Assembly: GCA_014860585.1 (NCBI GenBank) | Contig: JACZJL010000115.1 | Location: 1 to 37,303 of the forward strand | Reading direction: 5' to 3' | Length of the DNA: 37,303 nt | From: Bacteroidales bacterium | Lineage (GTDB): Bacteria > Bacteroidota > Bacteroidia > Bacteroidales > 4484-276 | Part shown: piece after piece, positions 1-37,303 of the stretch | How the letters are laid out: each line of letters begins with the position of its first letter | How positions within the stretch are numbered: position 1 is the stretch's first letter | The notes under the pieces: generated by a model | The model's database searches: none | What the model saw: only the letters and a program-made list of their open reading frames with translations | What the model was told of the DNA's origin: nothing | Translations under genes and position numbers: made by a program

Positions 1-2261
1 CACCAACCTTGCCGGTGATGAAAACCCGGGCAACAACTGCAAGACCAAAGCTGTTGTAAATGCTGAGCCAAGCCTTTGCGTAGATAACCTCTACACTTCA
101 GGTTGCTCATTTGGCGACGGTTTGACAAGCTGGGATCTGGAAAACATCACAGTAGCCAACATTCCATGTGCAGGTACTCCTCCATGGTATCAGAACTACA
201 TGGATCAGATCCACAACCTGGAAGCTGGCAATACCTATGTACTCACCGTAACTGCCGGTTATGCCGATACCTACTTTGATGTATGGATTGACTTTGACGG
301 CAACCTTGAGTTGAACAATGCCAACGAACTGGTATTGAATGATGGTATTTGCGCAGTAGCCGGTACAGTTTACACATTCAACATCACCATTCCTGCTGAT
401 GCTCCCGGTGGAACTTACGTAATGCGTGCAAGGACCAACTGGACTGCAGCAGTGGTAGGTGCTTGTGATACATACAGCTATGGTAACTGTGTTGACTTCA
501 AAGCCAATATTGGCGGTGGTCAGCCAACGGATTGGTTGTCAGCTATGCCACTCAGCGGATCACTCGGAGCAGGACAATCACAGATTGTTACTGTAACCTT
601 CAACTCCACTGGTCTTGAAGTACCAAGCATTCACAATGGTTCACTAATTTTTGCAAGCAATGCAGCCGGAAGCCCGCACACTGTTCCTGCAACCCTCGTT
701 GTAGGTGGCGAAGGTCCAATTATTGTGCTCAATCCGACTTCATTGACAGAAAATCATCCCACACCTCCGCAGCAGACAACTCAGGTTGTTAATGTAAGCA
801 ATCCTGGTACTGAAGCGTTGACGTTTGATATTGCTATTCAACGTTCATCCACAGCCGGACCCGACGTAGTTGTTGATCCTGAATATGTTGCTGCTAAATT
901 AGCAGAACGCAGGGCAGCCGACGGCATTGTTCTGGGTGCTGCTAATGGTGTTCCGGGAGGCGTTTCACCCAACATGACCGATGATGAAATCATCAGGTAT
1001 GACGATGGAACCAATGCTGATGCTATTGGTCTGACCGCTGGCGGTACCTTCCATGTTTCAGCTTACTGGCCTGCTTCCACTATGGGACAGTATGCAGGGA
1101 TGAAACTGGATGCAGTTGAGATCTTTGTATATGATGCCCCAACTTCGATGACGTTGAATATCTACGGAGCAGGCACGCCTACCACACCTGGAGCACTCTT
1201 ACATTCACAGCCAATAGCTGCAGTAGCACAAACATGGGTAATGACCACCCTGACAACTCCGGTTGATATTACCGGTGCTGACATCTGGATTGGTTATGAA
1301 GTGACACATACAGCCGGTACTTTCTGTGCAGGTGTTGACCCGGGTCCTGCAGTTGCAGGCTTTGGCGATATGATCTCACTTGCCGGTGGCACCTATGAGT
1401 CGATGTCAATCTCTTATGGTTTGAACTACAACTGGAACATTGCCGGATACCTGGTAGCTGGCGGACCTCAACTTACAAACGACGTAGGAGTTCAAACCAT
1501 CATTTCACCAAACTCAGGTGTTGCCCTTGGTACTGAGTCAGTAGTGATCAAAGTGAAGAACTTTGGAACTGCTGCTCAATCCAACATTCCATGGTCAGTA
1601 ACCTGGACAGGTGCTGGAAGCGGTTCGCTGAGCGGAACCATCCCAGGCCCGCTTGCTGGTGGCGCTGACATTGATGTAACAGCCGGAACTGCTAATTTAG
1701 CTGCTTTTGGTACTTACAACTTCGAAGCCTGCACCAACCTTGCCGGTGATGAAAATGCTGCCAACAACTGCAAGACCAAAGCTGTTGTTAATGCTGAACC
1801 AAGCCTTTGCGTTGATAACCTCTACACCTCAGGGTGTTCATTCGGCGACGGTTTAACAAGCTGGGATCTTGAGAACATCACGGTAGCCAACATTCCATGT
1901 GCAGGAACACCTCCATGGTATCAGGACTATACCAATATGCTTCATATCCTTGAAGCTGGTAACACTTATGTGCTCACGGTAACTGCCGGTTATGCCGATA
2001 CTTACTTTGATGTATGGATCGACTTTGACGGAAACCTCGAGTTGAACAATGCCAACGAACTGGTGCTGAATGATGGATTATGTGCCATTGCCGGTACAGT
2101 GTACACATTTAATCTTACCATCCCGGCCGATGCACCAAACGGTGAATTTGTAATGCGTGCAAGAACCAACTGGATTGATCCTGTAACTGGCGCTTGTGAT
2201 ACCTATTCCTATGGTAACTGCGTAGATTTCAAAGCTGAAGTTGGCGGTGGAACACCTGGTG
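1..2261 (+). repeat. Long direct repeat, 1-530 and 1732-2261, period 1731 bp
   Basis: Bases 1-530 match 1732-2261 at a constant offset of 1731 with no indels at the points checked; for example both copies contain ttgaacaatgccaacgaact and cctttgcgta/ttgataacctctac. Similarity is high at the DNA level, including many third codon positions, and covers the end of a CARDB-like domain plus a whole GEVED domain. Downstream of each copy the units are homologous in protein but clearly diverged in DNA. The repeat continues past the left edge, so the copy number is unknown. Confidence 0.9.
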
Positions 2262-3823
2262 GATGGTTAACTGCAGATCCTATGATGGGAACCGTTCCTG
2301 CCGGCGGATCAATGAATGTTAACGTTCATTTCAATTCAACAGGAGTTAATCCCGGAACATACAATGGGGCTCTGATCTTCACAAGCAATGCTCCAACAAG
2401 TCCGACTAACCTGCCTGTGACATTTATTGTTGGTCAACCGACTGGCGGACTTACAGTTAATCCAACGGCGATTAACGCATCGCACTATGCTGCTCCACAA
2501 GTAACACAGCATATTTTGAATGCTACCAATACCGGAACTACTCCAATTGCATGGAATCTTGTAATTGACAGAGATGGTTCAATCGGCTTCAAGTATGCTA
2601 CTGAATATGTAAAAGGGTTACCTCCTGTAAGTCATCCCTCAGCATTTGAAAGAGCTCCGGGAACAGCATATGGAAATGAAACCATTCATTCAGACGCTGA
2701 TTATGATTTACAATTCGAATTTGCATGCGGTGATGCTTCCGGTGAAGCCGGTGTTGAAACCGACGGTAACTACATCTACACCACCAAGTGGAATGGCGCT
2801 GGATTCTTCAAGTATGAATTGGACGGTACATTCCTAGGCGCATTCCAGGTAGGATCAGTAAGCGCTATCCGCGACCTGGCCTACGACGGTATGTATTTTT
2901 ATGGCGGTGCTGCTGCAACTACCGTTTACAAGATGGACTTCAACACCAACACACTGATTGGCCAGTTTACTGCTCCTGTTGCTGTTCGCGCTATCGGTTA
3001 CGATGAAGGCGCTGATGGCTTCTGGGCAAATAACTGGTCAACTACATTGACTTTGTTTGACGATGCAGGCGCTGTCCTGAATACTATCGCAACCAATGGC
3101 GACGAAAGTTTCTATGGTCTGGCATACGATCCGCAAGGACCATTCCTCTGGGGTTATAGCCAGCGTGTGGGTACCAGCCAGAACATTCTGTACAAGTACA
3201 ACATTGCAACTGGTGCAAAAATTGAAGAGTTTGACGTATTCCCGCTGCTGAGTATTCCTATTACTGGTGATATTGCCGGTGGTCTTGCTTTCCATCCTGA
3301 TCTTGTTACCGGATACTACTCCATCGTGGGTATTGTTCAGAACAAGTGCATCTGGGGACTTGAAATGGGTATGACTCCTGCTCCTGTAGAATGGCTTACT
3401 GCATCACCAATGTCTGGTACAACTGGCGCAGGTCAGACTTCACAGATCACTGTATCATTGAATTCAGAAGGTCTGGAAGCCGGAGTAACTTACACTGGTG
3501 CTGTTATTTTTAACACCAACAGTCCGGTTACCCCAACTGTTACAGTTCCGGTATCACTCTATGTATCTGGTGTTGGTGTTGGAGAACCCATCACTGATGA
3601 GAGTATGCTTATGTACCCGAATCCTGCAAGCGATGTGTTGAACATCGAAGCAACAGGCATCAAGCATGTAATGATCCTCAACAACCTCGGTCAGGTGGTT
3701 TACGACAGGCCTGCTGATAACGACAATGTTCAGATTAACACCTCGAACTTCGGAACGGGTGTTTACGTTGTCCGCATCAAGACTGCCGATAAATCATACA
3801 CCGAAAAGTTGATCATCCAATAA
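1..3823 (+). CDS. Modular T9SS-exported surface protein with GEVED repeats (5' end missing)
   Basis: The reading frame (codons starting at base 2) is open to the left edge, so the true start lies outside the window; a TTG at 122 is not a real start. Order seen: CARDB-like end, GEVED domain (about 150-520, with YFDVWIDFDGN), Ig-like unit starting WLSAMPLSG (530-700), a beta-rich region (960-1470), CARDB-like domain (about 1480-1790), second GEVED domain (1870-2255), second Ig-like unit (2260-2440), a propeller-like stretch rich in YDG/YDPQG turns (2690-3370), third Ig-like unit (3390-3570), and a type A T9SS sorting domain (3600-3820, with MYPNPASDVLNIEA and a KLIIQ end). It should be exported by T9SS and displayed or released at the cell surface. 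GEVED and these Ig-like units are common in adhesins and secreted enzymes of Bacteroidota; no catalytic domain is visible, but it could lie in the missing part. Confidence 0.9.
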   Translation, partial: TNLAGDENPGNNCKTKAVVNAEPSLCVDNLYTSGCSFGDGLTSWDLENITVANIPCAGTPPWYQNYMDQIHNLEAGNTYVLTVTAGYADTYFDVWIDFDGNLELNNANELVLNDGICAVAGTVYTFNITIPADAPGGTYVMRARTNWTAAVVGACDTYSYGNCVDFKANIGGGQPTDWLSAMPLSGSLGAGQSQIVTVTFNSTGLEVPSIHNGSLIFASNAAGSPHTVPATLVVGGEGPIIVLNPTSLTENHPTPPQQTTQVVNVSNPGTEALTFDIAIQRSSTAGPDVVVDPEYVAAKLAERRAADGIVLGAANGVPGGVSPNMTDDEIIRYDDGTNADAIGLTAGGTFHVSAYWPASTMGQYAGMKLDAVEIFVYDAPTSMTLNIYGAGTPTTPGALLHSQPIAAVAQTWVMTTLTTPVDITGADIWIGYEVTHTAGTFCAGVDPGPAVAGFGDMISLAGGTYESMSISYGLNYNWNIAGYLVAGGPQLTNDVGVQTIISPNSGVALGTESVVIKVKNFGTAAQSNIPWSVTWTGAGSGSLSGTIPGPLAGGADIDVTAGTANLAAFGTYNFEACTNLAGDENAANNCKTKAVVNAEPSLCVDNLYTSGCSFGDGLTSWDLENITVANIPCAGTPPWYQDYTNMLHILEAGNTYVLTVTAGYADTYFDVWIDFDGNLELNNANELVLNDGLCAIAGTVYTFNLTIPADAPNGEFVMRARTNWIDPVTGACDTYSYGNCVDFKAEVGGGTPGGWLTADPMMGTVPAGGSMNVNVHFNSTGVNPGTYNGALIFTSNAPTSPTNLPVTFIVGQPTGGLTVNPTAINASHYAAPQVTQHILNATNTGTTPIAWNLVIDRDGSIGFKYATEYVKGLPPVSHPSAFERAPGTAYGNETIHSDADYDLQFEFACGDASGEAGVETDGNYIYTTKWNGAGFFKYELDGTFLGAFQVGSVSAIRDLAYDGMYFYGGAAATTVYKMDFNTNTLIGQFTAPVAVRAIGYDEGADGFWANNWSTTLTLFDDAGAVLNTIATNGDESFYGLAYDPQGPFLWGYSQRVGTSQNILYKYNIATGAKIEEFDVFPLLSIPITGDIAGGLAFHPDLVTGYYSIVGIVQNKCIWGLEMGMTPAPVEWLTASPMSGTTGAGQTSQITVSLNSEGLEAGVTYTGAVIFNTNSPVTPTVTVPVSLYVSGVGVGEPITDESMLMYPNPASDVLNIEATGIKHVMILNNLGQVVYDRPADNDNVQINTSNFGTGVYVVRIKTADKSYTEKLIIQ

Positions 3824-3845
3824 TCCTTCATTGGAATAACATAAG

Positions 3846-3877
3846 AAAAGGGAGCCTTCGGGTTCCCTTTTTTGTTT
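3846..3877 (+). terminator. Rho-independent terminator after the GEVED protein
   Basis: GGGAGCC (3850-3856), loop TTCG, GGTTCCC (3861-3867), extended by AAAA/TTTT pairing and followed by a T-rich run (ttttttgtttt). The stop codon of the upstream gene is about 25 bp before it. One G-T wobble in the stem; TTCG is a favourable tetraloop. Confidence 0.85.
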
Positions 3878-3895
3878 TACTGTCCTGCTTTTGCG

Positions 3896-3903
3896 TATTT
3901 TTG
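3896..3903 (+). promoter_or_regulatory. Bacteroidota -7 box (TATTTTTG) for the ABC-F gene
   Basis: Perfect match to TAnnTTTG, the -7 element of the Bacteroidota primary sigma factor. A TTTG at 3871-3874, 21 bp upstream, fits the -33 element. Transcription would start near 3910, just before the ATG at 3921. This argues against the earlier TTG at 3891 as the start codon. Confidence 0.55.
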
Positions 3904-3920
3904 CCCCTCAAAATTCATTG

Positions 3921-5873
3921 ATGTTATCGGTTAATAACATATCCGTTCACTTTACCGGCGAATACATTTTCGACGGGGTTTCTTTCCTGATCAACGATCG
4001 GGACAGGATTGGCCTTGTGGGTAAAAATGGCGCTGGAAAAACCACCCTACTCAATGTGATTGCCGGTGAAATGGAACCCGAAAAAGGAGCCGTGGCCTCT
4101 CCTTCCGGCCAAAGTATCGGCTATCTGAAACAGGAGATGAACCCCAGCAGCAGGCGAACCGTGATGGAAGAAGCCAGGCAGGCCTTCAGCGAAACCATTC
4201 ACCTTGATCAGAAAATCAGGCAAATGACCGATGAAATTTCGCATCGCACCGACTATCATTCACAGGATTACCTGAACCTTGTTACCCGGCTCAACGATGC
4301 CAACGACCGCTACAACATGCTTGGCGGTCATAAAATGGATGAAAATACCGAGAAGGTACTCATGGGACTTGGATTTGAGCGAAAGGATTTCATGCGTCCG
4401 CTAAACGAATTCAGCAGCGGTTGGCAGATGCGTGTTGAGCTGGCTAAGATTCTTCTCAGGATGCCCGACATCCTGCTCCTTGATGAGCCGACCAACCATC
4501 TCGACATCGAATCCATTCAATGGCTTGAAGACTTTTTGATCAGCTATCCCGGCGCCGTAGTGCTGGTTTCGCACGACCGCGCCTTTCTCGACAATGTGAC
4601 CAACCGCACTGTAGAGATTACCCTGGGAAAAATTTATGACTATAAGGTTTCCTATTCCCAGTATGAGCAACTGCAGGCTGAACGCCGCGAACGGGAGATG
4701 GCCAGCTTTAACAATCAGCAACAACAAATTGCCCAGATCGAGCGGTTTATCGAACGCTTTCGTTATAAAAATACCAAATCCCGCCAGGTACAATCACGGG
4801 TGAAAATGCTCGACAAAATGGATAAGATAGAGGTGGAAGATGTTGATAAATCCTCCATTCGCTTCAGGTTTCCGCCGGCGCCGCATTCCGGAAAAGTTAC
4901 CGTCAGGGGTGAAGATCTTTCCAAAAGTTACGGCGATCACCTGGTATTGAAGAATCTTAACTTTTCGATTCCCAAAGGCGAAAAAATTGCTTTTGTCGGA
5001 AGAAATGGCGAGGGGAAAACCACGCTATCCAAAGTTATCGTCGGCGAATTACCCTACACCGGTACCCTCGAATTGGGGCATCTTGTGAAAATCGGTTATT
5101 ACGCCCAGAACCAGCATGAGATGCTCGACATGGATAAAACCGTTTTTGAAACCATCGACGAAGTGGCTACCGGTGAAATGCGAACCAGGACAAAAGGATT
5201 GCTGGGTAGTTTTCTTTTCCGCGGTGATGATCTGGATAAAAAGGTGAAAGTGCTCTCCGGTGGAGAAAAGTCAAGATTGTCTTTAGCCCGCATGCTGCTT
5301 ACTCCGGTCAATCTGCTGGTGCTCGACGAGCCGACAAACCATCTCGACATGCGCTCAAAGGACATTCTGAAAAGCGCCCTGCTCCAATACGACGGAACCC
5401 TGATCATCGTTTCGCACGACCGCGATTTTCTTTCCGGCCTGACTGGAAAAGTCATCGAATTCCGCAATAAAGGAATTAAAGAATACATCGGTGATGTGCA
5501 CGACTTTCTCGATTCGCGCAAACTTGAACACCTGAATGAACTGGAGAAGAAATCTGGAAAACAGGGAACCAATATCACGGAGGAAACGCCTTCACAAAAT
5601 AAACTGGATTTTGAACGCCGCAAGCAGTTTGAACGTGAATTGCGCAGGATTCAAAACCGTATTGAAAAGTCAGAAAATACCATTGAACAATTAGAAAAAG
5701 AAATCTCCATGCTTGATGGGCTGCTTGCCAATCCTGACCCAACCCACCCGCTGATTAAATCCGGAGAGGTGTATCATCGTTATGAGGCGGTTAAAAATGA
5801 TCTCCAAACGGAAATGAAAACCTGGGAGAACCTCATTCATGAGTTGGAAAAGATGCAGAGCAATGGAAATTAG
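3921..5873 (+). CDS. ABC-F family ATPase (YheS/Uup-like), 650 aa
   Basis: Two ABC ATPase domains in one chain with no membrane segments, as in ABC-F proteins that act on the ribosome. First domain: Walker A GKNGAGKT at residues 34-41, signature FSSGW at 164-168 (a variant of LSGGQ, resembling FSGGW in E. coli YheS), Walker B LLLDEPTNHLD with the acidic pair at about 188-189. A charged linker follows. Second domain: Walker A GRNGEGKT at 360-367, LSGGE at 445-449, Walker B LVLDEPTNHLD around 469. The C-terminal 90 residues are a charged coiled coil. The ATG at 3921 is chosen over a TTG at 3891 because a promoter box overlaps the latter. Probable role: resolving stalled or non-productive ribosome states. 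Antibiotic-resistance subtypes cannot be excluded by eye, but the YheS-like layout suggests housekeeping. Confidence 0.93.
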   Translation: MLSVNNISVHFTGEYIFDGVSFLINDRDRIGLVGKNGAGKTTLLNVIAGEMEPEKGAVASPSGQSIGYLKQEMNPSSRRTVMEEARQAFSETIHLDQKIRQMTDEISHRTDYHSQDYLNLVTRLNDANDRYNMLGGHKMDENTEKVLMGLGFERKDFMRPLNEFSSGWQMRVELAKILLRMPDILLLDEPTNHLDIESIQWLEDFLISYPGAVVLVSHDRAFLDNVTNRTVEITLGKIYDYKVSYSQYEQLQAERREREMASFNNQQQQIAQIERFIERFRYKNTKSRQVQSRVKMLDKMDKIEVEDVDKSSIRFRFPPAPHSGKVTVRGEDLSKSYGDHLVLKNLNFSIPKGEKIAFVGRNGEGKTTLSKVIVGELPYTGTLELGHLVKIGYYAQNQHEMLDMDKTVFETIDEVATGEMRTRTKGLLGSFLFRGDDLDKKVKVLSGGEKSRLSLARMLLTPVNLLVLDEPTNHLDMRSKDILKSALLQYDGTLIIVSHDRDFLSGLTGKVIEFRNKGIKEYIGDVHDFLDSRKLEHLNELEKKSGKQGTNITEETPSQNKLDFERRKQFERELRRIQNRIEKSENTIEQLEKEISMLDGLLANPDPTHPLIKSGEVYHRYEAVKNDLQTEMKTWENLIHELEKMQSNGN

Positions 5874-5933
5874 CGTTTCACCGCAACCCTTTTAAAAATC
5901 AGTCAGTGTGCAGCTAGGTCCAGCCAATAATTT

Positions 5934-5941
5934 TATTTTTG
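5934..5941 (+). promoter_or_regulatory. Bacteroidota -7 box (TATTTTTG) for the S51 T9SS protein
   Basis: Perfect TAnnTTTG match; predicted start of transcription near 5948, 17 bp before the ATG at 5965. The extended sequence tatttttgcc is the same as the box in front of the ABC-F gene. No clear -33 TTTG is seen at the usual distance. Confidence 0.5.
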
Positions 5942-5964
5942 CCAGACATGTAATCTGTTTCACA

Positions 5965-7938
5965 ATGAGAAGAGCTATTCAAATTACCATTCTGGCATTT
6001 ATCTTCGCCATAAATCCCTCAATTTCACAAACCTTACCTGGAAAATTGTTGCTTGTTGGAGGGGGCTCCGAAAATCCCGGCAAATGGAGTGATGTACCCT
6101 ATGGTTGGGCTGTTGAAAAGTCGGAGAATAAGCGGGTCGCCATCATCACTTATGATACCAACCCTTCGCAGTGGCTCCCCGATTATTTTATCAGTCTTGG
6201 CGCAGTGGCCGCAAAAAATTTCTCTATCACCAGCACATCCATGGCCAATCAGCAGCAGACCTATGACAGTCTGGTAACCTACGATGTGATCTTCTTCAAA
6301 GGAGGCGATCAAAAGCAGTATTACAATGTGTATAAAAACACCCTAACGCACAATGCAGTAGAGTTTGTTTTTAACCAGGGCGGGGTAATCTGTGGAACTT
6401 CAGCAGGAGAAATGGTGCTGTCAAGGGTGCTGTTTACGGCGCAAAACGGAACTGTTTATCCCGATGAAGCCATTGCCAACCCTAATAACCAGTACATGAC
6501 GCTGGCCGATGATTTTCTGAATTTGATGCCCGGATATATTTTCGATTCCCATTTTGTCGAACGTGCGCGGTTTGGAAGGTTAATCGGCTTTCTGGGCCAT
6601 TGGAAGCTAAACAAAAATGCGGATATTGTAGGGATTGGCGTGGACGATAAAACTGCTTTATGTATTGATGACGATTTAATGGGTTATGTCTTTGGAACTG
6701 GTGCTGTAAATATTTTCAAAGCTGCTACCGATAATGAATTTAGACTGGGAGGAACCAGACTCCTTGCTACCAGTCTCGAAGTAACCCAGGTGCTCAATGA
6801 GCGTGCAATCAACCTGAATACTTTTTTAGTGTCAGGTTACAATGATTTCATTCCCACAAAATATGAAAGTGAAGATTTCGGTGGATATGTGTTGATGTCT
6901 GGAAGTGATTATGTGAACAAAAACCAGCAATTCATTGCTCGTTTTACCGCAGCGGTTTCATCCGATTCAATCCTGATCGTAACCGGCGATAATACCACTC
7001 TGGCGCAGCAATTTAAAACAAAGTTCGAACAAAGCAACGCCGCCGCCGAGGTGATGCAGGCCATCCCTGCTAACTACAACAGCGCTTATTTTCTTGGAAA
7101 AGTTGACCGGATCAGCAAAGTCTTATTTGTAAACAATACCTATGCGACGTTAATGGAGTTCCTCCAAAACAGTACGGTAGGAAATCTGTTGCTCGAGAAA
7201 CTGCTAAGCGGGGAAAGGACTACCGGTTTTGTGGGTGGCGATAGTCGTTACGCAGGCGGCAGTGTACTTGTAAATTACGACCAGCAATATGCTTCCTATG
7301 ACGGACTGCTTGAGTTTGACCCTGGAATCGGATTATTAAAAAGCATGATCATCATGCCAAAAACTTTTGAAAACACCGACATTGAAGAAAATGCTGCTGC
7401 CGGAGTCCCATTCGGGATGATTCTCGACAGCCTGAAATACGGGATTTGGCTACACGACAACGCCTTCGCTGAATACAAAGTCAATGATCAGAATGAAACT
7501 ACCATCACTTCCTTTGGCAGCTATCCTATGATGCTAATAGAGTCAGAAGGAACACACGGAGCGTTTTCCGATCAGTCGGCGGTTAACTCTGGAAGGCCAA
7601 GACATGTTGCAGGATTTGAGCTGTTTAATGTGACTTTGATGGACGAAAGTATGATAAAAATACTCGGCAGCCACACCAGTATCAGCAAACCTGCTGAAGC
7701 TGCCATACTCTCAATTTATCCAAATCCTGCCAATGACATGATCAGTATTTTCGTAGATAATGATCAGGATTATCTGCTGAAAATTCTCTCAGTTGATGGC
7801 AGAATGGTGTTCCAGCAAATGATCAGCGGGTCGGTTAATTTGCATGTTAGCGATCTGCCAAATGGTATTTACATTATTACAGCCACCGCAAGGGAAACCG
7901 GATGGCAATATCACCAGAAGTTGATCATTCGGAGATAA
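5965..7938 (+). CDS. Secreted peptidase S51 (cyanophycinase-like) protein with T9SS sorting domain, 657 aa
   Basis: An N-terminal signal peptide (MRRAIQITILAFIFAI...) is followed by a peptidase S51/cyanophycinase-like domain (about 25-250): LLLVGGGSE near the start, FFKGGDQ, the nucleophile elbow CGTSAGE with Ser146, DSHFVERARFGRL with His196, and GIGVDDKTAL with an acidic pair at 227-228. These line up with the Ser/His/acidic triad of cyanophycinase. Residues about 300-570 look like a second, degenerate copy lacking the Ser. The C-terminus (about 580-657) is a type A T9SS sorting domain with IYPNPANDMISIF. The ATG at 5965 gives a proper signal peptide and sits 24 bp after a promoter box; a longer reading from 5908 would start upstream of that box. 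Cyanophycinases cleave multi-L-arginyl-poly-L-aspartate to beta-Asp-Arg; the true substrate here is not known. Confidence 0.85.
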   Translation: MRRAIQITILAFIFAINPSISQTLPGKLLLVGGGSENPGKWSDVPYGWAVEKSENKRVAIITYDTNPSQWLPDYFISLGAVAAKNFSITSTSMANQQQTYDSLVTYDVIFFKGGDQKQYYNVYKNTLTHNAVEFVFNQGGVICGTSAGEMVLSRVLFTAQNGTVYPDEAIANPNNQYMTLADDFLNLMPGYIFDSHFVERARFGRLIGFLGHWKLNKNADIVGIGVDDKTALCIDDDLMGYVFGTGAVNIFKAATDNEFRLGGTRLLATSLEVTQVLNERAINLNTFLVSGYNDFIPTKYESEDFGGYVLMSGSDYVNKNQQFIARFTAAVSSDSILIVTGDNTTLAQQFKTKFEQSNAAAEVMQAIPANYNSAYFLGKVDRISKVLFVNNTYATLMEFLQNSTVGNLLLEKLLSGERTTGFVGGDSRYAGGSVLVNYDQQYASYDGLLEFDPGIGLLKSMIIMPKTFENTDIEENAAAGVPFGMILDSLKYGIWLHDNAFAEYKVNDQNETTITSFGSYPMMLIESEGTHGAFSDQSAVNSGRPRHVAGFELFNVTLMDESMIKILGSHTSISKPAEAAILSIYPNPANDMISIFVDNDQDYLLKILSVDGRMVFQQMISGSVNLHVSDLPNGIYIITATARETGWQYHQKLIIRR

Positions 7939-8032
7939 GAACTTCAGAACAACTGACCTCTGTGGAATTTAAAATGATACCATAGCTCATGGGGAGTAAT
8001 TTTTTATGACCTTGCCAACTTCAAGTAAAAAT

Positions 8033-8197
8033 ATATAGTCCAACCCATACTGGGTTGTTTTTGGCGTTGGTGAACCCTCATAGCTACAAAAGCCCAACCC
8101 ATTCTGGGTTGGCAAAAAAACTCCGTAGGAGATTGACTATTGTAGCATAACGATGATAAAGTGATTAAATGACAACCCAGTATGGGTTGGACTATAT
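8033..8197. repeat. Cluster of three REP-like palindromes (CAACCCA-nnn-TGGGTTG)
   Basis: Palindromes at 8041-8057 (spacer TAC), 8094-8112 (CCAACCCA TTC TGGGTTGG) and 8173-8189 (spacer GTA). The outer two are exact inverted copies over 26 bp (8033-8058 and 8172-8197). Between them lie a smaller palindrome, CTCCGTAGGAG (about 8121-8131), and an inverted GCTACAA/TTGTAGC pair bracketing the middle palindrome. This looks like a mosaic of REP/BIME-type repeats. No RAYT transposase gene is in the window. Confidence 0.75.
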
Positions 8198-8284
8198 TCC
8201 AAACTACCTTTACCATTCGAATTTAGTTAAATTCCAGTTCGTTTGGTCTCAGGAAAGTTAATTTGTAAACCGCCTCTAAAGTTT

Positions 8285-8316
8285 TGACAATCTGTATCAA
8301 ATGGGATTTGATGTCA
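8285..8316. repeat. Nested inverted repeat
   Basis: ATCAAAT (8296-8302), spacer GGG, ATTTGAT (8306-8312), with an outer TGACA (8285-8289)/TGTCA (8312-8316) pair overlapping the inner arm. Could be a protein-binding palindrome or part of the surrounding repeat island; no gene lies close enough to decide. Confidence 0.4.
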
Positions 8317-8320
8317 GAAT

Positions 8321-8352
8321 TTAACGGATACCTTCAAAAAGGTATAAGTTAA
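8321..8352. repeat. Hairpin TTAAC-GG-ATACC / GGTAT-AA-GTTAA
   Basis: Two 5-bp arms on each side, separated by a symmetric 2-nt internal mismatch, with an 8-nt loop (ttcaaaaa). It has no T-run, so it is not a standard terminator. It sits just left of the 167-bp inverted-repeat element. Confidence 0.5.
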
Positions 8353-8387
8353 AAATCCGGGAATCAAAGATTAAAAGGTTCAATGCC

Positions 8388-8554
8388 AGTTCTACTTTAA
8401 CACATTTGATTTTTCTGCATTTTTACCCCGCCCTTCCCATAGGGATCCCTCCGGGAAAAGGGAGAATGCAAAAAATCAATTCAAACTCCCTTAAGGGTTG
8501 GAGCAATTTTGAATTGATTTTTCATTCATGGTTTTGATCTGTTAAAGTAGAACT
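8388..8554. mobile_element. MITE-like 167-bp element with 15-bp terminal inverted repeats
   Basis: Ends AGTTCTACTTTAACA (8388-8402) and its exact reverse complement (8540-8554). Inside, a second exact 15-bp inverted repeat (8471-8485 with 8508-8522) encloses the palindrome CCCTTAAGGG, and a third partial pair (tgatttttctgcattttt with aatgcaaaaaatca) joins the left side to the centre. It has no coding capacity. Size, terminal repeats and lack of genes fit a MITE or a highly structured intergenic repeat; I could not see a convincing target-site duplication. Confidence 0.5.
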
Positions 8555-8729
8555 AGTTACTTAATTTTTAGGGGTCAGTTGGTCTGAACTTATAGGGATA
8601 AACTAAATCTGAGAAACCCAGTTTCAGTTAATTATTCGTGTAAAGAACTGTTTGTCCGTTGTTCAGATACGACACCCAGTTCACGTTGCACCACAATCCT
8701 CTGATCGAAACAAGCTAAGGAGAAATTGC

Positions 8730-8737
8730 TATTTTTG
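8730..8737 (+). promoter_or_regulatory. Bacteroidota -7 box (TATTTTTG) for the sigma factor gene
   Basis: Perfect TAnnTTTG match with predicted transcription start near 8744, giving a leader of about 93 nt before the ATG at 8837. No clear -33 element. Confidence 0.45.
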
Positions 8738-8836
8738 CTACAATCTAAATCTTCCGGAATTTCGGAGTGACGGGGATATTCACAACAATTTTTGTAGCAC
8801 AATAAAAACTCAAGCTGCTGAAAGCTCTACTTCGCA

Positions 8837-9397
8837 ATGGATACTGAAGATGTAAGACTGATGGAGATGTTCGAGAGCAACCGTGAGGACGCTTTCAGGG
8901 AGCTTTTTGTCCGGTATTACAAGCCCATGGTGCTGGCTGCCAGGATTTATTCAAACAATAATCCTGAGGCAGAAGACATGGTCCAGCAGTTTTTCGTGAA
9001 GTTCTGGGAGGAAAAGCTGTACAGGAAAATCAATACCTCTTTCAAACATTACCTGCGGATTTCGGTGCGCAACACCTGTTTTAACCATCTCAATCGTTTA
9101 ATGATCCGTCAGCAACATGAACCTGATTCTGATCTGGAGTCTGAGGTTGAACAGGCAATAGATTTTATACTTCGGAAAGAGGAGCTCGAAATTTTTGAAA
9201 AGGCGTATGATGAATTGCCACCCCAAAGCCGCAAGGTTTTCGAGCTGGTTTATTTTTCCGATCGGTCGTACAATGAAGCAGCCCAAATGCTTGACCTTTC
9301 GATAAACACAGTTAAATCACACCTTAAAACTGCTGTCCGAATCCTTAAAAACAGTACTTTGCTGAACAATTATTACTGCGACAGAAAAAAATCCTGA
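8837..9397 (+). CDS. ECF RNA polymerase sigma-70 factor (FecI/SusCD-associated type), 186 aa
   Basis: Sigma region 2 spans about residues 15-85 (DAFRELFVRYYKPMVLAA... AEDMVQQFFVKFWE), and region 4 about 125-180 (LPPQSRKVFELVYFSDRSYN, then the helix-turn-helix AAQMLDLSINTVKSHLKTAV). Length is normal for the Bacteroidota group of ECF factors encoded next to FecR and SusC. It should direct RNA polymerase to the SusCD promoter when released by the FecR protein encoded 44 bp downstream. The ATG at 8837 gives a full region 2. Confidence 0.93.
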   Translation: MDTEDVRLMEMFESNREDAFRELFVRYYKPMVLAARIYSNNNPEAEDMVQQFFVKFWEEKLYRKINTSFKHYLRISVRNTCFNHLNRLMIRQQHEPDSDLESEVEQAIDFILRKEELEIFEKAYDELPPQSRKVFELVYFSDRSYNEAAQMLDLSINTVKSHLKTAVRILKNSTLLNNYYCDRKKS

Positions 9398-9441
9398 GTT
9401 AGACCCACCCTTTTTCATAAAAAATTTGTCCTATAAACGAT

Positions 9442-10632
9442 ATGAAAGAAATTAAAGAATCCTTTTCTTTTCCGGACGAGATTTTGCATTTGCTTACGCA
9501 TAAAGCGCTGGGCAAGCTTGATGCCTCTGGTCTTGATAAACTGAATGGCTGGATACGTGAAAATCCAGATGCAGAGCCTGAATGCAACGTCTTTATGGTC
9601 AAGGTTAAAAAAATACATTGGACTTATTATTCAAATGAAATTGCTGATCCAAACGTGGTGATAGAAGAATATCTGCCCATGAAATCAGACAAGCGTCCCT
9701 TCATTCACGTGGTTTACCCTTACCTTGCCATGGCAGCTACCCTGCTCATTCTCATCGGTTTTATATGGTATTTTGTATATCATCGGGACAGAAAGAGTGC
9801 TGAAACTGCCCATAACGAAACCCCGGCTCTTGAACGGCAAAACAAGGCAATACTCGTGCTCTCTGATGGCAAAAGTCTGGAACTTGACAATTCGGGTTGT
9901 GATGAGTTGACTGCTGAAAGTGGTGTGAGAATTACCAATCAGCCGGGAGAATTATTACGTTATGAGCAGGAGCAGGCAGTAGATGATGAAAGTCGCATGA
10001 ATCGCCTGATTGTACCCTCCGGGGCCCGTTACCAGTTGCAACTGGCCGATGGTACCAAAGTGTGGATGAATTCTCATTCTGAACTTGAGTACCCGGTTTC
10101 ATTTACTGGTGACAAACGGAAAGTCAGGTTATCAGGAGAGGCCTATTTTGAAGTAATGGCAAACCCTTCTGCCCCTTTCATTATTGAGGCCAATGGTTAC
10201 GAGATCTTTGTATTTGGCACTCAACTGAACATATCTGCCTATTCCGGCGACAGTTTTATTCAAACAACCCTGGTGAGTGGCGCACTCGAGGTGAACAGCC
10301 GCGAAGGTGATGCTTACAAGCTGACTCCCGGTCAAATGGCTATGATAGTTCATGACGACCAGAAGGTTTTAATAAACAATGTTGACACAAGATTATTCAC
10401 TTCATGGCGTGACGGTATTCTGTATTTCAATAAAATTTCATTGAAAGAACTGGCTGTTAAACTGGAGCGCTGGTATGATGTGGAAATACTTTTCGACAGT
10501 GACCAAACCGCCGGCCTGCTGTTTAGCGGAGCAATGGAAAATTCCCGTGATATCCAGTTTCTTTTAAGGCTGATCGGGGAGGCGGCCAATGTTGAATTTG
10601 AAATAGAGGGAAAACAGATTTATGTGAAATAA
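9442..10632 (+). CDS. FecR-type anti-sigma factor, 396 aa
   Basis: Cytoplasmic N-terminal anti-sigma part (1-90), one membrane helix at about 93-115 (PYLAMAATLLILIGFIWYFV), periplasmic FecR domain at about 188-285 (VPSGARYQLQLADGTKVWMN, LSGEAYFEV, FGTQLNISAY, TLVSGALEV), and a C-terminal DUF4974/STN-like domain at about 328-396 (YFNKISLKELAVKLERWYDV, then FSGAMENSRDIQFLL). This is the complete Bacteroidota FecR layout. It should hold the adjacent sigma factor inactive until the N-terminal signalling domain of the SusC transporter, occupied by substrate, contacts it across the periplasm. Confidence 0.93.
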   Translation: MKEIKESFSFPDEILHLLTHKALGKLDASGLDKLNGWIRENPDAEPECNVFMVKVKKIHWTYYSNEIADPNVVIEEYLPMKSDKRPFIHVVYPYLAMAATLLILIGFIWYFVYHRDRKSAETAHNETPALERQNKAILVLSDGKSLELDNSGCDELTAESGVRITNQPGELLRYEQEQAVDDESRMNRLIVPSGARYQLQLADGTKVWMNSHSELEYPVSFTGDKRKVRLSGEAYFEVMANPSAPFIIEANGYEIFVFGTQLNISAYSGDSFIQTTLVSGALEVNSREGDAYKLTPGQMAMIVHDDQKVLINNVDTRLFTSWRDGILYFNKISLKELAVKLERWYDVEILFDSDQTAGLLFSGAMENSRDIQFLLRLIGEAANVEFEIEGKQIYVK

Positions 10633-10634
10633 AA

Positions 10635-10662
10635 ACCGGGAAATGCTGCAACATCTCCCGGT
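10635..10662 (+). promoter_or_regulatory. Hairpin between fecR and susC
   Basis: ACCGGGA (10635-10641) pairs with TCCCGGT (10656-10662); after one mismatch, ATG (10643-10645) pairs with CAT (10652-10654), loop of six. It begins 3 bp after the FecR stop. No T-run follows, so it may be an mRNA-processing or stabilising structure or a weak terminator separating constitutive regulators from the inducible transporter. No TAnnTTTG box was seen in the 70 bp before SusC, as expected if the ECF factor drives it. Confidence 0.5.
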
Positions 10663-10732
10663 AGGCTAACAATCAAGGTACTGAATGTGCAAAAACAGAA
10701 CATCAAATGATCATAAACCTTAATACAAAAGT

Positions 10733-13700
10733 ATGAATAAAAATTTACGGGACTGTACCCCACAAGTGGGGTCAACATTCAAACTTATTGCAATTGGTAT
10801 GAAACTATTTTTATTACTCACTTTTGCTGGTGTAATTCAGGCCTCTGCATCGGTGCTTTCGCAAAACAACCTGATCAGTATGAAGTTGCAGAACGCAACA
10901 GTTTATGAAGCTGTCAACGAAATTGCACACCAAATGGATTTGCTTTTCATTTTCCAGGAATCCGACGATCTGGACAGCAAAAAGATCAATGTCGACTTAC
11001 AGATGGCCAGTTTTGAAGACGCTATGAAGGAAGTGCTGAAAAGCAGCAACCTCAGTTATGATCTCATCGAGAATTACATTGTGGTTAGACCGGTTAAAGT
11101 GAAACCGGAAGCACTAACAGCCGTTGCCAGTTTCCAGCAGAGCGAAAGACGCACCATCACGGGTACTGTTACCTCAGCGGAAGATGGAGCTACTATTCCT
11201 GGAGTATCGATAGTTGTGAAAGGTACCAACATTGGCACTACCACCGATATTGATGGAAAATATCAGCTTTTGGTTCCGGTTGAAAGTACCCATCTGGTAT
11301 TTTCATTTGTAGGCATGGTTACTCAGGAAGTCGCCATCAACAACAGGGCTGAGATCAATATTGTAATGGAATTGGCCTCGCTTGACCTTGGTGAACTGGT
11401 CGTAGTAGGTTATGGAACTGAATCCCGTCGCCTGGTATCAGGTTCGCTGGGAGTAGTGAGCGATACCGAAATCCGTGATGTACCTATGCGAACCATCGAC
11501 GGAGTACTGCAGGGGCGCTCGCCAGGTGTGTTTATCAGTCAGAATTCAGGAACCCCGGGAGGCGCAAATTCTGTAAGAATCAGGGGTAACAGTTCTATCA
11601 CTGCCGGCAATGAACCATTATATGTTATTGATGGTATCCCGATGACAACAGGAAATTATGGTCAGATTGGTTTTTCAGGGCAGGAGATCAATGCACTTTC
11701 AGATATCAATCCCAACGATATCGAATCCATCACGGTGTTGAAAGATGCATCTGCTGCAGCCATTTATGGCGCAAGAGCAACCAACGGTGTAATTTTAATT
11801 ACTACCAAACGGGGAAGTCAGCAACGCACCAACATCAATTTCAACGGATCCTGGGGTTTTCAGAAAGTTGACAAAGTACTGAAGATGCTTAATGCTGATC
11901 AATGGCTTGACTATATGGAACTGGAGCCCGATCCTGAAAACCCGGTCGATGTCAACTACCTTGACGAAGTATTCCGCGTTACTCCAATGAGTAGTTATGA
12001 GTTGTCAGCTGACGGGGGTGATGAGAGAACCAGATTCTTCATATCAGGAAATTACTTTGACCAGACAGGGATACTGCTTGGGACTGATTTTAAGAGAATA
12101 AATGGTAGAATGAACCTTGATCATCAGCTCAATACAAACATTAAAGTTGGCGCCAGTTTGGGAACCAGCTATTCGCTGAACAACAGGGTGGAGGGCGATC
12201 GTTCGCTCCATGGTGTATTGCCCAACTCTATTTCCAGGCCTCCCGTCTATCCGATCTATAATCCCGATGGAACTTACAACCAGGATGGCTTTTTCTCCAA
12301 TCCTATTGCCATCGGGAACGAAGCCATCAATGAAGCATATTCTTTCAGAACCCTCGGAAATATTTATGGAGACTTACGCTTTAAGGAACACTTTACTTTC
12401 AGCACAAAATGGGGTTTTGACTACCTGAGTTTGCGAGAGCACAGCTACGATCCTGTTACAACAAGACAGGGCGCTACTACCAACGGTCTGGGTATCGAGG
12501 CACAGACCAATGTTCTGAACATCGTTTCGAATAACCTCCTCAGATACAACAATACATTTAACAGTTTACACAATGTGGAAGCTCTCGCCGGATACTCATT
12601 TGAAATGTTTCAACGGCGCAGCCAGTATGCCGAAGGAATTGACTTCCCGGGAGACCAGTTTCAATATCTTCTTGATGCAGGAACCATCCGACGGGCCGAT
12701 GCATCAGCAACCGACCGGGGCATCAATTCTTTCTTCGGGCAGTTGAAATACAACTTCGACTATAAATACATTGTCTCGTTTAGTGGACGATATGATGGAT
12801 CTTCAAAATTCGGAACCAATAACCGCTACGGCTTTTTCCCTGCAGCCTCTCTGGCATGGCGTTTAGGCGAAGAAGATTTTTTCAAAGCCCTCAACCTGCC
12901 CGTAAATGAATTCAGGCTGAGAGCCAGCTACGGTTTAACCGGAAACGATGGAATACCCGATTTTGCTTATATGGACCTTTACAGAGGTCGGTCTAACTAC
13001 CTTTCAAGTGCAGGTATAGCTCCGGCAGCCCTTCCTAACCCCGACCTGAAATGGGAAACCACCAGGCAGATCAATATCGGCGCAGATATTGAATTGTTTA
13101 AGGATAGGGTTGCGCTGACATTGGATTACTATCACAACAAAACCAGTGATCTCCTGTTTAACAGACCCATTTCGATGACGTCAGGCTTCTACTCAGTTAC
13201 TACAAACATCGGAGAACTCGAAAACAGGGGAATTGAATTTTCACTGAACACTGTCAATGTCACGAACAATGATATTGAATGGAGTACGAAATTCAACATC
13301 AGTCGTAACAGAAACAAAGTGCTTTCCCTTTACAAGAATCAGAATCTTCTCGATCTTGACAGATACAGCCCCAATGCAGTTATTGTAGGGGAGCCCATGA
13401 GTGTCTTTTATGGCTTCCGAAGCCTGGGCGTTGATCCTACTACCGGTGACCTGGTATTTGATGATATAGATGGCAACGGCGTGATCAATTCCGACGACCG
13501 CGTTGTGATCGGTGACCCAAACCCGAATTTTATCGGTGGTTTTACAAGCAATCTCGCTTACAAATCTTTTGATTTAAGCTTCTTCATTCAGTTTAGTTAT
13601 GGAAATGATGTTTTCAATGCCACCCGAATATTTACCGAAGCCATGACTTATGCTGATGAAAATCAAAGTATTGAAATTCTAAAACGCTGGAAGCAACCTG

Positions 13701-14026
13701 GTGATATCACCGATATTCCCAGAGCAGATGGCGATAATTCGAACGAAAACAACAGGATATCCACCCGCTTTGTTGAAGATGGCTCTTTTGCCCGCTTTAA
13801 GAATATTACACTTTCATATGTGTTTGACCGTAGTCTTACCGAACGTATTGGTGTAAGGAATGCCCGCATTTTTGTTGGTGCTACAAATCTGTTCACATGG
13901 ACCAATTATTCGGGAATGGATCCCGAGGTAAATTACCGTGGCGACAGCAATCTTCTAAGAGCAACGGATTTCTTTACCTATCCCCAGGCAAAAACATATA
14001 CAATCGGAATTAACTTAGGCCTTTAA
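10733..14026 (+). CDS. SusC/RagA-family TonB-dependent outer-membrane transporter, 1097 aa
   Basis: Long-n-region signal peptide (1-44, core MKLFLLLTFAGVIQASASVL), STN signalling domain (about 50-110, ATVYEAVNEIAHQMDLLFIF), carboxypeptidase-regulatory-like domain (about 137-224, TGTVTSAEDGATIPGVSI... GTTTDIDGKY), the VVVGYGT segment typical of SusC, plug domain (PLYVIDGIP, IESITVLKDASAAAIYGARA), then a 22-stranded type barrel to the C-terminus. It imports a ligand captured by the SusD partner, powered by TonB. The STN domain marks it as a signalling transporter coupled to the FecR/sigma pair upstream. Substrate cannot be read from sequence; barrel homology to glycan or peptide transporters would have to be tested by phylogeny. 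Confidence 0.96.
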   Translation: MNKNLRDCTPQVGSTFKLIAIGMKLFLLLTFAGVIQASASVLSQNNLISMKLQNATVYEAVNEIAHQMDLLFIFQESDDLDSKKINVDLQMASFEDAMKEVLKSSNLSYDLIENYIVVRPVKVKPEALTAVASFQQSERRTITGTVTSAEDGATIPGVSIVVKGTNIGTTTDIDGKYQLLVPVESTHLVFSFVGMVTQEVAINNRAEINIVMELASLDLGELVVVGYGTESRRLVSGSLGVVSDTEIRDVPMRTIDGVLQGRSPGVFISQNSGTPGGANSVRIRGNSSITAGNEPLYVIDGIPMTTGNYGQIGFSGQEINALSDINPNDIESITVLKDASAAAIYGARATNGVILITTKRGSQQRTNINFNGSWGFQKVDKVLKMLNADQWLDYMELEPDPENPVDVNYLDEVFRVTPMSSYELSADGGDERTRFFISGNYFDQTGILLGTDFKRINGRMNLDHQLNTNIKVGASLGTSYSLNNRVEGDRSLHGVLPNSISRPPVYPIYNPDGTYNQDGFFSNPIAIGNEAINEAYSFRTLGNIYGDLRFKEHFTFSTKWGFDYLSLREHSYDPVTTRQGATTNGLGIEAQTNVLNIVSNNLLRYNNTFNSLHNVEALAGYSFEMFQRRSQYAEGIDFPGDQFQYLLDAGTIRRADASATDRGINSFFGQLKYNFDYKYIVSFSGRYDGSSKFGTNNRYGFFPAASLAWRLGEEDFFKALNLPVNEFRLRASYGLTGNDGIPDFAYMDLYRGRSNYLSSAGIAPAALPNPDLKWETTRQINIGADIELFKDRVALTLDYYHNKTSDLLFNRPISMTSGFYSVTTNIGELENRGIEFSLNTVNVTNNDIEWSTKFNISRNRNKVLSLYKNQNLLDLDRYSPNAVIVGEPMSVFYGFRSLGVDPTTGDLVFDDIDGNGVINSDDRVVIGDPNPNFIGGFTSNLAYKSFDLSFFIQFSYGNDVFNATRIFTEAMTYADENQSIEILKRWKQPGDITDIPRADGDNSNENNRISTRFVEDGSFARFKNITLSYVFDRSLTERIGVRNARIFVGATNLFTWTNYSGMDPEVNYRGDSNLLRATDFFTYPQAKTYTIGINLGL

Positions 14027-14037
14027 AAACAAGAAAG

Positions 14038-15396
14038 ATGAAAAAACTATTCTATTTTTCAGTATTGATGACCCTGTTCCTTGGAGCTTGCGAAGTTCTG
14101 GATGTTGAGCCCTATCATTCCATACCGGCTGATGAAGCCATCACAAATGCCCAACAGGCCGAAAGTGCTATTTTGGGGTGTTATGATGCGTTGCAAAGTG
14201 ACGGATACTATGGATTAAACTATATGATTTTTGGCGATTTACCTGCTGATAACCTGACACATGTTGGGGTGACCGTAACATGGGTTCAATTTGATAACAA
14301 TGCCATACTGGCCGATAACGGTCTGGTTGAAAGCACATGGGCTGCCATTTACCGGGTGCTCAACCGGGTAAATAATGCCATTTACCATATCCAGTTGATT
14401 GATGGTGATAAAATGACTGAGGATTCCAAAAATGTGGCTTTAGCCGAACTCAGGTTTTTACGGGCACTTGCCCACTACGACCTGATGCGGCTGTTTGGTC
14501 CTGTTCCTTTGCGCGATCAGGCTGTCGGCAACAATGAAGAAAGCTATAACCCGGCAAGAAACAGTGTTGAAGAAGTCCTGCTGAGTGTAAAAAGTGATCT
14601 CGATTTTGCCATCAACCTCCTTTCTCCAGCCATAACCAAAGGCAGAGCATCTAAACCCGCTGCACAAGCTTTGAAAGCACGCATAGCTTTGCATCAGTAT
14701 TATATTTCCGGTAATGCTGCTTTCCTGACAACAGCTATTGACATGGCCACCCAGGTCATTGATCATCCGTCTCTGCAACTTGTACCTGATTATGCCACCC
14801 TTTTTAATATTGAATTTGAGAACAACAGCGAATCCATTTTTCAGGTGACTTATAACGATCAGGACAGGAACCTTACTGCCAGGTATTTTGCTCATACATC
14901 AAATGAAGGGAGATATGAGTTTGCACCTACCACATTTTACATGAACTCATTTGAAACCAATGACGTGCGCAAGGACGCCTCCGTGAAAATGGCCGGATCT
15001 GCACCCTATGCAGTTAAATTTAATGATGTTGCTTCGGGTACTGACCCTGTTTACGTGTTGCGCCTTGCTGAAATCTATCTGATCAGAGCCGAAGCGAAAA
15101 TCCTTCAGCAGGGTAATATTGACGATATTCTGAACGACGTCAACATTATACGTCAGAGAGCAAATCTGCAACCTGTAAACATGACGAGTTATGCCAGCCT
15201 GAAACTGGAAGTAGAATCACAAAGGCAAAAAGAGTTTGCATTCGAAGGTTACCGTTGGTTCGACCTGGTAAGAACCAACCGTGCCATTGAAGTGATTGAC
15301 AAAATCACCAACACCAATCAATACCTTTTCCCGATCCCGCAAGCCGAAATCATTGCTAACAACAACCCTGGCATGTATCAGAATGATGGTTATTAA
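14038..15396 (+). CDS. SusD/RagB-family surface lipoprotein, 452 aa
   Basis: Lipoprotein signal peptide with lipobox LGAC (Cys18). N-terminal SusD helices carry the usual NAQQAESAILGCYDALQS region, and LAELRFLRALAHYDLMRLFG (TPR helix) is diagnostic. The C-terminal part contains VLRLAEIYLIRAEA, NIIRQRA, and the FAFEGYRWFDLVR motif, ending in PIPQAEI..NPGMYQN. SusD forms the lid over SusC and binds the ligand at the cell surface. The gene starts 11 bp after susC ends, so the pair is one transcript. Confidence 0.96.
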   Translation: MKKLFYFSVLMTLFLGACEVLDVEPYHSIPADEAITNAQQAESAILGCYDALQSDGYYGLNYMIFGDLPADNLTHVGVTVTWVQFDNNAILADNGLVESTWAAIYRVLNRVNNAIYHIQLIDGDKMTEDSKNVALAELRFLRALAHYDLMRLFGPVPLRDQAVGNNEESYNPARNSVEEVLLSVKSDLDFAINLLSPAITKGRASKPAAQALKARIALHQYYISGNAAFLTTAIDMATQVIDHPSLQLVPDYATLFNIEFENNSESIFQVTYNDQDRNLTARYFAHTSNEGRYEFAPTTFYMNSFETNDVRKDASVKMAGSAPYAVKFNDVASGTDPVYVLRLAEIYLIRAEAKILQQGNIDDILNDVNIIRQRANLQPVNMTSYASLKLEVESQRQKEFAFEGYRWFDLVRTNRAIEVIDKITNTNQYLFPIPQAEIIANNNPGMYQNDGY

Positions 15397-15416
15397 TATC
15401 TTAACATTTATTGAAT

Positions 15417-16316
15417 ATGAAATCAAAAAAAAATAATCTGTTCATTGTTGCCTGCCTGACATTTTTCCTGTTCTTTTTGCAAGCTTGTAAAGAAGATGAA
15501 ATGTCGGTTCCCCTGGCAAGTACACAAGCCGACTTTGTATACGAAGTCAACGAGTTGGTGATCAGTGAAGATACTGTGCATTTTCAGGTTCAATTAACTA
15601 ATAAGTCGCTGAATGCTAATGCTTATCACTGGGATTTTGGCAACGGGCTATTTTCATCAGAGGAAAATCCGGTTGTTACCTATACAACCTCGGGGAAATA
15701 TAGCATAGTGCTTACTGTTACAGCCGAAAATGCAGACCTTTATTACAATAACTTGTCAAAAAGTGTTTCACTTGCGCTTGGGAAACAGGTGCTGCTTTTC
15801 GAAGATTTCGGTTCCGCCGGCGCTCATCTTGAGGATGATTCATGGGCGCCCGAAGGTTGGCAGGCCGTTGACAGTGATGGCGATGGTTATAATTGGTATG
15901 CTAGCTTCAGAATCTCAGAAGGTGATAGCATTTTCTCTGTACGCAGCCAATCATGGGATGGCGACCCGTTGACTCCGGACAACTGGTTGATTACACCAGA
16001 AATTAACCTGTCGGGATTTGCCGAGGATGCAAGTGCAACGTTTAGGTTTACAGTCGGTATTACAGCCAATACCCCGCAATACAGGAAAGAGCATTATGGT
16101 GTATTCATCGCAGTAGGAAGCAGTAATATTTCTGCATTTGAACTACTGCTGGAGGAAACATTTACTGAAGAAACGCCCCGAATGACGCCGCTTGAACGGG
16201 AAATTGACATTTCAGCCTACGCAGGCAATATTGTTTTCCTCGCAATCAGGCACTTTAATGTTACCGATATGGATCGGATGTTTGTGGAGGAAGTGGAACT
16301 TTTTGTCATTGAATAA
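15417..16316 (+). CDS. Lipoprotein with PKD and choice-of-anchor J (cleaved-adhesin) domains, 299 aa
   Basis: Lipobox LQAC with Cys24 after a phenylalanine-rich core, then a PKD domain (about 35-115: AYHWDFGNGLFSSEENPVVT), then a choice-of-anchor J/cleaved-adhesin jelly roll (about 120-299: LLFEDFGSAG, PEGWQAVDSDGDGYNWY, SQSWDGDPLTPDNWLITP, DISAYAGNIVFLAIRHFNVT). The ATG at 15417 is preferred to a TTG 6 bp upstream. It begins 20 bp after susD, so it is in the operon and takes the position of the surface glycan-binding protein (SusE/F-like) in polysaccharide loci. Likely a surface binding protein for the imported ligand; this role is inferred from position. Confidence 0.85.
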   Translation: MKSKKNNLFIVACLTFFLFFLQACKEDEMSVPLASTQADFVYEVNELVISEDTVHFQVQLTNKSLNANAYHWDFGNGLFSSEENPVVTYTTSGKYSIVLTVTAENADLYYNNLSKSVSLALGKQVLLFEDFGSAGAHLEDDSWAPEGWQAVDSDGDGYNWYASFRISEGDSIFSVRSQSWDGDPLTPDNWLITPEINLSGFAEDASATFRFTVGITANTPQYRKEHYGVFIAVGSSNISAFELLLEETFTEETPRMTPLEREIDISAYAGNIVFLAIRHFNVTDMDRMFVEEVELFVIE

Positions 16317-16368
16317 TTTAAACAATTTCAACTTATTTAATATCATTACTAATCAAAAACATTTTACT

Positions 16369-17232
16369 ATGAAAAAGTTATTTTTACTTTCAGTCATCCT
16401 GGCTTTGTTTGTTGGAAACAATTACAGCCAGGCACAGCCAAAGGGAATCAATGCCGAGTACCTTCTTTCATGGGATGTATGCCCAACTGCCAACACAGTC
16501 CAATACCGGGCTGAGCATTACAGCGTTTGGATTTCGACAACAGGAAACACCCCGGGAGATTTTACTACCATGTTGTTCGAAGAAACCCTTTCGACTGAAC
16601 ACACCAACTGGGTGTATGAAAACAGGCAGGTAAATATTGATGATTATGCCGGCAGTAATGTCTATGTAGCCTTCAGGCATCACGACATTACCGATATGGA
16701 CCGTATTGTCATTGATAATGTCAAATTGTATAGAGTCAATGACGGTGACGAAGATGAAGTGATTTATCTGTTTGAAGATTTCCAGGGAGGCATTGGCAAT
16801 CCGCAGGGTGAGGATTGGCTGCCCGAAGGCTGGATTGCTGTTGATGCCGATGGAGATAGCTTCAACTGGTATTTCGGCGAAAGAGAAGGAGAAGGCGCCA
16901 TGAGAAGCCAATCATGGGATGGCGATCCGTTGACACCGGATAACTACCTGATCACATCTTCGGTTTTTCTGGGAACAGTTGGAATAAACCAATTCCGGGA
17001 AACAGTGATCAACGTATTCCCGAATCCGGCAACTTCAACTATTTCAATCCAAAGCGATGTTCCCATCCACCAGATTGAATTAGTAAATATGCTCGGTGCA
17101 ATTGTTTTGAGCGAAAAAACTGACGCTTCCAATTTGAAGGTTGATGTTAGCCAGCAAGATCTTGGCATGTATTTTTTGCGGCTGCACACCGGCAATGGTG
17201 TTGAAACCAGAAAAATCAATATCAGCAGATAA
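16369..17232 (+). CDS. T9SS-exported protein with reordered choice-of-anchor J halves, 287 aa
   Basis: Signal peptide (MKKLFLLSVILALFVGNNYSQA). Residues about 30-127 match the C-terminal half of the J domain of the upstream lipoprotein (VQYRAEHYSVWI, NIDDYAGSNVYVAFRHHDIT). Residues about 134-195 match its N-terminal half (LFEDFQGG, PEGWIAVDADGDSFNWY, SQSWDGDPLTPDNYLIT). The T9SS type A sorting domain follows (about 210-287, NVFPNPATSTISI). So the halves appear in swapped order, and no complete J domain is present in the normal order. Start: ATG at 16369; an upstream extension of the frame runs into the preceding gene and lacks a start of its own. It lies 52 bp after the lipoprotein gene and is probably co-transcribed. 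No catalytic motif seen. Confidence 0.85.
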   Translation: MKKLFLLSVILALFVGNNYSQAQPKGINAEYLLSWDVCPTANTVQYRAEHYSVWISTTGNTPGDFTTMLFEETLSTEHTNWVYENRQVNIDDYAGSNVYVAFRHHDITDMDRIVIDNVKLYRVNDGDEDEVIYLFEDFQGGIGNPQGEDWLPEGWIAVDADGDSFNWYFGEREGEGAMRSQSWDGDPLTPDNYLITSSVFLGTVGINQFRETVINVFPNPATSTISIQSDVPIHQIELVNMLGAIVLSEKTDASNLKVDVSQQDLGMYFLRLHTGNGVETRKINISR

Positions 17233-17458
17233 AAAGGCTACTGCTGCGGTTTTATGATAATGATATGAACAATTCATATTGTGGAATCGCATCATAGACT
17301 TTATTCCACGCAAAGAGCGCAAAGATTTCGCAAAGCACGCTGATTTCAAGTGATGTGAAGCAAATAATTTGCGTTCTTTTCGTTACATGTTTTCGGGTTT
17401 TGCGTGGACCATTTCCTTAATTGTAACTCAGCCTCAGCATTTAACGAAAATAATACTT
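17233..17458. repeat. Decayed CGCAAAG-type intergenic repeat
   Basis: Three CGCAAAG units in a row (17309-17335: acgcaaag, gcgcaaag, tcgcaaag) and a 10-bp inverted repeat tccacgcaaa (17305-17314)/tttgcgtgga (17399-17408). This resembles a degenerate version of the CGCAAAG-rich hairpin repeats often seen between genes in Bacteroidota. The rest of the interval shows nothing I can name; ataatttgc near 17364 is one base short of a -7 box. Confidence 0.5.
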
Positions 17459-18310
17459 ATGCAAAGACTTATCAGTGCGATAATTATACTGGCAATCCTT
17501 TTTAATGCCTGCAATCATGCGGAAACCACCGATGAGCCTAAAGGCAAACTTTTTATCATTGGTGGAGGTAAGCGTCCATCTGCAATGATTCAGCGCATGA
17601 TCCGTGAAGCAGGGTTGGACAGGGGAGGCTTTATTGTCATCCTGCCTATGGCCAGCAGCGAACCCGATACTTCCGTATTTTATGCCACAAAGCAGTTTAA
17701 GGAGCAGGGAATCAATAATATTGCCGGCTTCTGTTTTTCAAAGGAGGCAATGGCAACTCCCGGTCAAATCGACTCACTGGAAAAAGCAGCGTTGATCTAT
17801 ATTACAGGCGGAGACCAGAATACTTTTATGGATATTGTTGCCGGTACTACAATTGAACAAGCAATTAAAACCTGCTTCTGCAATGGCGGTATGATAGCCG
17901 GAACCAGCGCCGGAGCTGCCGTGATGAGCGAAAAAATGATCACTGGAAACGAACTCAAACAAACCGATTACCGCGATACATTCCGCACAATTGAGGCGGA
18001 TAACATAGAACTTGGAACCGGGCTTCGGCTGATCACCTCGGCTATCATTGACCAGCACTTTGTTTGGCGCAGTCGTCATAACCGCCTTATTACCGCCGTT
18101 ATCGAACATCCTGAGCTTAAAGGAATCGGGATTGACGAAGCCACAGCAATACTGGTTATCGGTAATACCGCAGAGGTGGTGGGCGAATCACAGGTGTTGA
18201 TTTACGAAAACTCTGACCGTGTAAGCATTACGGATGAAAACGGAAAATTCGGCGCGCCACAGTTAACTTTGAGGGTGTTACTTCCCGGAGATACATTCAG
18301 GCTGCAATAA
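17459..18310 (+). CDS. Cyanophycinase-like peptidase S51 lipoprotein, 283 aa
   Basis: Lipoprotein signal with lipobox FNAC (Cys18), then a complete S51 domain: GKLFIIGGGKRP, IYITGGDQN, nucleophile elbow GTSAGAAVMSE with Ser150, IDQHFVWRSRHNRL with His200, GIGIDEATAI with D226/E227. These match the cyanophycinase pattern (nucleophile Ser, His of the DQHF block, Glu of the IDE block). Length fits a single-domain cyanophycinase plus lipid anchor. The ATG at 17459 gives the lipobox; an upstream TTG/ATG reading would bury it. Predicted activity: cleavage of cyanophycin or related aspartyl peptides at the envelope. It follows the SusCD group after 226 bp, so it may have its own promoter. Substrate is inferred from family. 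Confidence 0.88.
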   Translation: MQRLISAIIILAILFNACNHAETTDEPKGKLFIIGGGKRPSAMIQRMIREAGLDRGGFIVILPMASSEPDTSVFYATKQFKEQGINNIAGFCFSKEAMATPGQIDSLEKAALIYITGGDQNTFMDIVAGTTIEQAIKTCFCNGGMIAGTSAGAAVMSEKMITGNELKQTDYRDTFRTIEADNIELGTGLRLITSAIIDQHFVWRSRHNRLITAVIEHPELKGIGIDEATAILVIGNTAEVVGESQVLIYENSDRVSITDENGKFGAPQLTLRVLLPGDTFRLQ

Positions 18311-18337
18311 TGGTGTTATACTGTACTTTAAGAAACT

Positions 18338-18369
18338 TTGCGCTTTAGGCATTTTCAGTTAAAGCGCAA
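18338..18369. repeat. Strong hairpin after the cyanophycinase-like gene
   Basis: TTGCGCTTTA (18338-18347) pairs with TAAAGCGCAA (18360-18369), 10 bp, loop of 12, plus an outer TTATAC/GTATAA pair. It carries the same CTTTGCGC core as the CGCAAAG repeats on the other side of the gene. No T-run follows, so it is more like an intergenic repeat than a classical terminator. Confidence 0.55.
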
Positions 18370-18518
18370 GTGGTATAATATGCTGCAAGTAAGTTTTTTC
18401 CGTGGGATTTATAAAATTACCCTTATCAACCCCTTTTTTTATTAAAAAATTCGGGCAGTATCATTCAATTTGTTTATTTTGCAGGCCATTACGAATCATT
18501 TACCCTTTTCCTGAAATC

Positions 18519-20057
18519 ATGCTTGTAAAAACATATGGTAGTGCCATACAGGGTGTTAATGCAATCACTATTACGGTTGAAGTGAACATTGACCAGGGGG
18601 TGAATTTTTTCCTTGTGGGCTTGCCCGACAGCGCCGTAAAAGAGAGCCAGCAGCGGATTGAATCGGCATTACGATACAATGATTACAGGCTCCCCGGTAA
18701 GAAAATCGTGATCAACATGGCACCTGCCGACATCAGGAAAGAAGGTTCTGCTTACGACCTAACCATGGCCATTGGAATCCTTGCTGCATCTGAACAAATC
18801 AAAGCTAACCAGGTGGGAGATTACATCATTATGGGCGAACTTTCGCTGGATGGCGGACTGCAACCCATCAAAGGGGCACTGCCCATAGCTATCGAAGCAA
18901 GAAAAAGGGGTTTCAAAGGTTTTATCCTGCCTGCACAAAATGCCCGAGAAGCTGCAATAGTAAGCGATTTGCAAGTCTATGGAATCGAAAATATCAGGGA
19001 AGCCATTGATTTTTTTGACGGCACCGCTGAATTAGCACCAACCATTGTAAACACACGCGATGAATTTTATGCCGGGTTGAATGATTATGAATTCGACTTT
19101 TCGGATGTCAAAGGCCAGGAAAACATAAAACGGGCACTTGAAATTGCTGCAGCCGGAGGGCATAATGTAATTTTAATCGGCCCGCCTGGATCAGGTAAAA
19201 CAATGCTTGCCAAGCGGTTGCCTTCGATATTGCCACCGCTGAACCTTCATGAGGCGTTAGAAACAACCAAAATACACTCGGTTGCCGGTAAAATGGGAAG
19301 AAACTCCTCTTTGATCTCAGTTCGTCCTTTCAGGGCGCCTCACCACACTATCAGCGACGTAGCCCTGGTTGGTGGGGGCGGAAACCCGCAACCAGGAGAA
19401 ATTTCTCTTGCCCACAACGGTGTCCTTTTCCTCGATGAACTTCCTGAATTTAAACGCACTGTCCTCGAAGTGCTCCGTCAACCCATTGAAGACAGGGTGG
19501 TGACCATCTCGAGAGCACGGTTTACGGTGGACTATCCCGCCAGTTTTATGCTTGTTGCTGCCATGAATCCCTGCCCTTGCGGTTATTATAATCATCCGGA
19601 TCATGATTGTGTGTGTGGTCCGGGTGTTGTTCAGAAATATCTGAACAAAATCTCAGGCCCATTGTTAGACCGCATTGACATTCACGTTGAGGTGGTGCCG
19701 GTTCCTTTCAGGGAGCTTGCCGATGCCCGGGCGACTGAACCCAGTGAAAAAGTAAGAGAGCGGGTTACAGCTGCCAGGCAAATTCAGGAAAAAAGGTATG
19801 CAGATAAAAGTGGAATTCATTGCAATGCTCAGATCAGCAGTAAAATGCTGAGAGAAATCTGTAAAATTGACCAGGTGGGACAAGTGTTGCTTAAAACAGC
19901 GATGGAAAAGCTAAATTTGTCCGCCCGCGCCTACGACCGGATTTTGAAGGTTTCGCGAACCATTGCCGACCTGGAAAATTCAGCAGAAATCAGACCTGAA
20001 CACTTGGCCGAAGCCATTCAGTACCGCAGCCTCGACCGTGAAAACTGGGGAAGTTAA
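18519..20057 (+). CDS. YifB-family Mg chelatase-like AAA+ ATPase, 512 aa
   Basis: N-terminal ChlI/Lon-like domain ([58 protein letters not shown]), Mg-chelatase-type AAA+ domain with Walker A GPPGSGKT at 221-228, the [17 protein letters not shown] block, Walker [11 protein letters not shown], a zinc-like cysteine cluster ([17 protein letters not shown]), and the C-terminal lid ([18 protein letters not shown]). This is the full YifB/ComM layout; ComM relatives are DNA helicases that promote branch migration in natural transformation. The ATG at 18519 gives the standard start; the longer frame from 18402 adds unrelated sequence. No confident promoter; tttattttg near 18474 is a near miss to the -7 box. 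Confidence 0.95.
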
Positions 20058-20081
20058 TTTCAAAAATTTTAATAACTGATC

Positions 20082-20549
20082 ATGAAACATTTATTGATTC
20101 TTATTTCAACACTTTTAATTACAACCATTGGTTTTCCACAGGACGTTACACCTGAAATTTTCCGTGCTCACGTTGCCGATCTCGCCAAACATCCTGTCAT
20201 TACAAAGACATTTTCGATGATAGATGAGCAAAACAATTTTCATCTTTACATCGATGTATCCGGATACAACGAGTATGATGCTGAGAGACCTATTGAATTT
20301 GAAGGTCATAAAGTTTTTCTCTGGCAGGAAGGTTCCATTGCGTTTTATGATGTTGAACAAACCATCAGGTTGGTTACCATCATGAAACCAGGTTCAGACA
20401 TCGTTGTTTATGAGTTTATTTCACAGGTGGATTTGAAACGGTTCCTTATCCAATCGCGATTTGTATTTCGGAATGAAAAATGGGAACTGGCTGATTTGAA
20501 ACGAACCAGGATCAAGATGACAAAGAATGAACGCAAGTTCTTGTATTAG
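20082..20549 (+). CDS. Small secreted protein of unknown function, 155 aa
   Basis: A signal peptide (MKHLLILISTLLITTIGFPQ) followed by about 135 residues of mixed alpha/beta character ending in a basic tail (RTRIKMTKNERKF). I do not recognise a family. It starts 24 bp after yifB on the same strand and is probably co-transcribed. No cysteines in the mature part and no lipobox, so a soluble periplasmic or secreted protein is likely. Confidence 0.75.
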   Translation: MKHLLILISTLLITTIGFPQDVTPEIFRAHVADLAKHPVITKTFSMIDEQNNFHLYIDVSGYNEYDAERPIEFEGHKVFLWQEGSIAFYDVEQTIRLVTIMKPGSDIVVYEFISQVDLKRFLIQSRFVFRNEKWELADLKRTRIKMTKNERKFLY

Positions 20550-20688
20550 TGGGTTAAGCATCCGGCAAAGTCAAACTACCGAAAATCTAATTAAAGTCTG
20601 CTGACCAACAATATTAACCATGCTTTTGTGTTCTGAAATTTGCAAATGAGAAAAGTTTACTTCGTTTCATCCAAAGAAAAGCCTAACA

Positions 20689-21426
20689 ATGGAAAAACAA
20701 AAGATCATCCGCCTGATTGACATCAAGAAGTACTACAAGGTGGGTACGCAGGTAGTTAAAGCATTGCAAACCATCACACTGGACATTTATAAAAATGAAT
20801 ATGTAGCCCTGATGGGTGCGTCCGGATCAGGTAAATCAACACTGATGAACATTCTTGGATGCCTTGATACAGCCACTGACGGCCAATATTTTCTTAATGG
20901 AAAAGATGTCAGCAAGATGGACGACAATAGCCTGGCTGAAATCAGAAATAAAGAGATTGGTTTTGTTTTCCAGACGTTCAACCTGTTGCCGCGTCAGTCG
21001 GCGCTCGAAAATGTGATGTTACCGCTGGTATATGCCGGTTTCAATAAGGCAAAACGACTTGAAAGAGCAAATGCCGTTCTCGACAGCGTCCAATTGTCAG
21101 ACCGCGTAGCGCACAAGCCCAATGAACTTTCCGGCGGTCAACGTCAAAGGGTGGCTGTTGCGAGGGCCCTGGTCAACGAGCCTTCGATTATCCTTGCCGA
21201 TGAGCCAACCGGCAATTTAGATTCTAAAACATCCATCGAAATCATGGGACTGTTTGAGCAGATTCACAAGTTGGGAAATACAGTAATTGTAGTTACTCAT
21301 GAGGAAGACATTGCCAGACATGCCCATCGGATCATCAAACTTAAAGATGGTGAAGTGGAGAATGACTATTTGAATCAAAACATCAGAACGATGGCCGATT
21401 ACAAGATAAAAGCCGAAAGCGAATAA
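20689..21426 (+). CDS. MacB/LolD-type ABC transporter ATP-binding protein, 245 aa
   Basis: A single ABC domain with Walker [10 protein letters not shown] (about residues 43-51), Q-loop [20 protein letters not shown], signature [15 protein letters not shown], Walker [14 protein letters not shown] and H-loop VVTHEED. The FNLLP..ENV and DEPTGNLDS blocks are diagnostic for the MacB/LolD/FtsE group, which drives mechanotransmission or lipoprotein release rather than import. No FtsX-type permease lies next to it; the following gene is an unrelated adenosyltransferase. A near -7 box (GAAATTTG, about 20635-20642) precedes it. Confidence 0.93.
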
Positions 21427-21459
21427 TTGTATGACTTTTAACACAAGGAACCCTTTAAA

Positions 21460-22023
21460 ATGAGTAATGAATTTAAAATTTACACAAAAACCGGGGACAA
21501 AGGAGAAACCTCGCTGATTGGTGGAACCCGCGTACCCAAGTTTCATGAGCGCATTGAGGCCTATGGCACATTGGACGAATTAAACTCATTTATCGGGTTA
21601 ATTCGCGATCAAAACATTGACCAGGATACAAGGAACGTTCTTATCGAAATCCAGGATCGTCTTTTTACTGCTGAGTCGTTACTTGCTGTTGATCCTGAAC
21701 ATCCGCCATTACGTAAAATGCCCGAACTGAATGAGAATGATATTGTCCTCCTCGAGAAAGAGATTGATCGGATGAATGAGGAATTACCTCCCATCTCCAA
21801 CTTTGTCCTCCCCGGCGGACACACGGTGGTTTCATACTGCCACATAGCCCGCACGGTCTGCCGGCGTGCTGAAAGAATTACCATTAAGCTCAGAGAAAAC
21901 TACCAGGTAAATGATTTGGTGATAAAATATTTGAACCGACTCTCAGATTACTTGTTTGTATTGTCCAGAAAAATGACCAAAGATTTCAATGCTGCTGAAA
22001 TCCCATGGAGAGCAAGATTTTGA
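21460..22023 (+). CDS. Cob(I)alamin adenosyltransferase, PduO type, 187 aa
   Basis: N-terminal ATP-binding motif YTKTGDKGETSLIGG, then AYGTLDELNSFIGL, the basic block HIARTVCRRAER, and the C-terminal LNRLSDYLFVLSRK. All are signatures of PduO-type ATP:corrinoid adenosyltransferases, which make adenosylcobalamin from ATP and reduced corrinoid in the cytoplasm, as a trimer. Length is normal. It lies 33 bp after the ABC ATPase gene and is probably co-transcribed, though no functional link is evident. Bacteroidota use adenosylcobalamin mainly for methylmalonyl-CoA mutase. Confidence 0.95.
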   Translation: MSNEFKIYTKTGDKGETSLIGGTRVPKFHERIEAYGTLDELNSFIGLIRDQNIDQDTRNVLIEIQDRLFTAESLLAVDPEHPPLRKMPELNENDIVLLEKEIDRMNEELPPISNFVLPGGHTVVSYCHIARTVCRRAERITIKLRENYQVNDLVIKYLNRLSDYLFVLSRKMTKDFNAAEIPWRARF

Positions 22024-22062
22024 GCGATTAAATTTTTCTTGTTGACTAATGCTGTAAAAAAT

Positions 22063-22070
22063 TACTTTTG
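22063..22070 (+). promoter_or_regulatory. Bacteroidota -7 box (TACTTTTG) for the DUF2795-type gene
   Basis: Perfect TAnnTTTG match 30 bp before the ATG at 22100, predicted transcription start near 22077. A TTG at 22042-22044 is 18 bp upstream, close to the usual -33 spacing. Confidence 0.55.
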
Positions 22071-22099
22071 TTCAATTTTTAAAAATAGAATATCGAACT

Positions 22100-22321
22100 A
22101 TGTATTGGACGTTAGAATTGGCTTCAAAACTTGAAGACGCTCCCTGGCCTGCTACTAAGGATGAGCTGATTGATTTCGCAATGAGATCAGGGTCGCCTCC
22201 GGAAGTGATCGAGAACCTTAATGAAATTGAGGATGAAGGCGAGGTTTACGAGCGTATAGAAGACATTTGGCCCGATTATCCGACTAAGGACGATTTCTTC
22301 TTTCACGAGGATGAATATTAA
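22100..22321 (+). CDS. Small acidic DUF2795-type protein, 73 aa
   Basis: Starts MYWTLELASKLEDAPWPATK, followed by ELIDFAMRSGSPPEVIENL and a strongly acidic end (IEDIWPDYPTKDDFFFHEDE). I recognise this as the short conserved Bacteroidota protein usually labelled DUF2795. Function unknown; very acidic, cytoplasmic, no cysteines. It has its own promoter box. Its stop codon TAA shares the sequence TTAA (22318-22321) with the stop of rsmD on the other strand. Confidence 0.88.
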   Translation: MYWTLELASKLEDAPWPATKDELIDFAMRSGSPPEVIENLNEIEDEGEVYERIEDIWPDYPTKDDFFFHEDEY

Positions 22322-22860
22322 CCCTCTGACGTGAAAAATGTAAAGTTCACCTTACCGTAATGTCGGTTTTGACTAAACTGAGGATGGTCTGCAAAATCAA
22401 TCCCACGAGGATGTTCGATGATGAGCAGGCCATCTTTGTTTAACCATTTTTTTTCAAAAATCAGATCCGGCAGGTGCTTAATTTCGTTCATTTCGTAAGG
22501 CGCATCTGAAAATATCAGGTCATATGGTTCAGTAGGTGACTTGCCCAACAATTTGAAAACATCCGCCCTAAAAGCCCTTATAGATGTCAAATCAAGCTGC
22601 ATGGCTGTTTTCTTAATAAACTCAACACATTTGAAATTTAGGTCAATAGCCGTTACCAATGCCGCTTGGCGAGAGGCAAACTCAAAGGAAATGTTTCCGG
22701 TGCCTGCAAACAGATCCAGTACCCTGAGATTTTCAAAGTCAATCAGATTATTCAAAATGTTGAAAAGGCTCTCTTTGGCAAGGTCTGTTGTTGGCCTGAC
22801 GGGTAAATTGACTGGAGGGCTGATGCGCCTTCCTTTATGGTGTCCGCCTATAATTCGCAC
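22318..22860 (-). CDS. rsmD: 16S rRNA (guanine-N2)-methyltransferase RsmD, 180 aa
   Basis: Starts with GTG and reads MRIIGGHHKGRRI, the standard RsmD N-terminus. SAM motif I is DLFAGTGNISFEFASRQA, motif IV is SDAPY, and IIEHPRG follows. RsmD makes m2G966 in 16S rRNA on 30S particles. The catalytic motif is normally (N/D)PPY; here the second position is Ala (DAPY), a point worth checking. The GTG start lies inside the end of the DUF3822 gene (13-bp overlap), so translation is probably coupled. Other (N/D)PPY methyltransferases are conceivable, but the N-terminus and the DUF3822 neighbour favour RsmD. Confidence 0.93.
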   Translation of the reverse strand: MRIIGGHHKGRRISPPVNLPVRPTTDLAKESLFNILNNLIDFENLRVLDLFAGTGNISFEFASRQAALVTAIDLNFKCVEFIKKTAMQLDLTSIRAFRADVFKLLGKSPTEPYDLIFSDAPYEMNEIKHLPDLIFEKKWLNKDGLLIIEHPRGIDFADHPQFSQNRHYGKVNFTFFTSEG

Positions 22861-23720
22861 CTGTAATGATTTAAAAGGTTAAAATAAAAATGCTCCGGAA
22901 TTTCATCAAAAACATAGCTTAACCTGAAGTCCTGGGTTTGATTTCCAAAACTGACATGCCTCACATACTTGTTGGCAATGTCATAAATCTGGGATAATTT
23001 CAGAATTTCGCCCAGGAAAACCAATTTTATTGTTTCAGGGTTCAATGCCAATTGCTCGAGTATGTAAATCAGGAAATAGATGAAATCCTCTTTTGCCTGG
23101 TACCTGAACGAGTTGTAAAAGACCAGTTGATTGCCGCTGACCACCACAATATCAAACCAGGTTTTGCGCACATAAACAAAAACACCATTTCCGTCATCCC
23201 GGTTTTTATTCATGGTCAACAGGGTTTCAATCAGTACACTACCATGATGATGAATAACTGCGGAAGGGAAGTATTTTTTGAGTGAATTGCGGATAATATC
23301 GGGAATTAACCATACATTCCTGGCTTCAAGTATTGTCAGATGGTCGTCCAAAGAAACATCTCCCAATTCGATCTGATGGTTCATCCTGAGATAATCAGCA
23401 TGATTTCCGGCATCAAAAAAAGGTTGTGGAACCAGGGTTGATTTATGGGTTTCCCAAAGAATTTTAATGCTTTCATAAGGCAGTCCGAGTAAATCAACAG
23501 TTGGAATCAGGTCATTGATTGCTGTATTCAGTTGGCCATTGCTGACCATATGCTGAAAGTGATAGGATTGAATCCCAATGTATTTTTTCTGAAGGGGGTC
23601 AAGCACGCAAAAAGAAAATCCATCCAGCGATAACTGGATGGATAATCCGTAATATTGTGAAGCTTCTTTTTCGAAAGCTTTATCAAAAGCGCTATTTGAT
23701 AGAGTTACCCGGTAAGGCAT
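22848..23720 (-). CDS. DUF3822 family protein, 290 aa
   Basis: Recognised by content and position: a Bacteroidota-only family of about 260-290 residues encoded directly upstream of rsmD. Contains LSLDGFSFCVLDPLQKKYIG near residue 30 and KNRDDGNGVFVYVRKTWFDI in the middle, a pattern fitting the actin-like (ASKHA) fold known for a structurally solved family member. No signal peptide or membrane helix. Function unknown. Overlaps rsmD by 13 bp and follows the membrane protein gene by 15 bp, so all three should be one transcript. Confidence 0.85.
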   Translation of the reverse strand: MPYRVTLSNSAFDKAFEKEASQYYGLSIQLSLDGFSFCVLDPLQKKYIGIQSYHFQHMVSNGQLNTAINDLIPTVDLLGLPYESIKILWETHKSTLVPQPFFDAGNHADYLRMNHQIELGDVSLDDHLTILEARNVWLIPDIIRNSLKKYFPSAVIHHHGSVLIETLLTMNKNRDDGNGVFVYVRKTWFDIVVVSGNQLVFYNSFRYQAKEDFIYFLIYILEQLALNPETIKLVFLGEILKLSQIYDIANKYVRHVSFGNQTQDFRLSYVFDEIPEHFYFNLLNHYRCEL

Positions 23721-23735
23721 TGGTTAAAAATGTGG

Positions 23736-24311
23736 CTACTCCCAGTTTCCATCGGTAGTGGGTTCTTCAAGCGAGCCGACGATAAGATCTTTCACAAATG
23801 GATTTTTAACCATCGTTTCATCAAGCCCTGAAAGGTAGTATTCCTTTTTGGCAATAGCCATAAAAACAGGAACCATTACACCGCCTCTGTTGATCTGACG
23901 GGCATCCAGTTCGAACTTTTTTCCACCGGAAAAAGGGATATATGCAAATTCATCAACCTTGAAGTTTGGTCTTTTGCCAAAAAGCGAATCACGAACGGAC
24001 TTAAAACCAATGGTATCGTTAATGGTTTTTACTAAAAGTGTATCAGTTGGGTCATAAACGATGCTAACAACCGGGATTTGACCTTCCTTTAAAAACTGTA
24101 CCATCAGATCAATGTCAGGAACAAAGGTGTCATTGAGTGCTTTGTAAGCTTGTTGTACAGCACGAATGTCTTTGAGGTTTTGAACCACAATTGCAGTGCG
24201 GTGGTCTTTTTCTTTGTTAAATCTTACAGGGGTCTGAATTGTTTCCCATACATGGTAAGCCAAAAAGGCAATCACAACTAATAGAACTACTTGAATGATT
24301 CTTGTCTTCAT
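23736..24311 (-). CDS. Membrane-anchored protein of unknown function, 191 aa
   Basis: One N-terminal membrane helix (about residues 5-22, IIQVVLLVVIAFLAYHVW), no cleavage site evident, then a soluble region that should face the periplasm: a helical part with LKDIRAVQQAYKALNDTFVP and a C-terminal beta-rich part (FAYIPFSGGKKFELDARQIN). It is the first gene of the group leading to DUF3822 and rsmD and has its own promoter box. I recognise it as a conserved Bacteroidota hypothetical but cannot name a family. Confidence 0.8.
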   Translation of the reverse strand: MKTRIIQVVLLVVIAFLAYHVWETIQTPVRFNKEKDHRTAIVVQNLKDIRAVQQAYKALNDTFVPDIDLMVQFLKEGQIPVVSIVYDPTDTLLVKTINDTIGFKSVRDSLFGKRPNFKVDEFAYIPFSGGKKFELDARQINRGGVMVPVFMAIAKKEYYLSGLDETMVKNPFVKDLIVGSLEEPTTDGNWE

Positions 24312-24334
24312 AAATACCTGTTTTTTGATAGCTG

Positions 24335-24342
24335 CAAATGTA
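24335..24342 (-). promoter_or_regulatory. Bacteroidota -7 box (TACATTTG on the minus strand)
   Basis: Perfect TAnnTTTG match on the minus strand in the 53-bp gap between infB and the 191-aa membrane protein gene; predicted transcription start near 24328, 17 nt before the ATG. It lets this three-gene group be transcribed separately from infB. Confidence 0.5.
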
Positions 24343-24364
24343 TTAATTTTTTGTTGGTTAGATG

Positions 24365-27300
24365 CTATTTTTCTAATTTTCTGGCAACCTTGATCTGTTC
24401 AAAACCCTCTATGATGTCTCCAACTTTGATATCGTTGAAGTTCTCAACACTTGCTCCACATTCGTAGCCACTGCTGACTTCTTTCACATCATCTTTGAAT
24501 CGTTTGAGAGAGGAGAGTTTTCCTGTGTAAATCACTATACCGTCGCGGATAAGGCGTATTTGGGTATTCCTGGTGATTGTACCGTCAAGTACCATGCAAC
24601 CTGCAATGGAGCCAACTTTGGCAATCTTGAACACTTCGCGAATTTCAACGTTGCTGGTGATTTTTTCTTCGATATCCGGTGAAAGCATACCTTCGATGGC
24701 AGCTTTGATTTCTTCGATTGCGGTGTAAATGATTGAATAGAGCCTGATGTCAATTTGCTCACGCTCTGCAAGTCGCCTTGCACTTACCGATGGCCGCACC
24801 TGGAAGGCAATAATTATGGCATTTGATGCAGAAGCGAGCATGACATCGGTTTCGGTTACAGGTCCTACTGACTTATGAATTACATTCACCTGAACTTCCT
24901 GGTTACCGAGTTTAAGCAGTGAGTCGCTTAATGCTTCAACTGAACCATCAACATCTCCTTTCACAATAATATTCAACTCTTTAAAATCTCCGATGGCAAT
25001 TCTGCGCCCAATTTCATCGAGGGTGATGTGTTTTTGGGTCCGCAAACCTTGCTCTCTTTGGAGTTGCATTCGTTTGGTGGCGATGCTTTTGGCTTCCCGC
25101 TCATCACTCAGTACCCTGAAAATATCACCCGCCTGAGGTGCTCCGTTTATCCCAAGCATCAGCAGCGGCGCTGAAGGATTGGCCTGTGTGATCTTCTGGT
25201 TGCGTTCGTTGTACATTGCCCGCACTTTACCGGAATGTGATCCGGCAAGCACGATGTCACCAATTTTGAGTGTACCGTTTTGCACAAGCAATTTGGCAAC
25301 ATATCCCCTGCCTTTGTCGAGCGATGATTCGATAACCGTTCCGTAAGCGCGTCGGTTAGGGTTGGCTTTCAAGTCCAACATCTCGGCTTCGAGTAATACT
25401 TTTTCAAGCAGTGAATCAATATTTAGCCCGGTAGTGGCTGAGATTTCCTGGCTTTGGTATTTACCCCCCCAATCTTCGACGAGGATATTCATCTGCGAAA
25501 GTTGCTCTTTGATTTTTTCAGGTTTGGCCGTGGGTTTATCAATTTTGTTAATGGCGAAAACAATGGGGACACCTGCTGCAAGGGCGTGATTGATGGCTTC
25601 TTTGGTCTGAGGCATCACATTATCGTCAGCAGCAATTACAATGATGGCAATATCGGTAACTTTTGCACCTCTTGCACGCATGGCAGTAAATGCCTCATGG
25701 CCTGGTGTGTCGAGGAATGTGATTCTTTTTCCACCTTCTAAAATTACTTCATAGGCGCCAATATGCTGTGTTATTCCACCGGCTTCACCCGCGATGACAT
25801 TTGTCCGTCGGATATAGTCAAGTAGCTTTGTCTTACCATGGTCAACGTGTCCCATCACGGTGACGATGGGCGCTCTTGGAGTAAGGTCTTCAGGTTTGTC
25901 TTCCTCGCGGTCACTTTCATCAATTGCACTTTCAACGCTGGCAAATTCAACCTGAAAGCCAAATTCTTCAGCAACGATAGATATCGTTTCAGCATCAAGA
26001 CGTTGATTGATGGAGACAACGAGGCCAAGTTGCATACACAGGGAGATAATTTCGGTTACCGGAACATCCATCATGGTGGCCATCTCATTGGCAGTAACAA
26101 ACTCAGCAACTTTGATGGTTTTAAGCCCGTCTTCCAGTTCCTGCAACTCACGCTCTTTCTGCTTGTGCACCAAATCCCGTTTTTGCCGGCGATGCTTCGA
26201 AGTCTTTGACTTTCCAGCACCGGTTAGCCTGGCCATGGTCTCTTTAATTTGCTTTTGAATATCTTCCTGAGTAAGTTCTGGCCGGTCATCTTTCTTGAAA
26301 CGCTTGTGGCGTTGCAGTTTTAATTTAGCCTTTACTTTTTCATCGGTTGGTTTTGGTGCTGCGGCAACACCATCGGAAGGCTTAGTATCCTCGTTTTTAA
26401 TCCGTTTCCTTTTTTTCTTTTTAGGCTTAACTTTACTGTCGGAGGAAGATGCTACAGGTTTTTGTTTATCCCCTCTTCCATCATCTGGAAGCTCAATTTT
26501 ACCTAATATATTTAAACCTTGTAAACGATCAACCTTAGGCTTGTAAACATCTTCATCCTTATGCCTGTCTTCTGCTTTGATAAGCCTGGGTTTTTCCTTT
26601 TCCCTGGTATCCGCTTTTTCGATTTTTGCAGGCTCTTTCCCGGTCTTTTCATGGAGGGATTTCTTTTCCTGCTCCGAAGGTTTTTGGGGCTCTGGCTTGC
26701 GTTTCATCTCGCGCTCTTTACGCTTTTCTTCGGCAGATTTTTTTGGGGGTTTGGTCCGCTCGTTGATTGAATCGAGATCAATTTTACCAACGATTTTCAG
26801 TTGACCTGCTTCTTTCTCTTTTTTGGGCGATGGTGGAGTTTCTGTTTCTTCCGTGCCAATATCTTTAAGTGGTGGAGATTCGATTTCTACTTCAGCAGAT
26901 TTATCAATAGAGATGTCATCGGAGATTTGCACTGAGGGAATCTCCACCGAAACGTCCTGTGAAGGCGATTCTTCCGCAGGTTCCTTTATCTCTGTCTCGG
27001 GGTGCTTTTTGTGGGTGTCTCTAACCGATTCTTTTTCTATCACCTCCTCAGCAATTGGTTCTCCCTTGATTTTAACAATTCTTTCAGGAAGAACATCAGT
27101 TTCAATTTGGCTTTCGGTAACCAGTTCTTCGATAACTTCGTCAAAATCCTTGGTTTCCTTGCGCTTAACTGAGGGAGGTTCAATTGATTTTTTAAAATCT
27201 TCATCAATTTCCACAGCGACACCCCTTATGATGATATCATCTTCTTCATCTTCATAATCAGGCTCTGACATTACTTTTTTCCTGTCGTCAATCGATAGAA

Positions 27301-27526
27301 TTTCACGTTTGATAGAAGTAAGGCCTTTTTTGCGTGATTCTTCTTTCACACTCTTTTCGCCCATGTATTCGCGGGTAAGGAGATCGTACATTTCCCCGGT
27401 GAGTTTGGTATTGGGGTTATGGTCGATTTCGTATCCTTTTTTATGCAAAAATTCTACGATAGTATTCTGACCAACGTTAAACTCACGGGCAGCCTTGTTC
27501 AGCCTTATTGTGCCGCTTTCTTTCAT
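24365..27526 (-). CDS. infB: Translation initiation factor IF-2, 1053 aa
   Basis: N-terminus [20 protein letters not shown] is the Bacteroidota IF-2 start (IF2_N domain). A long charged low-complexity stretch follows (roughly 60-450, rich in K, E and P). A second IF2_N-like domain (about 490-540, [20 protein letters not shown]) leads into the GTPase: G1 GHVDHGKT at about 559-566, [11 protein letters not shown]3 DTPGHEAF, G4 NKID, G5 SATTG, then domains II-IV with the C-terminal IF-2 barrel. IF-2 brings initiator fMet-tRNA to the 30S subunit. The ATG at 27526 is preferred over one 57 bp upstream that overlaps nusA. Third gene of the rimP-nusA-infB cluster, 49 bp after nusA. Confidence 0.98.
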
Positions 27527-27575
27527 GTTATTCCTATTCCTGTGGAAATTAAATATTGCGCTAAAAATACTTTTT

Positions 27576-28814
27576 TTATTCAAATTCAGCTTTTAAAATC
27601 TTTATAACATCAATGATAGTCTCCTCTTCCAGATCTGTTCTTTTAACGAGTTCTTCAAGACCAATTGTAAGCACGCTCTTTGCGGTATCGCAACCTATGG
27701 TCTTTAATTCGTCAATGATCCATTGTTCGATCTCGTCTGTGAATTCATCCAGATCCACATCATCTTCAAGTTCACCTCCTGTGTCGCGGTAAACATCAAT
27801 TTCATATCCTGTGAGCTTTCCGGCCAATTTGATGTTGAAGCCGCCTTTCCCGATTGCAAGCGATACCTGGTCGGGTTTCATGTAAACCTCTGCCCTTTTA
27901 TTTTTCTCATCAAGGGTTATTGATGTAATTTTTGCCGGACTCAACGCGCGTTGAATGTAGAGAGAAGTGTTTGGTGAATAGTTGATTACGTCAATGTTTT
28001 CGTTCTTCAACTCACGCACAATTCCATGAATCCTCGATCCCTTCATTCCGACGCAGGCGCCTACAGGGTCAATACGGTCATCATATGATTCTACGGAAAT
28101 CTTGGCTCGTTCTCCGGGAACACGTACAATATTTTTGATGGTAATCAATCCGTCAAAAACTTCTGGGACTTCCTGTTCAAACAACCGTTCCAGAAAGATA
28201 GGTGCTACCCGTGAAAGAATGATTTGGGGTAAATTATTTCGCATATCTACTTTTAGTACGACTGCCCTGATAGTATCTCCCTTACGGTAATGGTCTGAAG
28301 GGATTTGTTCCGATTTTGGCAAAATCAGTTCGATGCTTTCATCATCAAGCACAAGGGTCTCTTTTTTCCATACCTGGTAAACCTCGCCGGTGATAATGTC
28401 GCCTATGCGGTCTTTATATTTTTTGTAGACGCTGTCCTTTTCATATTCCTGTACTTTTGCCACCAGGTTTTGCCGGATGGCGAGGATTTCGCGACGCCCG
28501 AAATCAGCCATTCTGATCTCTTCAGAAACCTCTTCACCCACTTCAAAGTCGGGTTCTATTTTAATGGCTTCAGAGTAGGCGATCTGTAAATTCTCATCCT
28601 CAATTTCATCATCTTCCACAATCTCGCGAAGGCGATAAATTTCAAGGTCTCCTTTGTCGATGTTTACAATAATATCAATATTTTCGGCTGTGCCGTATTT
28701 CTTTTCGAGCATCGAACGAAACACATCTTCGATGATGCGCATCATTGTTTCACGGTCAATATTTTTGAAATCCTTAAATTCCGAAAAGGTTTCGACCAAA
28801 TTAATGTTATCCAT
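27576..28814 (-). CDS. nusA: Transcription termination/antitermination factor NusA, 412 aa
   Basis: N-terminal RNA-polymerase-binding domain (1-125, ETMMRIIEDVFRSMLEKKYG), S1 domain (about 135-200, GDIITGEVYQVWKKETLVL), KH1 with GMKGSRI and KH2 with IGKGGFNIKLAGKLTG. It ends shortly after with one helical segment (EELVKRTDLEEETIIDVIKI) and lacks the two acidic repeats of E. coli NusA, as usual outside gammaproteobacteria. Controls pausing, termination and antitermination. Follows rimP by 31 bp. Confidence 0.97.
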   Translation of the reverse strand: MDNINLVETFSEFKDFKNIDRETMMRIIEDVFRSMLEKKYGTAENIDIIVNIDKGDLEIYRLREIVEDDEIEDENLQIAYSEAIKIEPDFEVGEEVSEEIRMADFGRREILAIRQNLVAKVQEYEKDSVYKKYKDRIGDIITGEVYQVWKKETLVLDDESIELILPKSEQIPSDHYRKGDTIRAVVLKVDMRNNLPQIILSRVAPIFLERLFEQEVPEVFDGLITIKNIVRVPGERAKISVESYDDRIDPVGACVGMKGSRIHGIVRELKNENIDVINYSPNTSLYIQRALSPAKITSITLDEKNKRAEVYMKPDQVSLAIGKGGFNIKLAGKLTGYEIDVYRDTGGELEDDVDLDEFTDEIEQWIIDELKTIGCDTAKSVLTIGLEELVKRTDLEEETIIDVIKILKAEFE

Positions 28815-28845
28815 TTTCCAGCTTTGTTATTAATCTATTTTTCAA

Positions 28846-29298
28846 CTATTTGAACGACAGGACAATTTTGGCCTGTTCAATCTCTGCAAAAGCGATTAGA
28901 ACCGTTTCAGCAGGGGTGTCTTTTTTCTTTTTATCGGGAATAAGTTCTAAAGTTATGCCCGTTTCATCTGCCTTCAGTAGTTTTCCTTTGATTTTTTGCT
29001 CATCAGTTTTTGTGATGACCAGCTGCCTGCCGATGTTTTTTGTGTATTGACGTTTTAAAATCAAAGGCCTGTCTGCACCGTAGGAAGTCACTCTCAGTTC
29101 AAAATCTTCCTGATCCCGATCGAGCGCTGCTTCAACAGCTTTGCTTAAATGACTGCAGTCGTCAATAACTACGGAGGTGTCACTGTCAATCACAATGGTG
29201 ATCACATTTCCTGTTTTAACAACCACATCTACGATGTACTTGTCGGTACCCTGCATATGCCTTTCTGCTATTCCGGTAACTTGTCCTTTAGTAATCAT
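28846..29298 (-). CDS. rimP: Ribosome maturation factor RimP, 150 aa
   Basis: Matches RimP in size and position (first gene before nusA). Seen: VVIDDCSHLSKAVEAALDRD and FELRVTSYGADRPL, the counterpart of the family VSSPGLDRPL motif with Tyr and Ala substitutions, and the C-terminal SH3-like part (LVITKTDEQKIKGKLLKADE). RimP is needed for 30S maturation. A hairpin leader of about 80 nt precedes it. Confidence 0.93.
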   Translation of the reverse strand: MITKGQVTGIAERHMQGTDKYIVDVVVKTGNVITIVIDSDTSVVIDDCSHLSKAVEAALDRDQEDFELRVTSYGADRPLILKRQYTKNIGRQLVITKTDEQKIKGKLLKADETGITLELIPDKKKKDTPAETVLIAFAEIEQAKIVLSFK

Positions 29299-29318
29299 TC
29301 CGTTTTAGTAATAAAATA

Positions 29319-29334
29319 GGGGACGCCAGTCCCC
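29319..29334 (-). promoter_or_regulatory. GC-rich hairpin in the rimP leader
   Basis: GGGGAC and GTCCCC separated by 4 bases, with a further A-T pair outside, 20 bp upstream of the rimP ATG in a leader that starts near 29380. On the minus strand it is followed by tattttatta, not a clean U-run. It could regulate the rimP-nusA-infB transcript (attenuation or mRNA stability); NusA is known to control its own operon in other bacteria. Confidence 0.5.
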
Positions 29335-29386
29335 TCAATTCCTTTCTGGTGCGCTGCATGTCGCAATGCATCTTAATTTCCGGCTG

Positions 29387-29394
29387 CAAAAGTA
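29387..29394 (-). promoter_or_regulatory. Bacteroidota -7 box (TACTTTTG on the minus strand) for rimP-nusA-infB
   Basis: Perfect TAnnTTTG match on the minus strand, predicted transcription start near 29380. The divergent porin gene has its own box at 29606, so the gap from 29299 to 29705 (407 bp) is a two-way regulatory region with no gene. Confidence 0.5.
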
Positions 29395-29605
29395 CTATTT
29401 TTTAGTTAAATATAAACTCAATCCAAATTTTAAATGTGGTCATTTGACAATTTAGCCATGGTTAACTGCTGTTTCAATGTCTAATGAAATGGAGTTTTAT
29501 AAAGAAAATCAACCGTGCTGCGTAAAAATACCCATATTGAAAATAGATGTAAATACTCTCAAAAATGGGGTATTTACAAGGATTCTGCGGTTTTACAGAT
29601 TTCAA

Positions 29606-29613
29606 TAATTTTG
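29606..29613 (+). promoter_or_regulatory. Bacteroidota -7 box (TAATTTTG) for the porin gene
   Basis: Perfect TAnnTTTG match with predicted transcription start near 29620, giving a leader of about 86 nt before the ATG at 29706. No clear -33 element. Confidence 0.45.
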
Positions 29614-29705
29614 CAGAACATTTGATAAAATGGGTGTTTGATTTTCGTAAAGTGTCATTTTCAAAGATAGCACTCATTTACATGCCAAAGATAAAGGATA
29701 CAAAA

Positions 29706-30959
29706 ATGAAGAATCGGATCGTTGTTTTGGTCATCATGGCCGTTATTATGGGGTTTGGAGCAAAAGCCCAATTAACCATCACCGCTGAATTCAGGCCCAG
29801 AGCTGAGATTTTCAGCGGTTATGGCCGGTTAAATGCAGATTCACTGGTGGCATCTTACCTGATCAGTCAGCGAACAAGACTGGGAGTTTATTACCAGAAA
29901 GACTGGATAAAAACGGGTCTCAGTCTACAGGACGTTCGGATATGGGGGGATGATGATTTATACACTTCAACAGGAATGTTTGGCAGCGAAGCAACTGTTG
30001 ATCTGAATGAAGCCTGGGTTCAATTGTCTTTTCTGGATCATTCTTCTGTGAAAATAGGGCGCCAGCTATTTAATTATGATGATTACAGGTTACTTTCGAC
30101 AAGGAACTGGAACCAGAGGGGAATCAGCTATGACGCGCTGCTGTATCAATTCAGGAAAAACAAATGGGATGTTGACCTTGCTGTGTCTTACCACTCGGAA
30201 GTCAATAATATCTATTTCAATTATTTTCCGTCGGGCAAAATGAAAACCCTGAATTTCCTCAGGGTTCAGCGTGAATTTAATCCTTATTTGACAGGTTCTG
30301 CAAGTGTGATAGGCTCGGGTTTTACTAAAAACAATGAAAGCGAAACAATTTATATGAAAGTGTCGTACGGTACCTGGCTGCAGTACAGGAAAGAAGACCT
30401 GACCACCTGGGCAACTTTCTACTACCAAAATGGAAAAAGCAAGGATGGGAGGAATGCCAATGCCTGGAATTTTAATATTAAAGCAGATTATACAATGGGT
30501 AGTTTTGCCCTTGGAGCGGGTGCTACCATCATTTCAGGTGAAAAGCCTGATGATGATAAAGATAACCAGTTTGATCTGCTTTATGGCGTCAGACATGCTG
30601 TGTATGGTTATATGGATTATTTTAATAACTTGCCAAAAGCCACGGCAAATGGTGGATTGAATAATATTTTTCTTACAACAAGATACGCTCTTAGCCCTAA
30701 AGCAACTCTTAGCCTTGATTACCATTATTTCGCGCTTAATCAACAGGTAGAGGATCTTGATATGTACCTTGGGTCAGAATTTGACCTGGGTTTTGCAATC
30801 CGGTTCAGCCCTGAAGTCAACTTGACGGGAGGTTACTCGGTAATGTTACCAGGTTCTACAATGGAAATAATCCAGGGATATGGCGCAGGCAACAGCACTT
30901 TTTCATCGTGGACTTATCTGATGTTGACAGTGAAACCTACTTTGTTTAAGGAATTGTGA
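29706..30959 (+). CDS. Alginate-export-family outer-membrane porin, 417 aa
   Basis: Signal peptide MKNRIVVLVIMAVIMGFGAKAQ, then a beta-barrel with the alginate_exp pattern: AEFRPRAEIFSGYG, LISQRTRLGVYYQKD, SLQDVRIWGDD, LNEAWVQLSF, VKIGRQLFNYDDYRLLSTRN. Alternating strands run to an aromatic/hydrophobic C-terminus. Members form outer-membrane channels related to AlgE; most Bacteroidota members have no proven link to alginate. The ATG at 29706 gives the signal peptide; the frame is open upstream to 29565 but that part precedes the predicted transcription start. No operon partner. Confidence 0.85.
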   Translation: MKNRIVVLVIMAVIMGFGAKAQLTITAEFRPRAEIFSGYGRLNADSLVASYLISQRTRLGVYYQKDWIKTGLSLQDVRIWGDDDLYTSTGMFGSEATVDLNEAWVQLSFLDHSSVKIGRQLFNYDDYRLLSTRNWNQRGISYDALLYQFRKNKWDVDLAVSYHSEVNNIYFNYFPSGKMKTLNFLRVQREFNPYLTGSASVIGSGFTKNNESETIYMKVSYGTWLQYRKEDLTTWATFYYQNGKSKDGRNANAWNFNIKADYTMGSFALGAGATIISGEKPDDDKDNQFDLLYGVRHAVYGYMDYFNNLPKATANGGLNNIFLTTRYALSPKATLSLDYHYFALNQQVEDLDMYLGSEFDLGFAIRFSPEVNLTGGYSVMLPGSTMEIIQGYGAGNSTFSSWTYLMLTVKPTLFKEL

Positions 30960-31042
30960 TAAATTGTCAATTTTGCTTGAATATCAAAGTATCAGATTTT
31001 AACATGAATTATTTTCCATAATTTTCATCGCTGGTATACCAA

Positions 31043-31639
31043 TTAAAACTCAATTTTCAATTGCCCGTTCATCTTAAACGAAAGCCTGTGAAATGGAGTG
31101 ACGCCAAATGTTGAAATCGCCTTTCGGTGTTCCGTTGTCGGGTAGCCTTTATTTTGTTTCCAAAGATAGTGTGGAAATTCACGGTCAATTTCTCTCATAA
31201 ACTCATCCCGGTGGGTCTTGGCTAAAATGGAAGCAGCTGCAATCGACATAAACTTTCCGTCTCCACCCACGATGCATTGATGGGGAATTTGGTGGTACGC
31301 ATTAAAGCGATTGCCATCAATGAGGATTAACCCTGGCTTAATTTTAAGTTGATCCAGCGCTCTGTGCATGGCCAGGAAGGATGCGTTCAGGATGTTGATC
31401 CGGTCAATTTCTTCATTATTCACAGCATCTACAGCCCAGGCGAGGGCTTCTTTTTCGATGATCAGCCGGAGGGCGTCACGATGTTTTTCTGAAAGTTTTT
31501 TGGAATCGGTCAGCAATTCATTTTTAAAATCCGGGGGTAGAATAACTGCAGCGGCAAACACAGGCCCTGCCAGACAACCCCGCCCAGCCTCATCACAGCC
31601 GGCTTCAATTAAACGTTCAGTGAACGACATTCTCAGCAT
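31043..31639 (-). CDS. rnhB: Ribonuclease HII, 198 aa
   Basis: Catalytic motifs are all present: [13 protein letters not shown] (D16, E17), [37 protein letters not shown] and [13 protein letters not shown]. Length is normal for bacterial RNase HII. It removes ribonucleotides from DNA. Start at 31639 or the second Met at 31630; the first ATG is only 2 bp past the stop of the upstream DUF6427 gene, so the two are co-transcribed. Confidence 0.96.
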
Positions 31640-31641
31640 AT

Positions 31642-32625
31642 TTACATCAAGTTTATGAATTTTCCTGCGAAGATGGCGATTAAAATGAGTGCAATGATGA
31701 TTTCAGGCAGAACAAGTTTTTTTGTATGTGAAAGGTAGGCTGTTAAAAAGGAAGAAAGAGGAATTAGTGCCAGCATCAGGTGAAACTTCAGATCACTGCC
31801 GGCAAATATTGCAGTTACTAATGCAAACAAGAAAAAGAAAACCAGCACCCTGAATTTCCTTCTAATTTCGATGGCATTCGAAGTGATTCTTCTTAAAACT
31901 TCGCTAAAGCCGGTAATAAATAGCATAGCAAACAACGACCAGATAATAATAACATAAATATCCATTTTGAACAGAAGCGGCTTGATGTCGGTAAAATGCA
32001 ATGAAAACCTGCTGAATGCCATTGTGAACTGGTCAGTCCAAAAAAAGTAAACACCGGCGAATAGCATTGGTATGGTCGCCCCAATTGTGGAAATCAGAAA
32101 GTTGCGAAAGGTTAGATTTTGATAAATCAGGAAGGAAAACCAGATAAACACCACGAACCATATCACCGGGAAATAGAGAAGTGATGCCAGTCCCACCATC
32201 ATTCCGGCATCGAAAGCCCGGCTTTTAGGGGATTGATCTCCATAAAAATTAAAAATGATATTGAGCATGATAATCATGATCAGGTTTACAATCATCATTG
32301 CATTGGGTTGAAGCAACACTACTCCGCTACTCATCATTAAGATATAGAGCGCCGCTGGAAGCAACTGATTGAGTGGTGTCAGGCGGTTATTTTCAAGTAC
32401 CTGGTTTAAAAAGTAGGCTTGTATCAGCAGCAGAAGGGCCATCAAGATCGCTGAGAATAATGGGAACCCTGTTGCAAGTTCATTAAGAACTTCCAACCTG
32501 AAACCCGGCGGACTTTCAGAAAACATACCGTGGTCAAGAATTCCATCAATTCTCAATAACACGGCAAAAACCAACAAGGCAACGTATTGCCCAAAGTACC
32601 TTGTCCTGAATAGATTGATAATCAT
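31642..32625 (-). CDS. DUF6427-type integral membrane protein, 327 aa
   Basis: About nine to ten hydrophobic helices over the whole length (for example [40 protein letters not shown]-like and [17 protein letters not shown]-like segments), an N-terminus starting [13 protein letters not shown], and few charged loops. This matches the Bacteroidota DUF6427 family, commonly found near purD. Function unknown. It precedes rnhB by 2 bp. Confidence 0.82.
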
Positions 32626-32742
32626 TTACATTACTTTTCTTATTTAAAGCATACTATTTAAATGCATCTACAAACTGACTGACAACATTTTATTCGTACT
32701 GCTATAAAAATTTTACTACTTGCTTCTCCCTTTTTTTGCTTG

Positions 32743-34023
32743 CTAATACTTCAATAGATCCAATCCCAAATCCCTTCTGTAATATTTTCCGTCGAAATCA
32801 ACGCGCGCTGCATTTTTATAGGATTTTTCCAGTGCTTCATTTATTCCAAAAGCCAGGGAAGTTACCGCGATCACCCGTCCTCCGTTTGTGACAATTTTGT
32901 CTTCCTGAACCCTGGTGCCGGCATGAAAAAGAATGCTTCCCTCAACCTCTTCCAGTCCTTTGATTACCTTGCCTTTTTCATAGTTGCCGGGATATCCGCC
33001 CGAAACAAGGAACACGGTGGCTGCCGTCTGAGGATCAATTTCAAGTTTCTGCTGATCCAGATTCTGATCTTTTATTGATGCAAATAATGCTAATAGATCG
33101 GTTTTGATACGCGGTATCACCGCTTCCGACTCAGGATCACCCATCCGGCAGTTGTATTCGATTACTTTTGGATTACCATCTACGTTTATTAGCCCGAAGA
33201 AGATAAATCCTTTGTAGTCAATATTTTCATCGATCAATCCTTTCATCGTTGGCCTGATGATTTGTTCTTCTACTTTTGTCATAAACAATTTGTTGGCAAA
33301 TGGAACCGGCGAAACAGCTCCCATCCCGCCGGTATTCAGACCGGAATCACCCTCCCCAATGCGCTTGTAATCCTTGGCTTCGGGGAGAAGTATGTAATTT
33401 TTCCCATCGGTCAGTATAAATACCGAAAGTTCGATGCCTGAGAGAAACTCTTCAATGACAACTTTTCTTGAAGCTTCTCCAAATTCTTTGTCTTTGAGCA
33501 TCGAAATCAGTGTTTGTTTAGCTTCTTCAAGATGCCGGGAGATGATCACCCCTTTTCCGGCGGCGAGCCCATCCGCTTTTAGCACATAAGGAGGGTTTAA
33601 TGCTTCAAGAAAACGAAGCCCATTGTTGAGATTTTCGATGGTAAAAGTTTTATAAGCGGCTGTTGGGATATTGTGGCGCTGCATGAATGATTTTGCGAAA
33701 TCCTTGCTGCCTTCAAGTGTGGCTCCTTCTTTTGAAGGACCAATCACAGCGATGTGCCTGAGGTTTTCATGATCCCTGAAATAGTCGTAAATTCCTTTTA
33801 CCAGCGGCGCTTCAGGGCCAACTACAATCATTGACACCCCATGGTCGAGGACAAATTTTTCAACGGCTGGAAAATTTTCCGGATCAAGGTTAACATTATC
33901 ACCGTGCAGAAAAGTGCCGGCATTTCCGGGAGCAATAAAAAGTTTATTCAGTAAGGGGCTTTGTGAAATCTTCCAGGCAAGTGCATGTTCACGTCCACCT
34001 GAACCAAGCAGAAGTACATTCAT
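32743..34023 (-). CDS. purD: Phosphoribosylamine-glycine ligase (GAR synthetase), 426 aa
   Basis: Begins [20 protein letters not shown], the PurD signature, then [16 protein letters not shown], the ATP-grasp region ([43 protein letters not shown]), [15 protein letters not shown] and the C-terminal GGRVIAVTS domain. Full length. Catalyses the second step of de novo purine synthesis. Transcribed on its own away from the gene at 34094; near -7 boxes on the minus strand lie at about 34036-34050. Confidence 0.97.
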
Positions 34024-34064
34024 ATTTTTTTTTGCTGCAAATTAACAAAATAATCCCGAAGGTG

Positions 34065-34072
34065 TATTTTTG
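34065..34072 (+). promoter_or_regulatory. Bacteroidota -7 box (TATTTTTG) for the gene at 34094
   Basis: Perfect TAnnTTTG match; the extended tatttttgcc is identical to the boxes at 3896 and 5934. Predicted transcription start near 34079. It overlaps a TTG at 34070 that would otherwise be the longest start of the next gene, so that start is ruled out. Confidence 0.55.
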
Positions 34073-34093
34073 CCGACCTTAATCAGATATACA

Positions 34094-35620
34094 TTGAAAA
34101 ATCTATTTTTCATCATCCTACTTTTTACCTGCACGCCTTATTACCTGTTTTCCGATACCATTCCGCTTCATCATTACAGCGGAACTTCGTTTTATATTTT
34201 CAGATTTGGACGGGGAGAGCCCCCTGACATGAGCAACTACTTTGTTCGCGAATTGGCCAATATCAATTATGTTAATCCTTACCGAACCAGCTACAGCATT
34301 GAGTATGGGCTCGAAGTAGAGATCAATGCATTGGATGGCAACAGGCTGGAAGTAAAAAGCAGTTTTCTGACCAAAAAACTATTTGGCGATGTCGCCTACA
34401 AAGAATTCGATTTATCGGAAGTCCTTGAACCGACTATTTACGGATTCTCTTTAACTGTATCATTAGGAAATAAAAATATAGTGCTTTTTGAACCGGGGAA
34501 TTTGACCACAGAGGAGATGGTTGTAAATATTGTACAACTTGAAAAGGATTTTGAACTTGAAAAGGCAGAATACATCATTGCGAATATCCACTCCACTTAC
34601 GATGATGGAGCTATTGGCAGGTTTGACCGTCGGATGTCAGAAATACATGAATACCTGGCTACCCTCGAACTGGTTGGTTACTCATTAGACAAAGCCCACA
34701 AGATTGATCCGGAAAGGGAAAATAACTTTTTTTCCACCTATATCAGGATTTATGAGCTCGAAAGTGTTCAATCCTACTTGCAGGGTTACAGGCTAAAACC
34801 GGAGTTGAAAGTCCCTACTCAATACAGTTCGGCTTTTCAAGCTGATCTGGTTGAATTGAATTCGCACCTGCGACAACTTAGGACTACGCTAAGCAATACA
34901 CTTGATTTGCAGGGCTATCTTTTCGATGATGAAACCTATGCTGAAGCCGCAAAGACCGTTTTATCAGTGCAGGCTGATTACATCGGGGCGGTAACAACTA
35001 TCAATCATTTTTATGAACCTGTTTTTTTGCAAATGGCCGGTTTTATCCATTCGACCGATGATTGGCTTAAATTGATTTCGGATGCGTCCCAAACCTTTGC
35101 TGCTTTAGATGCAGAAACCTTGCGTAAGCGGTTTTCACAACAACTTTGGAGTTCTTATTTAGCAGTAGCTGAGGATTATTTTAATGCTGACAAATTTAAT
35201 GAAGCGTTGGTTATGCTTACCTCTGCTGGGGTGATTTGTAATTCAAATCCTGAGATTGATTGCGGGCTGCAGGTTTTTCATAACATCTCCAAAGCTAAAT
35301 TTGGAATCTATGACTCCTATCTTCACATCGCCGAATCTGCCATGTCGGTCAATAATTTGAACCTTGCAAGGCATTATCTCAATTTAGCCCGCGACTTTCA
35401 GTCCAACAATTCCAGTTTGATTATCATACCAGCAGCAGTATTAAACTTGATGGAAGATCTTGCCTGGCTCTATTTTGAAGAAGGACGCAAGGCGGTGCGG
35501 GAAGAAAAATGGGATGCTGCCCTCGATCATCTTACAGCAGCAAGGGAAATCTATACATTGCTAAAGTTTACAACATTTGACGAAGCAATTGAGAAAGAGC
35601 TGTCTAAAATTGGTAAATGA
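34094..35620 (+). CDS. Secreted helical-repeat (TPR-like) protein of unknown function, TTG start, 508 aa
   Basis: With a TTG start at 34094 the protein begins MKNLFFIILLFTCTPYYLFS, a good signal peptide, 15 nt after the predicted transcription start. The next ATG in frame is far inside. After a beta-rich N-terminal part (about 30-150) the rest is helical, with TPR-like pairs near the end (AVAEDYFNADKFNEALVMLT, LHIAESAMSVNNLNLARHYL, FEEGRKAVREEKWDAALDHL). No family recognised. It stands alone between purD and pepE. Start position is less certain than for other genes. Confidence 0.75.
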   Translation: MKNLFFIILLFTCTPYYLFSDTIPLHHYSGTSFYIFRFGRGEPPDMSNYFVRELANINYVNPYRTSYSIEYGLEVEINALDGNRLEVKSSFLTKKLFGDVAYKEFDLSEVLEPTIYGFSLTVSLGNKNIVLFEPGNLTTEEMVVNIVQLEKDFELEKAEYIIANIHSTYDDGAIGRFDRRMSEIHEYLATLELVGYSLDKAHKIDPERENNFFSTYIRIYELESVQSYLQGYRLKPELKVPTQYSSAFQADLVELNSHLRQLRTTLSNTLDLQGYLFDDETYAEAAKTVLSVQADYIGAVTTINHFYEPVFLQMAGFIHSTDDWLKLISDASQTFAALDAETLRKRFSQQLWSSYLAVAEDYFNADKFNEALVMLTSAGVICNSNPEIDCGLQVFHNISKAKFGIYDSYLHIAESAMSVNNLNLARHYLNLARDFQSNNSSLIIIPAAVLNLMEDLAWLYFEEGRKAVREEKWDAALDHLTAAREIYTLLKFTTFDEAIEKELSKIGK

Positions 35621-35750
35621 CAGGGAATAAACCAATTTTTAATTTTTAAGGGAAAACACAAATCGACATTATGACTTGTTTTTCTCGCCAAAATCAAAAA
35701 TATTGACCATATTTGCAGGCCAAATGATTTTTTAACTAAACGATAATACA

Positions 35751-36488
35751 ATGAAAAGAAGACTGCTTTTAATCAGCAATTCGACAAATTACGGAGAAGC
35801 CTACCTTGGATGGCCAAGGCAATACATTAAAGATTTTATGGCGCCAACCGGAGTGAAGGACGTTCTGTTTGTTCCTTATGCTGGTGTCGGACTTTCGCAG
35901 GAAAACCTTCAAAAATCGTTCGATGTGTATGAACAAAGGGTGCAATCTGTTTTTACCGAACTGGGGTTAAATGTCCGGTCGGTACACCATGCTGCCAACC
36001 CTGTGGATGCTGTAAAAAATGCTGAAGCCATTGCTGTTGGGGGTGGTAATACTTTTTATTTGGTATATATGATGCATAAACTTGGGTTGATGGATGCTAT
36101 CCGCCAACGGGTAACTGAAGGTGCACATTTTATGGGATGGAGTGCAGGCAGCAATGTTGCATGTCCCACACTCAGGACAACCAACGATATGCCCATTTTC
36201 GAGCCGGCAAGTTTCGATTGCCTGAGCCTGGTTCCCTTCCAGATCAATCCGCATTATCTGGATGCAAACCCTGAAGGGCATGGTGGCGAAACGCGTCAGC
36301 AGCGCATTGAAGAGTTCCTTGTGATCAATCGGGATGTCAGCGTAGTGGGTCTTCGTGAGGCTACCTTACTTGAAGTTGATGGTGATCAGATTGAGCTAAA
36401 AGGATCGAGACAGATGAGGTTGTTTAATTTTGGCAAAGAACCCAAAGAATTCAATCCCGGCGATGATATCGGATTTTTATTGAAATAA
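35751..36488 (+). CDS. pepE: Dipeptidase E (alpha-aspartyl dipeptidase, peptidase S51), 245 aa
   Basis: KRRLLLISNSTNYGEAYLGW at the N-terminus, AIAVGGGNTFYLVYMM, nucleophile elbow GWSAGSNVACPT with Ser131, TTNDMPI with Asp146 and INPHYLDANPEGHGGETR with His168. Spacing Ser-Asp 15 and Asp-His 22 equals that of Salmonella PepE (Ser120, Asp135, His157). Cytoplasmic, no signal peptide. Cleaves dipeptides with N-terminal Asp. A near -7 box (CATATTTG, 35708-35715) lies 36 bp before the ATG. The next gene follows 3 bp later. Confidence 0.94.
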   Translation: MKRRLLLISNSTNYGEAYLGWPRQYIKDFMAPTGVKDVLFVPYAGVGLSQENLQKSFDVYEQRVQSVFTELGLNVRSVHHAANPVDAVKNAEAIAVGGGNTFYLVYMMHKLGLMDAIRQRVTEGAHFMGWSAGSNVACPTLRTTNDMPIFEPASFDCLSLVPFQINPHYLDANPEGHGGETRQQRIEEFLVINRDVSVVGLREATLLEVDGDQIELKGSRQMRLFNFGKEPKEFNPGDDIGFLLK

Positions 36489-36491
36489 TCG

Positions 36492-37091
36492 ATGACAAAC
36501 CAGTGGGACTTACGCTACAGCGGAGAAGATTTTTATTACGGAAAAGTGCCGAATGTCTTCTTCGCTGATTTTTTATCTACCCTCAAAGTCAAAGGCAAAC
36601 TTCTGCTGCCCGCTGAGGGTGAAGGACGTAATGCGGTGTATGCTGCAAAACTGGGTTGGAAGGCGACTGCTTTTGATAGCAGTAAAATAGCCAGGGAAAA
36701 AGCGTTGAAATTTGCTGAAGAGGAGTCAGTAAGTATTGATTACAAACAGCTTGACATTACTGATTTTTTTGCCGATGAAGCAATTTACGACCTCATTGCC
36801 CTCGTCTTTGTCCATTTACCTGAACCGTTGCGACAGTCTTTCCACCGCGAGTTGATCAAGTCCCTAAAACCCGGTGGGATGATTTTTATGGCATCATTTG
36901 CCAAAGAGCAGATCAACAACCACTCTGGTGGGCCATCTGATCTGAGGTTGCTTTATTCGCTCGACCTTTTAAAGGATGATTTTTCAGGATTAAGGCAGAA
37001 AAAACTTTGCCATGAGCAGACTATGCTTAATGAAGGCCGCCATCATGGTGTGGCCGAAGTGCTGATATATGTTGGGGAAAAACCTGCGTAA
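36492..37091 (+). CDS. Class I SAM-dependent methyltransferase (TehB-like), 199 aa
   Basis: N-terminus NQWDLRYSGEDFYYGKVPN is the conserved WDxRY...YG.xPN start of TehB/thiopurine-type methyltransferases. SAM motif I is LLLPAEGEGRNAVYAAKLGW (acidic loop GEGRN), motif II TAFDSS, then DLIALVFVHLP and SLKPGGMIFMASF. No catalytic detail beyond this. Relatives methylate small electrophiles, but the substrate here is unknown. It follows pepE by 3 bp and is probably in the same transcript. Two base pairs separate its stop from that of the convergent DUF302 gene. Confidence 0.88.
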   Translation: MTNQWDLRYSGEDFYYGKVPNVFFADFLSTLKVKGKLLLPAEGEGRNAVYAAKLGWKATAFDSSKIAREKALKFAEEESVSIDYKQLDITDFFADEAIYDLIALVFVHLPEPLRQSFHRELIKSLKPGGMIFMASFAKEQINNHSGGPSDLRLLYSLDLLKDDFSGLRQKKLCHEQTMLNEGRHHGVAEVLIYVGEKPA

Positions 37092-37093
37092 AT

Positions 37094-37303
37094 TTATCCC
37101 TTCAGGCTGTTCAGCATCTTTGTCATCCTGTCGTGCACTTCAGTGGCCATTTTCAACAATTCCTGATTATTGGTTGCTTCCATTGAAACCAATGGGTTTA
37201 TGGCAGAGACTTCTACAACTCCCTCTGAAATCTCCTGAACAATCACGTTACAGGGAAGCATGACTCCCAGTTTACTCTCACTTTGTAACGCCTGGTAGGC
37301 AAA
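37094..37303 (-). CDS. DUF302 domain protein (C-terminal part only)
   Basis: Reading the minus strand from the right edge gives an open frame of 69 residues ending at the stop TAA (37094-37096). It includes the DUF302 hallmarks LGVMLPCNVIVQEISEGVVE, VSAINPLVSME and EVHDRMTKMLNSLKG. DUF302 is a small fold found alone or fused to other domains; its function is poorly known. The 5' end lies beyond the window. Confidence 0.85.
   Translation of the reverse strand, partial: FAYQALQSESKLGVMLPCNVIVQEISEGVVEVSAINPLVSMEATNNQELLKMATEVHDRMTKMLNSLKG

What the first reader, a model, noticed from the sequence alone, without database searches (positions are those of the whole stretch)
5965..18310. A SusCD uptake locus lying between two exported cyanophycinase-like peptidases
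In this stretch the sequence shows, in order, a T9SS-type S51 protein, the palindrome island, ECF sigma, FecR, SusC with STN domain, SusD, a PKD/J-domain lipoprotein, a J-domain T9SS protein and an S51 lipoprotein. There is no glycoside hydrolase. S51 enzymes cut cyanophycin to beta-Asp-Arg or cut aspartyl peptides. Together this suggests an inducible surface system for a peptide-like nutrient, possibly cyanophycin, with cleavage outside and in the envelope, import by SusCD, and PepE (35751-36488) in the cytoplasm for alpha-aspartyl dipeptides. A cyanophycin-specific Sus-like locus would be unusual. The two S51 genes may also be coincidental neighbours, because one is 900 bp from the sigma gene and the other 226 bp from the operon.
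Basis: partly seen in the sequence, partly recalled or inferred. Interest (0 to 1): 0.72.

Follow-up and report, generated by a model that had tools for sequence, protein, structure and literature searches.

The report
SusCD locus for scavenging cyanophycin
This stretch of a Bacteroidota-type genome most likely encodes a surface system that cuts up and imports cyanophycin, the nitrogen-storage polymer of cyanobacteria; a locus of this kind has been reported before, and here it turns out to recur in many relatives with the same set of parts.

Summary
In detail: gene order and domains are confirmed, and none of the eight genes of the interval is a glycoside hydrolase. The S51 genes are not coincidental neighbours. 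The window's SusC lies in a fully supported clade of 38. Of the other 37 loci, 31 carry S51, 24 an isoaspartyl dipeptidase (IadA) and 16 a DcuC/YfcC-type carrier, against 2, 0 and 0 of 68 SusC loci outside. The closest relative (SusC 78%) has ECF-FecR-SusC-SusD-PKD/J-J/T9SS-IadA-S51 plus the T9SS-S51 within about 13 kb. The own genome has IadA and the carrier on other contigs and no cyanophycin synthetase over cut-off. The S51 lipoprotein passes NCBI's cyanophycinase cut-off. The T9SS S51 is a tandem: one S51 domain with Ser and His kept, one degenerate. No evidence ties in PepE, 17 kb away. Best reading: a split variant of the 'cyanophycin utilization locus' reported for strain L21-Spi-D4 (original paper not readable here). 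Substrate and activity are untested, and the nearest solved homologue of both S51 proteins is titled 'pseudo-CphB'.

The parts
5965..7938 (+). S51T9: exported S51 peptidase with T9SS C-terminal domain. N-terminal S51 domain (residues about 25-255) with Ser, His and an acidic residue kept; middle domain (about 262-575) is a second, degenerate S51 domain; Por tail 584-655
   Evidence: PF03575 37.1 bits, PF18962 44.5 bits; TIGR02069 95.2 bits, below cut-off 126.6; middle domain:
7940..8591 (.). Intergenic island with inverted repeats; holds repeats dispersed in the host genome, not judged part of the system
   Evidence: 31 matches in the own genome, the window included, 21 of them to about 8390-8565
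8837..9397 (+). ECF sigma factor
   Evidence: TIGR02985 126.9 bits, cut-off 126.4
9442..10632 (+). FecR-type anti-sigma factor
   Evidence: PF04773, PF16344
10733..14026 (+). SusC TonB-dependent transporter with N-terminal STN-like domain; member of the S51-linked SusC clade
   Evidence: TIGR04056 873 bits; tree; linkage
14038..15396 (+). SusD surface lipoprotein
   Evidence: PF07980, PF14322; seven relatives 35-47% identical
15411..16316 (+). PKD + choice-of-anchor-J lipoprotein (CKEDE at the lipobox Cys), proposed polymer-binding surface protein
   Evidence: PF07675, PF18911; a similar or another PKD-type protein follows SusD in many relatives
16369..17232 (+). Choice-of-anchor-J protein with T9SS C-terminal domain
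   Evidence: PF07675, PF18962; orthologue in L195
17459..18310 (+). S51L: cyanophycinase-family lipoprotein
   Evidence: TIGR02069 149.3 bits over cut-off 126.6; motif residues kept

Best explanation
[quoted passage not shown] Proposed mechanism: (1) surface PKD/J proteins and SusD bind the polymer; (2) the T9SS-delivered S51T9 cuts it outside the cell; (3) SusCD imports oligomers with TonB energy; (4) the S51L lipoprotein trims them to beta-Asp-Arg in the envelope; (5) a DcuC/YfcC-type inner-membrane carrier, encoded on another contig, takes up the dipeptide or Arg; (6) IadA, on another contig, splits beta-Asp-Arg to Asp and Arg; (7) substrate-loaded SusC signals through its STN domain to FecR and the ECF sigma factor. 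Shown here: the genes, their linkage in relatives, kept catalytic motifs, IadA and carrier present in the genome, no CphA1 over cut-off. Inferred: substrate, activities, cellular side of each enzyme, carrier role and induction.
For: SusC clade of 38 (100% local support, FastTree) with S51 in 31/37, IadA in 24/37 and carrier in 16/37 of the other loci, against 2/68, 0/68 and 0/68 outside (Fisher 3e-18, 1e-14, 4e-9). Of 27 SusC orthologues (E <= 1e-220) among 393 genomes of the order, 22 (window included) have S51 in the fetched stretch, and 2 more look split by contig ends. The nearest relative L195 has IadA inside the operon. S51L exceeds the cyanophycinase cut-off, as do the S51L proteins of the three relatives scanned. 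In 34 S51L proteins the Gln of GGDQ, the elbow Ser, D, Q and H of DQHF, two Arg and the Glu are invariant; the first Arg is Lys in one. Own genome: IadA 462 bits over cut-off 331, carrier 707 bits, an Asparaginase_2, no CphA1 over cut-off (best 100 of 850).
Against: No biochemical or expression data. In this genome IadA and the carrier are not in the locus. By sequence the nearest solved homologue of both S51 proteins is 7uqv, titled 'pseudo-CphB'; I recall, not read here, that it was found inactive. S51T9 falls below the cyanophycinase cut-off (95.2 of 126.6), and so does its relative in L210 (74.1). Six of the 37 clade loci (L075, L083, L199, L201, L213, L215) show no S51 in the fetched stretch, of which L075, L083 and L213 are not short contigs. 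SusC's nearest solved relatives are unspecified SusC homologues and RagA, so homology does not name the cargo.
Confidence: 0.75

Rival explanations
1. The locus imports other beta-aspartyl or isoaspartyl peptides (from damaged proteins, polyaspartate or variant polymers), with cyanophycin at most one of the substrates.
For: [quoted passage not shown] S51T9 is below the cyanophycinase cut-off.
Against: S51L is over the cut-off and keeps the Arg residues after DQHF and the Gln of GGDQ, which I recall as substrate-binding in Synechocystis CphB.
Confidence: 0.15
2. The S51 proteins are catalytically weak or inactive binding proteins, like pseudo-CphB, and degradation depends on other hydrolases.
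For: Best sequence match of both is 7uqv, titled pseudo-CphB; the second domain of S51T9 has Ala for Ser in 8 of 25 readable tandem proteins.
Against: Catalytic Ser and His invariant in 34 S51L and in 32 S51T9-type proteins; S51L also matches CphB structures 3en0 and 7uqw at E 3.8e-21 and 1.2e-20.
Confidence: 0.08
3. The S51 genes are coincidental neighbours of an ordinary polysaccharide SusCD operon.
For: S51 genes also occur without SusCD (13 weaker S51 loci); cargo not tested.
Against: 31/37 against 2/68 for S51 and 24/37 against 0/68 for IadA; label shuffles on the SusC tree as clustered: 0 of 500; no glycoside hydrolase among the eight genes.
Confidence: 0.02

Closest known systems
Cyanophycin utilization locus of strain L21-Spi-D4 (Salinivirga cyanobacteriivorans; Ben Hania et al. 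2017, not held; known here through PMC10206079 and PMC6243061)
   Same: Cyanophycinases plus a transporter in a Bacteroidota scavenger (PMC10206079, sections read); two S51 proteins, one plain and one with a Por secretion domain (PMC6243061, passages read). I recall its abstract likening the transport complex to polysaccharide utilization loci.
   Different: Reported with iadA in the locus; in the window iadA and the carrier lie on other contigs. I could not identify the Salinivirga genome; the unnamed single-contig genome G223 (L210) is a candidate only.
Polysaccharide utilization loci (SusCD, ECF/FecR-controlled)
   Same: SusC, SusD, surface lipoproteins, ECF sigma and FecR
   Different: No carbohydrate-active enzyme in the interval; the hydrolases are S51 proteins; SusC belongs to an S51/IadA-linked clade
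Extracellular cyanophycinase CphE and intracellular CphB (family S51)
   Same: S51 fold and Ser/His/acid motifs
   Different: S51T9 is a tandem of an intact and a degenerate S51 domain with a T9SS tail; S51L is a lipoprotein tied to SusCD
Peptide-importing SusCD pairs (RagAB, BT_2263/2264)
   Same: Import of peptides by SusCD is known (recalled); RagA and BT_2264 are among the nine solved SusC matches
   Different: To my recollection they take protein-derived peptides and are not linked to S51/IadA; not tested here

Membership tests
Cyanophycin utilization locus (as described for L21-Spi-D4) | Cyanophycinase gene(s) in the locus | tested here: met
   TIGR02069 149.3 of 126.6 for S51L
Cyanophycin utilization locus (as described for L21-Spi-D4) | Transporter in the locus | tested here: met
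   SusC and SusD
Cyanophycin utilization locus (as described for L21-Spi-D4) | iadA in the locus | tested here: not met
   The genome's only IadA over cut-off is at C134:42174-43325, not in the window. In the nearest relative L195 it is in the operon
Cyanophycin utilization locus (as described for L21-Spi-D4) | Scavenger: no cyanophycin synthetase CphA1 | tested here: met
   Best match 100 bits against cut-off 850; genome 96% complete in 194 contigs, so a missed gene is possible
Cyanophycin utilization locus (as described for L21-Spi-D4) | Degradation or uptake of cyanophycin shown | not testable with these tools
   needs bench work
Cyanophycinase (TIGR02069 equivalog), S51L | Score over curated cut-off; catalytic Ser, His, Glu | tested here: met
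Cyanophycinase (TIGR02069 equivalog), S51T9 | Score over curated cut-off | tested here: not met
   95.2 against 126.6; it is S51 by Pfam (37.1 against 23.9)
Polysaccharide utilization locus | SusCD pair | tested here: met
Polysaccharide utilization locus | Carbohydrate-active enzymes in the locus | tested here: not met
   none among the eight genes of the interval
S51 fold, middle domain of S51T9 | S51 fold | tested here: met
   ten best PDB entries by VIA-align all S51-type, Z 12.4-8.8, next row 7.5; hhalign E 8.9e-6, probability 83, to S51L. Limits: model mean pLDDT 53 and poor global superposition in Foldseek, TM 0.30-0.36

The most novel reading that the evidence does not exclude
A dedicated SusC lineage for a non-glycan storage polymer has spread across Bacteroidota (Bacteroidales, Flavobacteriaceae and Cyclobacteriaceae records are in the clade) as a main route for scavenging extracellular cyanophycin, served by a T9SS-borne tandem cyanophycinase whose degenerate second S51 domain has become a built-in partner or polymer-binding module.
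Probability: 0.4. Interest if true: 0.62.

Novelty: new variant of a known kind. Interest (0 to 1): 0.47.

Why it matters
Cyanophycin is a large nitrogen store of cyanobacteria and is said to resist ordinary proteases (recalled). A recurring SusCD-S51-IadA-carrier module, also found in named strains (Winogradskyella psychrotolerans RS-3, Gelidibacter algens ACAM 536), would give a marker for cyanophycin scavengers in metagenomes and make the uptake route testable. PMC10206079 (Discussion) says that the isoaspartyl dipeptidases of Firmicutes and Bacteroidota remain undiscovered in many cphA1-bearing genomes; the linkage seen here concerns scavengers, where IadA is the evident candidate.

Tried and rejected
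Coincidence of neighbours: rejected by linkage counts. PepE as the cytoplasmic partner: tblastn of PepE against the loci then held hit only the window's own copy and L055, but the stretches mostly end short of 17 kb from S51, so this is absence of support, not disproof; in the window PepE is followed by a methyltransferase, with NusA and IF-2 about 7-11 kb before it. The intergenic 'palindrome island' as part of the system: 7940-8591 gave 31 matches in the own genome (window included), 21 to about 8390-8565, no full second copy, so it holds dispersed repeats. SusC or SusD homology to solved structures as a cargo predictor: uninformative. ECF and FecR as marks of the clade: no difference, 15/37 against 30/68 and 15/37 against 28/68. 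One hhalign run, middle domain against the N-terminal domain of S51T9 itself, gave no usable output. Two SusC loci outside the clade had 51-bit IadA-profile hits (L140, L145), below the threshold of 200 used.

Rows dropped: before the tree fragments L046, L048, L084, L089, L091, L126, L136, L197, the duplicate L079 (taken as L047 from contig length and scores), and any locus without a SusC frame of 900 aa; for the residue counts L079, S51L-type proteins at 200 bits or less (among them the fragments in L073 and L217, the two Chitinophaga proteins and the 13 weaker S51 proteins), and S51T9-type at 100 or less.

Papers: searches for cyanophycin with SusD (2 papers), cyanophycinase with Bacteroidetes (22, 15 listed), 'cyanophycin utilization' (2), TonB-dependent (17), Salinivirga (2), cyanophycinase with catalytic triad and substrate binding (1), pseudo-CphB (0), polysaccharide utilization loci (3). 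Passages or sections were read in PMC10206079, PMC6243061, PMC8880816, PMC12590107 and PMC5543034; the rest were seen as listings only, so I cannot say that nothing else is in print.
Full report
What is in the window. The window is the whole contig C115 of a 4.73 Mb genome. The genome has three S51 matches at E <= 0.001, all on this contig: the T9SS-type S51 (S51T9), the S51 lipoprotein (S51L) and PepE. S51L scores 149.3 bits on NCBI's cyanophycinase model (cut-off 126.6); S51T9 scores 95.2, below it; the third scores as dipeptidase PepE. No call names the organism; Bacteroidota is inferred from SusCD, T9SS tails and the titles of the nearest named loci.

Linkage in relatives. I searched 79 genomes (own included) with S51L and with SusC. 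The best SusC hits lay on the same contigs as S51L hits in G043, G010, G003, G002, G024 and G035 (in G035 about 11 kb apart). Against: in G021 the two were on different contigs, and G007, G031 and G009 had a strong SusC but no S51L hit at E <= 1e-15; profiles later found two S51 genes beside SusC in G031 (L047). A search of 393 genomes of the order with SusC gave 27 at E <= 1e-220. I fetched the stretches and scanned them with profiles built from the first loci. In 22 of 27 (window included) an S51 gene lies in the fetched stretch. The other five: G357 and G374 end in a locus gene and have another contig that starts in the same kind of gene and carries S51 (adjacency inferred); G173 has S51T9 on another short contig; G148 has both S51 genes on another contig; G207 has none in the stretch, and its SusC falls outside the clade below.

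SusC tree. In a FastTree tree of 106 SusC proteins the window's SusC falls in a clade of 38 with 100% local support. Of the 37 other loci in it, 31 have S51, 24 IadA, 16 the DcuC/YfcC-type carrier, 20 S51T9, 28 S51L and 18 both S51 types; of 68 SusC loci outside, 2, 0, 0, 0, 1 and 0. ECF and FecR do not separate the groups (15/37 against 30/68; 15/37 against 28/68). Loci were picked by SusC or SusD similarity in most cases, not by S51, but the profiles were seeded from clade loci. Stretches reach about 20 kb at most and some are cut by contig ends. FastTree support is not a bootstrap, and some long branches were flagged.

Closest relative and split parts. G168 (L195; SusC 78%) has ECF, FecR, SusC, SusD, the PKD/J lipoprotein, the J/T9SS protein, IadA and S51L on one strand and S51T9 on the other, in about 13 kb. 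The window's version lacks IadA between the J/T9SS gene and S51L. The own genome has an IadA at C134:42174-43325 (462 bits, cut-off 331), beside a Sua5-like gene (name recalled from its sequence), and the carrier at the very end of contig C111 (707 bits). It also has an Asparaginase_2 gene and no CphA1 over the cut-off (best 100 of 850 bits). Over 79 genomes IadA is over cut-off in 17: in 9 of the 11 genomes that I count as bearing this SusC (835 bits or more, plus G021 with a broken SusC) and in 8 of the 68 others. The two without IadA, G007 and G009, are 84% and 64% complete.

A second context for S51. Thirteen weaker S51 hits (28-34% identical to S51L) lie in loci without SusCD. In the two whose neighbours I scanned, L055 and L060, a cyanophycin-synthetase-like gene lies next to the S51 (TIGR02068 824.8 and 316.1 bits, both under the cut-off of 850) together with IadA. 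These look like storage clusters. By eye 10 of the 13 proteins lack an export signal; those in L054, L059 and L064 look exported. They contrast with the exported S51L and S51T9.

Active sites. In 34 S51L proteins (window included) the Gln of GGDQ, the Ser of GTSAG, D, Q and H of DQHF, the second and third Arg after it and the Glu of GIDE are invariant; the first Arg is Lys in one. That these match Ser132, His174, Glu201 and binding residues of Synechocystis CphB is recalled; S132 is named in the title of 7uqw. In 32 S51T9-type proteins Ser and His are invariant and the acid is Asp in 20 and Glu in 12.

Tandem S51 domains. The middle of S51T9 (about 262-575) has no Pfam match at E <= 0.01. Three tests point to a second S51 domain: hhalign of its alignment against S51L gives E 8.9e-6, probability 83 (the N-terminal domain gives 2e-30); Foldseek with an AlphaFold model of the region alone gives 7uqv at 4.1e-7, though with TM only 0.30-0.36; VIA-align's ten best entries are all S51-type, Z 12.4 to 8.8, against 7.5 for the next. 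The model is weak overall (mean pLDDT 53), its core at 62-91. At the nucleophile position the residue is Ser in 17 and Ala in 8 of 25 readable tandem proteins, and no DxH motif is seen at the matching place of the seven-protein alignment, so the domain is probably inactive. 26 of 32 S51T9-type proteins have the domain, one of them only in part (L225). As I recall that CphB is a dimer, a fused partner domain is a natural guess, untested.

Mechanism. The proposed chain is given in Best explanation. Only gene content, linkage and motifs are shown. The PKD/J lipoprotein reads C-K-E-D-E at its lipobox, which resembles the Bacteroidota surface lipoprotein signal (recalled), so it is probably outside. 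S51L's side of the membrane is open. The carrier's nearest NCBI model is 'putative basic amino acid antiporter YfcC', below its cut-off (372.9 of 500, for the L039 protein), so its cargo is a guess.

What is known. PMC10206079 (sections 6 and 8 and passages read) cites Ben Hania et al. 2017 for a 'cyanophycin utilization locus' with cyanophycinases, iadA and a transporter in strain L21-Spi-D4, and a cluster in Flammeovirga pacifica WPAGA1. PMC6243061 (passages read) says that Salinivirga cyanobacteriivorans has two S51 proteins, one with a Por secretion domain, and that their context differs from that in its own strain. Ben Hania 2017 is not held; that its abstract likens the transport complex to polysaccharide utilization loci is recalled. 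So the kind is known. What I did not meet in the searches (mostly listings) is the breadth of the clade with counts, the dispersed variant of the window and the tandem S51 architecture.

Weak points. Nothing here shows that cyanophycin is the substrate. The nearest solved homologue of both S51 proteins by sequence is titled pseudo-CphB. Six of 37 clade loci show no S51 in the stretch, three of them (L075, L083, L213) not explained by short contigs.

Noticed in passing
window 7940-8591, mainly about 8390-8565: Intergenic stretch holds dispersed repeats: 31 matches in the own genome (window included), 21 to about 8390-8565; parts of the 8033-8197 palindromes recur on contigs C116, C122 and C98.
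   Followed up: partly
L232 9166-10329 (own genome C134); L053, L056: IadA of the own genome sits beside a Sua5-like gene; in two genomes of the same family (G011, G005) a weaker S51 gene sits beside the same kind of gene.
   Followed up: no
L044 10265-11044: A 260-aa protein weakly S51-like (51 bits) without the GGDQ, GTSAG and DQH motifs lies directly before S51T9 in G035: another degenerate S51.
   Followed up: no
L087 11359-12351 and L088 11320-12234: Chitinophaga filiformis and C. pinensis have a divergent S51 gene directly behind a SusCD pair outside the main clade.
   Followed up: partly
L077, L078: Winogradskyella psychrotolerans RS-3 and Gelidibacter algens ACAM 536 carry ECF-FecR-SusCD-S51L plus a short S51T9-type protein; possible test organisms.
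   Followed up: partly
window 122-3823: Large T9SS protein with GEVED domains at the contig's left end.
   Followed up: no
window 29565-30959: Protein of the Alginate_exp family some 11 kb beyond the locus.
   Followed up: no
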